Source: Pelomonas sp. Root1444
GTDB taxonomy: Bacteria; Pseudomonadota; Gammaproteobacteria; Burkholderiales; Burkholderiaceae_C
Direction: 5' to 3'
Assembly (NCBI RefSeq): GCF_001426885.1
Contig: NZ_LMFP01000001.1
Location: forward strand, 549,812 to 613,811
Length of the DNA stretch: 64,000 nucleotides
The position numbers and the translations under genes were made by a program. Below the pieces are notes generated by a model, which saw only the letters and a list, made by a program, of their open reading frames with translations, searched no databases and had not been told where the DNA came from. Shown one piece after another: positions 1 to 64,000 of this stretch (positions are counted from its first letter, which is position 1; each line of letters opens with the position of its first letter).

Positions 1-39
1 CAAAGCTAACCGCCAATCCGAGTGAACAGGACACCCACC

Positions 40-723
<684 letters not shown>

Positions 724-727
724 TCCC

Positions 728-1999
728 ATGCGGCGACTGATCCTCGTTCTCGCGTTGCTCGTGGCCGCCACGGCCCGTGCCGATGACCTGCTGCAGGTCT
801 GGGCCCAGGCGCGCGCGGCCGACCCGCTGCTGCGCCAGGCCGCCGCATTCAGCGGCGCGCAGGACGCATCGGCCCGCGAGGCGCGCGCGGCGCTGCTGCC
901 GCAATGGAGCGTGCAGAGCAGCGAGCTGCGCGAGAGCGGCGGCGCGCGCTGGCACACCACCACGAGCAGCATCAGCCAGCCCCTCGTCGACCTCGCCGCG
1001 CTGCGCGAATGGGACGCCAGCCGCAGCCAGGCCTCGGCACAGGCCGCGCGCCTGGCAGCCGCCGAGCAGGCCGCCCGCGCGCGCGTGGCCGAAGCCTATT
1101 TCGGGCTGCTGTCCGCCGAGGCCCAGCTGGCCACGGCGCGCGCCAACGAGGAGGCGTTCGCCCGCCAGGTCAGCGAGGCCGAGACGCGCTTCAAGGCCGG
1201 GCTGTCGGCGCAGGTCGAGGCCGACCAGTCGCGCGCCTACCGCGAGCTGGCGCGCAGCAACACGCTGGCGGCCGAGCTGAACCTGGCCGACGCCCGCGAG
1301 GCGCTGGCCCAGCTGACCGGCGCGCCGGCCCCCGCGCTGCAGCCACTGCGCCGCGCGCTGGCGGCCCAGCCGCTGCCCGATGACGCCGAGGCCTGGGCCC
1401 AGCGGGCGCTGCAGGCCAACCCCGAATTGCGCGCGCTGCAACTGGACGTGCAGGCCGGCGAGCAGCGCATCTCGGCGGCGCGCGCCGGACACCTGCCTCG
1501 CTTGAGCGTGGGCGTGGACACGACGCGCCAACGCGGCGACGGCGTGCCCGCGCTGGACGCCGGCCGCACGCCCACGCAGGTCGCGCTGCGCCTGACCGTG
1601 CCGCTGTTTGCCGGCGGCGCCACGGCTGCCGCGGCCGACCGCGCGGGCTTCCAGCGTGATGCCGCGCGCGAGCAGCTCGAAGCCGGCCGGCGCGCCGTGC
1701 TGCGCGAAGTGCGCGCGCAGCACCTGGCCGTGGGCCAGGGCGCCGTGCAACTGCGCGCCGCGCAGGCGGCCGTGGAGGCCGCCGAGCGTGCGCTGGAGGC
1801 CACGCGCACCGGCCTGACGCTGGGCACGCGCAGCACCACCGACCTGCTGCTCGCCATCCAGACCCTGGCCGGCGCGCAGAACGCACAGACCCAGGCCCGC
1901 CACCGCCACGTGCTGGCGCTGCTGGCGCTGAACCAGGCCGCCGGCTCGCTCGGCGACGCTGAACTCGCCGCCGTCAACGCCCTCTTGGAGAACCGCTGA
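728..1999 (+). CDS. TolC family outer membrane efflux protein
   Basis: Outer-membrane channel of a tripartite efflux pump. The 423-aa protein begins with a clear signal peptide ([18 protein letters not shown], then DD). It is then rich in Ala, Glu, Gln and Arg with repeated heptad-like helices, typical of the two OEP repeats of TolC-family proteins. The start at 728 gives the signal peptide directly; a longer upstream reading in this frame overlaps the ATPase gene and is not credible. The stop overlaps the next start (TGATG), which suggests translational coupling with the permease. Confidence 0.9.
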
Positions 2000-3306
2000 T
2001 GTTCCTTCACTACCTCGAACTCGCCTGGCGCAACATCCTCGCCGCCAAGGGACTCAGCGCGCTGATGGTGCTGGCGCTGGCACTGGGCATCGGTGCCTGC
2101 ATGACGACGCTGACCGTCTACCACGTGCTGTCGGGCGACCCGATCCCGCACAAGAGCACGCGCCTGTTCAATGTGCAGCTGGATGCGTCCGACATGGTCG
2201 GCTGGCGGGCCGGCGACGAGCCCACCTTCGACCTGACCCGCTTCGACGCCACGGCGCTGCTGCGTGACAGGAAGGCACTGCGCCAGGCCATGTCCAGCGG
2301 CTTCAACACGGCCGTGTCGCTGCCGGATGCGCAGACCAAGCCGGTCTTTTCCAGCACGCGCTACACGACGGCCGATTTCTTCGCGATGTTCGACGCGCCC
2401 TGGCAGCACGGCGGCGGCTGGAGTGCGGCCGACGACGAAGCCGAGGCGCGCGTGGCGGTCATCTCCGCAGCGTTGAACGAGAAGCTCTTCGGCGGCGCCA
2501 ACAGCGTGGGCAAGGAGATCATCGTGCGCGGCCAGCCGCTGCGCGTGATCGGCGTGCTCAAGCCCTGGCACGTCAAGCCGCATTTCTGGGACCTGACGCT
2601 CGGCAGCTACATCGAGACGGAGGACTTCTTCCTGCCGTTCTCCACCGCCATGGCCATGAAGATGGGCCATTGGGGCAACACCGACTGCTGGGCGCGCGGC
2701 GCCGCGGGCGGCAGCTCGTACGACCTGAACGCGGCCTGCGCCTGGGTGCAGTACTGGGTGGAATTCGCCCGGCCGGAGGACGCCGCGGCCTACCGCGACT
2801 ACCTGGTCGCCTACTCCGAGGCCCAGCGCAAGGCCGGCCGCTTCGAGCGCCCCACCAACGTGCGCTTGCGCAACGTCATGCAGTGGCTGGACGCGCAGAA
2901 GGTGCTGCCGGCCGACGTGCGGTTGCAGACCTGGCTGGCCTTCGGCTTCCTGGCCGTCTGCATCGTCAACATGGTGGGCCTGCTGCTGGCCAAGACGCTG
3001 CGCCGCAGCGGCGAGATCGGCGTGCGCCGCGCCTTGGGCGCCACGCGCGGCGACATCTTCCGGCAGTTCGTCGTCGAGGCCGGCGTGCTGGGCCTGGCCG
3101 GCGCCCTGCTGGGCCTGTTGTTCGCGCAGGGCGGGCTGTGGCTGGTGCGCCAGAGCCCCAACGACTACGCCCGCCTGGCCGAGCTGGACGCCCCGATGCT
3201 GGCCCTCACGCTGGGGCTGGCCCTGCTGGCCAGCCTCATCGCCGGCCTGCTGCCGGCCTGGCGCGCGGCCCTCGTCACGCCGGCGGTTCAGCTCAAGGTG
3301 CAATGA
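1999..3306 (+). CDS. ABC transporter permease, MacB/FtsX type (first of two)
   Basis: Inner-membrane subunit of the efflux transporter. An N-terminal membrane helix (about residues 15-38) is followed by a periplasmic MacB_PCD-like domain of roughly 240 residues. Three further helices near the C-terminus (about residues 315-335, 355-380 and 400-425) make up the FtsX fold. The motif EIGVRRALGATRGDI just after the second helix is the usual FtsX cytoplasmic loop. It overlaps the TolC-like gene and the second permease, so the four genes are one operon. The substrate cannot be read from the sequence. Confidence 0.9.
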   Translation: MFLHYLELAWRNILAAKGLSALMVLALALGIGACMTTLTVYHVLSGDPIPHKSTRLFNVQLDASDMVGWRAGDEPTFDLTRFDATALLRDRKALRQAMSSGFNTAVSLPDAQTKPVFSSTRYTTADFFAMFDAPWQHGGGWSAADDEAEARVAVISAALNEKLFGGANSVGKEIIVRGQPLRVIGVLKPWHVKPHFWDLTLGSYIETEDFFLPFSTAMAMKMGHWGNTDCWARGAAGGSSYDLNAACAWVQYWVEFARPEDAAAYRDYLVAYSEAQRKAGRFERPTNVRLRNVMQWLDAQKVLPADVRLQTWLAFGFLAVCIVNMVGLLLAKTLRRSGEIGVRRALGATRGDIFRQFVVEAGVLGLAGALLGLLFAQGGLWLVRQSPNDYARLAELDAPMLALTLGLALLASLIAGLLPAWRAALVTPAVQLKVQ

Positions 3307-4523
3307 TGAAAGACCTCGCCCCCATCCTCTCCACCTTGCGCCGCCACCGGATTGCGGCGGGCCTCATCGTGCTGGAGGTGGCGCTGACCTGCGCCATCGT
3401 CACCAACGCGCTGCACCTCATCCAGACGCGCGTCCAGGCGCTCAACGCCGACAGCGGCCTGGCCGAGTCGGAGCTCGTCGTGCTCAACCTGCGGGACAGC
3501 AAGCCGCCGCCGCGCGAACGCACCGCCGGCATCGTGGCCGAGGACATGGCGCGGCTGCGTGCACTGCCGGGCGTGAAGGCCGCGACGTCGTCCAACCAGA
3601 TCGTCTACGGCAACAACAGCAACAACAGCGGCGTGACGCTGGAGCCCGACAGCAAGGGCCTGCGCATCGTCGCGTCGCAGTACGCGGCCGACGACCAGCT
3701 GCTGCCCACCTACGGGCTCAAGCTGCTGGAAGGGCGCAACTTCACGCCCGACGAGGTGCTGGACAGCTTCCAGGTCTTCAGCGTGCCGCAGCCGAGCATT
3801 CCGCAGGTCATCGTCAACAAGGTGCTCGCCGACAAGCTCTTCGCCGGCCGCTCGGCGCTGGGACAGGTCATCTATGTCTTCGGCAGCGCGCCGTCGACCA
3901 TCGTCGGCGTGGTGGAGACACTGACGCACCCGCAGCTGCACCGCGCGCGCAGCGAGGGCGGCGCGGCCATGATCTTCCCGCTGCGCGGCGGCGGCAACTA
4001 CGTGCTGCGCGTCGACCCCGCCCAGCGCGACGCGCAGATCAAGGCCGCGACCGCCGTGCTGGAAGCCGGCGACAAGGGCCGCGTCGTCACCCAGGGTCGG
4101 CCGCTGACCGAAATGCGCGCCGAGTTCTACGCCCAGGACCGTGCGATGGCGTGGCTGATGGGCGGTGTCTGCGTGGCGCTGCTGCTGGTCACGGCCATGG
4201 GCATCGTCGGGCTGGCGAGCTTCTGGGTGCAGCAGCGCACCCGCATGATCGGCACGCGGCGCGCTTTGGGCGCCACCGAGCGTCAGATCCTGCGCTACTT
4301 CCAGATCGAGAACCTGCTGCTGACGACCACCGGCGTGGTCATCGGCCTGGGCGGCGCGATTGCGCTGAGCCAGCTCCTGATGCAGAGCTACGAGCTGCCG
4401 CGCCTGCCCTGGGCCTACCTGCCCGCCGGCGCGTTGGCGCTGTGGCTGCTGGGCCAACTGGCCGTCTGGATGCCGGCGCGGCGTGCGGCGCGGCTGGCGC
4501 CGGTGGCTGCGCTGCGCGCCTGA
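3303..4523 (+). CDS. ABC transporter permease, MacB/FtsX type (second of two)
   Basis: Second permease, 406 aa, with the same layout as the first: one N-terminal helix (about residues 16-36), a periplasmic domain, and three C-terminal helices around an RMIGTRRALGATERQI loop. Two different permeases with one separate ATPase suggest a heterodimeric membrane part, unlike classical MacB where one fused protein forms a homodimer. It starts inside the end of the preceding gene (ATGATGA), and I chose the first of two adjacent ATG codons. The periplasmic part contains an Asn-rich stretch (NNSNNS). Confidence 0.9.
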   Translation: MMKDLAPILSTLRRHRIAAGLIVLEVALTCAIVTNALHLIQTRVQALNADSGLAESELVVLNLRDSKPPPRERTAGIVAEDMARLRALPGVKAATSSNQIVYGNNSNNSGVTLEPDSKGLRIVASQYAADDQLLPTYGLKLLEGRNFTPDEVLDSFQVFSVPQPSIPQVIVNKVLADKLFAGRSALGQVIYVFGSAPSTIVGVVETLTHPQLHRARSEGGAAMIFPLRGGGNYVLRVDPAQRDAQIKAATAVLEAGDKGRVVTQGRPLTEMRAEFYAQDRAMAWLMGGVCVALLLVTAMGIVGLASFWVQQRTRMIGTRRALGATERQILRYFQIENLLLTTTGVVIGLGGAIALSQLLMQSYELPRLPWAYLPAGALALWLLGQLAVWMPARRAARLAPVAALRA

Positions 4524-4635
4524 CGGCGGGCCGGCTCAGCGCCAGCCGCGCACGCGCCGGCGGCCCGTGGGGCGCTTTCCATGCCGCGCGGTGTTGCGGC
4601 GGGCCCTGTCGGCCGCTGTCAGCAGCGGCGCGCCG

Positions 4636-5463
4636 TCAGCCCTGTTGCAGGCTGCGCAGCTCGGCCTCCCATTGGCTCCAATGCTGGTGCACCTGCCGGC
4701 GCTGCTCGGGCGTGAGGCTGTTCAGCAGCTTGACCAGGCTGGCCATGACCTGGTCGCGGTAGGGCTGCTCGGCCGGCAGCGGCTGCAGGTTGCGCATCAG
4801 CAGGCCGGTGCCGCCGGCCAGGTCCTGGCGCGACCAGGCACGCAGGGCCTCCAACGTGCGCGCCTGGCGCGCGGCGCGGGCCTGGGCCATGGTCGGCAGG
4901 TCGAAGTGCCAGCCCTCGGCGTCGGCGCGGGCCTGCCTGCGCGCCGGGCGGTCCAGGTCGCCGAGCCAGCGCTGCAGGTTGTTCGTGTAGCGCTTGGCGC
5001 GTTCGTCCGGGCCGCCGCGGCCGGCATTTTTCTCGCGCCATTCCTCGGTCTTCTCGTCCATCTTTTTCTGCAGGTGCTGCCACTGCTCGGGCTTGAGCTC
5101 GGCCAGCAGCGGCGCGGCCAGCGGTGCGGCGTGCTGCAGGCTGCGCTCCACGCTGGCACGGGCGCCACGCTCCAGCGCCAGCAACTCGTCCTGCGTCACA
5201 CCGTCGTCCAGCGCCGCCTGCGCCTGGCGCACCAGGGCCAGCCACTGTGGCAGCTCCTCGCGGCGGTGCCAGGCCTGCCAGGCCTGCAGCTTCTCCTTGA
5301 GGCGCCTTTCCTGGCCGCTGTCCAGGTCGAGGTAGCGGTCGGCCCAGAGACCGGCCAGCAGCGGCAGCTGGTTGTAGGCGAGCGTCAGGCTGGAGCAGCC
5401 GATGAGGGCCAGCAGAACTGCCAGGGAGAAAACGGCGGCGGTGCGCTTGAGCAACAGTGGCAT
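4636..5463 (-). CDS. DUF6279 family lipoprotein
   Basis: Predicted outer- or inner-membrane lipoprotein of unknown function. The start at 5463 gives a classical lipoprotein signal, with KR, a hydrophobic run and a LIGC lipobox (Cys about residue 22). The rest is helical and rich in Trp, Gln, Glu and Arg, with a Tyr-Asn motif (LAYNQLP) just after the lipobox that is typical of DUF6279 proteins. Longer upstream reading adds low-complexity sequence and is not convincing. It is transcribed against the efflux operon and divergently from the retropepsin gene, so it is probably a single-gene unit. Confidence 0.75.
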   Translation of the reverse strand: MPLLLKRTAAVFSLAVLLALIGCSSLTLAYNQLPLLAGLWADRYLDLDSGQERRLKEKLQAWQAWHRREELPQWLALVRQAQAALDDGVTQDELLALERGARASVERSLQHAAPLAAPLLAELKPEQWQHLQKKMDEKTEEWREKNAGRGGPDERAKRYTNNLQRWLGDLDRPARRQARADAEGWHFDLPTMAQARAARQARTLEALRAWSRQDLAGGTGLLMRNLQPLPAEQPYRDQVMASLVKLLNSLTPEQRRQVHQHWSQWEAELRSLQQG

Positions 5464-5651
5464 GGGTTGGGGGAGCCTGGGCTTGCGCAGGCCCGGCAAT
5501 CCGGATGCCCGCCAGCGCCGCGCGCTCAGTTGCGGACTGTGCGCCGCATCGCGAAACCGGCGAGGCGTGGCGCGGTCAGCAGCTTCATGGTGGTGATTCT
5601 GTGCCGCGCGGTTATCGTCGGCCCTCAAGCAAACCCTCGCCCTCTGCGTTC

Positions 5652-6137
5652 GTGTCCCACCCCGAGCTGCCTCACACCATCAAGCTGTTGACCATCTGGC
5701 TGCTGGTCGGCCTGGTCGTCTTCCTCGGCTTCAAGGCGTGGGAGCGCGAGCGCGAGGCCAGCCGCTTCAAGCTCGCCGGCCAGTCCATCGTGCTGATGCG
5801 CGCGGACGACGGGCATTTCCACTGGCCGGGCCGGGTGGGCGACATCGAGGTGGACTTCCTCGTCGACACCGGCGCCACGTCCACCGCGCTGCCGCAGGCG
5901 CTGGCCGAACGCGCCGGCCTCAAGCCGCTGGGCGCCGTGCGCACCCACACGGCCGCCGGCGCCGTGCACGGCTTTGCCGCGCGGGCCGACATCTCGCTGC
6001 AAGGCGGCGTCAGCGCCGACCGCCTGGCCGTCACCGTGCTGCCCAACCTCGGCGCGCCGCTGCTCGGCATGGACGTGCTGGGGCGCCTTCACTTCAGCCA
6101 GAAACCTGGCGAACTCCGCATCGAGCCCAAAGAATGA
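5652..6137 (+). CDS. Membrane-anchored retropepsin-like aspartic protease (TIGR02281 type)
   Basis: Single-domain clan AA aspartic protease expected to act as a dimer in the periplasm. The start at GTG 5652 yields a short cytoplasmic tail and one transmembrane helix (about residues 10-29). The protease domain follows, with the catalytic DTGATSTAL motif and the C-terminal hydrophobic-Gly motif (LGMDVLGRL). At 161 aa it fits the family. I see no clear ribosome-binding site, so the exact start is uncertain. It overlaps the TraB-like gene by four bases, suggesting co-translation. Confidence 0.8.
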   Translation: MSHPELPHTIKLLTIWLLVGLVVFLGFKAWEREREASRFKLAGQSIVLMRADDGHFHWPGRVGDIEVDFLVDTGATSTALPQALAERAGLKPLGAVRTHTAAGAVHGFAARADISLQGGVSADRLAVTVLPNLGAPLLGMDVLGRLHFSQKPGELRIEPKE

Positions 6138-7045
6138 TCCGCGCCCTCGTCCTGTCCGCGCTGCTTGCCGGCAGCGCCTACGCCGCCTGCCCGCCAGCGC
6201 CGGCGCAGCCCACCACCGACCAGGCCGCCGCCTGGGCCGCCCAGGCGCCGGACCGCGGCCCGCTGTGGCGCATCAGCCGCGGCGGCCACAGCAGCTACCT
6301 GTTCGGCAGCCTGCATGTCGGCAAGCCCGACTGGGCCTACCCCGGCCCGGCGCTGCGCAAGGCCTGGAGCGAAACCGAGGTGCTGGCCGTGGAGCTCGAC
6401 CCGGCCGACGTCGGCCCCACACTGGCGGCGATGCAGCAGGCCGAGCCGCTGCCCGCGGCGATGGCCAGGCGCATCGACGCCCAGGCGCGCGCGGCCTGCC
6501 TGCCCGCCGGCGCGCTGAGCACGCTGCCGGCGATGCTGCAGGTCAGCACGCTGATGCTGATGGAGGCGCGCCGCGACGGCTTCGACGTGCTGTTCGGCCA
6601 GGACCTGATGCTGATGGCCCGCGCCAAAGCCGAGGGCCGGCCGGTGCAGTCGCTGGAGAGCGTGCAGGAGCAGCTGGCGGCGCTGGAGCCCACCGACGCC
6701 GAGCTGCCCGCCGTCGTCGACGGCTCGCTGCGCCAGTTGCAGCGCGGGCGCATGCGCGTGCCGCTGCGCAAGCTGGCCGGGGCCTGGTCGCGCGGCGACC
6801 TGAAGACGCTGGGCGCCTACCCGCGCTGGTGCGGCTGCGCCGACAGCCCGGCCGAGCGCGCCTGGCTCAAGCGCGTCAACGACGACCGCAACGTGCAGCT
6901 CGCCGCCCGCATCGACGCGCTGCACGGCGCCGGCCAGCGCCTGCTGGTGGCCGTCGGCGCGTTGCACATGAGCGGGCCCGAGGCGCTGCCCCGGCTGCTG
7001 GCCCAGCGGGGTTTCACCGTCGAGGCCGTGCACCCCGCGAAGTAG
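6134..7045 (+). CDS. TraB/GumN family protein
   Basis: Secreted protein of the TraB/GumN family, thought to be metal-dependent hydrolases (Tiki-like). An N-terminal signal peptide (about residues 1-18, ending AYA-A) is followed by the family motif with SSYLFGSLHVGK and, near the C-terminus, VGALHMSG; the two paired Gly-x-x-His motifs are the proposed metal-binding sites. At 303 aa it has the normal length. It is coupled to the upstream protease gene through an ATGA overlap. The physiological substrate is unknown. Confidence 0.82.
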   Translation: MIRALVLSALLAGSAYAACPPAPAQPTTDQAAAWAAQAPDRGPLWRISRGGHSSYLFGSLHVGKPDWAYPGPALRKAWSETEVLAVELDPADVGPTLAAMQQAEPLPAAMARRIDAQARAACLPAGALSTLPAMLQVSTLMLMEARRDGFDVLFGQDLMLMARAKAEGRPVQSLESVQEQLAALEPTDAELPAVVDGSLRQLQRGRMRVPLRKLAGAWSRGDLKTLGAYPRWCGCADSPAERAWLKRVNDDRNVQLAARIDALHGAGQRLLVAVGALHMSGPEALPRLLAQRGFTVEAVHPAK

Positions 7046-7075
7046 CATCGCGGCACTCAACGACGAGGAGACGTC

Positions 7076-7852
7076 ATGACCGACAACAGCTTCACCAAGT
7101 TCGTGCCCGGTTTCGAATTCCTGCAAGGCCTCGTCAAGAACGCCGGCTCGGCGCTGCCGGGCATCGGCCAGTGGGTGGCACCGACGCTGAATCCGGAGGA
7201 ACTGAGCAAGCGCATCGAGGAGTTGCGCACCGTGCAGTTCTGGCTGGAGCAGAACGCGCGCATGCTGGGCGCCACCATCCAGGCGCTGGAGGTGCAGCGC
7301 ATGACGCTGTCGACGCTGCAGACCATGAACGTCCCGCTGGCCCAGCTGCGCGACAGCCTCAAGCTGCCGGAGGCGCCGGCCTGGCCCGCGATGCCGCCCG
7401 AGATCATGGCCGCCGCCGCACCGGTGGCGCAGGCCGCCGCCAGCACCGCGGTGAAGACGGCCACCAAGACGGCCTCCGCGGCCACCAAGGCCGTGAAGGC
7501 CACCGGCGATGCCGCCAAGGCCGCGGCCGCCAACCCGGCCGCCGTCGTCGACCCGACGCAGTGGTGGACGGCGCTGAGCCAGCAGTTCACGCAGCTGGCC
7601 ACCTCGGCCATGAAGGACACCGCCACCGACGCGGCCAAGAACCTCGCCGGCACGCTGGTCAAGCAGAGCTTCGACGCCGCCAGCGACACGCTCAAGCGCG
7701 CGGCCAGCATGCCCGGCGCGGTGGTGGGCGGCGTGGCCAAGGGCCTGGCCGCTGGCGCCACTCCCAAGCCGGCCACCACGCCCAAGAAGGCGGCCAGGCC
7801 CAAGGCGGCGACCAAGACGGCGCCCAGGGCCGGCCGCAAGGCCGGAGGGTGA
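7076..7852 (+). CDS. phaM: PhaM-like polyhydroxyalkanoate granule regulatory protein
   Basis: PhaM-type protein that in Ralstonia-like bacteria binds PHB synthase, granules and DNA, helping to share granules between daughter cells. The N-terminal ~95 residues match the family (TKFVPGFEFLQGLVKNAG, then QFWLEQNARMLGATIQALE). The C-terminal third is a Lys-Pro-Ala-rich tail with histone H1-like repeats (AAKPK, KAAT), expected to bind nucleoid DNA. At 258 aa it is of ordinary length. It is likely a single gene; a GAGGAG ribosome-binding site lies before the ATG. It indicates a PHA-storing host. Confidence 0.85.
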   Translation: MTDNSFTKFVPGFEFLQGLVKNAGSALPGIGQWVAPTLNPEELSKRIEELRTVQFWLEQNARMLGATIQALEVQRMTLSTLQTMNVPLAQLRDSLKLPEAPAWPAMPPEIMAAAAPVAQAAASTAVKTATKTASAATKAVKATGDAAKAAAANPAAVVDPTQWWTALSQQFTQLATSAMKDTATDAAKNLAGTLVKQSFDAASDTLKRAASMPGAVVGGVAKGLAAGATPKPATTPKKAARPKAATKTAPRAGRKAGG

Positions 7853-7891
7853 CCGCCCGCGCCGGCCGCTGAGGGCGCCGCAGGATCACGC

Positions 7892-8773
7892 ATGGCGCCG
7901 CCGCGCATCCCGCCCATCCAGTGCCTGCAGGCCTTCGAGGCAGTGGCACGGCTGCGCAGTGTCAGCGCCGCCGCCGAGGAGCTGGCCGTCACGCCCAGCG
8001 CCGTCAGCCACCGCATCCGCCAGCTGGAGTCGCAGCTCGGCTTCAAGCTTTTCTGCCGCGATTTCGCGCCGAGCGACGAGAGCCAGGCCTACCTGCCCCT
8101 GGTGCGCCAGGGGCTGGCAGCGCTGCAGAAGATCCCCGGCGCAGACGGCCCGCGCAGCCATGTCGCGCGGCTGCGCCTGGCCGTCACGCCCACCTTTTCG
8201 CGCCAGATCCTGCTGCCGCGCCTGGCGCTGTTCCGTCACGCCAACCCCGAGATCGAGCTGGTCATGCAGGTGGGCATCCCGCTGAGCGACCTCAAGTCGG
8301 AGGAGGCCGACCTGGAGATCCGCTTCGGCACCGGCGAGTATCCGGGGCTGGAGAGCCGGCGCGTGCTGACCGACGAGCTGACGCCGGTCTGCAGCCCCGA
8401 CTATCTGCACGAGCACGGGCCGTTCGATGGCTTCGACAGCGTGGCCGACATCCGCCGCGTGCACCTGATCCGCAGCCCGCTGGCGCCCTGGAGCACCTGG
8501 TTCGAGGCCCACGGCCTGCACCTGGACGAGCCGCGCGTCGGCTCGCAGTTCAATGACCTGGGCCTGGTGCTGGACGCCGCGGCGGCGGGCTTCGGCGTGG
8601 CGCTGATGCGCATGAAGCTGGGTGCGTCGTGGCTGGACTCAGGGCGCCTGGTGCGCCTATCGCCGCGCACGGTGGCGTCGAGCTTCCATCATTACCTGTG
8701 CTGGAAGCCGGGGGCGCTCGAGCGCTGGGAGTGCGCGGCGTTCGTCGAGTGGTTGACGCGCGCGCTCGCGTGA
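7892..8773 (+). CDS. LysR family transcriptional regulator, GcvA-like
   Basis: DNA-binding regulator of 293 aa with an N-terminal winged helix-turn-helix (about residues 12-70, including SVSAAAEELAVTPSAVSHRIRQLE) and a periplasmic-binding-like effector domain. The PPIQCLQAFEAVARL start is typical of the GcvA subgroup. It lies about 200 bp upstream of the lactate/glycolate operon in the same direction, so control of that operon is possible but not shown. The effector is unknown. Confidence 0.88.
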   Translation: MAPPRIPPIQCLQAFEAVARLRSVSAAAEELAVTPSAVSHRIRQLESQLGFKLFCRDFAPSDESQAYLPLVRQGLAALQKIPGADGPRSHVARLRLAVTPTFSRQILLPRLALFRHANPEIELVMQVGIPLSDLKSEEADLEIRFGTGEYPGLESRRVLTDELTPVCSPDYLHEHGPFDGFDSVADIRRVHLIRSPLAPWSTWFEAHGLHLDEPRVGSQFNDLGLVLDAAAAGFGVALMRMKLGASWLDSGRLVRLSPRTVASSFHHYLCWKPGALERWECAAFVEWLTRALA

Positions 8774-8972
8774 CTCGCCGGCCCTTCTGACCCGGCGCTG
8801 ACGGCCCCTGTGGATGCGCGCCGGGGGCAACCCTGTGTCGGCTGCGCCGGTTGAAATTTCTTCACGCGACAGTCCACCAGGATTCACGCCGCATGCAGAC
8901 CGGCGCCACGACCATCGCGCCCAGTTCCCGCCTTCACGGGCAGGCCAAAACATTCAAAAACTGGAGACGACG

Positions 8973-10631
8973 ATGGTCTGGCAACAGGTCTACAACCCGT
9001 TCGACAACATGCTGCTCAGCACTGCCGTGGCCGCCGTGCCCGTGGTGGTCATGCTGCTCGGTCTGGGTGTCTTTCACCTCAAGGCCCACCTGGCGGCCGC
9101 GGCCGGCCTGCTGGCCGCTTTCGGCATCGCGGTGTTCGCGTTCGGCATGCCGGCCGGCATGGCGGGCCGTGCAGCGCTGCTGGGCGGGCTGACCGGCCTG
9201 CTGCCCATCGGATGGATCGTCCTGAACATCATCTTCCTGCACCAGCTGACCGAGAAGAACGGCAGCTTCAAGGTGCTGCAGGACTCCATCGCCGGCATCA
9301 CCGAGGACCGCCGGCTGCAACTGCTGCTGATCGCCTTCGCCTTCGGCGCCTTCTTCGAGGGCGCTGCCGGCTTCGGCACGCCCGTGGCGGTGACCGCCGC
9401 CATCCTGATCGGCCTGGGCTTCTCGCCGCTGGCGGCGTCGGGGCTTTCGCTCATCGCCAACACGGCGCCGGTCGCTTACGGCGCGCTGGGCACGCCGGTC
9501 ATCACGCTGGCCAAGGTGCATGGCTACGACCTCATGGCGGTGTCCGGCATGATCGGCCGCCAGTTGCCGTTCTTCTCGCTGCTGGTGCCGTTCTGGCTGA
9601 TCTGGGCCTTCGCCGGCCGCAAGGCGATGTGGGAGATCTGGCCGGCCATCCTCGTGACGGGCCTGTCCTTCGCCATCCCGCAGTACCTGGTCAGCAACTT
9701 CATCGGGCCGGAACTGGTGGACGTCATCGCGGCCATGTGCTCCATGGTGGCGCTGGTCGGCTTCCTGCGCGTCTGGCAGCCGCGCCGCATCTGGACCTCG
9801 GTGTCGCTGAAGAACCATGAGCAGGACGGCGGCGCGGCCAAGCCCGCCCAGGCGCCGCAGGTGCACCCGCGCGCGGCCGTCATCAAGGCCTGGACGCCCT
9901 GGCTCATCCTGACCGTGTTCGTCTTCGTCTGGGGGCTGCCCGCCACCAAGGCGGCGCTCAACGGCGTGTTCGCGCCCAAGTTCCCCATCGAAGGCCTGCA
10001 CAAGCTGGTGCAGAAGATCGCGCCCGTGGTGCCCACGCCCACCACCGAGGCGGCCGAGTACGTCTTCGGCCTGCTGTCGGCGACCGGCACGGGCATCCTG
10101 CTGGCGGCCGTCGTGGGCGGGCTGGTGATGGGCTACCGCTTCGGCGGGCTGCTGCGCTGCTTCGGCCAGACGGTGTGGCTGGTGCGCATGTCGCTGCTGA
10201 CCATCGTGCTGATGCTGGCCCTGGGCACGTTGACCCGCTACAGCGGCCTGGACACGACGCTGGGCCTGGCATTCGCCAACACCGGCATGTTCTACCCCTT
10301 CTTCGGCACGCTGATGGGCTGGCTGGGCGTGGCGATGACCGGCTCGGACACGGCGAGCAACGTGCTCTTCGGCGGCATGCAGAAGGTGGCGGCCGAACAG
10401 CTGGGCCTCAACCCCAACCTGATGGGGGCGGCCAACAGCTCGGGCGGCGTGATGGGCAAGATGATCGACGCGCAGTCCATCGTCGTCGCGTCCACTGCCA
10501 CGCGCTGGCACAACGGGGAGGGCCCCATCCTGCGCTACGTGTTCTTCCATTCGGTGGCGCTGGCCTGCCTGGTGGGCCTCTTCGTCACGCTGCAGGCCTA
10601 CGTGCCGCCCTTTACCTGGCTGGTCCATTGA
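8973..10631 (+). CDS. lctP: L-lactate permease family transporter (LctP/GlcA type)
   Basis: Inner-membrane proton symporter for lactate and/or glycolate. The 552-aa protein is almost entirely hydrophobic helices and has family stretches such as GAFFEGAAGFGTPVAVTAAI and LTGSDTASNVLFGG-like MTGSDTASNVLF. The start at ATG 8973 has a GGAGA site; longer readings are not supported. The genes directly downstream encode the three subunits of glycolate/D-lactate oxidase, which makes a glycolate permease role (as for E. coli GlcA) as likely as lactate uptake. Confidence 0.92.
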   Translation: MVWQQVYNPFDNMLLSTAVAAVPVVVMLLGLGVFHLKAHLAAAAGLLAAFGIAVFAFGMPAGMAGRAALLGGLTGLLPIGWIVLNIIFLHQLTEKNGSFKVLQDSIAGITEDRRLQLLLIAFAFGAFFEGAAGFGTPVAVTAAILIGLGFSPLAASGLSLIANTAPVAYGALGTPVITLAKVHGYDLMAVSGMIGRQLPFFSLLVPFWLIWAFAGRKAMWEIWPAILVTGLSFAIPQYLVSNFIGPELVDVIAAMCSMVALVGFLRVWQPRRIWTSVSLKNHEQDGGAAKPAQAPQVHPRAAVIKAWTPWLILTVFVFVWGLPATKAALNGVFAPKFPIEGLHKLVQKIAPVVPTPTTEAAEYVFGLLSATGTGILLAAVVGGLVMGYRFGGLLRCFGQTVWLVRMSLLTIVLMLALGTLTRYSGLDTTLGLAFANTGMFYPFFGTLMGWLGVAMTGSDTASNVLFGGMQKVAAEQLGLNPNLMGAANSSGGVMGKMIDAQSIVVASTATRWHNGEGPILRYVFFHSVALACLVGLFVTLQAYVPPFTWLVH

Positions 10632-10687
10632 CGAGGCGCTGCCGGCTACAGTTGGCCGGCTTTGAACGAGACCCTGGACAGGCCGCG

Positions 10688-12181
10688 ATGAACGCCTCCA
10701 TCGAAGACCCTGGCGTCCCCGGCGGCGCCCGCCTGCGGCAACTGGTGGCAGCCCTCTCACCCCTGCTGCCGCCGCATGCGCTGCTGCACCAGTCCGAGCA
10801 GACGACGCCTTATGAATGCGACGGCCTGACCGCCTACCGCCAGCGCCCGCTGGCCGTGGTGCTGCCCGAGACCGAAGGCGAGGTCGCTGCCGTGCTCAAG
10901 GCCTGCCACGCCCTGGGTGTGCCGGTGGTCGCGCGCGGCGCCGGCACGGGGCTGTCGGGCGGTGCGATGCCGCATGAGCTCGGCGTCACGCTTGCCTTGG
11001 CGAAGTTCAACCGCATCCTGTCCGTCGACCCGCTGGCCCGCACGGCGCGCGTGCAGTGCGGCGTGCGCAACCTCGCCATCAGCGAGGCCGCGGCACCCCT
11101 GGGCCTGTACTACGCGCCCGACCCCAGCAGCCAGATCGCCTGCACCATCGGCGGCAACGTCGCCGAGAACAGCGGCGGCGTGCACTGCCTGAAGTACGGC
11201 CTCACGCTGCACAACGTGCTGCGCGTGCGCGGCTTCACCGTCGAGGGCGAGGCGGTGGAGTTCGGCAGCGAGGCGCTGGACGCGCCGGGCCTGGACCTGC
11301 TGGCGCTGGTGATCGGCAGCGAGGGCATGCTGGCCGTCGTCACCGAGGTCACCGTCAAGCTGGTGCCCAAGCCGCGGCTGGCGCGCTGCCTGATGGCCAG
11401 CTTCGACGACGTGCGCAAGGCCGGCGACGCGGTCGCGGCCATCATCGCCGCCGGCATCATCCCGGCGGGCCTGGAAATGATGGACAAGCCGATGACGGCG
11501 GCCGTCGAGGACTTCGTGCACGCCGGCTACGACCTCACGGCCGAGGCCATCCTGCTGTGCGAGAGCGACGGCACGCCGGAAGAGGTCGCCGAGGAGATCG
11601 CACGCATGGAGGCCGTGCTGCGCGGCAGCGGCGCGACGGATGTGCAGGTCAGCGCCGACGAGGCCCAGCGCCTGAAGTTCTGGAGTGGCCGCAAGAACGC
11701 CTTTCCCGCGTCCGGCCGCATCAGCCCCGACTACATGTGCATGGACTCCACCATCCCGCGCAAGCACCTGGCCACCATCCTGCTCGACATCCAGCAGATG
11801 GAGAAGAAGTACGGCCTGCGCTGCGCCAACGTCTTCCACGCCGGCGACGGCAACCTGCACCCGCTGATCCTGTTCGACGCCAACGACCCCGACCAGCTGC
11901 ACCGCTGCGAGCAGTTCGGCGCCGAGATCCTGGAGCGCAGCGTGGCGCTCGGCGGCACGGTGACCGGCGAGCACGGCGTGGGCGTCGAGAAGCTGAACTC
12001 GATGTGCGTGCAGTTCAGCGCCGAGGAGCGCGAGCAGATGCTCAAGCTCAAGGCCGCGTTCGACCCGGCCGGCACGCTGAACCCCGGCAAGCAGATCCCC
12101 ACGCTGCACCGCTGCGCGGAGTACGGCCGCATGCATGTGAAGCGCGGGCTGTTGGCCTTTCCTGAGTTGGAGCGGTTTTGA
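10688..12181 (+). CDS. glcD: Glycolate oxidase FAD-binding subunit GlcD
   Basis: FAD-linked catalytic subunit that oxidises glycolate (or D-lactate) to glyoxylate (or pyruvate). The 497-aa protein has the FAD-binding PCMH/VAO domain (VPVVARGAGTGLSGG; about residues 55-235) and the C-terminal FAD-oxidase domain with FHAGDGNLHP and GEHGVG motifs. It starts at ATG 10688 and overlaps glcE by TTGA. It works with GlcE and GlcF at the membrane, passing electrons to the respiratory chain. Confidence 0.94.
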   Translation: MNASIEDPGVPGGARLRQLVAALSPLLPPHALLHQSEQTTPYECDGLTAYRQRPLAVVLPETEGEVAAVLKACHALGVPVVARGAGTGLSGGAMPHELGVTLALAKFNRILSVDPLARTARVQCGVRNLAISEAAAPLGLYYAPDPSSQIACTIGGNVAENSGGVHCLKYGLTLHNVLRVRGFTVEGEAVEFGSEALDAPGLDLLALVIGSEGMLAVVTEVTVKLVPKPRLARCLMASFDDVRKAGDAVAAIIAAGIIPAGLEMMDKPMTAAVEDFVHAGYDLTAEAILLCESDGTPEEVAEEIARMEAVLRGSGATDVQVSADEAQRLKFWSGRKNAFPASGRISPDYMCMDSTIPRKHLATILLDIQQMEKKYGLRCANVFHAGDGNLHPLILFDANDPDQLHRCEQFGAEILERSVALGGTVTGEHGVGVEKLNSMCVQFSAEEREQMLKLKAAFDPAGTLNPGKQIPTLHRCAEYGRMHVKRGLLAFPELERF

Positions 12182-13257
12182 AGCTGGCCGAACTGCAATC
12201 CGTCATTCGCCAGAGCGGTGCGTCGCGCACGCCGCTGCGCATCACCGGCCACGGCAGCAAGGACTTCTATGGCGAGGTGTCGACCGGCGAGCCGCTGTCC
12301 ACGCTGGCGCTGGCCGGCATCACCGCCTACGAGCCCAGCGAGCTGTTCATCGGCGCGCTGGCCGGCACGCCGCTGGCCGACGTCGAGACCGCGCTGGCCG
12401 CCAACCGCCAGCGCCTGGCCTTCGAGCCGCCGCGCTTCGGTGGCCGCGGCACCGTGGGCGGCATGGTGGCCGCCGGCCTGTCCGGCCCCAGCCGCGCGGC
12501 GCTGGGTTCCGTGCGCGACCACCTGCTGGGCGCCGTGATGATCAACGGCCAGGGCGAGTTGCTGAGCTTCGGCGGCACGGTGATGAAGAACGTCGCCGGC
12601 TTCGACGTCAGCCGCGTGCTGGCCGGCTCGATGGGCATGCTGGGCCTCATCACGGAGGTCACGCTCAAGGTGTTGCCACTGCCCGCGGCCACCGCGACGC
12701 TGCGCTTCGAGTTCGACCAGAGCGCCGCGCTGATGGCCGTGAACCGCTGGGGCGGCGAGCCGCTGCCCATCGAGGCCAGCGCCTGGTGGGACGGCGCGCT
12801 GCTGCTGCGGCTGGCCGGCGCCCAGGCGGCCGTCGAGGCGGCCACGCGCAAGCTCGGCGGCGACCTCATTCCCGCCGACCTGGCAGCGCCGTTCTGGACC
12901 GGCCTGCGCGACCAGGGCGACGAGTTCTTCATCGGCGCCCAGCGTGCCGTGGCGGGCGGCGCGCGGCTGTGGCGCCTGTCGCTGCCCAGCACCACGCCCG
13001 AGCTGAAGTTGCACGGCGAGCAACTCATCGAATGGGGTGGCGCGCAGCGCTGGGTCGTCACGCCGATGGAGCCGCGGGCGTTGCGCGAAGCCGCAGCGGC
13101 GGTGGGCGGGCATGCAACGCTGTTCCGGTCGCTGGACAAGACGTGCGGCGTGTTCGCGCCGCTGAGCGCGCCGCTGGCGGCCATCCACCGGCGGCTGAAG
13201 GCGAGCTTCGATCCGAACGGCGTCTTCAACGCTGGCCGCCTCTACCCGAATCTCTGA
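12178..13257 (+). CDS. glcE: Glycolate oxidase subunit GlcE
   Basis: Second FAD-binding-like subunit of glycolate oxidase, 359 aa. It carries the FAD-fold motif GGRGTVGGMVAAGLSGP (about residues 83-105) and the end motif DPNGVFNAGRLY. It begins at a TTG codon overlapping the glcD stop, so its translation probably depends on that of glcD. Nine bases separate it from pgm rather than from glcF, which is the usual next gene. Confidence 0.92.
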   Translation: MKLAELQSVIRQSGASRTPLRITGHGSKDFYGEVSTGEPLSTLALAGITAYEPSELFIGALAGTPLADVETALAANRQRLAFEPPRFGGRGTVGGMVAAGLSGPSRAALGSVRDHLLGAVMINGQGELLSFGGTVMKNVAGFDVSRVLAGSMGMLGLITEVTLKVLPLPAATATLRFEFDQSAALMAVNRWGGEPLPIEASAWWDGALLLRLAGAQAAVEAATRKLGGDLIPADLAAPFWTGLRDQGDEFFIGAQRAVAGGARLWRLSLPSTTPELKLHGEQLIEWGGAQRWVVTPMEPRALREAAAAVGGHATLFRSLDKTCGVFAPLSAPLAAIHRRLKASFDPNGVFNAGRLYPNL

Positions 13258-13266
13258 GGACTTCAC

Positions 13267-14922
13267 ATGTCGTCTCGACTCCACCCCCTGGCCGGCCAGC
13301 CGGCGCCTCCCGATTCGCTGCTCGACCTCGACGCGCTGCAGGAGGCCTACTTCTCCCGCCAGCCCGACCCGAGCAGCCCCGAGCAGCAGGTCTCGTTCGG
13401 CACCTCCGGCCATCGCGGCTCGGCGCTGGATGGCTCGTTCAACGAGTGGCATGTGCTGGCCATCACGCAGGCCATCGTCGACCACCGCAAGCAGCAGGGC
13501 ATCGCCGGCCCGCTGTTCCTGGGCGCGGACACGCATGCGTTGTCCGCCCCGGCGGTGACGAGTGCGCTGGAGGTGCTGGCCGCCAACGGTGTCGACGTGA
13601 TGCTGGCGCCCGCAGGGCAGTTCACGCCCACGCCGGCGGTGTCGCTGGCCATCCTCGAATACAACCAGGGCAGGACGGGCAGCGCGCGGGCGGACGGCAT
13701 CGTCGTGACGCCCTCGCACAACCCGCCGCGCGATGGCGGCTTCAAGTACAACCCGCCGCATGGTGGCCCGGCGGACAGCGACATCACGTCCGGCATCCAG
13801 AAGCACGCGAACGCCTATCTGGCGCAGTTGCTGCAAGGCGTGCGGCGCCTGGATGCCGACAGCGCGCTGGCGGCGGGCACGACGCACGAGCATGATTACC
13901 TGGCGCAGTACGTCGAGCTGCTGCAGCATGTCATCGACTTCGATGCCGTCCGCGCCTCGGGCATCCGCCTGGGCGTGGACCCGTTGGGCGGCGCGGGCGT
14001 GGCCTACTGGCCGGCCATCGCCGAACGCTACAAGTTGCCGCTGACGGTCGTCAGCGACGTGGTGGACGGGCGCTTCCCCTTCATGTCGCTGGACTGGGAC
14101 GGCAAGATCCGCATGGACCCGTCCTCGCCCTATGCGATGCGGCGCTTGACGACCCTGCGCGACAAGTTCGACGTGGCCTTCGCCTGCGACACCGACCATG
14201 ACCGCCACGGCATCGTCACGCCCAGCGGCGGGCTGATGCAGCCCAACAACTACCTCAGCGTCGCGGTGGACTATCTGTTCCGCAACCGGCCGGGCTGGAG
14301 CGCGAACGCCGGCATCGGCAAGACCGTCGTGACGACAGCGCTGATCGACCGCATCGCGCGCGGCCTGGGGCGGCCGCTGTTCGACGCGCCGGTGGGCTTC
14401 AAGTGGTTCTCGCCGGGGCTGCTGGACGGCAGCCTGGGTCTGGGTTGCGAGGAGAGCGCGGGCGCGTCCTTCCTGAAGCGCGACGGCCGTGTGTGGACGA
14501 CCGACAAGGACGGCATCGCCGCTGCGCTGTTGTCCGCCGAGATCACCGCGCGCACAAGCAAGGACCCTAGCCAGTATTTCGAGTCGCTGGCCGACACGCA
14601 CGGCAGGCCCTACGCCGACCGCGTGGACGGTGTCGCGACCCGCGAGCAAAAGGCGCGGCTGTCCAAGCTGACCGCCGCCGATGTGCAGGCCACGTCGCTG
14701 GCCGGCGAGGCGGTGGAGGCCGTCATCAGTGCCGCGCCGGCCAACGGCGCGGCCATCGGCGGCATCAAGGTGTCCACCGCCAACGGCTGGTTCGCCGCGC
14801 GGCCCTCGGGCACGGAGGACATCTACAAGGTTTACGCCGAAAGCTTCCGCGACGAAGCCCACCTGCAGCTACTGCTGCAGGAGGCGCAGGACATCGTGAA
14901 CAAGGCCCTGGCCGCGACCTGA
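13267..14922 (+). CDS. pgm: Phosphoglucomutase (alpha-D-glucose phosphate-specific)
   Basis: Interconverts glucose 1-phosphate and glucose 6-phosphate. At 551 aa it matches the bacterial Pgm subfamily. Motifs are FGTSGHRG near the N-terminus, the phosphoserine loop TPSHNPP (Ser about 150), the metal-binding DTDHDRHG loop, the sugar-binding GCEESAG motif and the C-terminal phosphate-binding RPSGTED. It sits between glcE (9-bp gap) and glcF (TGATG overlap), so it must be co-transcribed with glycolate oxidase. This links glycogen or sugar-nucleotide metabolism to that operon. Confidence 0.95.
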   Translation: MSSRLHPLAGQPAPPDSLLDLDALQEAYFSRQPDPSSPEQQVSFGTSGHRGSALDGSFNEWHVLAITQAIVDHRKQQGIAGPLFLGADTHALSAPAVTSALEVLAANGVDVMLAPAGQFTPTPAVSLAILEYNQGRTGSARADGIVVTPSHNPPRDGGFKYNPPHGGPADSDITSGIQKHANAYLAQLLQGVRRLDADSALAAGTTHEHDYLAQYVELLQHVIDFDAVRASGIRLGVDPLGGAGVAYWPAIAERYKLPLTVVSDVVDGRFPFMSLDWDGKIRMDPSSPYAMRRLTTLRDKFDVAFACDTDHDRHGIVTPSGGLMQPNNYLSVAVDYLFRNRPGWSANAGIGKTVVTTALIDRIARGLGRPLFDAPVGFKWFSPGLLDGSLGLGCEESAGASFLKRDGRVWTTDKDGIAAALLSAEITARTSKDPSQYFESLADTHGRPYADRVDGVATREQKARLSKLTAADVQATSLAGEAVEAVISAAPANGAAIGGIKVSTANGWFAARPSGTEDIYKVYAESFRDEAHLQLLLQEAQDIVNKALAAT

Positions 14923-16217
14923 TGCAGACCACGCTCGCCCCCGAATTCGCCGGCACCGCGGACGGCACCGAGGCCGAGGCCATCCTGCGGCGCTGCGTGC
15001 ACTGCGGCTTCTGCACGGCCACCTGCCCGACCTACCAATTGCTGGGCGACGAACTGGACGGCCCGCGTGGCCGCATCTACCTGATCAAGCAGGTGCTGGA
15101 AGGCGCAGCGCCCACGCGCGAGACGCAGCTGCACCTGGACCGCTGCCTGACCTGCCGCAACTGCGAGACGACCTGCCCGTCGGGCGTCGAGTACGGCCGC
15201 CTGGTGGACATCGGCCGGCGCGCCGTCGACGCTCAGGTCACGCGGCCGGCCGGCGAGAAGCGCACGCGCTGGTTGTTGAAGGAGGGCCTGACATCGCCGC
15301 TGTTCAAGCCGGCGCTGAAGCTGGGCCAGGCGCTGCGGCCCCTGGTTCCCTCCGCGCTGCAGGACAAGGTGCCCCCAAAGCCGCCGGCCACGGCGCACGA
15401 CTGGCCGACGCGCCAGCTCAACCGCAAGGTGGCCTTGCTGCTGGGCTGCGTGCAGCCGGCGCTGGCGCCCAACATCAACTCGGCGACGGCCCGGGTGCTG
15501 GATGCCGCCGGCATCCAGACCGTCGTCGCCGATGCGGCCGGCTGCTGCGGTGCGATCCGCGAGCACCTGGGCGACCACGACGGCGCGCTGGCGGACATGC
15601 GCCGCAACGTCGACGCCTGGTGGCCGCTGGTGGCCGGGCCGGGCGAGCGCGTCGAGGCCCTGGTCATGAACGCCTCGGGCTGCGGCGTGACGGTCAAGGA
15701 CTATGCGCACGCGCTGCGCGCCGACCCGCAATACGCCGACAAGGCCCGCCGCATCAGCGAGCTGACGCGCGACCTCAGCGAACTGCTGCCGGAGCTCGTG
15801 CCGGTGCTGAAGACGCGGCTCAAGGCCAAGCCCGGCGCGCTGGCCTACCACCCGCCGTGCACGCTGCAGCATGGGCAGCAACTGCGCGGCGGCGTCGAAG
15901 GGGCGTTCCGTGAACTCGGTTTCACCATCGGCTGCGCCACCACCGAGAGTCACCTCTGCTGCGGCTCGGCCGGCACCTACTCGGTGCTGCAGCCGGCCCT
16001 GTCCAAGCAGTTGCGCGACCGCAAGCTCGCCGCGCTGGCGCCGCTGCAGGCCGAGCAGATCGTGTCGGCCAACGTCGGTTGCATCCAGCACCTGCAAAGC
16101 GGCACGGCGCAACCGGTGCGGCATTGGGTGGAGGTGTTGGACGACGCGCTGAGTGCGCGTACCGCGCCGGGCAGGCTGGGTTCAACGGCTGCCGGTGAAA
16201 GTTTGCATCGAAAGTAA
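14922..16217 (+). CDS. glcF: Glycolate oxidase iron-sulfur subunit GlcF
   Basis: Electron-transfer subunit with two 4Fe-4S clusters. The motifs CVHCGFCTATCP and CLTCRNCETTCP lie in the first 90 residues. Two CCG domains follow (GCCGAIREHLGDH and CCGSAGTYS), as in heterodisulfide-reductase-like proteins. The 431-aa length is normal. Its ATG overlaps the pgm stop, so it is translationally coupled to pgm although its partners are GlcD and GlcE. Confidence 0.94.
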   Translation: MQTTLAPEFAGTADGTEAEAILRRCVHCGFCTATCPTYQLLGDELDGPRGRIYLIKQVLEGAAPTRETQLHLDRCLTCRNCETTCPSGVEYGRLVDIGRRAVDAQVTRPAGEKRTRWLLKEGLTSPLFKPALKLGQALRPLVPSALQDKVPPKPPATAHDWPTRQLNRKVALLLGCVQPALAPNINSATARVLDAAGIQTVVADAAGCCGAIREHLGDHDGALADMRRNVDAWWPLVAGPGERVEALVMNASGCGVTVKDYAHALRADPQYADKARRISELTRDLSELLPELVPVLKTRLKAKPGALAYHPPCTLQHGQQLRGGVEGAFRELGFTIGCATTESHLCCGSAGTYSVLQPALSKQLRDRKLAALAPLQAEQIVSANVGCIQHLQSGTAQPVRHWVEVLDDALSARTAPGRLGSTAAGESLHRK

Positions 16218-16337
16218 CGCTCAGTTCGAGTTGTGCAGTTATGCACAGCCCAAGCAACTGGTCAGACCGCGGTCATGTTCAATCGGCGCGGCGCGTTTAC
16301 CGTGCGGCACCGCACCGCAACACCGCAGGCCGCCAAC

Positions 16338-18656
16338 ATGTCGACCCCACCCCATCAAGTTCCCGGATCCGAAGAGCCGATCAACCCGGCTCGGCGCTCA
16401 CTGTCCATGGGGCTGGGCTTGTTCCCGCTGCTGCCCATGTTGCCCGCCTGCGGCGGGGGGGCAGGTGCCGCTGGCCCCACTGCGCAGGCGGACCTCGCTG
16501 CTTCGCCCGTGGTGTCGGCGGCGGAAACATCGGTCATACCGCCTGCCGCCGCTACCACGGCTACCGCGGCTGCGGCACCCGCGGTCCCGCAGCGCCAGCC
16601 GGCGTCCGTCACGGGTGTCTTCCAGCATCCCGGCCTGCTCGTCACGGAGCCGGACTTCGCCCGCATCCGCGAACTGATCAAGACCGGCCAGCAACCGTGG
16701 ACGAATTGGTACAACAAGCTGTGCGTCGACAAATTCGGCGGCTTGGAAACCAGGCCCTACCCGTTGGCGGGCGTCTACCGCCAGGATGGCAGCAAGAACA
16801 ACCTGTACGTCGACATCTGGCGCGCCTGGAGCCTGGCATTGCGCTGGAAACTCTCGGGCGACGATCGCTATGCCGACAAGGCGGCGGAGTTCCTTGACGC
16901 CTGGGCGGACACGCTGAAGGTGGTCGGTACCGTCCCGCCGGGTTCGACAGCCCCAGACGACCACACCTTCATCCTGATGGCCGGCATGCAGGGCCACCAG
17001 CTGGCGCAGATCGGCGAGATCCTGCGCACCTACCCCGGCTGGGCGCCGGAGAGGCTCAAGCGCTTCCAGGACATGCTGATGACGGTGTTCGCACCCATCT
17101 CGTCGTGGTTCCTCAGCGAGGGCCGGATCGGCTCCCACGCCAACTGGGACATGGCTTCGATGGTGGGCGCCATGGCCATCGGCATCTTCTGCGACAACGC
17201 CGAGCTGTACCGGCAAGCCTGCGATTCGTACGCCGCCAACAACCGCGGCAAGCTGCGGAACTTCGGCAATGGCTCGGCGCTGCACGGCGTGTACTACATG
17301 CACCCGGGCCACTTCGGGCAATGGGAGGAGAGCGGACGGGACCAGGGGCACTCGACGCTGGGCATGTCGCTCGGCGGCGACGTGATGGAAATGGCCTGGA
17401 ACCAGGGCGACGACCTCTACGGGCTGTACAACAACCGCTTCCTCTCCGCCGCCGAGTACGTGGCGCGGACCAACCTGCAGGACGAGAGCGGCACGCCCTA
17501 CGCCATGCCGTACGTGCCTGAGCACAACCCGACCCAGCCGCACCCCAGCTTCTGGACGCAGGTGAGCCAGGGCGTCCCCGGGCACGGGCGCAACTGCTGG
17601 GAGCCGATCTTCAACCACTACGTCAATCGCCTGGGTATCGCGGCACCGAACGTCGCGCGCATGGTGCCGTACTGCGAGGCGAAGTACGGCGGCAGCAGCG
17701 ACGACATCTGGTGGCCGACGCTGATCCATCGCCGCCTGCCGTATGCCGGGCCGATGAAGCCGCCCTCCGGCCTCACGGGTTATCTGAATGACGGCCGCGT
17801 GCTGCTGTCGTGGTGGGGCAGCGTGGGCGCGACTTCCTACGTGGTGCAACGCAGCAGCTCGGCCAGGGGCCCCTTCACGCCAGTGGCCACGGTGGCGGCG
17901 GACCAGCTGCTCACCTACACCGATGCGCCGTCCAACGGCACCTGGTTCTACCAGGTGCTTGCACAAGGCCCCGGCGCGCCGCGTGCCGGCTCCAACACGG
18001 TTCGAGTCGCGGCCGCTGGCGAACTGCGCTTCCGCATGCCGCTGGGTGGCGTGACCGGCACGGCCGCTGTCGGCGCGCTGGTGAACCCGGATGGCACCGT
18101 GACGGCCGTGGAGGGCAAGCTGCTGGACGGTGTGACCTGGGGCGAAGGGCGCAACAAGGACCAGGCGCCCATGTTCGATGGCAAGGCGGCGGGCATCCAA
18201 CTGCCGGCAGGGCTGTTCAGCAACCTGGACGACTTCACGGTGTCCATCTGGGCCTACGCCAACGGGTATCGCTGGGACACCTGCATCCTGTTCGCCGGGA
18301 CGGATGCCTTCTCCAGTCTCCACATCGCGCCCCAGGCCGGCCGTGGTGGGCTGCGTTTCGGGGTCGCCGGGGCAACCCACAACGACACGCGCGCTGTGGA
18401 AGGGCCCGCTGCCCTCCCCAGGGGGCGCTGGGTTCATGTGGCGTACACGCAGAAGGGCACGACGGGGCGGCTCTATCTCGATGGCATCGAGGTGGTGAAT
18501 GCGGACACCATGACGCTGTCGCCGCGCCAGGTGGGTGACCAGGTGACCTTCCTGGGGCGCAACTGGGGGCATCCGGCGTTCAACGGCCGCCTGCAGGACT
18601 TCCGCATCTACGTGGGGGCCCTGAGCGCTGCCGAGATCGGCGCGCTCGCCAAGTGA
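16338..18656 (+). CDS. Alginate-lyase-like lipoprotein with C-terminal LamG domain
   Basis: Predicted exported polysaccharide-degrading lipoprotein, 772 aa from ATG 16338. An Arg-Arg signal region and hydrophobic run end in a LPAC lipobox (Cys about residue 38), and an Ala/Thr/Pro-rich linker follows. The middle (about residues 95-470) resembles alginate-lyase (alpha/alpha toroid) proteins, including a SHANWDMASMVGAMAIG stretch. A fibronectin-III-like segment (about 475-560) and a LamG/concanavalin-like domain (about 600-765, FTVSIWAYANG and GRWVHVAYTQKG) follow. The substrate is unproven. It stands alone, convergent with the chemoreceptor gene. Confidence 0.7.
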   Translation: MSTPPHQVPGSEEPINPARRSLSMGLGLFPLLPMLPACGGGAGAAGPTAQADLAASPVVSAAETSVIPPAAATTATAAAAPAVPQRQPASVTGVFQHPGLLVTEPDFARIRELIKTGQQPWTNWYNKLCVDKFGGLETRPYPLAGVYRQDGSKNNLYVDIWRAWSLALRWKLSGDDRYADKAAEFLDAWADTLKVVGTVPPGSTAPDDHTFILMAGMQGHQLAQIGEILRTYPGWAPERLKRFQDMLMTVFAPISSWFLSEGRIGSHANWDMASMVGAMAIGIFCDNAELYRQACDSYAANNRGKLRNFGNGSALHGVYYMHPGHFGQWEESGRDQGHSTLGMSLGGDVMEMAWNQGDDLYGLYNNRFLSAAEYVARTNLQDESGTPYAMPYVPEHNPTQPHPSFWTQVSQGVPGHGRNCWEPIFNHYVNRLGIAAPNVARMVPYCEAKYGGSSDDIWWPTLIHRRLPYAGPMKPPSGLTGYLNDGRVLLSWWGSVGATSYVVQRSSSARGPFTPVATVAADQLLTYTDAPSNGTWFYQVLAQGPGAPRAGSNTVRVAAAGELRFRMPLGGVTGTAAVGALVNPDGTVTAVEGKLLDGVTWGEGRNKDQAPMFDGKAAGIQLPAGLFSNLDDFTVSIWAYANGYRWDTCILFAGTDAFSSLHIAPQAGRGGLRFGVAGATHNDTRAVEGPAALPRGRWVHVAYTQKGTTGRLYLDGIEVVNADTMTLSPRQVGDQVTFLGRNWGHPAFNGRLQDFRIYVGALSAAEIGALAK

Positions 18657-18669
18657 GCGGGGCTGCCGG

Positions 18670-20211
18670 CTAGACCCGGAAGGTCGACACCAGCCGCACC
18701 AGCTCCGCGGCCTGGTGCTTCAGGCTCTCGGCCGCCGCGGCGCTTTCCTCGACCAGGGCGGCGTTCTGCTGCGTGGCCTCGTCCATCTGCGAGATGGCCT
18801 GGCCGACCTGGCTGACGCCGGTGCTCTGCTCGCGGCTGGCGGCGCTGATCTCGCGCACGATCTGCGCGACGCGGTCGATCGCGGTGACGACCTGTTCCAT
18901 CGTCTCGCCTGCGCGGTTGACGAGGGAGGCGCCTTGCTCGACGCGCTCGACACTGTCGCCGATCAGCCCCTTGATCTCCTTGGCCGCCGCGGCCGAGCGC
19001 TGCGCCAGCGTGCGCACCTCGCCAGCGACGACCGCGAAGCCGCGCCCTTGCTCGCCCGCCCGTGCAGCCTCGACGGCCGCATTCAACGCCAGGATGTTGG
19101 TCTGGAAGGCGATGGCATCGATGGTGCCGATGATGTCGCCGATCTTGCGCGAGCTTTCCTCGATGCCACGCATGCGCTGCACCGCCTCGCCGACGACCTC
19201 GCCGCCCTTGCGCGCCACCTCGCTGGCATCGTGCGCGAGCTGGTCGGCCTGGCCCGCGTTGTCGGCATTGAGCTTGACGGTGGCCGACAGCTGCTCCATC
19301 GACGCGGCCGTCTCCTGGATGGCGCTGGCCTGCTGCTCGGTGCGGGACGACAAGTCGTTGCTGCCCAGCGCGATTTCGGAGCTGGCGGTGGCCACGCCAT
19401 CGGCGTTGTGGCGCACCGAGCCCACCAGGTGGCGCAGCGACTGCTGCATGCTGCCCAGCGTCTGCATCAGCTGCGCCGTCTCGTCGCTGCCGACGGCGCG
19501 GATCTCGCGCGACAGGTCGCCCTGGCCGACTTCGCCGGCTTCGTGGATGGCGGCGCGCAGCGGGCGCACGACGGAGCGCGTGATCAGCCAGGCGGCGGTC
19601 ACGCCGAGGCTCAGGCAGACGGCGGCGAGCACGAGCATGACGAGCTGGGTGCGGCGCGCCGCCTCCAGCACCGCGCGGGTTTCGTCGCGCACGCGTTCGC
19701 CCTGGTAGTCGGCCATGCGGCTGATGGACTTCACATAGACCTCGGAGGCGGGTCGCATCTGGCCTTCGAGAGCCGCCAGCGCGGCCTCGGTCTCGCCGGC
19801 CTTCAGCTGTGCGTTCACGCCGTTGCGAATGTCCACATACACCTTGCGGGTCGCGGCAATCTCCTTCAGCAGTTCCTTGCCCTTGTCGGTGTCCTCGGCC
19901 TCGGTCAGAGCTTCTTGCAGCTTGTTGATGTTGCCGCTGGTCGCCGTGATGACGGGCGCGAAGAACGCCGCCACAGGCCCCGAGCCACCGGCGCGGGCGA
20001 CCGCGTCGGTGCGCGTGACGTTGAGCTGCGTCTGCGTGCGCCAGTCCTGGGCAGTGTCCTGGCGTTCCTGCAGCTCGACCAACAGGTCGATGTGCGGGCC
20101 GACGGTGGCCATCTGCCGGTAGCTCAGCCCGACGGCGATCGCCAGCAACACCAGCACCAGGCCGAAGCCCAGCGCCAGACGGGTTCCAATCCGCAACGAC
20201 TGCATGTTCAT
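18670..20211 (-). CDS. Methyl-accepting chemotaxis protein
   Basis: Transmembrane chemoreceptor of 513 aa. Order of parts: N-terminal transmembrane helix (about residues 10-32), four-helix-bundle periplasmic sensor (to about 188), second helix (about 190-212), HAMP domain, and the signalling domain with the hairpin tip region [26 protein letters not shown]-like sequence (only key part [13 protein letters not shown] quoted as diagnostic). No C-terminal CheR/CheB docking pentapeptide is present. I chose the Met at 20211; upstream residues in the same frame look non-coding. The ligand is unknown. Confidence 0.92.
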
Positions 20212-20301
20212 CACCGCCTCCAAGGGGTACGGCAGGCACGGCAAACGGCGCACCCGCTCGGTGCATTGACTCTAGCCCGCGGGTGTTTGGAGCCGCCCAA
20301 G

Positions 20302-20329
20302 GAAAAACACCGCCCTGAGGGGCGGTGTT
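20302..20329 (-). terminator. Rho-independent terminator of metK
   Basis: A perfect 10-bp inverted repeat (aacaccgccc at 20306-20315, gggcggtgtt at 20320-20329) with a TGAG loop lies 28 bp past the metK stop. Read on the minus strand it is followed by a run of T, so it should end metK transcripts. Confidence 0.85.
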
Positions 20330-20356
20330 GGGTGGGTCGCCGACGCGCGGCTGCCT

Positions 20357-21538
<1,182 letters not shown>

Positions 21539-21667
21539 TTTTAAACTCCGGTTGCTTGTGATCGGCGTTGCCGTCGCTCCAGGAGGGTGCGGCGAACGCT
21601 TTAGCAGGATTTGTGAATCGCCCCGCAAGTAGTTCAGTAACTCGGCGATGCGCCAAGTATAGAAAAC

Positions 21668-22546
21668 ATGGGCTGGGTCTTCCGCTTTTTATCCCGATTT
21701 CCGCTGGCGTTATTGCACGCTTTGGGCGCCGCGCTGGGGTGGCTGGTCTATTTCGCGTCTCCCACCTACCGGCGCCGCTTCAAGGCCAACGTGGCGCAGG
21801 CCGGCGTGGCGTGGGCCGAGGCACGGCCGGCGATCGCGGCGGCGGGGCGCATGGCGGCGGAGCTGCCGTGGCTGTGGGTGGCCACCCGCGGCCAGCCGCT
21901 TGGCGACAAGCTGCGCTGGGACGGCGGCGAGCTGATCGCGGCGGCCCTCGAACAAAAGCGCGGCCTCGTGATGCTGACGCCGCACATGGGCTGCTTCGAG
22001 ATCTGCGCCCAGGCGATCGCCGAACGCTTCACGACGCCCGAGGCCCCCATCACCGTGCTCTACCGCCCGGCGCGCCAGGCTTCGCTGCGTGACGTGATGG
22101 CCGGTTCACGCGAGCGGCCGGGCCTCGCCACGGCGCCGGCGTCGTTGGCGGGCGTGCGCCAGATGATCCGCGCGCTGCGCAAGGGCGAGGTCATCGGCCT
22201 GCTGCCCGACCAGGTGCCGCCCGACGGCCTGGGCGTGTGGGCGCCGTTCTTCGGGCGCCCGGCGTACACGATGACGCTGGCGGCGCGCCTGGTTCAGCAG
22301 ACCGGCGCGGCGCTGCTGCTGATCTGGGGTGAGCGGTTGCCGGGCGGGCAGGGCTTTGTCGTGCACGTGCTGCCGGCGCCGCAGATTGCCAAGGAAGCGT
22401 CGGCCGAGGAAGCCGCGGCGGCCGTCAACGCCGCGATGGAGAGCCTGATCCGCCGCGCGCCGGGGCAGTACCTGTGGGGCTACCACCGCTACAAGTCCCC
22501 GCGCGGGCTGGACATCGGCGCGGCGCCGCCTACCGCGCAAGGCTGA
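21668..22546 (+). CDS. Lauroyl/lysophospholipid acyltransferase, LpxL/HtrB family
   Basis: Inner-membrane acyltransferase of late lipid A assembly, 292 aa. An N-terminal hydrophobic helix is followed by the catalytic HX4E motif (His106-MGCF-Glu111) and the RPARQ and GLLPDQVPP motifs of the family. It is divergent from metK, an arrangement common in Betaproteobacteria. Its 3' end overlaps the convergent sensor-kinase gene by 17 bp. Confidence 0.87.
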
Positions 22547-23801
22547 GCCGGGCCTCCAGCCCGCCGCCCTCGCGGGGCAGCAGTTCCAGCGTCGCGCCGA
22601 GCGCCTGCGCCAGACGCTGGGCGATGGCCAGGCCCAGGCCGGTGCCGCCGCTGTCGCGGTTGCGCGAGGCCTCCAGGCGCACGAAAGGTTGCAGCGCCGC
22701 CTGCAGTTGTGCCGTCGGTATGCCGGGGCCGCGGTCGAGCACGGCGATGCGCAGCACAGCGTCGCCCGGCGTGACGACCAGTTCGGCCGCACCCGCGAAC
22801 TTGACCGCGTTGTCGAGCAGGTTGCCGACGATGCGGCGCAGCGCGCGCGGCCGCGTCATGACGGGCGGCAGCGACGCAGGCGCCTCGAAGCTGACCGCCT
22901 GGCCGGCGTCCTGCGCGTCGCAGGCCAGGCCGTCCAGCAGCGCGATCAGGTCGACGGCCTGCGGCGCCTCCTCGGCCGCGTGCGCGCTGGCGGCGTAGTG
23001 CAGGCCCTCGGCCACCAGGCCGCGCATCTCGTCGATGTCGGCCATCAGCTTGTCGCGGGCTTCGTCGTCGGCCAGCAGTTCGCTGCGCAACCGCATGCGG
23101 GTCAGCGGCGTCTGCAGGTCGTGCGTGATGGCGGCGAGGATCTGGGCGCGCTCGCGCAGGTGCCCGGCAATGCGCGCCTGCATGGCGTTGAAGGCGCGCG
23201 CGGCGGCGGCCACTTCGCGCGGGCCGGCCTCGTCCAGCGGCGCGGTGGCCGGGTTGTCGCCGAGCCGCCCGGCCGCGTCGGCCAGCCGGCGCAGTGGCCG
23301 GGTGGCCAGGCGCACCGCCGCCGCGCCGCACAGGGCCAGCACGACGATCTGAATGGCCAGCAACGCCAGCGTCGCGCCCGACAGCATCAGCCGCGGCGGC
23401 GGCGCACGCAGCGTCAGCGGCGCGCCGTCGGCCAGCTTCAGCGCAAAGACCAGTTCGCCATCGGGCCGCGCGCCGTATGCCCTGACGCGCGCGGCACCAA
23501 GCTCCTGGCCGATGGCCTGGGCCAACGCGCTGGCCGTCTCCGAGGGGGCGAAATCGGCCGGTGCCGCGCCCAGTTCGTAGCGGTAGTTGGCCCGCGCCAG
23601 CTTCGGCAGCCAGCCCGCGCGCTCGGCCTCGGGCAGCCGCTCCAGCACGGCCACGGCAGTTGCCACGTCACGGCCGAGGTAGGTGGTCATCATGCGGCCC
23701 ATCGCCTCGCGGCGCTCGTGCAGCCAGGCCAGGCTGGCCAGGCCGTAGGCCAGCAGCAGGCCGGCGACGAACAGGCCGACGATGCGCGCGGCCAGGCTCA
23801 T
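22530..23801 (-). CDS. Sensor histidine kinase (EnvZ-like)
   Basis: Inner-membrane kinase of a two-component pair, 423 aa. Two transmembrane helices (about residues 6-27 and 140-163) enclose a periplasmic sensor of about 110 residues. A HAMP domain follows, then the phospho-acceptor site ITHDLQTPLTRM (His about 227) and the HATPase_c domain with NLLDNAVKF, DRGPGIP and GGTGLGLAI. It overlaps the response-regulator gene by four bases and is translated after it. The stimulus is not known. Confidence 0.92.
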   Translation of the reverse strand: MSLAARIVGLFVAGLLLAYGLASLAWLHERREAMGRMMTTYLGRDVATAVAVLERLPEAERAGWLPKLARANYRYELGAAPADFAPSETASALAQAIGQELGAARVRAYGARPDGELVFALKLADGAPLTLRAPPPRLMLSGATLALLAIQIVVLALCGAAAVRLATRPLRRLADAAGRLGDNPATAPLDEAGPREVAAAARAFNAMQARIAGHLRERAQILAAITHDLQTPLTRMRLRSELLADDEARDKLMADIDEMRGLVAEGLHYAASAHAAEEAPQAVDLIALLDGLACDAQDAGQAVSFEAPASLPPVMTRPRALRRIVGNLLDNAVKFAGAAELVVTPGDAVLRIAVLDRGPGIPTAQLQAALQPFVRLEASRNRDSGGTGLGLAIAQRLAQALGATLELLPREGGGLEARLSLAR

Positions 23802-24532
23802 TCCACGGCCTCGACGGTCGCGCAGAACACATAACCCTCGTTGCGCACCGTCTTCACGAGCCGCGCCTCCTTCGCGTCATCGCGCAGCCGGCGCCGCAGG
23901 CGGCTCACCAGCAGGTCGATGGAGCGGTCGAAGGGGTCGGCGTCGCGGCCCTGCGTGAGGTTGAGCAACTGGTCGCGGCTGAGCACGCGCTGCGGATGGT
24001 CGAGCAGCGTGCGCAGCAGCCGGTATTCGCCGCCAGTCAGCGGCACCAGCGTGCCGGCCGCATCGAGCAGGTGGCGCGCCGTCGTGTCCAGCACCCAGTC
24101 GTTGAAGGCCAGCCGCTTGGCCTGGCGCTGCGGTGTCAGGCGCGGCGGCAGCTGGCGCGTGCGGCGCAGCACGGCGCGGATGCGCGCCAGCAGCTCCCGC
24201 GTGGCGAATGGTTTGGCGAGATAGTCGTCGGCCCCCATCTCCAGCCCCAGCACGCGGTCGGCCTCGTCGCCGCGCGCGGTCAGCATCAGGATGGGCAGCG
24301 GCTCGGCCTCGCGGGCGCGCAGGTCGCGGCACAGGCTCAAGCCGTCCTCGCCCGGCAGCATCAGGTCCAGCACGACGAGGTCGATCTGCTCGGCGGCGAG
24401 CACGGCACGCATCTCGCGGCCCTGGGTGGCGGTGCTGACGCGGTAGCCGGCGGCGCGCAGGTAGTCGGCCAGCAGCGCCAGCAGCTGGCGGTCGTCGTCG
24501 ACGAGCAGCAGGTGGTCGGGGCGCGGGTCCAT
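23798..24532 (-). CDS. OmpR family response regulator
   Basis: DNA-binding response regulator of 244 aa. The receiver has acidic residues DDD (12-14), phospho-acceptor Asp about 56 (VLDLMLPGEDG) and Lys about 107 (AKPF). A C-terminal OmpR winged helix follows (about 145-235, GGEYRLLRTLLDHP and RLRRRLRDD). The start at 24532 gives a canonical MDPRPDHLLLVDDD opening. The divergent DUF2147/CcdA-TlpA pair is a possible target. Confidence 0.93.
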   Translation of the reverse strand: MDPRPDHLLLVDDDRQLLALLADYLRAAGYRVSTATQGREMRAVLAAEQIDLVVLDLMLPGEDGLSLCRDLRAREAEPLPILMLTARGDEADRVLGLEMGADDYLAKPFATRELLARIRAVLRRTRQLPPRLTPQRQAKRLAFNDWVLDTTARHLLDAAGTLVPLTGGEYRLLRTLLDHPQRVLSRDQLLNLTQGRDADPFDRSIDLLVSRLRRRLRDDAKEARLVKTVRNEGYVFCATVEAVE

Positions 24533-24596
24533 GGGGCCGCACCATAGCCGACACCCCCGGCCGATTTGTATCGCTCTTTGTCTGCGCCGGCGCCGC

Positions 24597-24613
24597 GTGT
24601 CGGCCGGAGACAC
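24597..24613. promoter_or_regulatory. Inverted repeat in a divergent promoter region
   Basis: gtgtc and gacac half-sites separated by 7 bp (gtgtcggccggagacac) lie between the response-regulator gene and the DUF2147 gene. The position and spacing would suit a dimeric regulator such as the adjacent OmpR-type protein. This is inference only; a five-base arm can occur by chance. Confidence 0.3.
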
Positions 24614-24679
24614 ATCGACATTCCGGCGATACCGCGGCCGCCTGCAATGGCGCCTCCTTCCATTCGAACGAGGTGTCCC

Positions 24680-25132
24680 ATGCGAACCGCTCTTCTTCTC
24701 GCCGCCGCCCTGCTGGCCAGCGGCATCACCCGTGCCGACGCGGACCCGCGCGGCCTGTGGCTCACGGCCAGCGGCAACCTGGAGGTGCGCATCGAGCCTT
24801 GCGGCGCGGCGCTGTGCGGCAAGGTGGCGCGCGTCATCGCCAACCAGTCCATGAGCCGGCCCGGCGAGGCGATGGCCGATGGCGCCCAGCCGGCGCAGCA
24901 GGGCATGGGCATCCTCAGCGGCTTCCTGCCGTCGGACACCGTCACGGCGCCGGACGGCCAACGCCTGGCGACCGAATGGCGCGGCCGCATCTTCAACCGC
25001 GAGAACGGCAAGACCTACGACTGCCTGATGTCCATTGGCGCAGCCGGTGAGTTGAAGCTGCGCGCCTATGTCGGCCTGCCGCTGTTCGGCAAGACGCAGG
25101 CCTGGCAGCGCGTCGCGGAGGCCACGCAATGA
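24680..25132 (+). CDS. DUF2147 domain secreted protein
   Basis: Small exported protein, 150 aa, with a signal peptide ([21 protein letters not shown]). The DUF2147 fold is indicated by [25 protein letters not shown] near the start and a C-terminal [18 protein letters not shown]. Two Cys in the first motif (CGAALC) are conserved in the family. ATG 24680 has an AGGTG site upstream. It overlaps the CcdA-TlpA gene by four bases, suggesting a joint envelope role. Confidence 0.8.
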
Positions 25133-26274
25133 CCGCGCTGCTGCCCTTGACGGCCGCGTTCGGCGCCGGCCTCGCCACCGTGGCCAGCCCGTGCGTGCTG
25201 CCCCTGCTGCCCGCGCTGCTCGGCAGCAGCTGGGGCCGGCCCGACCCCTGGCGGCCGCCGCTCATCGTGCTGGGCTTCATTGGTGCCTTCAGCGCGCTGG
25301 CACTGGCCTTCAGCGCGTCGGCCACGGCGCTGGGGCTGTCGGCCGGTGCCGTGCGCGACGCCGCCGCGGTGCTGCTGCTGGCGATGGGCCTGCTGCTGCT
25401 GTGGCCGGCGCTGTGGGGGAAGCTGTCGCTGCCGCTCGGCCGCGTGGCGGACGTGGCGCAGCGCGTTGGCCAAGGCGGCGGGCGGCTGGGTGCGCTCGCG
25501 CTCGGCGCCAGCCTGGGCGCGCTGTGGACGCCTTGCGCCGGCCCGGCGCTCGCCACCATCCTGGCGCTCGTGGCCAGCGCGGCGGACCCCGCGCAGGCGG
25601 CCGGGCTGCTGGTCGCCTACGCGGCCGGCGCGGGCGGGCCGATGCTGGCCGTGGCCTATGGTGGCCAGCGCCTGGCGCAGCGGCTGCGCAGCTGGGCCGG
25701 CGCCGCCGCGCGGTTCCGCCAGGCGCTGGGCGTGCTCATCATGGCGCTGGCTGGCGCCAGCCTGGCCGATGTCAGCTCGGCCTGGGTGGCGGCGCTCACC
25801 GGCCCGGCGGCGTCGGCCCAGACGCAGGTCGTCGGCAAGCCCGCCCCCGAGCTGAGCGGCACTGGCGCCTGGCTCAACAGCCCGCCGCTGAAGCTGCAGG
25901 ACCTGCGCGGCAAGGCGGTGTTGATCGACTTCTGGACCTGGGACTGCGTCAACTGCCTGCGCAGCGTGCCCGTCGTCGAGCGCCTGCACCAGCGCTATGC
26001 GGCACAGGGCCTGGTCGTCGTCGGCGTGCACACGCCCGAGTTCGCGCACGAGCGGCCGCTGGACAGCGTCAGTGCCGCCGTCAAGCGCCTGGGCCTGCAC
26101 TACCCGGTGGTGCAGGACAACGACTACCGCATCTGGCAGTCGTTCGGCAACCGCTACTGGCCCGCGGCGTGGCTCATCGACAGGCAAGGCCGGGTCGTCT
26201 ACCGCCACGAAGGCGAGGGCGGCGAGGCGGAACTTGCCGCCGCGATCGAGAAGGCCCTGGCAGGCCCTCCCTGA
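25129..26274 (+). CDS. CcdA-thioredoxin fusion protein (DipZ-like)
   Basis: Thiol-redox membrane protein, 381 aa. The N-terminal half is a CcdA/DsbD-like transporter of electrons with membrane helices and one Cys in each repeat (SPCVLP, Cys22; TPCAGP, Cys136). The C-terminal half (about residues 235-375) is a periplasmic TlpA/thioredoxin domain with the active site WDCVNCLR (Cys273, Cys276). The fusion resembles DipZ-type proteins. Electrons would pass from cytoplasmic thioredoxin to periplasmic partners; the co-translated DUF2147 protein is a candidate. Confidence 0.87.
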
Positions 26275-26285
26275 TAATCGGCCGC

Positions 26286-27125
26286 ATGAGATTGCGCTTC
26301 ACCAAGATGCACGGCGCGGGCAACGACTTCGTCGTCATCGACGCGACCCGCGAGCCGTTCGCGCTGAGCCGCGAGCAGATGCGCCTGCTGGGCGACCGCC
26401 GCTTCGGCGTCGGCTGCGACCAGATCCTCGTCATCGAGCCCAGCACCGACGCCGGCGCGGACTTCCGCTACCGCATCTTCAACAACACCGGCGACGAGGT
26501 GGAGCACTGCGGCAACGGCTCGCGCTGCTTCGTGCGCTTCGTCGTCGATGCCGGGCTGACGGACAAGCGCGAGATCCATGTCGACACGATGAACCGCCGC
26601 CTGCTGCTCAAGCTGCAGGACGACGGCCGCGTGACGGTGGACATGGGCCCGCCGGTGTTCGACCCCGCGGCGCTGCCGTTCGACACCCGCGGGCTGCAGC
26701 CGCGACTGGAAAACGGCTTCGCGCTGTGGCCCGTGCAGGGCGTGGAGGTCGGCGTCGTGTCCATGGGCAACCCGCATGCGGTGCAGCGCGTCGACGATGT
26801 CGAGGCCGCGCCGGTGCTGACGCTGGGCCCGCTGATCGAGCGCGATGCGCGCTTTGCCAAGCGCGTCAACGCCGGCTTCATGCAGGTGCTGGCGCGCGAC
26901 CGCATTGCGCTGCGCGTGTACGAGCGCGACGCCGGCGAGACGCTGGCCTGCGGCACGGGCGCCTGCGCCGCGGTGGTGGCCGGCATCCGCGCCGGCTGGC
27001 TGGACGCGGCGGTGGAAGTGCAGACCCGCGGCGGCCTGCTGCGCATCGAATGGGCCGGTGGCCAGAGCCCGGTGCTGATGACCGGCCCCGCTGTGAAAGT
27101 TTTTGACGGAGAGATCACGCTGTGA
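26286..27125 (+). CDS. dapF: Diaminopimelate epimerase
   Basis: Converts LL- to meso-diaminopimelate for lysine and peptidoglycan synthesis. The 279-aa protein has the expected opening ([15 protein letters not shown]) and two active-site cysteines, Cys75 in EHCGNGSRC and Cys222 in ACGTGAC. Both halves of the pseudo-dimer are intact. It overlaps the DUF484 gene and is followed by xerC, a well-known proteobacterial order. Confidence 0.96.
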
Positions 27126-27835
27126 GTTCCAACCCGGCCGCCGACGCGGTGCAAGGCATCACCGAAACCGACATCGCCAACTACCTGGCGGCCACACCCG
27201 GCTTCTTCGAGCGCCACGCGGCGCTGCTGGCCAGCGTGCAGCTGCAGCATCCGCACGGTGCCCGCGCCGTGTCGCTGCAGGAGCGCCAGGCCGAGATGCT
27301 GCGCGACAAGATCAAGGGCCTGGAGATGCGCATCATCGACATGATCCGCAACGGCCAGGACAACGTGGCCATCGCCGACCGCCTGCACCGCTGGACGCTG
27401 GCCGTCATGCGCGCCGCCGGCACGCCGGCCGAGCTGCCCGAGGTGCTGCTGTCCGAGCTGCGCCACCAGTTCATGATCCCGCAGGCCAGCCTGCGCCTGT
27501 GGGGCGTGGCGCCCGAGCACGAGACGGCCGAGTTCGCGGCGTCGGTCAGCCCCGACGTGCGCAGCTTCGCGTCCAGCCTGAGCCAGCCGTACTGCGGCGT
27601 GAACTCGGGCTTCGAGGCGGCGCGCTGGCTGGGCCTGTCTGAGAGCGGCGGCACGGCGACGTCGCTGGCGCTGATCCCGCTGAGCCAGCCCAACGCCAAC
27701 GAAGGCAAGCCCTTCGGCCTGCTGGTGCTGGGCTCGCCGGACCCGACGCGCTACACGGCCGAGATGGGCACGGACTTCCTGAACCGCGTGGGCGAGATCG
27801 CCAGCGCCGGTCTGGCGGGCTTGTTGGCCGCATGA
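27122..27835 (+). CDS. DUF484 family protein
   Basis: Protein of unknown function (237 aa), GAF-like in fold by family. The N-terminus ([24 protein letters not shown]) matches DUF484, which is typically encoded between dapF and xerC. It starts at GTG 27122 inside the end of dapF and overlaps xerC by ATGA, so the three are co-translated. No membrane segment is visible. Confidence 0.88.
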
Positions 27836-28755
27836 GCGGGCTGCTCGCGGACTACGAGGAGTTCCTGCAGCACGCCCGCGTGCAGCAGCGCCTGAGTCCG
27901 CGCACGCTGCGCATCTACACGGACGGCCTGGAGCGCCTGCAGGCCATGCTGGCCGAGACGGCCATCGACGCCCGCACGCTGGGCATCGCCCAGGCCAGGC
28001 GCCTGGCCGCGCTGCTGCATCGCGAGGGCCTGGCGCCCAAGTCCATCGCGCTGCTGCTGTCGGTCTGGCGCAGCTGCTACCGCTGGATGGGGCTGCAGGG
28101 CCGCGTCGCGCTGAACCCGTTCGACGGCCTGCGTGCGCCCAAGGCGCCCAAGCCGCTGCCCAAGGCGCTGGGCGTGGACGACGCGGTGCAGCTGGCCACC
28201 TTCACGCCCGAGGCGCCGGCCGATCCGGTGCTGGAGGCGCGCGACCGCGCGATGGTCGAGCTGCTGTACGGCGCCGGCCTGCGCGCGGCCGAGCTGATCG
28301 GCCTGGACGTGCAGGCCAGTGGCAGCGCGGCCGGCTGGGTGGACCTCGAATCCGCCGAGGTGCACGTGCTGGGCAAGGGCGGCAAGCGCCGCAGCACGCC
28401 GCTGGGCAAGGCCGCGGCCGAGGCGCTGCGAAGCTGGCTCGCCGTGCGCCCGCAGCGCGCGGCGGCGGGCGAGGCAGCCTTGTTCGTCGGCGCGCGCGGC
28501 CACCGCGTGGCCGGGTCGACGCTGCGCAGCATGCTGTCGGCGCGCGCCGTGGCCGCCGGCACACCGGCCCACGTGCACCCGCACATGCTGCGGCACAGCT
28601 TCGCGTCCCACCTGCTGCAGTCCAGCGGCGACCTGCGCGCCGTGCAGGAGCTGCTGGGCCACGCCCACATCACGACGACCCAGGTCTACACGCAACTGGA
28701 TCACCAACACCTCGCGCGCATCTACGACGCCGCACATCCGCGAGCCAAGAAATGA
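27832..28755 (+). CDS. xerC: Tyrosine recombinase XerC
   Basis: Site-specific recombinase resolving chromosome dimers at dif with XerD. The 307-aa protein has an N-terminal SAM-like core-binding domain (to about residue 90) and a catalytic domain with Arg151 (GAGLRAAEL), His251/Arg254 (HMLRHSF), His277 (LLGHAHI) and nucleophile Tyr286 (TQVYTQLD). The position after dapF and DUF484 supports XerC rather than a phage integrase. Confidence 0.94.
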   Translation: MSGLLADYEEFLQHARVQQRLSPRTLRIYTDGLERLQAMLAETAIDARTLGIAQARRLAALLHREGLAPKSIALLLSVWRSCYRWMGLQGRVALNPFDGLRAPKAPKPLPKALGVDDAVQLATFTPEAPADPVLEARDRAMVELLYGAGLRAAELIGLDVQASGSAAGWVDLESAEVHVLGKGGKRRSTPLGKAAAEALRSWLAVRPQRAAAGEAALFVGARGHRVAGSTLRSMLSARAVAAGTPAHVHPHMLRHSFASHLLQSSGDLRAVQELLGHAHITTTQVYTQLDHQHLARIYDAAHPRAKK

Positions 28756-30272
28756 GTTTTCGACTCGCCACGCTGGTGGCACTGGTGCCGGCCTGCGCGC
28801 TGGCCACGCCCGATGACGCCCCCTTCGCCAACCCGGCGCGGCTGAACACCGTGCGCCCCGCGGCCGTCGAGGCCAACTGGACGCGCATGAAGATGCCCGA
28901 CGGCGGCCGCACGGCCTTCGCGTCACTGAGCTACCTGATGGCCTATGACGACGACTGGGGCTTCGGCCCCGGCTTCTACGGCACGGCCAAGGGCAACTAC
29001 GGCGGCATCTTCACGGTCGGCTTTACCGGCCAGCGGCGCTGGCGGCTGTCGGGCAACACGCACCTGGCGGCCAGCCTGTACGTGGGCGCGGGTGGCGGCC
29101 TGTCCAGCCAGCAGATGCGCTTCGGCGGCGGCCTGATGCTGCGCCCCGAGCTGTCGCTGCGCACCGAGAACAAGGGCTGGTACACGGGTGTCGGCGTCTC
29201 GCAGATCCGCTTCCCGAGCGGCAACGTGAAGAGCGGTGTGGGCGTGGCGTTCACGGTGGGCCGCTCGATGGACTTCATCAGCTTCTCGCCCGACGACGCC
29301 GGCAAATCCGGCCGCGCGGGCCGGCGCTCGGGCCTGGGCTTCGACGAGATCACGCTGACCGGCGGCATGGAAAAGCCCCGCGCCTCCAGCCGCACGCGCG
29401 GCGGCACGCCGTACGCGGGCAAGGTCGGCAAGGCCGGCGCCGAGCTGCGCCAGTACATCGCCGACGGCAGCTGGTGGGGCGTCGAGGCGTCCGGCGCGGC
29501 CAAGGGCGGTGTCGACGGCTACATGGAAGTGCTGGGCCAGATCGGCCAGGACTGGGCGCCGTTCGGCACGCCGCGGCTGCGCATCGGCGGCCAGCTTGGT
29601 GCGGGCCTGGGCGGCGGCGGCAATGTCGACAGCGGCAACGGCTGGCTGCTGCGCGCCGGGCCGACGCTGCGCTGGATCACACCCTGGGGGCCGAGCCTGC
29701 GACTGGACGCCGGCGTGACGCATGCGCCCAGCGGCGCCTACACCGCGCCGTACGTGCGCGCCGCGTTGAGCATGCCGCTGGACCGCACGCCGACGCTGAT
29801 CGCCGACGACCCGGGCGGCACGGTGCGCGTGCAGCAGCTCGGTGCCAGCGTCATGCACGTGCCGCGCATGCGCTTCAAGGACGGCCGCCAGGAGGCCGTC
29901 AGCCACCTGGCCGTGAACATGTCGCGCGAGTTCTCGCCGCGCTTCTACGGCACGGCGCAGGCCGGCAGCGCGGCGGCGGGCAGCGCGGGCGCCTATTCCT
30001 TCGGCCTGTTCGGCGTCGGCGTGCAGAGCGACCCGCTGTGGGGCCGCATGCGCGTCGGCGCCGAATGGCTGGTCGGCGCGGCCGGTGGCGGCGGCGTGAA
30101 GGTGGGCGGCGGCGCGGTGACGCAGGCCGAGGTGTGGGCGCAGTGGCAGGTCGCCGAGCGGCTGCGCCTGCGCGCGGGCGTGGGCCAGTTCCGCACCATC
30201 CGCGGCAGCGACCAGTCCACGCCGCTGTCGCACCTGCAGCTGAGCTACGCCTTCGGCACGCTGCAGCGATGA
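28752..30272 (+). CDS. Predicted outer-membrane beta-barrel protein, unknown function
   Basis: 506 aa with a signal peptide (MSFRLATLVALVPACALA, then TPDD). The mature part has many alternating hydrophobic strands rich in Gly and aromatic residues, and it ends in a strand (HLQLSYAFGTLQR). This points to an outer-membrane barrel. A central Arg/Lys/Gly-rich stretch (about residues 180-225) may be a loop. I recognise no family. It is translationally coupled with xerC upstream and the methyltransferase gene downstream. Confidence 0.6.
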   Translation: MSFRLATLVALVPACALATPDDAPFANPARLNTVRPAAVEANWTRMKMPDGGRTAFASLSYLMAYDDDWGFGPGFYGTAKGNYGGIFTVGFTGQRRWRLSGNTHLAASLYVGAGGGLSSQQMRFGGGLMLRPELSLRTENKGWYTGVGVSQIRFPSGNVKSGVGVAFTVGRSMDFISFSPDDAGKSGRAGRRSGLGFDEITLTGGMEKPRASSRTRGGTPYAGKVGKAGAELRQYIADGSWWGVEASGAAKGGVDGYMEVLGQIGQDWAPFGTPRLRIGGQLGAGLGGGGNVDSGNGWLLRAGPTLRWITPWGPSLRLDAGVTHAPSGAYTAPYVRAALSMPLDRTPTLIADDPGGTVRVQQLGASVMHVPRMRFKDGRQEAVSHLAVNMSREFSPRFYGTAQAGSAAAGSAGAYSFGLFGVGVQSDPLWGRMRVGAEWLVGAAGGGGVKVGGGAVTQAEVWAQWQVAERLRLRAGVGQFRTIRGSDQSTPLSHLQLSYAFGTLQR

Positions 30273-31450
30273 AAAAGGTCTCCCTTCGCCCGGGCAAGGA
30301 GCGCTCGCTCCTCAAGCGCCACCCCTGGGTGTTCGAGAGTTCCATCGCGCGCGGCGGCGGCGATTCGGGCGAGACGGTGCGTGTCGAGTCGGCCGACGGG
30401 CAGTTCCTGGCCTGGGCCGCGTTCAGCCCCAAGTCGCTGATCCGCCTGCGCGCCTGGAGCTTCGACGAGGCCGAGCGCATCGACGCGGGGTTCTTCCAGC
30501 GCCGCATCGAGCAGGCCATCGCGATGCGCGCGCGGCTCGCCATAGCGTCCGACGCCTGGCGGCTGATCCACGGCGAGGCCGATGGCCTGCCCGGTCTGGT
30601 GGTCGACCGTTATGGCGACACGTTGGTGGCGCAGTTCGGCAGCGCCGGTGCCGAGCGCTGGAAGACCGTCATCGCGGACGCGCTGCTGGCCGCGACCGGC
30701 CTCACGCGCCTGTACGAGCGATCCGACGCGCAGGCCCGCGAGTGGGAAGGCCTGCCCGTGCACACCGGCTGGCTGCGGGGTGACGGTGCAACTGCACTGA
30801 CCATCCGCGAACACGAGTGGCAGCTCACGCTGGACGTCGCCGAAGGCCACAAGACCGGTTACTACCTCGACCAGCGCGACAGCCGCAGCCGCTTCGCCGA
30901 TGCGGTGAAGCAGTACGGCGTGAAGACGGTGCTGAACTGCTTCAGCTACACCGGCGGCTTCTCGGTCGCGGCGCTGGCGGGCGGCGCGACGCAGGTCGTC
31001 AGCGTCGATTCCTCCGGCCCCGCGCTGGAACGCGCCAAAGCGCATGTCGCGCTGAACGGCTTCGCCGCGAACCGCCACGAAGCCTGGGACGCCGACGTCA
31101 ACGCCACGCTGCGCCGCTGCTTGCAGGAGGGCCGGCGCTTCGACGCCATCGTGCTCGACCCGCCCAAGTTCGCGCCAACGGCAGCCCACGCCGAGCGCGC
31201 GGCCCGTGCCTACAAGGACATCAACCGGCTGGCCTTCATGCTGCTGAACGACGGCGGCCTGCTGTACACCTTCTCGTGCTCGGGCGGCATCTCGCCAGAC
31301 CTGTTCCACAAGATCGTGGCGGGCGCGGGCCTGGACGCCGGCGTGGACGGCTACATCGTCGAGCGCCTGTCGGCCGCGGCCGACCATCCGCAGACGGTCT
31401 GCTTCCCCGAGGGCGACTACCTCAAGGGCCTGGGGATCCTGAAGCGGTGA
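30269..31450 (+). CDS. Class I rRNA methyltransferase, RlmI-like
   Basis: SAM-dependent methyltransferase of 393 aa resembling RlmI (23S rRNA m5C1962). An N-terminal PUA-like domain (LRPGKERSLLKRHPWVFESSI) is followed by the RlmI central domain and a Rossmann fold. SAM-binding NCFSYTGGFSVAALAGGA, the catalytic-type motif LDPPKFAP and FSCSGG are visible. It starts inside the end of the barrel-protein gene (GATGA). RlmI is the best match, but the exact target is inferred. Confidence 0.88.
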   Translation: MKKVSLRPGKERSLLKRHPWVFESSIARGGGDSGETVRVESADGQFLAWAAFSPKSLIRLRAWSFDEAERIDAGFFQRRIEQAIAMRARLAIASDAWRLIHGEADGLPGLVVDRYGDTLVAQFGSAGAERWKTVIADALLAATGLTRLYERSDAQAREWEGLPVHTGWLRGDGATALTIREHEWQLTLDVAEGHKTGYYLDQRDSRSRFADAVKQYGVKTVLNCFSYTGGFSVAALAGGATQVVSVDSSGPALERAKAHVALNGFAANRHEAWDADVNATLRRCLQEGRRFDAIVLDPPKFAPTAAHAERAARAYKDINRLAFMLLNDGGLLYTFSCSGGISPDLFHKIVAGAGLDAGVDGYIVERLSAAADHPQTVCFPEGDYLKGLGILKR

Positions 31451-31453
31451 ACT

Positions 31454-31473
31454 GCCCCCGTGGGAACGGGGGC
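31454..31473. terminator. GC-rich hairpin between convergent genes
   Basis: A 7-bp perfect stem (gcccccg at 31454-31460, cgggggc at 31467-31473) lies between the stops of the methyltransferase and Lrp genes. There is no T-run on either side, so termination is plausible but unproven. Confidence 0.4.
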
Positions 31474-31494
31474 GGCCCGGCGCTCGGCCCGCTG

Positions 31495-31971
31495 TTAGCC
31501 GCGAGGCGTGGGAAGCGTGATGCGGGTGTCGAACTTGGCCCGCTTCACGCTGAAGAAGGCCTTGATGTTGCGCACGTTGGCGTCCTGGGTCAGCAGACGC
31601 TGCGTCAGCGCGTGGTAGGCCGGCATGTCGGCCACCTGCACGACGAGCACGAAGTCCGGCCCCGGCGACACGCGCCAGCATTGCTGCACGGCGGCTTCCT
31701 GCACGGCGCGCGCCTCGAAGGCGTCCAGGTGCTCGGCGCCTTGGCGGTCCAGCGTGATCTCCAGGATGGCCGACAGGCCGGCGCCCAGCTTGTCGGCCGA
31801 CAGCAGGGCGACCCGGCGCTCGATGACGCCGGCGTCCGCCAGGCGCTTGACGCGGCGCAGGCAGGTGGCGGGCGACACGGCGATGCCGGCGGCCAGGTCC
31901 TGGTTGCTCAGTGAGGCGTCTGACTGCAGCGCGTCCAGCAGGCGCAAATCGATGGCGTCGAATTCATTCAT
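31495..31971 (-). CDS. Lrp/AsnC family transcriptional regulator
   Basis: Feast/famine regulator of 158 aa. The N-terminal helix-turn-helix (about residues 5-55, NQDLAAGIAVSPATCLRRVKRL) is followed by an RAM/AsnC ligand-binding domain (about 65-150). It is divergent from glmS with 130 bp between, and a long AT-rich inverted repeat just upstream of its start is a likely autoregulatory site. The amino-acid ligand is unknown. Confidence 0.9.
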   Translation of the reverse strand: MNEFDAIDLRLLDALQSDASLSNQDLAAGIAVSPATCLRRVKRLADAGVIERRVALLSADKLGAGLSAILEITLDRQGAEHLDAFEARAVQEAAVQQCWRVSPGPDFVLVVQVADMPAYHALTQRLLTQDANVRNIKAFFSVKRAKFDTRITLPTPRG

Positions 31972-31985
31972 TGATATTTAGATTT

Positions 31986-32029
31986 TGAATGAAAATTTCA
32001 CTTGGAACCAGGAGGGAAATTTTCATTCA
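31986..32029. promoter_or_regulatory. Long AT-rich inverted repeat in Lrp-glmS intergenic region
   Basis: Perfect 14-bp arms, tgaatgaaaatttc (31986-31999) and gaaattttcattca (32016-32029), are separated by 16 bp. The repeat starts 15 bp upstream of the Lrp start codon. Lrp proteins commonly bind AT-rich inverted repeats and repress their own genes, so this is a strong candidate operator, possibly also acting on glmS. A cruciform or hairpin role is less likely. Confidence 0.65.
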
Positions 32030-32101
32030 TAATAATATGAAATTTGCACGCATATGCCAACTCGACCTGCCTAGCATGCCTGCTCCTCAAAGGAGAACCT
32101 C

Positions 32102-33961
<1,860 letters not shown>

Positions 33962-33984
33962 CGGCTAGGAGGCGTTGACTTTTT

Positions 33985-34104
33985 TGGTCGTATAAATAAA
34001 GATTGTCAGCGGAAAACAAAGGCTGTCAGCGTTCGATAGAGGATGATCTGACGGAAATAGGTCTGTCGGAGTTTGAATAGGGTCTGTCGAACATGTCCAA
34101 CGAG
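33985..34104 (+). mobile_element. glmS-proximal end of a Tn7-like transposon (TnsB-site-like repeats)
   Basis: About five related ~20-bp units begin at 34003, 34023, 34043, 34063 and 34084, giving a spacing of 20-21 bp. The rough consensus is yTGTCrGmGttyGAatAgrG; the unit at 34043 keeps mainly its right part and the last is partial. Regularly spaced TnsB-binding repeats are the hallmark of Tn7-type ends, and this array sits next to glmS. If TGT at 34004 is the terminus, the first repeat begins at the very edge of the element. The left limit is uncertain. Confidence 0.7.
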
Positions 34105-34136
34105 ACGGCTTCCGTTACAAGTTCGACCATGACGCG

Positions 34137-34158
34137 GAGGGCCCCGAGTGGGGCCCTC
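34137..34158. terminator. Strong GC-rich hairpin inside the transposon end
   Basis: Perfect 9-bp stem (gagggcccc at 34137-34145, ggggccctc at 34150-34158) with GAGT loop, about 90 bp beyond the downstream edge of the DUF6527 gene. It could stop transcription leaving the cargo towards glmS or entering from it. No strong T-run follows. Confidence 0.5.
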
Positions 34159-34250
34159 ACGCTTTGTGCTGTTGTCGGCGCGCAGAGCGCTGAGGTTCAG
34201 CGATTACCCGGTCAACCCACTGCTTGACGACCGCCCAGTCGAATCTCGAA

Positions 34251-34583
34251 CTAAGGGCACCAGTGCACTTGACCATGGCGGATCCAGAAGTGCGATTGAC
34301 AGCCGTCACGCAACCACACTGAAGGGGTCAAGGATGGGCGACCTTTCTGGTCCAGGACCAGATCCCAGCGCGGTGCCGCCTCTTTGATCAGTAACAGTTC
34401 GATCTTCCTGCCGCAACCGCAAGGGCACCGCATCCCTACACACCAATCTTCATCGTCGTCCCGCGCCAGCACGAGGGCCCTGAACGGCAGCCTCGGAGGC
34501 AGGCTGTCTCCACTGAGCACCTGAAGACGGCGAGCCGGCGCCACGAAGTCGAACAGCCTCAGCAACAGCCTCTTGGCTTTCAT
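34251..34583 (-). CDS. DUF6527 family zinc-ribbon-like protein
   Basis: Small protein of 110 aa. Cysteines in CPCGCG (53, 55, 57) and a second cluster CQSHFWIRHGQVHWC (Cys95, His98, Cys109) suggest a zinc-binding fold, matching DUF6527. Proteins of this family are often encoded with bacterial multi-ubiquitin/E1/E2/JAB genes, and here it is the last gene of that operon, overlapping the E1 gene by four bases. Its role is unknown; it could be a RING-like accessory or a substrate, but that is inference. Confidence 0.75.
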   Translation of the reverse strand: MKAKRLLLRLFDFVAPARRLQVLSGDSLPPRLPFRALVLARDDDEDWCVGMRCPCGCGRKIELLLIKEAAPRWDLVLDQKGRPSLTPSVWLRDGCQSHFWIRHGQVHWCP

Positions 34584-35971
34584 GCGATTGCCTTCGACTT
34601 CGGCGCGCGAAGGGCGGGTAGCCCCAGGAGCGGCTCCGAGTCGCCGCGTGCGAACTGCGGGTTGGTCGTCGTCGGGAACGACTCAACCGGGAAGAATTCC
34701 TCTTCGTTTGCAGCGAGGCTGAACCGCGTTCTGGCGTACGCAGCGTTGGACTCATGGCGAAACGGGTAGGCCCGCGCGATGAACTCCATCACGCATGCGG
34801 ATGCCGCCCTCATGTTCAGCGCAATGACTGCTGGCGCTTCTTCGGTGACGCCGCGTAGATAGCCGGCCTGCATCTCTTCCCTGTGTGCATCCGGTGCTGT
34901 GCGCCGCAGGTACTCCGCGCGCAGCGAGGCGGGATCGTAGACCCCACGATCTTGAAGCGTCGGGCCGCCCGGGTGGACGTAGTCGATTCGCCCGCAGGCG
35001 TCAGCGATAGCTAATCCTCCCATCGTCCTTCTGGTGGGAATCGAGACCCCTACGTCGAACAGCGGGATCAAGAAGCTGGCGGCCAAAAGATCTGCGATCT
35101 GTCGGGCATCAAGGGTGTCTACGCACGAGAACATCACGTCGGCTTGGCTGGCGCACAGCACTGCTTCGCGTGTCGAGATTGACGCGTTCACTGGTACGGC
35201 GACCCCCTCACCCCTGTAGCTGGTCACAGCTTCAGCAAACGCGACGACCTTCGATCTCTGAGCCTTGGCGTCCGCCAATGTCGAGTTGACGATTCGATTC
35301 AGGTTGCGCGGTTCGATCTTGTCGAAGTCGATGAGGATCACCTGGCCGAATCCAAACCGCGCGAGTTGCTCCGCGACAAGCGAGCCCGTCCCAGACACAC
35401 CGATGACGCAGGCACTGAGGCGACCGAGCTCTTGGGTCGCCTCGCTGGTGAATGCTGTTGGTCGGGGGCTGAACTTCCTGTCGGCCCAGTGCCAGGTGAG
35501 CTCATCACCGGCAACCATCACAGACTCGACCGAGATCGGTGACAAGTCCTGCCGGTAAAGACGCGCCAACACGGCGCCATCAGGGGTCATGATCGCTGTG
35601 CCGTGTAGACCGCCAAGCGCTTGAAAGAGACTGGTCACCGTCAACAGATCGCTTCGGTCGTCGTGCCGAGAAAAGCCGAACAGACCACCGGGATGCGAGT
35701 GGGTCAGCACCAAAGAGAGGCCATCAGCTTCCGCCAAGTCGATGGCCTCTTCGATCGCGGACCCCGGCCAAACCAGGTAATCCGAGCGCCGCTCCTTGCA
35801 AGCAGAATGCGGCACCAACAAGACCTGCTTCACGAGCAGGCGCACTCGTGGGCCAGGAGTCCGAGCGCAGAGCAAGATGGCGGCTGCCTCAAGACCATCG
35901 CCTGGAAAGAGGTGATCTCGCAGTTTCCGTTGGTCTGCATTGGTGATCGTCAGGTTGGTGGGCGGGTTCAT
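34580..35971 (-). CDS. JAB/JAMM peptidase fused to ThiF/E1-like adenylyltransferase
   Basis: Two-domain protein of 463 aa in a ubiquitin-like pathway. The N-terminal JAB domain (about residues 15-145) keeps the full metalloprotease motif: Glu28, His91-Ser-His93-Pro, then Ser101 and Asp104. The C-terminal E1-like domain (about 175-400) has the nucleotide loop GVSGTG (191-196), Asp215/Asp217 and the RNLNR motif (222-226). Cys326 in DACGRID is a candidate but unproven catalytic cysteine. The E1 would adenylate a ubiquitin-like C-terminus, and the JAB part would cleave linkages. The start at ATG 35971 overlaps the upstream gene by ATGA. Confidence 0.87.
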   Translation of the reverse strand: MNPPTNLTITNADQRKLRDHLFPGDGLEAAAILLCARTPGPRVRLLVKQVLLVPHSACKERRSDYLVWPGSAIEEAIDLAEADGLSLVLTHSHPGGLFGFSRHDDRSDLLTVTSLFQALGGLHGTAIMTPDGAVLARLYRQDLSPISVESVMVAGDELTWHWADRKFSPRPTAFTSEATQELGRLSACVIGVSGTGSLVAEQLARFGFGQVILIDFDKIEPRNLNRIVNSTLADAKAQRSKVVAFAEAVTSYRGEGVAVPVNASISTREAVLCASQADVMFSCVDTLDARQIADLLAASFLIPLFDVGVSIPTRRTMGGLAIADACGRIDYVHPGGPTLQDRGVYDPASLRAEYLRRTAPDAHREEMQAGYLRGVTEEAPAVIALNMRAASACVMEFIARAYPFRHESNAAYARTRFSLAANEEEFFPVESFPTTTNPQFARGDSEPLLGLPALRAPKSKAIA

Positions 35972-37074
35972 TGCTGCACCTCTTTGGCCAGCGCCGACTC
36001 GACCAAGGCAAGGTGGGTCACGACGTTGTCGGAGTCCGGTCGCCACTGCCAGGCATCGGACCGATGGCGTGACCACCGCTGGTAGGACTGGCCACAGATG
36101 GCCTCCTGTACCTGCGTGCACTCAAGCGCTTGACCACTGTTGAGCGCGAGACTCGGGAAGACATAGAACATGTCGATTTGCGCCCCGGGGTAGGTCGGCG
36201 GCACTTCGAGGGCCAAGGTGACCTGCTGTTGGTTGTAGCCCGCGGGAACCGAATATCCAAAGATCCGCAGCCAGCGCCGCTGGTTGTCGAGCACCGTCTC
36301 CCACTGGGTAAAGTGCTCGTCGAGGAAGCGTTCGTCAACGTCCAGCAACAGGAAGTCACGGCGAAGAGCTTGTGCTGCTTCACCGTTGCTCACGTCTTTC
36401 GGGGTCAAGCGAATCTTTTCGATGCCGGGCGCCCGCAAGTCAACGACCGAGGTGAGTTCCAGCTCCTGCTTCGGTTGCCCGGCTACCTTGAGGAAGATGT
36501 GCCAGCCTTGATTGGTGTCAAAGCCCGCTTGGCGCATCGCATCACTGACAACGATCGTGGGAGTAGCCACCTCGAGGCGGACGCCCTGAATGTTGAGGAT
36601 CCAAATGGGGGCTCGGCTGTAGAAGGCTTCGACCCCTGCATGGCCGAGATCGACCAAGTCGTGGTCTTCGACGACAACGTCAGCCTTGTCCTGACGCTCC
36701 AAGTACAGGAGTTTGTCCGCCTGAACGCCGCCGAGGTGGCGCAGGATGCTCCCGGAGATCCGCTGCACTGGCCAATCGATGCGCTTGCCATCAATCGTCA
36801 GCCTATACGAGCGGTCGGTGACGACCACAACGAACCGGCCGCCGGGTTGCGGAACGCCCACCACTTCGGTCGGGCGAATGTCTTCCAGTTCGCCGTTGGC
36901 CAGCAGGTGGAGAACGGTGACCACCTGGGCATCGCTGTAGCCTGCTGCGCTGGCAATTTGCGCCCCGGTGGGGGTGTGGTCCGCCAGAGGAACAGGCTTG
37001 AACACGAGGTCGAGGCCAGCGACCTCGATGAAGTGCCCATCTTGGGCAGGAGGGAAGGTGTTTGCGTTGGGCAT
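35968..37074 (-). CDS. Poly-ubiquitin-like (multiubiquitin) protein fused to E2-like domain
   Basis: 368-aa fusion. Three beta-grasp-like units can be read at about residues 13-85, 89-152 and 156-225, each opening with a 'v.idG' strand (HFIEVAGL; YRLTIDGKRIDW; IWILNIQGVRLEV), as in Multiubiquitin proteins. The C-terminal part (about 236-365) looks like prokaryotic E2 family E: SVPAGYN (275-281), VPPTYPGAQIDMFYVFP, QRWSRH (332-337) and a late WRPDSDN. Cys319 and Cys327 are the only Cys near the usual active-site region; whether either is catalytic is unknown. First gene of the operon, with an AAGGGG-like site. The fusion leaves no free Gly-ended ubiquitin tail. Confidence 0.82.
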   Translation of the reverse strand: MPNANTFPPAQDGHFIEVAGLDLVFKPVPLADHTPTGAQIASAAGYSDAQVVTVLHLLANGELEDIRPTEVVGVPQPGGRFVVVVTDRSYRLTIDGKRIDWPVQRISGSILRHLGGVQADKLLYLERQDKADVVVEDHDLVDLGHAGVEAFYSRAPIWILNIQGVRLEVATPTIVVSDAMRQAGFDTNQGWHIFLKVAGQPKQELELTSVVDLRAPGIEKIRLTPKDVSNGEAAQALRRDFLLLDVDERFLDEHFTQWETVLDNQRRWLRIFGYSVPAGYNQQQVTLALEVPPTYPGAQIDMFYVFPSLALNSGQALECTQVQEAICGQSYQRWSRHRSDAWQWRPDSDNVVTHLALVESALAKEVQQ

Positions 37075-37229
37075 GGGTGCCCCTTTCGTAAAGCGAAATG
37101 AACGTTTTTCCGTGACTGGTCAGCCACGAAAGACCACAGACATCGCTTGGGAGCCTTGACTGGGGGCTCCGACGCAAACACACTCTCAATCGCCAAACCG
37201 AGTCGGGCGTTCGCGTCAGATTCACCCCT

Positions 37230-37255
37230 AAGGGCAAGCTCTCAAGCTTGCCCTT
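37230..37255. terminator. Hairpin downstream of the HigA-ImmA gene
   Basis: Perfect 11-bp inverted repeat (aagggcaagct at 37230-37240, agcttgccctt at 37245-37255) with CTCA loop, about 40 bp past the HigA-ImmA stop. It separates the toxin-antitoxin genes from the ubiquitin-like operon. Only the plus strand shows a short T-run, so it may be a weak terminator on the minus strand. Confidence 0.55.
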
Positions 37256-37292
37256 TCCTATTTGTACGGCAGCATTTGTTGCGCCTCCTTTC

Positions 37293-38519
37293 TTACTGGC
37301 AGGCCAGTTGGTTGTTGAACAAGTCGGAGACCTTGCCAGCCGAGCTGATCAGGTTTGACAGCAAGCGCCAGTTCTCCGTCTCCTTGCGAACTCGCCCGGC
37401 GATGATGGCTGGATGAATCTGTAGTTGCCGCGCCAGGTCGACCGCGTCCTCGGTGGAGTGGCTGATCCTGACTGGGGCATTGACCCAGGCGGCCTCCGGA
37501 ATCAAGGCTTCTCCGGCCTCTCGATCGGCCTCCAGCTCTTGATCGCTGGTTCGAGTCTTGTCGTCCAGGTTGTCCGCAATGCACGGATCCGACGCAGTCA
37601 AATGCCGCTGGACGTGGATGAGTTCGTGCAGCAGGGCGAACCAGAAGTTGTCGATGCGGTCGTGCCGAAGCGTCAGCGCAACGATCGGCGCTTCGCCGTC
37701 CAGCATGGCCGCCCCGTCAAGGTAGGTCTTGTCGAAGTGCCGCTCAAAGACCAACGCGATGCCATGGTTGGAGAGGTACTCCTGAGCCAGCAGAGGGCCG
37801 GACTCGAAGGTCGACAGCCGGGTCAGGTTGCGGATCCACTCTGACGTGATGACGCCGTGCTGATACGCGCCTTTGAGAGCCATGGCGCGTGCCTTTCGCA
37901 GCACGCAGGCTTGCCAGACCTTGAACGCGTACTCGTCCATGGTGCGGGCCCCTGTTTGATGAAGCGTCGCACGCATCATGACCGGCTGTCCGCCCAGGCC
38001 TGACGCGCACCGAAAGAAGCCCGTCACCAGTTCTTCTGCGTATTCCTTCAAGGACTGCAGCGGCCGCTTGTTCGGCCCGAAGAGACCACGTTCCTGCATC
38101 TCGGCCAACGGGAACTTCGTGTAGTCCACCGTCGAATCAACCGACAGCTCTTGCCCTTCGCCGATCAGCACGTCAGCCGGTATGCCCAGGCCTGCGTGCA
38201 GCCGGCGGATCATCGCCAGGCTCAACGGACGCTTGCGGCTCAGTACCTCGGAGACCTTGGACATCGAGCCGATGTAGGGCACGAGATCCTTGTGTGCCAG
38301 CCGCTGTTGATCCATCCGGAACAAGATGGCGTCGATTGGGTCCGGCGGCGTCGGGGGGAACTTGGTCTGTTCGTACGACTGGATGAGCAGGGCCAACAGC
38401 TCCAACTCAGCCTCTTCGGCGGATCCCACTGCGAGGTCCATGTCCATCAGCTCAGACAGCCGAGCAACGGCAACGGCGTGATCGCCGTCCGTCTTCAGTA
38501 CTCGAATCTGCGTGCTCAT
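37293..38519 (-). CDS. HigA-type antitoxin fused to ImmA/IrrE metallopeptidase
   Basis: 408-aa protein following a HigB toxin gene. After a helical lead (residues 1-55) there is an XRE-like helix-turn-helix (about 60-120, SKVSEVLSRKRPLSLAMIRRL), as in HigA. The C-terminal ImmA/IrrE zinc-peptidase domain (about 235-400) has HELIH (298-302) and a downstream ELEAD as likely third ligand. HTH-ImmA/IrrE pairs usually act by cleaving a repressor; here the same chain also looks like the antitoxin, so autoproteolysis or release of the toxin on damage is conceivable. The start at ATG 38519 has GGAGAAC upstream. Confidence 0.82.
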   Translation of the reverse strand: MSTQIRVLKTDGDHAVAVARLSELMDMDLAVGSAEEAELELLALLIQSYEQTKFPPTPPDPIDAILFRMDQQRLAHKDLVPYIGSMSKVSEVLSRKRPLSLAMIRRLHAGLGIPADVLIGEGQELSVDSTVDYTKFPLAEMQERGLFGPNKRPLQSLKEYAEELVTGFFRCASGLGGQPVMMRATLHQTGARTMDEYAFKVWQACVLRKARAMALKGAYQHGVITSEWIRNLTRLSTFESGPLLAQEYLSNHGIALVFERHFDKTYLDGAAMLDGEAPIVALTLRHDRIDNFWFALLHELIHVQRHLTASDPCIADNLDDKTRTSDQELEADREAGEALIPEAAWVNAPVRISHSTEDAVDLARQLQIHPAIIAGRVRKETENWRLLSNLISSAGKVSDLFNNQLACQ

Positions 38520-38551
38520 GTTGTTCTCCTGGTGTCGAGGGTCTTTGGGGC

Positions 38552-38842
38552 TCACTGGCCGAAGTTCTTCTTGTCGTACTCGGCGTGTGTGCCGCCCCAC
38601 TCGATCATGACGATGCCGTTCTGAAAACGGACTTTGACAACCAGCCGGTAGCTGTTGCCCTTGATGTTGAAGATGACCCGGTTGCCACCCAAAAAGCTTG
38701 CTGAGGCGTAGCGGTCCTTGATGTCCTGCGGGGATGACCAAGTCGCGCCCTCCACTTCCTTGCGCCAGGCATCCAGCGCTCCCCGAGCATCTGCATGGGC
38801 CGCCTTCAGCTCCTCCAAGATGGGTATGTTGACTAGTTGCAT
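38552..38842 (-). CDS. higB: HigB family toxin (RelE-like mRNA interferase)
   Basis: 96-aa toxin of the HigB/RelE fold, expected to cleave mRNA at the ribosome. Family motifs are LDAWRKEVEGATW, GNRVIFNIKGNSYRLVVKV and the C-terminal GTHAEYDK. The toxin gene precedes the antitoxin by 32 bp, the reversed order typical of higBA. An inverted repeat about 38 bp upstream of the start is a likely binding site for the antitoxin's helix-turn-helix. Confidence 0.88.
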   Translation of the reverse strand: MQLVNIPILEELKAAHADARGALDAWRKEVEGATWSSPQDIKDRYASASFLGGNRVIFNIKGNSYRLVVKVRFQNGIVMIEWGGTHAEYDKKNFGQ

Positions 38843-38879
38843 AGGCCTCGATTTGGCCCCCCGGCATGGTTCAATTGTG

Positions 38880-38898
38880 ACTTCCCAAATGGGGAAGT
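38880..38898. promoter_or_regulatory. Inverted repeat, likely higBA operator
   Basis: acttccc (38880-38886) and gggaagt (38892-38898) form a 7-bp inverted repeat with a 5-bp spacer, 38 bp upstream of higB. It lies between the divergent higB and type I RM genes, so the HigA-like protein bound here could influence both. Inferred from position. Confidence 0.5.
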
Positions 38899-39020
38899 GT
38901 CAAGAGTTCCCTTTTTCACGTTGGTTGCCTCCTTATGTTGTTGTAAGAGTCTCTTTTAGTGCGTCATCGCTAATGCTGCGTGCGAAATCGACGTTTGCAT
39001 CCTAGCATGATCGCGCTAAG

Positions 39021-39638
39021 ATGTGCAACATGAACGATGCCGCATTGAAAATGAAATTGGGCGACCTGGCGCATATCCGCGCCGGACACCCCTTTCGGGG
39101 CGCGGTTGAGGCGTTTCCTGAGGGGGCGGTCGCCGTTGTCCAGATGAAGGACATCCTGCCTGGCGAGGGTGTCGACTGGTCGTCAGCGGTCCGTACGGAA
39201 CTGGTGGGGCGTAAGGAGCCGGACTGGCTGAGCGGTGGCGACCTCCTATTCGTGTCTAGGGGCAGTCGGTACTTCGCGGTGTGCATTGATTCGCCACCGG
39301 CGCCTGCTGTCTGCGGGCCGCACCTGTTCCACCTGACGGTCAAGGCTCGCGAGCGGCTGATGCCGGCATTCCTTGCCTGGATGGTTGGGCAGGGCCCGGT
39401 GCAACGTCAGCTCCAGCAGGCGGCCTCCGGATCGCTGCAACTCAGCGTGACCCGGCAAGCGCTCGAGGCACTCGAGATCCCGCTGCCACCGCTTGCGACC
39501 CAAAGGTTCGTCACAGATTTGGCTGCGGCGGCTGCTCGTGAGCGGGCCGTTCTGACTGCCCTGATCCAAAACCGCGAGCTGCAGCTTGAGGCGCTCGCCT
39601 CCGCCCTGGCCAGCGGACAACCCATGAATCTCACCTGA
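39021..39638 (+). CDS. HsdS-like half-size specificity subunit (first of two)
   Basis: 205-aa protein resembling one target-recognition half of a type I specificity subunit. It has the opening KLGDLAHIRAGHPFRG, a mid-region LSGGDLLFVSRGS, then LQLSVTRQALEALEIPLPPLATQRFVTDL and a coiled coil (about 165-200). It stands 8 bp before hsdM, while a full-size hsdS follows hsdM. A start at ATG 39030 is also possible. It could pair as a homodimer or regulate specificity; the role is inference. Confidence 0.72.
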   Translation: MCNMNDAALKMKLGDLAHIRAGHPFRGAVEAFPEGAVAVVQMKDILPGEGVDWSSAVRTELVGRKEPDWLSGGDLLFVSRGSRYFAVCIDSPPAPAVCGPHLFHLTVKARERLMPAFLAWMVGQGPVQRQLQQAASGSLQLSVTRQALEALEIPLPPLATQRFVTDLAAAAARERAVLTALIQNRELQLEALASALASGQPMNLT

Positions 39639-39646
39639 GGGTACCG

Positions 39647-41161
39647 ATGACTGAAATCACGAACGTCAGCCAAGACGACATCAACGCCGCTGTCTGGAAC
39701 GCCTGCGACACCTTCCGCGGCACTGTCGACCCAAGCATCTACAAAGACTTTGTGTTGACGATGCTGTTCTTGAAGTACGTCTCGGACGTCTGGCAAGACC
39801 ACTACGACGGCTACAAGCAGCAGTACGGTGATCACCCGGAGCTGATCGCCGAGATGCTCAAGAGCGAGCGCTTCGTCCTGCCCTCTGACGCGAGCTTCTA
39901 TGCCCTGTACAACCAGCGGCACAGCCCTGGCAACGGCGAGCGCATCGACAAGGCTCTGCACGCCATCGAAGAAGCCAACATCACCAAGCTGCGCGATGTG
40001 TTCCAGGACATCAGCTTCAACTCCAACAAGCTGGGCGACGAGCAGCAGAAAAACGACATCCTGCGCCACCTGCTGGAGGACTTTGCCAAGCCCGAACTGG
40101 ACCTGCGCCCCAGCCGCGTTGGCCAGCTCGATGTGATCGGCAACGCCTACGAGTTCCTCATCAAGAACTTCGCCTCGACCAGCGGCAAGAAGGCCGGCGA
40201 GTTCTACACGCCGCCCGAGGTCTCAACTCTGATGGCACGGCTGATGGCGCCACAAGAAGGCGACGAGATCTGCGACCCGACCTGTGGCTCCGGCTCACTG
40301 TTGATGAAGTGCGGCCGACTGGTCCGCGAAGGCACTGGCTCGCGCAAGTACGCGCTCTACGGCCAGGAAGCGATCGGCAGCACCTGGGCTCTCGCCAAGA
40401 TGAACATGTTTCTGCATGGAGAGGACAACCACCGCATCGAGTGGGGCGACACCATTCGCAACCCCAAGCTGCTGGACGGCACGATCAACCTGAAGCACTT
40501 CGACATCGTCGTTGCGAACCCGCCTTTCAGCCTAGAAAAGTGGGGCTTCGAAGGCGCCGACGCCGACAAGTTCAGCCGCTTCCGCCGCGGCGTGCCTCCG
40601 CGCACTAAGGGCGACTACGCCTTCATCCTCCACATGGTCGAGACGATGAAGCCAGGTTCCGGCCGCATGGCAGTGGTCGTACCACACGGAGTGCTGTTCC
40701 GTGGTGCGGCCGAAGGGCGCATCCGCCAGAGGCTAGTTGAGGAAAACTTGCTCGACGTCGTGATTGGCTTGCCCGAGAAGCTCTTCTACGGAACGGGCAT
40801 CCCTGCCGCGGTGCTGGTGTTCCGCAAGTACAAGACAGACGACAAGGTGTTGTTCATCGATGCCAGCCGCGACTTCGAGGCCGGCAAGAACCAGAACCTG
40901 CTGCGCAAGACCGACCTTGAGCGCATCCTGGACACCGTCGCCACGCGCCAGCCGGTGGCGCGCTACGCGCATTTGGCCACGCCGGCCGAGATCGCCGAGA
41001 ACGACTTCAACCTCAACCTCCCGCGGTACGTCGACACCTTCGAGGAAGAGGACGAGATCGACCTGATGGTTGTGAAGCGCGAGCGCGAGCTTCTCAAAGC
41101 AGAGCTGGCGCAGTTAGAGCATCAGATGGATGCCTACCTGAAGGAGCTTGGCTATGAGTAA
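39647..41161 (+). CDS. hsdM: Type I restriction-modification system methyltransferase subunit
   Basis: N6-adenine methyltransferase, 504 aa. The helical N-terminal HsdM domain (about residues 10-140) precedes the N6_Mtase domain, with EFYTPPEV, SAM-binding DPTCGSGSLLMKC and catalytic NPPF (VVANPPFSLEKWG). A coiled-coil C-terminus (about 475-504) likely contacts HsdS. It combines with HsdS for modification and with HsdR for restriction. Confidence 0.95.
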   Translation: MTEITNVSQDDINAAVWNACDTFRGTVDPSIYKDFVLTMLFLKYVSDVWQDHYDGYKQQYGDHPELIAEMLKSERFVLPSDASFYALYNQRHSPGNGERIDKALHAIEEANITKLRDVFQDISFNSNKLGDEQQKNDILRHLLEDFAKPELDLRPSRVGQLDVIGNAYEFLIKNFASTSGKKAGEFYTPPEVSTLMARLMAPQEGDEICDPTCGSGSLLMKCGRLVREGTGSRKYALYGQEAIGSTWALAKMNMFLHGEDNHRIEWGDTIRNPKLLDGTINLKHFDIVVANPPFSLEKWGFEGADADKFSRFRRGVPPRTKGDYAFILHMVETMKPGSGRMAVVVPHGVLFRGAAEGRIRQRLVEENLLDVVIGLPEKLFYGTGIPAAVLVFRKYKTDDKVLFIDASRDFEAGKNQNLLRKTDLERILDTVATRQPVARYAHLATPAEIAENDFNLNLPRYVDTFEEEDEIDLMVVKRERELLKAELAQLEHQMDAYLKELGYE

Positions 41162-41277
41162 CGGCAAGCCTGTCGAGCACGGGGACGCGCGTGCGGCGAA
41201 AGCGAGAGCAGCTGGCGAGGACGACATTGCCGAACTCAAAAGGGCTCAACCACGGTGGGGAATGGAAGGGCGCAGTG

Positions 41278-42558
41278 ATGCTGCCTGAGGGATGGCGATC
41301 CAGCACGATCGGCGCTGAAACGAGGATCCTGTCAGGCGGCACGCCCAGCAAGGAGAACATCAGCTTCTGGGGTGGCAAGTTCCCCTGGGTTTCGGCGCGA
41401 GACATGAAGACTATGTACTTGCGGTCGACCCTGCTTGGACTTACGGATGCCGGACGGGCTGCCTCGGCCGTTGCGCCAGCGAACGCCGTGCTCGTGCTGA
41501 CCCGGGGCATGACATTGTTGAAAGACCTTCCCGTTTGCTTCATCCAAGAGGAGATGGCATTCAATCAGGACATTAAGGCCCTGCTCCCGAAGGGTACGTT
41601 GAACGCCCGATTCCTCGCGTATCAACTACTCGCCCGGAAGAACGAGATTCTTGACCTCGTAGACACCGCGGGCCATGGCACCGGTCGCCTTGATACCGAG
41701 TTGCTGAAAGACGTTGCATTGACCGTGCCGCCAGCCGATGAGCAGACACGCATTGCCGACGCGCTGTCCACATGGGATAAGGCAATCTCCAAGGCGGAGC
41801 AGCTTCTCGCGAACCGACGAGTGCAATGGCAAGGTTTGCTTGCACGTTGTTTGCACCTTCCAGCCGCCAATCCCGACGCACGAGGGTTGGCCGACAACGG
41901 GGGCTTCCCGCCCTCGGTACAGCCCGGAATCCCGAACCTGCCTCCCGCGCCGGCAGGGTGGTGTCGCACACCGCTTGGTCGCCATCTGACCGAGGTGCGC
42001 CGGCCCGCACCACTGACCCAGGATGAGACCTATCGTCTTGTGACAGTCAAGCGTTCGCGCGGTGGCGTCGAGTTGCGTGAGACCCTGGCCGGCCGCGAGA
42101 TCAAGACACCAACGCAGTTCTATGTCCGCACCGGCGACTTCCTGATTTCTAAGCGGCAGATCGTGCATGGCGCTTGTGGCATCGTGCCTGCCGAATTGGA
42201 CGGAGCGGTCGTCTCCAACGAGTACGCGGTGCTCAACAGCGACGGGCAGATCGATCTGCGCTTCCTGCGCTACCTATCCGAGTCGCGCTACTTCCAGCAG
42301 ACCTGCTTTCACTCGAGCATCGGTGTGCACGTCGAGAAGATGATCTTCAAGACTGAGCGCTGGCTGAAGTGGCCGTTCAACATTCCACCGCTGCCCGTCC
42401 AACTGCGCATCGTGGAGGTGCTGGACATCGCGAGGCGAGAAGTGGAACTCATCGCTGCGCAGATCGAGCGGCTCAAGCAAGAGAAGACCGCGCTTATGGC
42501 CGACCTGCTTACCGGCAAGCGCCGCGTCCGTGTTCCTGCCGCCGAGACCACGCCATGA
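41278..42558 (+). CDS. hsdS: Type I restriction-modification specificity subunit (second, full-size)
   Basis: DNA-recognition subunit with two target-recognition domains. Each repeat ends in a conserved spacer (LTVPPADEQTRIADALSTWDKAI; NIPPLPVQLRIVEVLDIARREV). I prefer ATG 41278 (MLPEGWRSSTIG, 426 aa) with a GAAGG site; an in-frame GTG at 41191 would add 29 residues that do not look like HsdS. The spacing to hsdM would then be about 116 bp. It overlaps hsdR by ATGA. The recognised sequence cannot be predicted from here. Confidence 0.9.
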   Translation: MLPEGWRSSTIGAETRILSGGTPSKENISFWGGKFPWVSARDMKTMYLRSTLLGLTDAGRAASAVAPANAVLVLTRGMTLLKDLPVCFIQEEMAFNQDIKALLPKGTLNARFLAYQLLARKNEILDLVDTAGHGTGRLDTELLKDVALTVPPADEQTRIADALSTWDKAISKAEQLLANRRVQWQGLLARCLHLPAANPDARGLADNGGFPPSVQPGIPNLPPAPAGWCRTPLGRHLTEVRRPAPLTQDETYRLVTVKRSRGGVELRETLAGREIKTPTQFYVRTGDFLISKRQIVHGACGIVPAELDGAVVSNEYAVLNSDGQIDLRFLRYLSESRYFQQTCFHSSIGVHVEKMIFKTERWLKWPFNIPPLPVQLRIVEVLDIARREVELIAAQIERLKQEKTALMADLLTGKRRVRVPAAETTP

Positions 42559-45500
42559 CCGTCGCCGTCCCCAACTCGAAGGAGCAGTACGCCACACACC
42601 TTCCGGCGCTGCATCTGCTGTGCAACCTAGGTTGGAACTTCCTGACCACGGCCCAGGCGCTGGCACTGCGCGGCGGCACACGCGAGGTCATCCTGAGGTC
42701 GCGCCTGGTCGAGGTGCTACAGACCCGCCTCTACGAGTACAAGGGCCAGTGGTACCCGCTGTCTAGCAGCGGCATCGAGCAGGTCGTGCGGGAGTTGTCT
42801 GCCCTCAGCTTGGCTGAAGGGCTGCTGCCGGCCAACGAGCGGCTCTACAGCAAGCTGGCCTTAGGCATCACGGTCACGGAGTTCATGCCGGATGGCAAGA
42901 AGCACCAACCGACCATCGCAGTGATCGACTGGACGAGTGCTTCGGCGAACCGCTGGGACGTTACCGAGGAACTGGAGGTCTTGTCTGCGCAAGGCACACA
43001 CCACCGGACGCCAGACGTGGTGGCCTACGTGAACGGTATCCCGTTGGTGGTGATCGAGGCCAAGCGTCCGGAGTCGGGCGGCGGCAGCCACCCCTCCAAG
43101 GCCATGGTCCAGGAGGGCATCAGCCAGCACCTGCGCAACCAGCGGCCAGACGAGATCCCCAACCTCTTCGCGTACGCCCAACTGCTGCTGTCCATCAGCC
43201 AGACCGAGGGGCGCTACGGCACCACCCACACCGCCGCCAAGTTCTGGGCCAAATGGCGTGAGGAAGAGTTCGACGACGCTCACCTGCAGGCCGTCAAGAA
43301 CGCTCCGTTGTGTCCGGACGTCCGTGCCGCGTTGTTTGAAGGCAAGCCTGCATCACTCGCCACCTACTTCGACGCGCTCTGGAGCGCGCCGATGCAGGCC
43401 GCTGAGCAGGATCGGTTGCTGGTCAGTCTGCTGACGCCTTCACGCCTGTTGGAGTTTTTGAGGGGCTATGTGCTCTTCGACCGCAAGGTCGGCAAGATCG
43501 TCGCTCGCTATCAGCAATTCTTCGGCATCCGTGCCCTGCTGTCGCGCATCAGCCAGAAGAAGCCTGATTCTCAGGGCGGCGGCCGTGAGGGTGGTGTTGT
43601 CTGGCACACCACGGGCTCCGGCAAGAGCTTCACGATGGTGTTCTTGACCAAGGCACTGCTGCTGGTCGAGAGACTCAAGGAATGCCGGATCGTGGTGGTC
43701 ACCGACCGCGTGGATCTTGAAACCCAGCTCTCGCGCAACTTCATGACGGGCGGGGCCTTCGGCTCCAGCATTGCCACGCAGAAGGATGGCGAGCGCAGCC
43801 GCACCCTTTCCGGTCGCGACCTGGCTCAGCGCATCGGCAAGGGGACCGAGCGGATCACCTTCACGCTCGTCCACAAGTTCAACACGGCGTCCAAGTTGCC
43901 CGAGTGTCGCAATGACTCGCCGGACATGATCGTGCTGGTCGACGAAGGACACCGAAGCCATGGCGGCGAGACTCATGAGCGGATGAAGAAGGCCTTGCCG
44001 AAGGCGGCTTACATCGCCTTCACGGGCACGCCGCTGCTCAAGGACGAGAAGACCTCCAACAAGTTCGGCCCCATCGTCCATGCCTACACCATGCAACGCG
44101 CGGTGGAGGACGAAACCGTGGCGCCGCTGCTCTACGAAGAGCGTGTGCCGGAACTGGACATCAACGAGGAGGCTGTCAACCGCTGGTTCGACAAGATCAC
44201 CAGCAACCTCAGCGACGCGCAGCGCAGTGACCTGAAGCGCAAGTTCGCAAAGAAGGGTGCCATCTATGGCGCCGCCAACCGCATTGAGTTGATCGCGTGG
44301 GACATCGCGACCCACTTCAACGAGAACATCAAGAAGCTGGGTCTAGGTCTGAAGGGCCAAGTCGCGACTGACAGCAAGCTGGATGCGATCCGCTACAAGA
44401 AGGCGTTGGACGAGACAGGTCTGGTGACGAGCGCGATCGTGATCTCGGCACCCGACACCCGTGAAGGCAACTCGGAAGTCGACGAGGACACGCTGCCTGA
44501 AGTCCAGAAGTGGTGGAAGCAAGCCATGGCCACCTGTGGCAACGACCCCGAAGCCTATGAGAAGCAAGTCATCGGTGACTTTGGCACTGACGGAGCGCCG
44601 GATCTGCTGATCGTCGTGGACAAGTTGCTCACGGGCTTCGATGAGCCTCGCAACACGGTGCTGTACATCGATAAGCCGCTGAAGGGCCACAACCTGATGC
44701 AGGCGGTGGCGCGGGTGAACCGCCTGCATGATGCCAAGCGCTACGGCGTGCTGGTGGACTACCGCGGCATCCTGAAAGAGCTGGACACCGCCATTCGTGC
44801 CTATCAAGACCTCGAGTCACGCACGCAGGGCGGGTTCGACATCAAAGATCTGGAAGGGCTGTACCACCAGTTCAGCACCGAGTACAAGCGTCTGCCTGCG
44901 CTCCATGAGCAGCTGTGGTCGTTCTTCAAGTCGGTCACCAACAAGCTGGATCGCGAACAGTTCCGCCAGGTGCTCACCCCTCGCTTCGTGAAGGACGCCG
45001 ATGGCACCGAGTACGACGAGCGTCAGAAGCTGCGCGACGACTTCTATGACGCGCTCACGGCTTTTGGCCTGTGCCTCCAGACGGCACTGTCCTCGCGGAG
45101 CTTTTTCGAGGACAAGAGCTTTTCGGAGGATCTGATCACTCGCTACAAGAGTGATCTTCGCTTCTTCACCGAACTGCGCCAAACGGCTCGCCGAGATGCC
45201 ATGGAGACAGTGGACTACAGCGTCTACGAAGAGCAGATCCGCAAGCTGGTCGACAAGCAGGTCATCGGCACGGAGGTGCGAGAGCCTGACGGTGTGTATC
45301 TGGTCCACCAGCTGGGCCAGGAGAAGCCGGAGGATTGGTCGGAAGAGAAGACCCGCAATGAGACCGACATGATCCGGACCCGGCTGCGGAAGACCATCGA
45401 GCAAGAACTGGCTGAGGATCCGTACGCACAAAAGGTGTTCGGTGAGTTGCTTCGCCATGCGATCGCCGAGGCCGAGGCGATGTTCGACCACCCGCTGAAG

Positions 45501-45866
45501 CAATACGCCTTGTTCAAGTCGTTCGAGGAACAAGTGGCGTCGCGGGCAACGCCTGGTACGCCGGATGAACTGGCAGCCAACCCACATGCCAAAGCCTACT
45601 TTGGTGCCATGCGCTTGGTGCTGGGTGAAGACGGCTTTGCCGCTTTGGATTCCCAGGCCCTGGAGCGCTTGGTCCAGCAGTCCCTGGCCATCGACACCGT
45701 GGTCAGGGATGCAGTCGCTGAGAACTCGCTCAACCCACAGAACATCGAGGCAGCGATCCGCAAGGGGCTGCTGCCACTGCTGTTTGGCAGCCTGGGCCTG
45801 GACAACGCGAAGGAGGTGGTGGAACAAGTCATCCAGATCACTCGCATCGGCCTCAGCAAGGCGTGA
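42555..45866 (+). CDS. hsdR: Type I restriction enzyme motor/nuclease subunit
   Basis: Endonuclease and translocase, 1103 aa from ATG 42555. The N-terminal PD-(D/E)xK nuclease region has TPDVVAYVNGIPLVVIEAKRP. Helicase motifs follow: Walker A (TTGSGKSFTM), DEGH box (VDEGHRSHGG), motif III FTGTPLL and motif VI (QAVARVNR). A C-terminal helical region of ~350 residues is expected for HsdR. All key motifs look intact, so restriction should be active. Confidence 0.95.
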   Translation: MTVAVPNSKEQYATHLPALHLLCNLGWNFLTTAQALALRGGTREVILRSRLVEVLQTRLYEYKGQWYPLSSSGIEQVVRELSALSLAEGLLPANERLYSKLALGITVTEFMPDGKKHQPTIAVIDWTSASANRWDVTEELEVLSAQGTHHRTPDVVAYVNGIPLVVIEAKRPESGGGSHPSKAMVQEGISQHLRNQRPDEIPNLFAYAQLLLSISQTEGRYGTTHTAAKFWAKWREEEFDDAHLQAVKNAPLCPDVRAALFEGKPASLATYFDALWSAPMQAAEQDRLLVSLLTPSRLLEFLRGYVLFDRKVGKIVARYQQFFGIRALLSRISQKKPDSQGGGREGGVVWHTTGSGKSFTMVFLTKALLLVERLKECRIVVVTDRVDLETQLSRNFMTGGAFGSSIATQKDGERSRTLSGRDLAQRIGKGTERITFTLVHKFNTASKLPECRNDSPDMIVLVDEGHRSHGGETHERMKKALPKAAYIAFTGTPLLKDEKTSNKFGPIVHAYTMQRAVEDETVAPLLYEERVPELDINEEAVNRWFDKITSNLSDAQRSDLKRKFAKKGAIYGAANRIELIAWDIATHFNENIKKLGLGLKGQVATDSKLDAIRYKKALDETGLVTSAIVISAPDTREGNSEVDEDTLPEVQKWWKQAMATCGNDPEAYEKQVIGDFGTDGAPDLLIVVDKLLTGFDEPRNTVLYIDKPLKGHNLMQAVARVNRLHDAKRYGVLVDYRGILKELDTAIRAYQDLESRTQGGFDIKDLEGLYHQFSTEYKRLPALHEQLWSFFKSVTNKLDREQFRQVLTPRFVKDADGTEYDERQKLRDDFYDALTAFGLCLQTALSSRSFFEDKSFSEDLITRYKSDLRFFTELRQTARRDAMETVDYSVYEEQIRKLVDKQVIGTEVREPDGVYLVHQLGQEKPEDWSEEKTRNETDMIRTRLRKTIEQELAEDPYAQKVFGELLRHAIAEAEAMFDHPLKQYALFKSFEEQVASRATPGTPDELAANPHAKAYFGAMRLVLGEDGFAALDSQALERLVQQSLAIDTVVRDAVAENSLNPQNIEAAIRKGLLPLLFGSLGLDNAKEVVEQVIQITRIGLSKA

Positions 45867-46618
45867 TCATGGAAGTGTTAGATCTTGATGGTCAGCACCG
45901 TGTGGCGTATGGTGATGAGCAGATTGCGTTCACGTTGCGCCGGCAATCCACACGCGTCGTTTCGCGGGTAGCGATCCACGTTGAGCCAGATGGACGCGTG
46001 CAGGTCGACGCGCCACCGGCAACACCGCTTGCCGATGTTCTGGCGGCTGTGCGCAAGCGCTCGCGCTGGATCAGTCAGCATGTCGCTGCTGCCAAGGCAC
46101 GGATGGCGCATGTGCTGCCGCGCCAGTATGTGAGTGGAGAGTCCATCCACTACCTTGGCAAGCGGTATCGGCTCAAGGTTGTGGTTGAACCGGCGAGCGC
46201 TGCCGAGGCAAAGTTGCGTGGGGCGTTTGTGGTGGTGAATGTGCCCCGCCACGACGTCGATCAGATCAGGGCATGTATCGACACTTGGTACCGTGATCGG
46301 GCCCGCGAGGTCTTCGCGACACGCCTCGAGGTCGTTTCCGAGCCGTTGAGGTGGATTCTCCAACTGCCGTCGTTTCGCTTGCAGTTCATGACCCGCCAAT
46401 GGGGCAGCTGCTCCCCATCAGGCCGACTGACTCTCAACCCTTGGCTGGTGGCTGCACCGCGCGAGGCCATCGACTACGTGTTGCTGCACGAGCTTTGCCA
46501 TCTGAAGCATCACAACCACAGCCGTGCCTTCTACCAAGCCTTGGCGAGACATCTTCCCAATTGGGAGCGGATCAAATTGCGGCTGGATGAGCAGGCAGAG
46601 ATATTCCTGCGTCGGTGA
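45863..46618 (+). CDS. YgjP-like (M48/DUF45) zinc metallopeptidase
   Basis: 251-aa metallopeptidase with the YgjP motifs RQWGSCSPSGRLTLN and zinc site HELCHLKHHNHS (HExxH plus downstream His). It begins at GTG 45863, overlapping the hsdR stop, or at ATG 45869. It is translationally coupled to hsdR. Such genes are often found with type I RM loci, perhaps to control HsdR; the substrate is unknown. Confidence 0.87.
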   Translation: MIMEVLDLDGQHRVAYGDEQIAFTLRRQSTRVVSRVAIHVEPDGRVQVDAPPATPLADVLAAVRKRSRWISQHVAAAKARMAHVLPRQYVSGESIHYLGKRYRLKVVVEPASAAEAKLRGAFVVVNVPRHDVDQIRACIDTWYRDRAREVFATRLEVVSEPLRWILQLPSFRLQFMTRQWGSCSPSGRLTLNPWLVAAPREAIDYVLLHELCHLKHHNHSRAFYQALARHLPNWERIKLRLDEQAEIFLRR

Positions 46619-46762
46619 ACTTCAGAGCTGGTCCGTTGCTCAGGATGGGTTGTAGTCCATGCCGCCGCGCAGTTCGTCGCAGCTGGCCCAGAGCTTGGAA
46701 TTGAGGTCGGATTTCTTGATCGGCATTTGGTCGGACTGATTCGGATCCAGACTTTTGTGTCG

Positions 46763-47146
46763 TTAGGCTCTGCCCACAGTGTTGCTTAGGTGGGTGAGTG
46801 CATCGTAGATGCGCCAGGCTTGATCCAGTTTTTCCTCTGGCGATAGACGCTCCCGTCGAACTTTGGCTTGCCGCAGAGCTTCGGCGAATGCCACCGTGAA
46901 GCGGTCTCTATCTATGCGGAGCGGCGCGGCACGCAAACCTGTCAACAGGAATCGCACATCGACGCCGATTGACTCCATTGCAACGAGGGTCTCGGCTGCT
47001 GGCGAGCTTCGACCACTTTCGTACTGAATGACGCTCAGCCTCGAGCAGTTGACTGCGGCCGCGAGCCCCTGCTGCGTGAGGCCGAGGCGCGCCCGCTCGT
47101 CGACCAGACGCGCGCCAATGTCCCGTCGGATCTCAGCATTTCTCAT
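46763..47146 (-). CDS. XRE family transcriptional regulator
   Basis: 127-aa DNA-binding protein. The helix-turn-helix is at about residues 10-65 (LTQQGLAAAVNCSRLSVIQYESG). The C-terminal part is helical. It is divergent from the TniQ gene; the intergenic DNA contains an AT-rich stretch (47157-47200) with a gagta/tactc inverted pair that may be its operator. It may regulate the transposon's TniQ gene or cargo. A 140-bp gap towards the metallopeptidase gene holds nothing I can identify. Confidence 0.82.
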   Translation of the reverse strand: MRNAEIRRDIGARLVDERARLGLTQQGLAAAVNCSRLSVIQYESGRSSPAAETLVAMESIGVDVRFLLTGLRAAPLRIDRDRFTVAFAEALRQAKVRRERLSPEEKLDQAWRIYDALTHLSNTVGRA

Positions 47147-47308
47147 TCAACAGGTAAAGAGTAATTTACAAATATAGGTATATAAATATAAACTACTCGC
47201 AGAATGCCGATGGCGGCGCTAGGAGTCGTGCACCAGTGGCCTGGAACAACTGCGCGGCTCCGCCACCAGGCTTGCGCAGAGTGAGCAGGTCAGCCCAGGA
47301 GGTGAGCC

Positions 47309-48301
47309 GTGATCCACGCGGAATTGATGCCAGATGAGCTAGCCCTGGGACTTCTGGGGCGACTGAGATCCTTGAATGGGTGGCAAGGCCACCAAAGGGG
47401 CATGGCAACTAGCCAGTTGCGCGATTCACTTGACGCTGAGGGCCTCGCCACCGAAGGTCTTAGCAATGCCGACTTGCTGGCGCTCGCGGCGGGAATCCCA
47501 ACAGCTCAGTTCGTGCGCTTCCACACACTGTTGCCATTCAGGTTCGTTGCCTCTGACTTCGGTGCGCACGTTCCCTATGGATCGCCATGCAGCGCAGGCA
47601 CAGAGCAGGTCTACGGGCTTGCGTTGCCAACGGGGCGGCTCTTTGCATGCCGGGCATGCGCGTCCGAGGATGTTGGCCGCTGGGGGTTCAGTTGGTATCG
47701 ACGCTCACACCAAGTTCCCGGTCTGGAATGGTGCGAGAGGCATCGGATGACACTTTCGTGGATTGACGATGGAGATCCGAGCGGCGAGTTGCCGCACACT
47801 TGGTTTGAGCGGGGGGGAGTTCGCGAAATCTCCGTCAGGACTTTTGCCCTGCAATGCCAGAAAGGCGCCCTGCGACGCTATCTCTCAGTTTGCAGCGCAC
47901 TCCTGGACAGGGCAGCGCCCGCCGACTCCAGGGCTCTGAACCGCAAGCTGATGGCGCGTGCCAGCGCGCTGGGCATGGGCGTCGACTCTGAAAAGCACGA
48001 ATGCAAGCTCAAGACGGCGATATCAGCGTTTGCCGACCAGCATTGGCTGTCTGCGCACTTTCCGGATATCCAGAAGGGCGAGCGTCTTGCAGAGACGAGG
48101 CTGGGGCGCTTGCTGCGTGATCCAAGAGCCGTCGCGCAGGGCGCCGACTACGGCTTGGTCATTTCCTTGCTTTACGACGACGTAGATGAGGCAATGGACC
48201 TGCTGTTCGGGATTCGGAAGCGCGTCGGCGTGTCGATGAGTGCTGCGCGGCCAGATGCGTCGCGCCAACCCGCTCAAGGTGAATTGGTCATGACCAGCTG
48301 A
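47309..48301 (+). CDS. TniQ family transposition protein (short)
   Basis: Target-selection protein of 330 aa. It has the TniQ opening (ELALGLLGRLRSLNGW), the FHTLLPFRF motif and a zinc finger Cys114-x2-Cys117...Cys142-x2-His145 (FACRACAS; WCERH). It starts at GTG 47309 with a perfect AGGAGGTGA site. It lacks the long C-terminal DNA-binding part of TnsD. In Tn7-like elements a second TniQ protein can direct insertion to another kind of target. Its 3' end overlaps the convergent tnsD-like gene by 28 bp. Confidence 0.83.
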   Translation: MIHAELMPDELALGLLGRLRSLNGWQGHQRGMATSQLRDSLDAEGLATEGLSNADLLALAAGIPTAQFVRFHTLLPFRFVASDFGAHVPYGSPCSAGTEQVYGLALPTGRLFACRACASEDVGRWGFSWYRRSHQVPGLEWCERHRMTLSWIDDGDPSGELPHTWFERGGVREISVRTFALQCQKGALRRYLSVCSALLDRAAPADSRALNRKLMARASALGMGVDSEKHECKLKTAISAFADQHWLSAHFPDIQKGERLAETRLGRLLRDPRAVAQGADYGLVISLLYDDVDEAMDLLFGIRKRVGVSMSAARPDASRQPAQGELVMTS

Positions 48302-50049
48302 TGCCCTTCGTCCGTACGACGCCGGCGTGTGGCTTGCTTCAGTGCGGCTCCGGTGAGCGGCATGCGATCTAGCTTGCTGAGCAGGGGTTTCAAATCAGGC
48401 ACTGCCTGACACAACGCGCCAATCGTGACTCGCTTGGGCGCGGTCTTGGCTGCGATCAAGAGGCAGGCCCTGGCAACCTGGCCTGCGTAATCCCTATCTC
48501 GCGCGTCCCAGTCGACTCGGGAGTGGTTTGACCTCGGTGCAGGCGGTTGCTTCTTGGCTTGAACTTCGAGCCAGGCGCGATCATTGCGGTAAAGCCAGGC
48601 GAAAGTTGCAGGCGCCATTCGTCGGATGTCTGTATAGGTCGCATGCGGATTCCGGGCCGCTATTGCAGCCCAATCGGCGCGGGCCCGACGCATCGCCTGC
48701 GTGAACCGAGCCCCGCGCCAGGCGTCAGCAAGTCCAATCTCTGTCCTGAGAGTGTTGGTCACCGTTTGAATCGAGATGCCACACGACTCGGCGATGACCG
48801 CTTTGTCAACGCCACGACGAAGAGCTCGAATGACCTGCTTACGCACGTCCGGCTTCAAGAGTTTTGGGCGTCGGTCTACTCTGACCGCTGCTTGGGCCGC
48901 CCAGGCCATGGCCGTGCCAGTGGCAATGCCGACAAACGCCGCTGCTGCGGTGACCGACATCCCGGCATCGATCCGGTTTAGAAGCTCTGCTCTGCGGGCA
49001 TCTACCTTCGCCGAAGCCATGTTGGCGAGGTCGGGCGCGCTTGAGCCCCTTATGTGGTGTGGGACGGCAATCTTCGAGTCGGCACAGTAGGCGGCCCAGA
49101 AGGATTCCCATGTGCCGAACAGCGCTATCACCATTGCGAAATGTCGCAGTGGATGCGTACCCGTTCTAGGAGGACGCAGCAGACGGGCGAACTGCGCAAT
49201 CGCTTCTTCCGGGCAGCTCGGCAGTGCTGACAGCTCTGGGATTGCTCGAAGCGGGGCCACCGCAGTCGCAAGCGCTTCGCCAAAGGTGGCTGTGCATAGG
49301 CGGCCGATACTGGATATCAGTCCTTGCTCGGCGGCAGCACTGCGATACGTCGACGCCAACCGAACGTCGTCGAAGTGAAATCCGTTGGGAAGCGCCAGAA
49401 CCTGCTCACCGCAGGTGACAAGCTGTCGCCAAATCGGGTGTGCTGCCTCCGGCGGCCGTTCTGATACGGGCACCATTGACTTGAGATCCGGCAAATGCCA
49501 GAGGAATCGCCCGACCCCAGTAGCCTTAACCGTTGATCGAAGCAGCATCTGGTGGTGCCGTGGGCAGATCCAGGTGCTAGGAAGTTGGTGGACCAGCCTC
49601 CAATGCGGTGTGCCACCGACGGCTTGATCCTGGGCCATGCAGTCGGAGCACGCCTTGAGGGGGTGGTGGGCACGGAAGCGCGTCGCCAGCATCCCTAGCT
49701 GTCCCTTCAATGGGCCAATGCCCGCGCCACGCATGGCCGCGCAGGCATTGCGCGCGACACCCTCCGATCTATATGGAAGGTAGAACGGAAGCAGGGTTCG
49801 ATGCCGAATGACTGATTCGGCACTGCCAAGCGCGCCACCGGTCCGTTCCACAAACTTGTCCAGGCACGACGGCAGATCGTGGGCACTTCCCAGCTGCGCG
49901 TGACCAAAGAGGGCGCGGCACGTGTCGGATGCCAGTGCTCGGCAGCTGATCACGTGTTGTCGACTGGCGAGGCTGAACAACGTTTCGTCATCGCGCCATT
50001 CGTCGATGAATGGTGCGTCAAAGAGCGCGCGCGACGTGTGCTTGGTCAC
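48274..50049 (-). CDS. tnsD: TnsD-like target-site selection protein (TniQ plus DNA-binding C-terminus)
   Basis: 591-aa protein, the likely factor recognising glmS. The N-terminal TniQ domain has an RHRTLLPFYLPY motif and zinc ligands Cys134-x2-Cys137 and Cys162-x2-His165 (CSDC; CPRHH). The remainder (about 280-590) contains at least two helix-turn-helix-like segments (MSVTAAAAFVGIATGTAMAWA, about 379-400; AVIAESCGISIQTVTNTLR, about 422-440), as expected for TnsD. It is longer than Tn7 TnsD. The glmS function is inferred from the element's position. Confidence 0.82.
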   Translation of the reverse strand: MTKHTSRALFDAPFIDEWRDDETLFSLASRQHVISCRALASDTCRALFGHAQLGSAHDLPSCLDKFVERTGGALGSAESVIRHRTLLPFYLPYRSEGVARNACAAMRGAGIGPLKGQLGMLATRFRAHHPLKACSDCMAQDQAVGGTPHWRLVHQLPSTWICPRHHQMLLRSTVKATGVGRFLWHLPDLKSMVPVSERPPEAAHPIWRQLVTCGEQVLALPNGFHFDDVRLASTYRSAAAEQGLISSIGRLCTATFGEALATAVAPLRAIPELSALPSCPEEAIAQFARLLRPPRTGTHPLRHFAMVIALFGTWESFWAAYCADSKIAVPHHIRGSSAPDLANMASAKVDARRAELLNRIDAGMSVTAAAAFVGIATGTAMAWAAQAAVRVDRRPKLLKPDVRKQVIRALRRGVDKAVIAESCGISIQTVTNTLRTEIGLADAWRGARFTQAMRRARADWAAIAARNPHATYTDIRRMAPATFAWLYRNDRAWLEVQAKKQPPAPRSNHSRVDWDARDRDYAGQVARACLLIAAKTAPKRVTIGALCQAVPDLKPLLSKLDRMPLTGAALKQATRRRRTDEGHQLVMTNSP

Positions 50050-50166
50050 ATCGATCAGGCATCGATGAATACTGAAGACACGATTGCGAATACGGGTGGC
50101 GTATCAATAAGTGATTGATTCATAAGGATATTTTCTCAAATAGTTGTTGCCAGGCCTGAGCAATCT

Positions 50167-50520
50167 GTGCACAATCTTGAGCAAGAAGGTGCATGCGACA
50201 TCCTGTCGCACGAGTGGGCGGATGCCGGTGGCGCCGGGTCAGCTGAGGGCCAGATCCTTATGCAGCTTGTCGAAGCAGAACTGCAGATGAACATGGCAAG
50301 AGGGCCGAATGGGCCGGAGCCTGCCGCTCCTGGCCTATCCGCCGAACAACTCGCGTGGCGAAGATTCCGCGCTGAAGGCGTAAACGTTCGAGCCTGGGCC
50401 ATCGAGCGAGGCTTTCATCCTGGCCTTGTCTATTCGGTGCTCCGCGGCGAGCGCAAATGCGTGCGCGGGCAATCTCATCAAGTGGCGGTCGCATTGGGGC
50501 TGAAGCCCTCGGCCAGCTAA
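50167..50520 (+). CDS. BcepMu gp16-like DNA-binding regulator
   Basis: Up to 117 aa, matching phage BcepMu gp16-type proteins in its C-terminal half: FRAEGVNVRAWAIERGF, VYSVLRGE and RGQSHQVAVALGLK. Such proteins are short helix-turn-helix regulators of transposable phages. GTG 50167 is the longest start, but it overlaps a TGTGCACA palindrome; starts at 50275 or 50287 (ATG) would still keep the domain. It lies between divergent tnsD and tnsA, so it may control transposition genes. Its phage relatives hint at exchange between Mu-like phages and this element. Confidence 0.7.
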   Translation: MHNLEQEGACDILSHEWADAGGAGSAEGQILMQLVEAELQMNMARGPNGPEPAAPGLSAEQLAWRRFRAEGVNVRAWAIERGFHPGLVYSVLRGERKCVRGQSHQVAVALGLKPSAS

Positions 50521-50820
50521 CGCGACCTCCCGGAGGGCACTGCCATGCTGAAGGACCCGTGAACGAAAAAAGCGCTTACGGCCTGCCAGCCGTAAGCGCT
50601 TCCCGTCCGGGGAGACCCCAGAGTCAAACTCACAACTGAACTCTATCGTCGCGATCGCGACGGGTCAATCTCCCCCTTTGCACACTTTTGTGAACGCTGC
50701 GGCGGGCGAGGAACAACCGCGCCCAGAGGGGATGCAAATGACGCGAAGGCAGGTGCTTCTCGTGCTTGGCGGGACCGGGGACGCCACCGCCATTGGTGCC
50801 GTCACGAACGGTGGTGCTTG
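50521..50820. promoter_or_regulatory. tnsABC upstream region with palindromes
   Basis: No gene is seen in these 300 bp. They hold a 13-bp perfect hairpin (50570-50601), a 16-bp perfect palindrome cgtcgcgatcgcgacg (50647-50662), and imperfect half-sites TTGCACA / TGTGAAC (50678-50684, 50689-50695). TTGCACA-like sites also occur at 50166-50173 near the gp16-like start. This is the probable promoter and operator region of tnsABC, with the gp16-like protein the best candidate binder. Confidence 0.45.
50570..50601 (-). terminator. Rho-independent-type hairpin facing leftwards
   Basis: Arms aagcgcttacggc (50570-50582) and gccgtaagcgctt (50589-50601) match perfectly around a 6-nt loop. On the minus strand it is followed by a T-run. 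No minus-strand gene ends here, so it may insulate the gp16-like and tnsD genes from antisense transcription, or serve the plus strand less well. Confidence 0.6.
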
Positions 50821-51789
50821 ATGGCTCAGTTCAAGATTACCGAGGCCAGGCTACGCACGATCAAGCAGCGTCAATGGAAAGACCGGTGGGGTTCTGACTA
50901 CGTGGCGGGGATCTGGGCCGACCCAAAGGAGGCCCCGGGCATCAGCACGGGATCGATCCTGCGGCCTGCCAAGGTGGGACTGCGCGAGTTTCATACCCTT
51001 AGCTCTGCTGAAACCTTCGCATCGCTTCTTGTCCTGATGCACCCGAACTGCTGGGAAGTGCAAGAGCAGCGAATCATGTATCCGCTGCCGCGGCCGCACC
51101 TGTTGTTCGGACACCCCAGGGCGAGCGGGCTTCCACTCAAGCAGTTCGCCGGGTCGATCGAGATCGCGGATCGCCTCGGCCTCAAGCATCCAAAGGTGCG
51201 AATTCGGCTTGGCCCAAAACCGCAAGACTGGCCGATCGCGCCGTTTCCCTATTTCAGCGACTTGCTCGCTTACATGGAGGACGCACAAGGCCCGTACGTG
51301 GTCAACATCTCGGTCAAGAGCAAGTTATCTGACTTCAGGCGTAAGGGGCCGAAGACGTCCAGAAGCAGAGCTAATGAAGACGACCCTGGGACGGTAGCTA
51401 GGCAACAACTTGAAGAGAACTACTACGCTTCTGCTGGAATTCGAACGCAGCCCATCGGGCGTGACCAGATGCCAGACGACTTGTGTTGGAATCTGCGAGA
51501 CCTCTTCCTGGACGACACCTATCCGCTCGAGGCGACTGATGCTCAGCGTCGGGAAGTCATTGAGATCTGGCGGGACGCAATTGGTCGCGATCTACCGGCG
51601 TACGTGTTCGCCCGAAAGATTGCAAGTAAGTGTGGCGTGCCAGAGCGCGAAGCCACGGCGATTCTCCGGCAGTCCATATGGCGCCGCGACCTGCGTGTCG
51701 ACTTGTTCCGTCCCATCTTGATGACCGACCCATTGCGACCCGAGGTGGACGACGTTTTTGTGCGCTTCGCTGCGTGGTTTTCAAGGTAG
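50821..51789 (+). CDS. tnsA: Tn7-like transposition protein TnsA
   Basis: Endonuclease cutting the 5' ends of the element, 322 aa. The N-terminal restriction-enzyme-like fold has Glu64 (SSAETFASL), Asp147 (FSDLLAYMED) and the strand VNISVKS (Lys166) as plausible catalytic residues; the usual Q-x-K is S-V-K here. The C-terminal part (about 240-320) is a winged-helix-like TnsA_C domain. ATG 50821 is preceded by an in-frame TTG. It forms a heteromeric transposase with TnsB and implies cut-and-paste movement. Confidence 0.82.
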   Translation: MAQFKITEARLRTIKQRQWKDRWGSDYVAGIWADPKEAPGISTGSILRPAKVGLREFHTLSSAETFASLLVLMHPNCWEVQEQRIMYPLPRPHLLFGHPRASGLPLKQFAGSIEIADRLGLKHPKVRIRLGPKPQDWPIAPFPYFSDLLAYMEDAQGPYVVNISVKSKLSDFRRKGPKTSRSRANEDDPGTVARQQLEENYYASAGIRTQPIGRDQMPDDLCWNLRDLFLDDTYPLEATDAQRREVIEIWRDAIGRDLPAYVFARKIASKCGVPEREATAILRQSIWRRDLRVDLFRPILMTDPLRPEVDDVFVRFAAWFSR

Positions 51790-51795
51790 GCCGAC

Positions 51796-53844
51796 GTGTT
51801 CGTGGGACTCCAATTCGAAGCTCCGAATGGCTATGGGTCTTTTCGGCAGGGGGTTCGCTACTACTTCGCAGGGGACAGATCCGATGGCAGCGTTCTCATC
51901 GTCTGGTTCGCCCGTCACAAGAAGCAGTGGCGCGCGCATGTGCTCATGCCATCCAGGGCGGACTTCGAGTCTTGGATCACGGGCGATGCCCCTGTGCTCA
52001 AACGTCTTGCCGTTCAGTACCGACTGCCGCCGTGGCTGCAAGAAAACGAAGGCTTGGATTTCGCTGCCCTCGAGGAGCGAAGGTACAAAAAGAAGAGAAG
52101 GTCGTATCAGGGGCAGGCCGAGGATCGACTGTTCAAGATCGCTCCAGCGCTAGCTAAAGCAATGCAAATATTGGGTGCAGAAGACCCACTACGTGAAATC
52201 GCAGCAAGTGCAAAGGAACTGGCAAACCCCTCGTCGGCTCATCCGCATCGCCTGCAAGTGTGGTTCTTCGCTTACATGCTCCACGGCCAAGACCTGTGGG
52301 CTCTGAAGCAGCCGACGCTTGGCTACACAGGGACGTGGGACCGCCGTGATGATGCGCATAAGGAGAAAAAGTATGGCCGTCCTCCACTAGCTGGCACCTG
52401 CTTCGGATCGTCGTCAGCTCCAATGCGAGACCGGATCGTAAAAGCGTACCTCACCTACGCGTCAGAAGGTGTGACGATGACGTCCATTCACAGAACAGCT
52501 TTGTTGGATAAATGGGGCTGCAAGGCGCTTGAGGTTGACGGGGTCCACACATACGTCCACCCACAGAACAAGCCGTTTCCCTCCTACGGGCAGTTTCGAT
52601 CGGTAGTGGTCGGAGAGCTTGGCCTCGACCAGGTTCAGCTGAAGCTCTACGGTGCGCCTCGAATTCGTTTAAAGGCGCCAATTGAGAACGGCAACTACAC
52701 ACAGCAATACGCCAACATCCTGGAGGGGCTCGAGGTCGACGCGTACTACACAGAACGCCCGACATCCATGTTCTCGAGCGATCCTGGGGAGCCGCTTTCA
52801 GTTGCTCGAGGAATATGCGTCAAAACGGGCAGTGTCGTTGGCGTCGGCTTCTCACTAGGTGCCGAAGATGGTGAGGCATACAGATCCATGCTGTTCTGTA
52901 TGGCGGCGCCCAAGTCGTACATTGCCTGGCTCTACGGAATCCCTGAGGGGCATCTCAACTGGATCATGCAGGGGCTTCCGCCCAACTTCGTTTCTGACCG
53001 CGGGCCTGGTGGCCATCGAAAGGTAGCGGAACGACTGCAGCAAGCGTTTCCGATCAAATCAATCGTGGGCTCCTATGCCGGGCAGTCAAAGGCTTGTGCC
53101 GAGTCCAGTCATCCGCGTGATGTCAAGCTCGAAGGCGCGCCCAAGTACAAGCAAAGTGAACTGAATGCAATTCAGATGGCGAAGCGCGAGCTGTATCGCG
53201 CAGCCAGCGACAACCATTCAAGCAACATTGCCCCGCGGTTGACAGATCAGGAGATCGTCGACTTTCGCAAGGAAGGGCGAGTTGCGACTCCGCACCACTA
53301 CTGGCAGTACCTCGATCAACGCTGTCGAACCCACGCTCGGAGCCTTCCTCTAGAAGAAGCTGTACGCGCTTTCTGGACCCCCATCAAGTTAACTGTAGAC
53401 CGCTATGGCGTTCGGCACCGGCATCGGCACTATTCGTCTGAATCGTTCGTCGCGTCGGACTTGCATAGGAAACTGGCCGGTCGGGTGGATACGGTGGAGG
53501 TTCAAGGCTACATGCTCAGCCTGGTTGTGCGCTGCATCTGGGTTGAGCATGACGGACGTCTCTTCCAGGTTGAGGCGGATTCAAGATCGCGGATAGACAA
53601 AGACGACTTGAATGTCTCCGACGCAGACCTTGCGCACGTTAAGGGAGAGCGTGCGGCCCTCGAGTCCAGCACTCGCATCAGTGCCTCGGCGGCAGCAGCG
53701 AAAGCCGAGAGTGAGTTCTCCGAAACTACGGGCAAAAGTTGGCACGCGGGAGGACTTCGCAATGGTGTGCCGAAGAGGGTGAGTGGAACGGCCGCTCACG
53801 AGTCGCAGGTCATCAAAGGCAAATCTAGGAGGAGAGCAGCATGA
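51796..53844 (+). CDS. tnsB: Tn7-like transposase TnsB (DDE)
   Basis: Retroviral-integrase-type transposase of 682 aa. The DDE triad is readable: Asp315 (GLEVDAYYTE), Asp401 (NFVSDRGPGGHRK) and Glu436 (ACAESSHPRD). N-terminal helix-turn-helix regions (about 120-270) should bind the ~20-bp end repeats seen next to glmS. It starts at GTG 51796, 6 bp after tnsA, and its stop overlaps tnsC. The C-terminal tail is Lys/Arg/Ala-rich, as expected for contact with TnsC. Confidence 0.9.
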   Translation: MFVGLQFEAPNGYGSFRQGVRYYFAGDRSDGSVLIVWFARHKKQWRAHVLMPSRADFESWITGDAPVLKRLAVQYRLPPWLQENEGLDFAALEERRYKKKRRSYQGQAEDRLFKIAPALAKAMQILGAEDPLREIAASAKELANPSSAHPHRLQVWFFAYMLHGQDLWALKQPTLGYTGTWDRRDDAHKEKKYGRPPLAGTCFGSSSAPMRDRIVKAYLTYASEGVTMTSIHRTALLDKWGCKALEVDGVHTYVHPQNKPFPSYGQFRSVVVGELGLDQVQLKLYGAPRIRLKAPIENGNYTQQYANILEGLEVDAYYTERPTSMFSSDPGEPLSVARGICVKTGSVVGVGFSLGAEDGEAYRSMLFCMAAPKSYIAWLYGIPEGHLNWIMQGLPPNFVSDRGPGGHRKVAERLQQAFPIKSIVGSYAGQSKACAESSHPRDVKLEGAPKYKQSELNAIQMAKRELYRAASDNHSSNIAPRLTDQEIVDFRKEGRVATPHHYWQYLDQRCRTHARSLPLEEAVRAFWTPIKLTVDRYGVRHRHRHYSSESFVASDLHRKLAGRVDTVEVQGYMLSLVVRCIWVEHDGRLFQVEADSRSRIDKDDLNVSDADLAHVKGERAALESSTRISASAAAAKAESEFSETTGKSWHAGGLRNGVPKRVSGTAAHESQVIKGKSRRRAA

Positions 53845-55193
53845 ACGCCATGCCCCTTGTAGGCCGATATGCGACTGATCTGACCGATGACGATATAGAT
53901 CGCGCCGTCAATATTGCGCCGGTTCGAATAGAGCTGCATGGAAACGACGCGAATAGGTTGGCGGACCTGCTGGACGGTACCTTGCGGCGCATCTTCAAGG
54001 CAGATCGCCAAGTCAGATCCATCATCCGCTACTTACTGTCAGCGGCGCGGGCGCATGCGGAGATACATCTGGCGACCGAGAAGGCCTATTTGGCCGGCTT
54101 GTATGGGAGGCATCCTTGGGGACACGTCATGACCCCTGCGATCTGCCTAACGGGACTAGGAGGCGTTGGGAAATCGGACCTCTTCCATGCTTTAGCTCGA
54201 TTACTCGGTCCGGCGATCGCGTTTGCCGTCGCTGGCCATTCCAATCTGAAGTCGTCACCGCTGTGGCAGTTGAACGCCTCGGAAGGCCTTGGGATCAATG
54301 CGTTGTTGCGGCCCCACGTAATCCACGAGGGTGGTGTGAACGATGCGGCGGTGATCAGCGCCAAGGATATGCGGTCGCCCCGTCTTGTTCACCTTGCAAG
54401 TCGAACGTCGTGGCGAGATGGCGCGTGCCTGATGGTCGCAGATGAACTTCAGCATGTCTCGTTCGGCGCGGATTCCAATGCTCAGGTGACGGCGCTTCTC
54501 ATCAAGCTCCTGCAAATCGGCCCACGCGTTGCTTTCGGCGCTAACTTCAGCTTGCTTCACAAGTTGCTCAGACGAAAACAGGAGGACCACCAGCGCCTGT
54601 TGACTCGCCCGCTACTGATGGAGCCGATGTCCGTCGATGATGAGGACTTTTCTGCCTACGTGCGAGTCGTCATCGGCGTTGCCCCGGAGTTTCTTGTCTT
54701 TGACCCCAGGCAACACCAGGAACAACTTCACCTCTATACGTTCGGAATCAAGAGGCTAGTCGTTGAACTTGTTGTGCTTGCCTTTCGGTTGGCGCGGTCA
54801 AAGAACAGGAAGGCGACCGTCGGAGGTCAAGAGCTTCTTGCTGCATATCGCCATTTTGATTACTCAGCGAACCGGGAGGCCGTCGAACTGCTGCATCGAC
54901 AGGCGATCCAAAAGCAGATGCTTCGGGAAGACCTGTGGTGCCCCTTGGCTGGAGTTGAGCCGATCACCCAGTCCCCATCGAATGTCGTAGATGCTGACGC
55001 CGCAATCCAGCATTTCGAACGTCGTGTTGAAGAGGCTCTTCTGGATGCTGCCCTTGGACCCAAGGCGAAAGGCGAGAGCCCCCAGGAAACGCGAGTTCGC
55101 AAGAGAAGCACGGCAGTTGTTACGCCGATTCGCGCGGGGAAGGCAACGAAGGAAGACCTGATTGCCGGCGCCAACGCGTGGAACGACCTGTGA
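53841..55193 (+). CDS. tnsC: Tn7-like AAA+ regulator TnsC
   Basis: ATPase that connects TniQ-type target proteins with TnsAB, 450 aa. Walker A GLGGVGKSD (105-113) and a Walker B-like CLMVADELQHV (about 196-206) are present, in the TniB/TnsC AAA+ fold. It overlaps tnsB by four bases, giving a compact tnsABC unit. The C-terminal ~60 residues are basic and less ordered. No tnsE-like gene follows. Confidence 0.88.
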   Translation: MNAMPLVGRYATDLTDDDIDRAVNIAPVRIELHGNDANRLADLLDGTLRRIFKADRQVRSIIRYLLSAARAHAEIHLATEKAYLAGLYGRHPWGHVMTPAICLTGLGGVGKSDLFHALARLLGPAIAFAVAGHSNLKSSPLWQLNASEGLGINALLRPHVIHEGGVNDAAVISAKDMRSPRLVHLASRTSWRDGACLMVADELQHVSFGADSNAQVTALLIKLLQIGPRVAFGANFSLLHKLLRRKQEDHQRLLTRPLLMEPMSVDDEDFSAYVRVVIGVAPEFLVFDPRQHQEQLHLYTFGIKRLVVELVVLAFRLARSKNRKATVGGQELLAAYRHFDYSANREAVELLHRQAIQKQMLREDLWCPLAGVEPITQSPSNVVDADAAIQHFERRVEEALLDAALGPKAKGESPQETRVRKRSTAVVTPIRAGKATKEDLIAGANAWNDL

Positions 55194-55460
55194 TCATTGC
55201 CGAACCTCGCATGACAACGAAGTCCAGGTTGAACAGTCACACGTCGGCCGGGACCTTTTCGTCTACACGCCTCTCGAAATCTAAACGTCCAGACTCGTTC
55301 CCAAGCGATTGCACCTCATCTCCAGGCTGAACTTCTGGTCGAAGGACGCCCTTCGGCATCTGCAGTTTCAGCCCCAACACTCTCGACTCCGGTGTTTGCG
55401 GTATTGTCCCGCCCTGTGACTGCATTCACCATCATCACAAAACCGATTGGAGTTCATCAA

Positions 55461-55952
55461 ATGGCCAAGTCCCTTACCAGCATCCTGTCCCAGATCGAGC
55501 GCCTGCAAAAGGAAGCCGCGGCCATTCAGTCTGAAATTGTCACACGCATACGCAAGGACATCGCCAAGTACGGGCTGACAGCTGACCAGTTGTTCAGTGC
55601 TGCAGGCGGCGTGAAACAGGCACGTGCAAAGCCTGGCACCAGGAATACCAAAGTTGCTAAACCGCCGAAGTACGGCGACAGCGCAGGCAACACCTGGGGC
55701 GGCATGGGCAAGCGCCCTCAATGGATCCGCCAGGCACTTGCTGCGGGCAAGGCGCTGGAGGACTTTCTGATCGTCAAGTCGACTCCATCGACGCCCAGCA
55801 ATGCGAAGGCGCCCAAGGCTGTCGCCCCCAGGAAGGGCAAGGCTAAGCCCGCGGTGGCAGCCAAGCCAGCCGCCAAGAGCCGTGCTGCGGCGAAGCCAAT
55901 CCCTCCGCGCAAGTCGCGAACCAAGGCTGCTGAAGCGTCGGCCCAAGCTTGA
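55461..55952 (+). CDS. H-NS family nucleoid-associated protein
   Basis: 163-aa H-NS-like protein. An N-terminal coiled coil (about residues 3-35, IERLQKEAAAIQSEIVTRI) is followed by the DNA-binding motif KYGDSAGNTWGGMGKRPQW (about 74-92) and a long Lys/Ala/Pro-rich tail. ATG 61 of line 55461 has GGAG 8 bp upstream. H-NS relatives on mobile elements often silence AT-rich foreign genes; whether it belongs to the transposon is open. The 267 bp before it hold no convincing gene. Confidence 0.85.
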   Translation: MAKSLTSILSQIERLQKEAAAIQSEIVTRIRKDIAKYGLTADQLFSAAGGVKQARAKPGTRNTKVAKPPKYGDSAGNTWGGMGKRPQWIRQALAAGKALEDFLIVKSTPSTPSNAKAPKAVAPRKGKAKPAVAAKPAAKSRAAAKPIPPRKSRTKAAEASAQA

Positions 55953-56051
55953 CCCTTTCTATAAGTGTTTTCCCTTGGTGCTTTTGCGCCTCCGCCTATG
56001 CCGAAAGTGCGATGCCCAGTCGGTCCGAGCACAGGTCCGACGCCTGCGTTG

Positions 56052-56082
56052 AAGTCGCAACTTGACATGAAAGTCGCAACTT
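56052..56082 (+). repeat. Two tandem copies of AAGTCGCAACTT
   Basis: Identical 12-bp copies at 56052-56063 and 56071-56082 with a 19-bp period, just before a small hypothetical gene. They could be transposase-binding sites at the end of a lost element or regulator sites. They do not match the repeats beside glmS. Confidence 0.55.
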
Positions 56083-56097
56083 AAAGGGGGGCAGTGC

Positions 56098-56421
56098 ATG
56101 AAATTGCTGGCTCCGATTGGGTTCACGCAGTCCCCTTCCGTCGCGACGCTGCACGCGTGGTCAGTGTGGGAGGTGGTGGACGACGACAACAGCGTCGTTC
56201 GATTGGTCGTGGGTTGGATAAAGCCGACTAGGCTCCGGATCACAAGCCCAATAGATCGGTTTGAGGGAGGAGAGGTGGTGACCAGGTCCGGCAGCGTCTA
56301 TAGGCTGGTGGGGACCTGCGCGAGCCCGGAGGAATTGGAAGACCAAAAGGCTCGCCGTAACGTGCTGCTGGGCGGCCGCGATGCAGTGGATGTGACTGCC
56401 ACTTACGCCGGGGCCCGCTAG
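56098..56421 (+). CDS. Hypothetical protein
   Basis: 107-aa protein I do not recognise. It has a beta-rich central part (SVWEVVDDDNSVVRLVVGWI) and a charged C-terminus; no signal or membrane segment. An AAGGGGGG stretch lies 8 bp before the ATG. It stands alone between two pairs of short direct repeats (56052-56082 and 56448-56491), in a region of element remnants. Coding is plausible but not certain. Confidence 0.5.
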   Translation: MKLLAPIGFTQSPSVATLHAWSVWEVVDDDNSVVRLVVGWIKPTRLRITSPIDRFEGGEVVTRSGSVYRLVGTCASPEELEDQKARRNVLLGGRDAVDVTATYAGAR

Positions 56422-56439
56422 TGGCGTCTGCTCGTAGTC

Positions 56440-56491
56440 TGTCAGGTGACATCCAGTACTGGCCCCCCTGACGACATCCAGAACTGACCCC
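56440..56491 (+). mobile_element. IS21-like terminal remnant
   Basis: After TGTCAGG come two 19-bp direct repeats, gacatccagtactggcccc (56448-56466) and gacatccagaactgacccc (56473-56491), matching at 17 of 19 positions with a 25-bp period. Multiple terminal repeats of this kind with a TGT edge resemble IS21-family ends. No istA/istB gene follows, so it would be a relic. Recognition is from memory of the family and should be checked. Confidence 0.45.
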
Positions 56492-56585
56492 TTCATTAGA
56501 AGGAGGCCCGCACGACGGACGTTGTTAATGATCCTTCCCGCGTCATCGATGGAGGAAGGGACCGAACGAGGGAAGTAGGCGAACG

Positions 56586-57344
56586 CTACGTGGGCTCTCG
56601 ACGCCGGCGCTCGGCCGCGAGTCGATCCATCTCCTGATCGCCTATCTCCCGCGTCCGGTCCCGCTCTGCTTGCTCTGCCTCGGCGTTTATGCGCGCCTGG
56701 CGGTAGGCCTCAGCCGATTCCTTGGTGATCTGATCCTGCCGTTCGATCCAAGCCGAGATCTGCTTGTCATAGACGGAGAAGACGAGCCCAAGCACCGTGA
56801 AGCCAGCCAGGCCAGCAACTGCATACAGCCACCAGCGCATGTGCTGACTGACTCGCGCCCGAAAGTCCCGAGGCGCCTCCACGCGATCCTGCGACCACAA
56901 GCCCTGCCGCGCCCGCTGAGCTTCGGACAGGGCGGACTGGTACCGCTCGCGGTCGGGCTGGTTCTGCGCATCGAAGTAGTCGCGCCAGGCCAGCCCGCGG
57001 CGAACCAACTCGAGGTTCACGACGTGGCCATGTGGCTCGACCACCTCGACTATGGCGATGCCGTCTTGGTGCCTCCCGCGAATCTGTGCCGTCACTTGTC
57101 GGCCAAGCACCATGGCAGACAGGGCTGATTGCGCTTCATCGGCGAAGGGCTGACCCCGCTCGGGCGCGTCGATGAAGGCCAGGCGCAACTGGTGTTCACG
57201 CTGGCGGGCGTCGACCAGCGTGATGACGCCGCCACCCACGACGCCAATGACCTGACCGTGCAGCGGCTCGTCCGCCCATGCCGGCACCGCAAAGCCAAGG
57301 CCCATCGCGCAAACCACGGCAAGAAGTCGGACAAGCTCAATCAT
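56586..57344 (-). CDS. Staphylococcal-nuclease-like protein with a membrane anchor
   Basis: 252-aa secreted thermonuclease homologue. A signal peptide (about residues 1-24, ending AWA) is followed by an SNase domain (about 28-152). It retains LRLAFIDAPERG (Arg54, Asp59, Glu62) and LVRRGLAW. Unusually, a transmembrane helix (about 171-191) and a charged coiled coil (about 195-252) follow, so the nuclease would be tethered in the envelope. GGAGAAG precedes the ATG at 57344. It lies 29 bp downstream of the zinc-ribbon gene, probably in one operon. Confidence 0.8.
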   Translation of the reverse strand: MIELVRLLAVVCAMGLGFAVPAWADEPLHGQVIGVVGGGVITLVDARQREHQLRLAFIDAPERGQPFADEAQSALSAMVLGRQVTAQIRGRHQDGIAIVEVVEPHGHVVNLELVRRGLAWRDYFDAQNQPDRERYQSALSEAQRARQGLWSQDRVEAPRDFRARVSQHMRWWLYAVAGLAGFTVLGLVFSVYDKQISAWIERQDQITKESAEAYRQARINAEAEQAERDRTREIGDQEMDRLAAERRRREPT

Positions 57345-57373
57345 CACTTCTCCTCTGAACGGTGAAGGACCGC

Positions 57374-58252
57374 TCAACGCTTGGTTCCGACGATCAAGTC
57401 GCGCAGCACCCGTTTAGCGAGCTCCGGCTCCCCATTGGCGGCCAACGCGATCATTTCATTCAGCAGCGCCTCCACAAAACCCGGATCGTCCTTGGCACGC
57501 GTCGTCACGGCCAGTTTGGCATCGGTCGTCAAGCGCCCTTCGAAGTCCTGAAGCACCTCTTCGGGCAGCGGGTCATCAAAGTTGGCGGGTACATCCAACT
57601 TCCCGCTCAGCATTCCTATGGCGCGGCGCTTTCGAGCTGCATCGACTTTGGCTCTCAACTTTCCGATGACTTCTTCGGCCGGGATCCAGTCGCCCGCGGC
57701 GATAGAGCGCTTGATGGCCTCTCGGCCGCGCCGCTCGAACTCGGCCTGGCGCCGCAGGCGTTGCCTTTCGGCCCACTCGAGTCGTCGGTACTCCCGACGG
57801 ATGCCCCTTACGGCGCCGGTCAGCGGCGCGAAGTAGAACCGAACGCTGTGGCCGAAGAAGGCTTGGAGCGAGGACAACCGCCGCCGAGGCGCTGGCGGCT
57901 CATTGAGTGGCCTGCGCTCTTGAACTTGCACGTCGTCCGGCTCTTGCCGCGAAGCGTCCGCAGCATTCGGAAACTCGCCGCCATGCCGATCCAGGTCGAA
58001 CAGACCAAGGCTCTTGGCGTTCGGGTCGTCGATCCGCAGCCACGGTCCGAGAACGTCCTTGAGGCAATGCTGGCACAGGTCGACCTGGACGTGGTTGCCA
58101 TCGCCAAAGATGGAGGCGTAGCCTGCCTGCTGGTTGATGCTGACGAACTCTTGAAACTCCAGTTCCGTATCGCCCACCTCAGCCAGGCGGTCGCAGCGAT
58201 CACACCGGATCTGCTTGACGAAGGACGCTGGTCGCACATCTTTGATCTGCAT
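57374..58252 (-). CDS. Hypothetical protein with N-terminal zinc ribbon
   Basis: 292-aa protein. The first ~75 residues have a treble-clef-like pattern (CDRC about 17-20; CQHC about 60-63) around a GYASIFGDGNHVQVDL stretch, which resembles small stand-alone zinc-ribbon proteins. The remainder is highly charged and helical, with REAIKRSIAAGDWIPAEEV recalling antitoxin C-termini. I do not know a function. ATG 58252 has a GGAG site; an upstream ATG at 58330 is less likely. Probable operon with the nuclease gene. Confidence 0.6.
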   Translation of the reverse strand: MQIKDVRPASFVKQIRCDRCDRLAEVGDTELEFQEFVSINQQAGYASIFGDGNHVQVDLCQHCLKDVLGPWLRIDDPNAKSLGLFDLDRHGGEFPNAADASRQEPDDVQVQERRPLNEPPAPRRRLSSLQAFFGHSVRFYFAPLTGAVRGIRREYRRLEWAERQRLRRQAEFERRGREAIKRSIAAGDWIPAEEVIGKLRAKVDAARKRRAIGMLSGKLDVPANFDDPLPEEVLQDFEGRLTTDAKLAVTTRAKDDPGFVEALLNEMIALAANGEPELAKRVLRDLIVGTKR

Positions 58253-58491
58253 GGGGACTCCGAGGACTTGATGTCTGGCGGCACGGCTATGCGGAGGCGC
58301 CTCCTCCGCAGGCACGTGAGACCTGCGCACACTCGACGGGCGCCACCTTCTACGGCAAGATGCATCATAAACATCAGGTAAATCAACAACTTAACGTACT
58401 TCTCCAGTATGGATTCGATACTTAATGCACCCACTGTGCGGAGCCCCTGCGCGAGCACGCTCGGTGATGCAGGACACCAACTGGAGTGGAC

Positions 58492-58865
58492 ATGACTGAC
58501 TTGATCGTGCTGCCGCCACCGAAGCGCACGCGCTCTCGGCGGCTCCGCAAGAAGCTGCGCATCGGCGAGTTCCAGACCCTGGGCTTCGATTACGAACTGA
58601 CATGGCAGGCGCCGCCGTCGATCGAGCTGCAGGATCGGTTCATCGACCAACTGCTCGAGCAGGTCATCGAGCCGCGCGCGCTGAGTCTGGGAGGGGGGTC
58701 AACTGTGGCTTCGTGGCCGCGCGACGGGGCAGTGTCACGGAGGCCGATCGCGAAGCCTTCGACAGCTGGATTCGCAACTGGCCCGACATCGCCAAGTCCG
58801 AGATCGGACACCTGCGGGACGCCTGGTATGACGAGGCACCCGGTGCGCCGCCCCATTCCCCGTAG
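58492..58865 (+). pseudogene. YggL family (ribosome-associated) gene with a frameshift
   Basis: The first ~66 codons (from ATG 58492) encode the YggL start RSRRLRKKLRIGEFQTLGF up to VIEPRALSLGGG. The family sequence then continues in another frame: NCGFVAARRGSVTEADREAF, then HLRDAWYDE, ending at 58865. The switch lies in a G-run around 58690-58697 and needs one extra base to restore the frame. It is either a true null allele, a sequencing error in the homopolymer, or slippage. E. coli YggL binds the 50S subunit. Confidence 0.7.
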
Positions 58866-58878
58866 ACATCACACACAT

Positions 58879-59610
58879 ATGGAAGACGAGATCAACGGAT
58901 GGAACATCGGTCGTGCAAGCCGGACGTGGACCGGGCCGGAAGGCCTGGAGAAACTCAATCGCCTACCCGGTCGCCTGGAAATGGATCACGGCAAGCTTTG
59001 CCTCGACAAGGCAGAACGACTCACGCTGTTGGCCGGCTTGCTTGAGAACTTTGGGCTCGACGAGGTGGTCAAGCTCGGCCGTCTGCAAGACTGGCAGGAG
59101 GCGATTGCCGCGCGTGCAAGCGCCAGCCCCGAGCTACCGGCTCCCGGGCCGAGGCCGACGCCGGCCAGTCACTGGAACTGTCGCGTCATCGAATTCCCGT
59201 CGGATGAAGAGACTTGGTTTGCGATCCACGAGGTTTATTACGAATACGGCGTGCCCGTCGCTTACAGCAAATCGCCCGCCGAGGCGGGCTGGACGGACGA
59301 TGATGGTCCGGAGGCGGGGCTCAATCGGCTGGACAAATTCAGCGAGGCGCTGAAGAAGCCGGTCTTGAAGTGCGCCGACTTTGAAAACGCTCGGGCCAAA
59401 GCGACGCTGCTGAACAAGCTCTGTCAGATGATCGACCAAAGCGGTGGCGAAGTTGACATGACTGCCCTTTCGGCTTGGCTGAATGCTTGGCTCAATGAGC
59501 CCTTGCCCGAGCTCAATGGCGCCACGCCGGCGCAGGCGATGTACAGCGAGGACGGCCTGCGCCAGGTTGAAACCCTGCTCGAACGAATGCGCGGAGGCCG
59601 GTGTGCGTGA
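58879..59610 (+). CDS. Composite hypothetical protein with antitoxin-like C-terminus
   Basis: 243 aa in three parts. Residues 1-75 include GRLEMDHGKLCLDKAERLTLLAGLLENFG, of which GKLCLDKAERLTLLAGLLEN is the key stretch, resembling a common small hypothetical. Residues ~100-180 (HWNCRVIEF, FAIHEVYYEYGVPVAYSKSP) resemble another. The last ~45 (WLNEPLPELNGATPAQAM, then EDGLRQVETLLERM) recall the toxin-binding end of Xre/MbcA/ParS antitoxins. The mix could be a natural fusion or a product of rearrangement. No partner toxin is recognised nearby. Confidence 0.55.
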   Translation: MEDEINGWNIGRASRTWTGPEGLEKLNRLPGRLEMDHGKLCLDKAERLTLLAGLLENFGLDEVVKLGRLQDWQEAIAARASASPELPAPGPRPTPASHWNCRVIEFPSDEETWFAIHEVYYEYGVPVAYSKSPAEAGWTDDDGPEAGLNRLDKFSEALKKPVLKCADFENARAKATLLNKLCQMIDQSGGEVDMTALSAWLNAWLNEPLPELNGATPAQAMYSEDGLRQVETLLERMRGGRCA

Positions 59611-59827
59611 AATGTATAGCGACGTCCCGTTGAACGTGCCGCTGCCGTCGGACGGACTGACGGTCGGCGCTCACGGGGTCGTGGTCCATGTACACGGCCA
59701 AGGGGAGGCTTATGACGCTGAGTTCATGACTCCCGCTGGCGACACGATCGCAGTCGTCACGGTCGCGGAGGAGCAGCTGGAACCATCACCTCAAAATGCC
59801 GAGGCGGCTGCTGCGTGCCAGTCATAG
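59603..59827 (+). CDS. DUF4926 domain small protein
   Basis: About 74 aa from GTG 59603 (GGAGG site 5 bp upstream) or 71 from ATG 59612. The pattern VPLPSDGLTVGAHGVVVHVH, then EAYDAEFMTPAGDT, fits DUF4926, a small SH3-like barrel. Its 5' end overlaps the preceding gene by 8 bp, so they are likely co-translated. DUF4926 genes often neighbour toxin-antitoxin-like genes; the function is unknown. Confidence 0.65.
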   Translation: MREMYSDVPLNVPLPSDGLTVGAHGVVVHVHGQGEAYDAEFMTPAGDTIAVVTVAEEQLEPSPQNAEAAAACQS

Positions 59828-59919
59828 AGATGTTCTACAACCCCAAGCGGCGCCACGGCACGGCCAACCGCTGGCGACCGGCCAGCCACTACTTGAAGGT
59901 CGGGACCAGGCTGGTCTGA
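59821..59919 (+). pseudogene. IS3-family transposase remnant (C-terminal end)
   Basis: About 32 codons read VIEMFYNPKRRHGTANRWRP and on to a stop at 59917-59919. They match the conserved C-terminus of IS3 OrfB (IE.FYN..RRH). Nothing of the catalytic core is present, so this is a scar of an insertion sequence. Confidence 0.75.
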
Positions 59920-60378
59920 GACGTTCGCCGCCGAAGGCGTGAACAGCGGCGACAACGAATACCGGGCATCCAGCGCCGGTAGTCTCGACCGACTGCTTCA
60001 TCTCCGATGCCTGCCGCCCGATATGGGTCGACGAGCTGGGGGTGAGGCACCGAACGACTGCTCTCGCCGACCGGCTCCTGCCTAGCGTGACCTTTTGCCT
60101 TCGCCGCCCCTCCGTCTGGGCCGGCAGCTACGTGCCCGAAGCGGACGTCGGCACAGGCCAACCACGCTTCCAGAAAGCTGCCGCTCAACGTTCAGGCTCA
60201 GCGGGTGGCTAACCGTCCGCTGGAGCGCACGGTTAGCCACCCGTCTTAGCCCGGCCCTGCAGTTAGCCTGGTGCGAACTCGCCGTGACTGAGGTGATGAG
60301 AGCGGAGTCACGCTACTGCGTCCTGAAATGAGTCCCTGGGATCAAGGACGTGGAACCTCATGCCCAGCATCACAGCCA
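59920..60378. other. Gene-free stretch with remnants
   Basis: No credible gene is seen in these ~460 bp. The short readings have no family features. The only clear structure is the 15-bp stem hairpin at 60202-60243. The stretch probably represents decayed insertion DNA between the patchwork region and the host-like LysR operon. Confidence 0.5.
60202..60243. repeat. Perfect 15-bp inverted repeat with 12-nt loop
   Basis: cgggtggctaaccgt (60202-60216) and acggttagccacccg (60229-60243) pair completely, followed by TCTTA. It could be a terminator for leftward or rightward transcription, or an end of a small element. No T-run is long enough to decide. Confidence 0.6.
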
Positions 60379-61302
60379 TCATTGGCAGCGAGCCTGCCGA
60401 CGCCTCCACGGGGGCGGTGCCAGCGACTGGCGCAGCATGGCCAGAAAGGCGGTCGTGCGCGCGCTGCGTCCAAAGCGCGTTCCCAGCAGGGCCACGACAT
60501 CCGCAGGCGGCACTTCCCAGGCAGGCAGCACGCGCTTGAGGTGGCCGGCGGCGAGGTCGGCGGCGACATGCCACTCCGACCGGATCGCCACACCCTGGCC
60601 TGCCAGCGCCCATTCACGCACCACGGCGCCGTCGTTGCTGCACAGGGTCGGATGGATGCGCACGGTGGCCGGCTCGCGCGACGTGTGCGTGAAGCGCCAC
60701 AGCGTCACGTCCTCGTCGTTCTCCCGGACGACAAGGCAGCGGTGGCTGGCCAGGTCTTCCGGGGACCGAATGGCCGGGGCCTTGGCGAGATAGGCGGGGC
60801 TGGCGCAGAGCATTCGCCGGTTGGGCGCCAGCGTCGTGACGATCTGGCCAAGCGGGCCCTGCGGGCCGATGTGGATAACGACGTCGTTGCTCTCGACCAG
60901 GCGGGTGCCCGGATGGTCGGACAAGTCCAGCGCCACCGTCACACGAGGGTGCGCCTGCGCAAAGGCGTCGAGCACCGGCGCTACGTGAAGCCTGCCGAAG
61001 CCGTGCGGCGCCGCCACCCGCAGATGCCCGCCGACGGCGTTCTTGCGATCACACAAGGCCTCGGTGAGGGCCTCCATCGCGTCGGCCACGATCGCGCCGT
61101 GCGATGCGACGAGCGCGCCTTCGTCGGTCAGCGTCATCTTGCGGCTCGAGCGATCAATCAGCCGGATGCCGAGCCGCGCTTCCAACGCTCGCAGGCGCTG
61201 GGTCACGGCGGGCGGCGTCACGTCCAGCTTCCGGGCCGCTTCGGCGAGCGATGCCGAGCGGGACAGCACGTTGAAGAAGCGCAAGTCCTCTGAGCTGATC
61301 AT
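60379..61302 (-). CDS. LysR family transcriptional regulator
   Basis: 307-aa regulator with N-terminal helix-turn-helix (about residues 3-62, SLAEAARKLDVTPPAVTQRLRALE) and an effector domain. The extreme C-terminus is Arg/Pro-rich. It is divergent from the DSD1-family gene with ~120 bp between, which strongly suggests it controls that operon, probably responding to an amino acid. Gene content and base use look host-like. Confidence 0.88.
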   Translation of the reverse strand: MISSEDLRFFNVLSRSASLAEAARKLDVTPPAVTQRLRALEARLGIRLIDRSSRKMTLTDEGALVASHGAIVADAMEALTEALCDRKNAVGGHLRVAAPHGFGRLHVAPVLDAFAQAHPRVTVALDLSDHPGTRLVESNDVVIHIGPQGPLGQIVTTLAPNRRMLCASPAYLAKAPAIRSPEDLASHRCLVVRENDEDVTLWRFTHTSREPATVRIHPTLCSNDGAVVREWALAGQGVAIRSEWHVAADLAAGHLKRVLPAWEVPPADVVALLGTRFGRSARTTAFLAMLRQSLAPPPWRRRQARCQ

Positions 61303-61423
61303 TCAGTCTGGCCTTAATGTTGCATGCAGGGTGCGTAAATTGTAGTTAGCGGCTATCCCCCGCATCATTCGATCCAGTTCATCGGCCCATGCCGGTACGC
61401 AGGGCACCACTGGAGGCACGAAA

Positions 61424-62608
61424 TTGGTTCACACAGCATTCGCAACGGCGGCGCAAGCCGAAGAAACAGCCACCACGCTCGAAGACCTGGCAACACCCTG
61501 TCTCGTCCTTGATGCCACTCGGATGGAGCGCAACGTCGCCCGCCTGAAGGCCAGGCTCGACGGCCTCGGGGTCACGCTGCGGCCCCACCTCAAGACATGC
61601 AAGTCCGTCGACGTGGCGCGCCGGGTGATGACGTCGCCAGCCGGGCCAGCCACCGTGTCGACACTCCGTGAGGCCGAGCAGTTCGCCGCAGCCGGCGTGC
61701 GCGACATCCTGTATGCGGTCGGCGTTGCGCCGGCGAAGCTGCCGCAGGTGCTCGCCTTGCGCGCCCGGGGCGCTGACGTTGCCGTGGTGCTGGACACCGT
61801 GGAGCAGGCGCAGGCCGTCGCCCAGGCTTCACGCAGCGCAGGCACGCGCATTCCGGCGCTCATCGAGATCGACTGCGACGGCCATCGCTCCGGCGTGCGC
61901 CCCGACGACGCCCAGCGGTTGCTCGACATCGGCCGCGCCCTTGAGGCCGGGGCGGAGCTGCGCGGCGTGCTGACCCATGCCGGGGGTAGCTACGCCGCCA
62001 GCGGCAGCGAGGCCTTGCGGCAGTGTGCCGAGACCGAGCGGCGCAGCGTGGTCGACGCCGCTGCGATCCTTCGCGCCGCCGGCCTGCCTTGCCCCGTGGT
62101 CAGTGTCGGCTCCACGCCGACGGCCCATCACGCCACCGATCTCGCCGGCGTGACCGAGGTCCGGGCGGGCGTGTTCGTGTTCTTTGATCTGGTGATGGCG
62201 GGCATTGGCGTCTGCCAGGTCAGCGACATCGCGCTGTCGGTGCTGGCCACGGTCATTGGCCACCAGCGCGACAAGGGCTGGATCCTGATCGATGCCGGCT
62301 GGATGGCCTTGTCGCAGGACCGGGGCACGCGCCGGCAGGCTGTCGATCAAGGCTACGGACTGGTCTGCGACATGGCGGGTGTGCCTTATGCGGACCTGAT
62401 CGTCGGCGACGCTAACCAGGAGCACGGCATCCTCATGGTGCGGCCAGGCTCGGATGGCCTGCTGCCGGACCTCGCCATCGGCGACCGCGTGCGGATCCTG
62501 CCGAACCATGCCTGCGCCACGGGCGCCCAGCACCGGGGCTATCACGTCGTTCGCGGCACCTCAGGCCGCGTGGAGGCGGAATGGCCGCGCTTCGGGGGAT
62601 GGCAATGA
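61424..62608 (+). CDS. DSD1 family PLP-dependent enzyme (D-threonine aldolase / D-serine dehydratase-like)
   Basis: Fold-type III PLP enzyme, 394 aa. The PLP lysine lies in RPHLKTCKS (after a TPCLVLD opening). The alanine-racemase-like barrel is followed by a C-terminal beta domain with DQEHG-like NQEHG and RILPNHAC, the metal-binding His/Cys site of D-serine dehydratases and D-threonine aldolases. It starts at TTG 61424 with GGAGG upstream. The substrate is probably a D-hydroxy amino acid; the choice between dehydratase and aldolase is open. Confidence 0.85.
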   Translation: MVHTAFATAAQAEETATTLEDLATPCLVLDATRMERNVARLKARLDGLGVTLRPHLKTCKSVDVARRVMTSPAGPATVSTLREAEQFAAAGVRDILYAVGVAPAKLPQVLALRARGADVAVVLDTVEQAQAVAQASRSAGTRIPALIEIDCDGHRSGVRPDDAQRLLDIGRALEAGAELRGVLTHAGGSYAASGSEALRQCAETERRSVVDAAAILRAAGLPCPVVSVGSTPTAHHATDLAGVTEVRAGVFVFFDLVMAGIGVCQVSDIALSVLATVIGHQRDKGWILIDAGWMALSQDRGTRRQAVDQGYGLVCDMAGVPYADLIVGDANQEHGILMVRPGSDGLLPDLAIGDRVRILPNHACATGAQHRGYHVVRGTSGRVEAEWPRFGGWQ

Positions 62609-63012
62609 ACCACGTGCTGACTCACCTGGCGCCCAGGCCGGCTGGCCACTACACGCAGGCCATCGTGTCGCAAGGGCTGGTGTTCGTGTCGGGCCAGTTG
62701 CCGATCCGGCCCGACGGGCAGCCGGTGGCCGACGATGGCTTCGAGGCGCAGGCGCGGCAGGCGATCCAGAACATGCTGGAGGTGCTGCGCGCTGCGGGCG
62801 GCAAGCCGCAGGATCTGGTCAAGGTGACGGCCTACATCGTCGGGGTCACCAACTGGCCCCGATTCAACGCGGTGTACGCCTCGATGCTGCCGGACGCCTG
62901 CCCGGCGCGCACCGTCGTGCCCGTGCCCGAACTGCACTACGGCTACCTGGTCGAGGTGGACGCCATCGCGGCACGCCAGGCCAATGCCGATACGTCAGCC
63001 AGCGCCGCATGA
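62605..63012 (+). CDS. RidA family deaminase
   Basis: Hydrolyses reactive enamine/imine intermediates from PLP enzymes and amino-acid oxidases. About 135 aa, with SQGLVFVSGQLPIRPDG, NMLEVLRAAG and CPARTVVPVPELHYG (catalytic Arg in the last). It overlaps the DSD1 gene (ATGA) and the GNAT gene, a logical partner of dehydratases that release enamines. Starts at 62581 and 62599 are also possible. Confidence 0.87.
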   Translation: MNHVLTHLAPRPAGHYTQAIVSQGLVFVSGQLPIRPDGQPVADDGFEAQARQAIQNMLEVLRAAGGKPQDLVKVTAYIVGVTNWPRFNAVYASMLPDACPARTVVPVPELHYGYLVEVDAIAARQANADTSASAA

Positions 63013-63890
63013 ACACCGCAGCAACGCCCTCGACCACGGATCACACGGATCACTCGGACGGCGCCGTGGTCCTGCTTCCCTTCGCCAAGCCGCACCTGCA
63101 AGGCGCCCTGAGGTTGTCGCAGGAAATGGACTGGCCCTACCGGCTGGAGGACTGGGCCATTGCGCTTGAACTCGGGCAGGGCTTCGTGCTGCAACGCGGC
63201 ACCGAGGTCATCGGAACGGCGGCCTGGTGGGCCTACGGTACGGCGCACGCGTCGGCGGGCATGGTCATCGTTTCCAAGTCCGCCCAGGGTCGAGGTTATG
63301 GGGCGCGATTGATGGATGCGCTGCTGGCGGCGGCGCAACCGCGCACCGTCGTGCTGAACTCGACGGTCGAAGGCATGGTGCTCTATGAGCGGCGCGGCTT
63401 CGCCCGCGTGGGCGATATCCGCCAGCATCAAGGCATTCCCGAGGGCGGCCACAGGTCATCGGCGGGCGTCGTCCAGGCCACGGCGCCGCAGCACGTCGAC
63501 GCCATCGCACAGCTCGACGAGCACGCCACCGGGTGGTCGCGCCGACGCATGCTGAATCGGCTCCTCCAGGCGGGCAGGGGTTACGTGCTTCTGCGTGGGG
63601 GCCAGCCATGTGGATACGCCGTCTCGCGCCCATTCGGCCGCGGCCATGTCATCGGCCCGGTTGTCGCTGACGGCCCGGCCGATGCCCGAGCCTTGATCGA
63701 GACCGCGTTGGCGGACCTCGGGCCGGTGTTCGCCCGCGTCGACACCCCCGCCGACTCGCAGCTGGGCGAGTGGCTCGAGGCCATCGGCCTGCGGTCGGTC
63801 GGTGATGCCACCACGATGGTGCTCGGCTCTCGCATGCCGCGCCAAGGCCCGGCCCGCGTGTTCGCCCTGGCCAACCAGTCATTCAACTAG
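63009..63890 (+). CDS. GNAT family N-acetyltransferase (two-domain)
   Basis: 293-aa protein. The N-terminal GNAT domain (about residues 20-150) has the acetyl-CoA loop SAQGRGYGARLMDAL and LYERRGFARVG. The C-terminal half (about 155-290) looks like a second, degenerate acetyltransferase-like domain (YVLLRGGQPCGYAVSR). It overlaps the RidA gene by four bases. It might modify an amino acid or its breakdown product; unproven. Confidence 0.8.
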   Translation: MNTAATPSTTDHTDHSDGAVVLLPFAKPHLQGALRLSQEMDWPYRLEDWAIALELGQGFVLQRGTEVIGTAAWWAYGTAHASAGMVIVSKSAQGRGYGARLMDALLAAAQPRTVVLNSTVEGMVLYERRGFARVGDIRQHQGIPEGGHRSSAGVVQATAPQHVDAIAQLDEHATGWSRRRMLNRLLQAGRGYVLLRGGQPCGYAVSRPFGRGHVIGPVVADGPADARALIETALADLGPVFARVDTPADSQLGEWLEAIGLRSVGDATTMVLGSRMPRQGPARVFALANQSFN

Positions 63891-63933
63891 GAGACACCGC
63901 GATGCCGCGATCAATGACGAACGAGAAGTCGGC

Positions 63934-64000
63934 ATGAAGCTGGCGTCCTATTGGCTGGAGACATCGGAGCCCTTCAAGAGCGGCGCCCAGGGGCCGGTAG
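63934..64000 (+). CDS. FAD-dependent oxidoreductase, partial (cut by window edge)
   Basis: Only the first 22 codons are visible: KLASYWLETSEPF and GAQGPV. This opening resembles FAD-binding amino-acid oxidoreductases of the DadA-like type (SYWLDTAPPF). The place after a PLP enzyme and RidA fits amino-acid oxidation. It starts at ATG 63934; a short upstream reading at 63914 ends immediately. The identity rests on a very short piece. Confidence 0.5.
   Translation, partial: MKLASYWLETSEPFKSGAQGPV

Follow-up and report, generated by a model that had tools for sequence, protein, structure and literature searches.

A Tn7-like transposon with a short TniQ beside TnsD and no detected Cas effector

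The element at glmS and its genes

The 64,000-nucleotide stretch of Pelomonas sp. Root1444 DNA analysed here (the window) carries a transposon at the 3' end of glmS. The host gene (32102-33961, plus strand) is 80-95% identical to glmS of five related genomes, and the left terminus of the element (33985-34001, plus strand) starts after 23 bp past the glmS stop codon; this terminus recurs with at most two mismatches in G174 (L096:9827) and G002 (L065:3393). Four TnsB-type end repeats at 33995-34088 (plus strand), with starts at 33995, 34015, 34055 and 34076, fit AATAAAGNNTGTC at 13, 12, 10 and 11 of 13 positions, in that order, the first two being 20 bp apart. Paired end repeats with the same 20-bp spacing also follow glmS in Hydrogenophaga, Pseudomonas typographi, P. 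fluorescens PfR 37, P. donghuensis, P. fluorescens PS655 and G002, and in G251 an end with one repeat does so.

The element encodes two TniQ-family proteins. The gene for the shorter, tniQ (47309-48301, plus strand), begins with GTG and specifies 330 aa; tnsD (48274-50049, minus strand) specifies 591 aa, and by ORF coordinates the two 3' ends share 28 bp (48274-48301). Pfam TniQ matches the short and the long protein (E 1.6e-9 and 3.7e-9, respectively), and the long one is further matched by TnsD (PF15978, E 3.5e-51), which covers residues 221-570, and by HTH_23. ORFs and Pfam agree here with the first-pass annotation, which had described a 330-aa TniQ and a 591-aa TnsD encoded convergently with a 28-bp overlap. 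It had also judged the long protein suited to glmS recognition, and a tnsD gene does lie in an element inserted at glmS.

The short protein had been credited with a zinc finger only. Its zinc ligands are indeed present (C114, C117, C142 and H145, invariant in alignments of 11 and 12 rows), but that description understates the protein. In structure comparisons, its predicted model (mean pLDDT 73.3) was best matched by TnsC-bound Tn7 TnsD(1-318) (Z 14.0, with an rmsd of 4.7 over 257 residues), aligning with TnsD residues 2-309, and next best by the TniQ of a type I-B CAST (Z 10.8). An 11-row profile of the short group matched Tn7 TnsD at E 1e-6, all other matches being worse than E 0.9. Because the short TniQ fits the TnsC-bound part of Tn7 TnsD, it appears to have kept the portion that meets TnsC and to lack most of the Pfam TnsD region. 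A resemblance of model residues 204-300 to an Xre-type repressor fold (Z 2.8-3.9) was too weak to claim. Between the window and G174, dN/dS was 0.18 for tniQ, 0.15 for tnsD and 0.16 for tnsA (NG86; rough values, as dS exceeded 1).

The transposition core is encoded on the plus strand by tnsA (endonuclease subunit, 50818-51789), tnsB (DDE transposase, 51796-53844) and tnsC (AAA ATPase, 53841-55193). For these three ORFs, Pfam at E 0.01 gave only a weak AAA_16 match on the third (E 0.0099, below the cut-off), NCBIfam nothing useful and PADLOC nothing. The TnsA model (mean pLDDT 84.5) nevertheless matches Tn7 TnsA 1t0f (E 1.1e-10), and a four-sequence TnsB profile matches Tn7 TnsB 7pik (E 3.3e-5), its sole match better than E 0.1. 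The TnsB of a plasmid relative matches Mu-type transposases (for example, E 9e-16), and the TnsC of a plasmid relative matches AAA_22 above the cut-off and TniB weakly. Since a control, a canonical plasmid element, matched Pfam Tn7_TnsA-like_N, Mu-transpos_C and TniB, the silence of Pfam on the window TnsABC reflects their divergence. With TnsA, TnsB, TnsC, a TniQ/TnsD selector and multiple TnsB sites at its end all present, the element is a Tn7-like transposon.

An Xre-type regulator gene (46763-47146, minus strand; Pfam HTH_3, E 9.4e-8) diverges from tniQ, and Xre-related genes adjoin tns genes in several relatives. Upstream of tnsA lies a small conserved gene (50167-50520, plus strand; 86% identity over 88 aa in G174), which reads as a helix-turn-helix protein and has no Pfam match; genes of its type precede tnsA in several relatives. 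Both kinds recur beside tns genes in several beta-proteobacterial members, and neither was detected in the nine Pseudomonas loci searched, plasmid copy A (see below) being outside that search.

The cargo, read from PADLOC and Pfam runs on the larger element ORFs, includes genes for an E1/JAB protein and a multi-ubiquitin/E2 protein (34580-37074, minus strand; Pfam ThiF, Prok-JAB, Multi_ubiq and Prok-E2_E), a PD-Lambda-2 defence pair (37293-38867, minus strand, with A at 38552-38842; PADLOC E 1.8e-155 and 5.3e-44) and type I restriction-modification genes (39021-45866, plus strand; PADLOC and Pfam). The first of these is a bacterial ubiquitin-like operon adjoining the PD-Lambda-2 pair.

No right end was found by end repeats, terminus or same-genus synteny in the window and the rest of the contig. 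Near its expected position, a 43-bp remnant (59823-59865, plus strand) is repeated in related genomes and reads as the 3' end of an IS3-type transposase gene, and chromosomal synteny with G259 restarts at 60406; together these suggest that the right end may have been lost. Without a right end the window copy may be stuck where it is, and hence immobile. The segment 58486-59827 was weighed as a possible further element because its homologues in G251 come after a second left end, and it was set aside since no end was seen there in the window. The intergenic segment 60119-60235 is REP-like, with many partial copies in related genomes.

Relatives, insertion sites and target duplications

Twenty-one elements with a TnsB of the window type were examined. 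They are those of the window, G174, G002, Hydrogenophaga, Rhodoferax TH121, a Betaproteobacteria MAG, G251, G015, G013, G224, P. arcuscaelestis, P. typographi, PfR 37, P. donghuensis, G173, PS655, P. reinekei and P. violetae, together with three plasmid copies; as they came from searches with the window TnsB or TniQ, the sample is not unbiased. Short-group and long-group proteins occur together in 18 of the 21 (in P. reinekei some 20 kb apart), including the P. koreensis plasmid copy, whose tniQ is split by a frameshift. The exceptions are the MAG (short group only), P. typographi (short only, on a cut contig) and G013 (two unassignable TniQ proteins).

The window order, with tniQ facing tnsD and then tnsA, tnsB and tnsC in the direction of tniQ, is found in G002, Hydrogenophaga, P. 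arcuscaelestis and the three plasmid copies. G174 keeps it, with an identical 28-bp overlap, as far as its tnsB, which is cut early by an insertion (IS21-type by sequence reading); its tnsC was not found in the stretch fetched. Gene order or strand is different in PfR 37, G173, G015, G224, G251 and Rhodoferax, and in four Pseudomonas elements (L054, L055, L056 and L058) tniQ is the first tns-type gene at the glmS-side end.

In a 50-row tree, one branch parts 25 short from 25 long (TnsD) rows with support of 100/100 and is present in 100% of 200 bootstrap trees; the root is a midpoint root only, and several end branches are long. The rows include, among the long ones, two TnsD of the canonical element CP027479.1, and also L031-L034, L038 and L039, which have no match to the window TnsB and stand outside the 21 elements. 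Left out were the two G013 proteins, the frameshifted tniQ on the P. koreensis plasmid, a second, truncated TnsD in G002 and the extra TniQ-family array genes of G174, P. violetae and P. reinekei. In each group the P. reinekei row is identical to the P. violetae row, so the two do not count as independent. Judged by this tree, the short and long selectors are probably an old pair, whose separation seems to predate the beta-proteobacterial and Pseudomonas members taken together. The host genome has a third TniQ-family gene (G000:C3:74124-74525, in a 377-aa ORF), near a gene that reads as relaxase-like; with no window-type tns genes in the 20 kb around it, it was not taken as a member of this element family.

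Eight of the 21 elements lie directly at glmS (the window, G002, Hydrogenophaga, G251, P. typographi, PfR 37, P. donghuensis and PS655), two at the 3' end of a gene whose protein reads as an amt-type ammonium transporter (Rhodoferax TH121, L140; the MAG, L129) and three on plasmids; the other eight are in arrays or have no site assigned. The two amt-site elements have the terminus TGATAGGAAACAAT in common. An ammonium transporter gene or amtB as attachment site was not met in the literature excerpts searched, which is no proof of newness. In G174 other TniQ genes come between glmS and the left end, which lies some 69 kb beyond it. Two tandem elements follow glmS in G251 (L087-L089), the second left end (L089:7529) starting 11 bases past the first right end and its first gene being related to window 58486-59610. 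In the MAG (L129-L131), a second left end with an identical terminus comes after the amt element, the same 4 bp lying between them; it may belong to a cargo-only derivative of about 4.7 kb.

Tn7 and CASTs make 5-bp target duplications. When termini were compared in the eight relatives with two ends (G002, G251, plasmid copies A and B, the P. koreensis plasmid copy, PS655, P. reinekei and the MAG at amt), the flanks shared exactly 4 bp in all eight. The termini are TG (TA once) and CA. At the chosen termini 5 bp were shared in none of the eight, and in at most four when termini were moved by up to two bases. Three cases of the 4-bp duplication are confirmed by empty sites. A 4-bp duplication for TnsB-type elements was not met in those parts of the literature that were searched; should an assay bear it out, it would be out of the ordinary for a Tn7-like transposase.

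Copies on plasmids

The first-pass annotation had proposed a search of related genomes for copies away from glmS; besides the two at amt, that search gave three on plasmids, and no TnsB relative was confirmed in phage and viral collections. The plasmid copies were found through TnsB and TnsD searches; the window short TniQ as a sequence query gave no match in 72,556 plasmid records. They come from the two records with the full family set, among 64 with a TnsD match and 257 with a match to the P. koreensis TnsB. NZ_CP087161.1 of Pseudomonas sp. CIP-10, typed as conjugative (MOBF), holds two. Copy A (82270-117178) carries copper and arsenic genes, its tnsB being cut by IS5, and copy B (120917-138496) holds tniQ, IS3, tnsD, tnsABC, a restriction cluster that includes an AAA ATPase, and a small hypothetical gene, with no further recognisable selector among the genes listed. 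CP027478.1 (P. koreensis p1), which MOB-suite typed as non-mobilizable, holds one (228710-268359). All three plasmid copies carry TnsD as well.

Empty sites were found for each. In L144 (NZ_CP083747.1), the left flank ends and the right flank starts at 20004/20001 for copy A, where an IS21 lies about 450 bp further left, and at 23738/23735 for copy B; in L146 (pRBL16), the corresponding positions for the P. koreensis copy are 6072/6069. A further comparison plasmid, L145, was less clear than these, its flanks aligning in part and the right flank of copy B having no match. The P. koreensis site falls within a helicase gene (L146 4464-6347) whose frame is open across the site, and site A is crossed by an unannotated 138-aa frame. 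The best ungapped identities of the plasmid left flanks to the glmS end were 0.38, 0.42 and 0.47, values equalled by 196, 102 and 22 of 200 shuffles, and five true glmS sites gave 0.70-0.82 in the same comparison. With empty sites on plasmids and flanks unlike the glmS end, the element family thus moves to plasmids by transposition.

Possible roles of the two selectors

No Cas effector gene and no CRISPR array were found in the window element, which in this differs from CRISPR-associated transposons. Among the PADLOC matches listed for 20 element proteins, which for three restriction proteins were the best 25, none was a Cas effector; those with a CRISPR label, again among the matches listed, were to TniQ models and, on TnsD, weakly to CARF (E 0.007). 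A search of 33900-60400, which a single atypical repeat would escape, gave no CRISPR-like array, and at the gathering score no Rfam family matched in the whole window. The annotators' remark that no Cascade or Cas12k genes were visible held up in these searches. Among the 17 family-bearing genomes or records, Cas1 occurs in three, the window's host (elsewhere in the genome), Hydrogenophaga and the MAG, the chromosomes of the plasmid hosts being outside the search, and Csy3 in one (Hydrogenophaga, on another contig). A TnsE search matched none of the 17, yet no control genome gave a match either.

We consider it slightly the better bet that TnsD homes to glmS and that the short TniQ, by itself or with a partner, directs TnsABC elsewhere, mainly to plasmids. 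TnsD would read the 3' end of glmS and so place the element at its observed position, 23 bp downstream. The short TniQ, keeping the TnsC-recruiting half of TnsD and having no C-terminal half, would be the second selector; most likely it would bring TnsABC to targets other than glmS, chiefly large plasmids and without Cas proteins, acting by its own fold or with an additional partner. Together the two might give the homing-plus-spreading life cycle that Tn7 has from TnsD and TnsE. In favour of this reading we count the joint retention of both selectors in 18 of 21 elements, the clean split in the tree, the low dN/dS values, the plasmid insertions with empty sites and flanks unlike glmS, the want of a further recognisable selector among the listed genes of copy B, the fit of the short TniQ to the TnsC-bound part of TnsD, and the finding of Cas1 in just three and of Csy3 in one of 17 genomes or records. 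Two targeting pathways without Cas had been suggested from the start. The two selectors, the failure to find a Cas effector in the element and the copies away from glmS bear out part of this; the role of the short TniQ is our inference, and the plasmid copies all carry TnsD.

That TnsD is present in all three plasmid copies means that it could itself have slipped to other sites, and the short TniQ may instead serve the glmS pathway, in a mixed complex with TnsD on TnsC or by tuning, with the plasmid copies as rare side products of TnsD or TnsABC. In line with this, tniQ and tnsD are neighbours in many elements, have one TnsC in common, and tniQ comes first at the glmS-side end in L054, L055, L056 and L058. 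We nonetheless think such an accessory role unlikely, since two plasmids carry three separate insertions between them, one plasmid having two, which looks like more than leakage, and the sole selector of the MAG amt element on its 88-kb contig is a short-group TniQ, no TnsD having been found there. The amt copies were not accepted as proof of targeting by the short TniQ: the Rhodoferax copy carries both selectors, and in the MAG TnsD may have been lost after insertion or another TniQ-family protein of the same genome may have acted. The MAG element also counts against a plasmid role for the short TniQ, as it would be a chromosomal use of it, and so does the P. koreensis copy, with a frameshifted tniQ on a plasmid typed as non-mobilizable. 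Further points against our main reading are that TnsE may have escaped a search silent in controls, that the window copy may be stuck, and that the window's host has a Cas1 elsewhere.

If the short TniQ does select other targets, it might depend for this on a partner supplied in trans, for example the Xre or small HTH-like protein encoded nearby, a replication protein, or a CRISPR effector of the host. The Xre and small genes recur by tns genes in several beta-proteobacterial members, the window's host has Cas1, and the portions of PMC10293859 consulted propose a partner in trans for partnerless short TniQ proteins. We hold this to be rather improbable, because Cas1 was not found in 14 of the 17 family-bearing genomes or records and the Xre and small genes were not detected in the nine Pseudomonas loci searched. 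A decaying, functionless duplicate is the least credible reading, and a very improbable one, even though tniQ is frameshifted in the P. koreensis plasmid copy and the short proteins evolve fast, on long branches: the gene is kept with TnsD in 18 of 21 elements, its zinc ligands are invariant in 12 of 12 aligned rows, and its dN/dS is 0.18. Returning to the short TniQ as second selector, we put forward only tentatively, and with some doubt, the narrower proposal that the short group selects plasmids or other mobile DNA on its own and without RNA, in a family whose transposase cuts with a 4-bp stagger. If true, the short TniQ would be a protein-only equivalent of TnsE and of Cas-guided targeting.

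Tn7 of E. coli resembles the window family in TnsA, TnsB, TnsC and TnsD, in insertion just downstream of glmS and in a two-pathway life cycle, the second pathway being one that we infer in the window family. Unlike Tn7, the window family has a short TniQ, its relatives duplicate 4 bp rather than 5 bp, the window TnsA and TnsB fall outside the Pfam models, and TnsE was not detected in a search that was silent in controls too. The type I-B1 CAST, in the part of PMC11406308 consulted, likewise has TnsD for glmS and a second TniQ; in the window element no Cas effector gene or CRISPR array was found.

The dual TniQ-TnsD loci of Faure et al. 2023 (PMC10293859), in the sections available to us, also pair a long with a short TniQ-family protein, and many of them lack Cas. 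These sections count 1,048 dual against 2,905 single loci, ascribe to the dual ones a direct and an indirect pathway, also without Cas, describe a Tn7017 branch "mostly lacking Cascade I-F" and already report a short TniQ without a partner. The general idea is therefore not new. Dual arrangements are said there to have arisen by separate in situ duplications, repeatedly by inference, whereas the split in the window family looks older than the sampled family. In Tn6022 (TniQ and TnsF, comM site), by the same excerpts, a short TniQ serves as hub for another selector; in the window no TnsF-like gene is seen beside tniQ. As to plasmids, the part of PMC8649781 consulted places 1,298 Tn7-like elements (20%) on them, some without identifiable tnsE, and offers as explanations as-yet-unknown plasmid selectors, misassigned contigs, missed tnsE and TnsE in trans.

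Apparently new in the window family are the old-looking short/long pair, the insertions into plasmids proven by empty sites, a duplication of 4 bp and insertion at amt; the divergent core adds to what makes this variant merit a test. It is a compact case, with five transposition genes, known ends, empty sites on plasmids and sites at both glmS and amt, and it lets the role of a Cas-less short TniQ be tested directly. The family may also resemble the state from which CRISPR-guided transposons were recruited.

A sister arrangement, with tnsD, a small HTH-like gene and tniQ in one direction, occurs in L031-L034 and L038; some of these stand beside genes that read as tns-like, and L034 lies at glmS.
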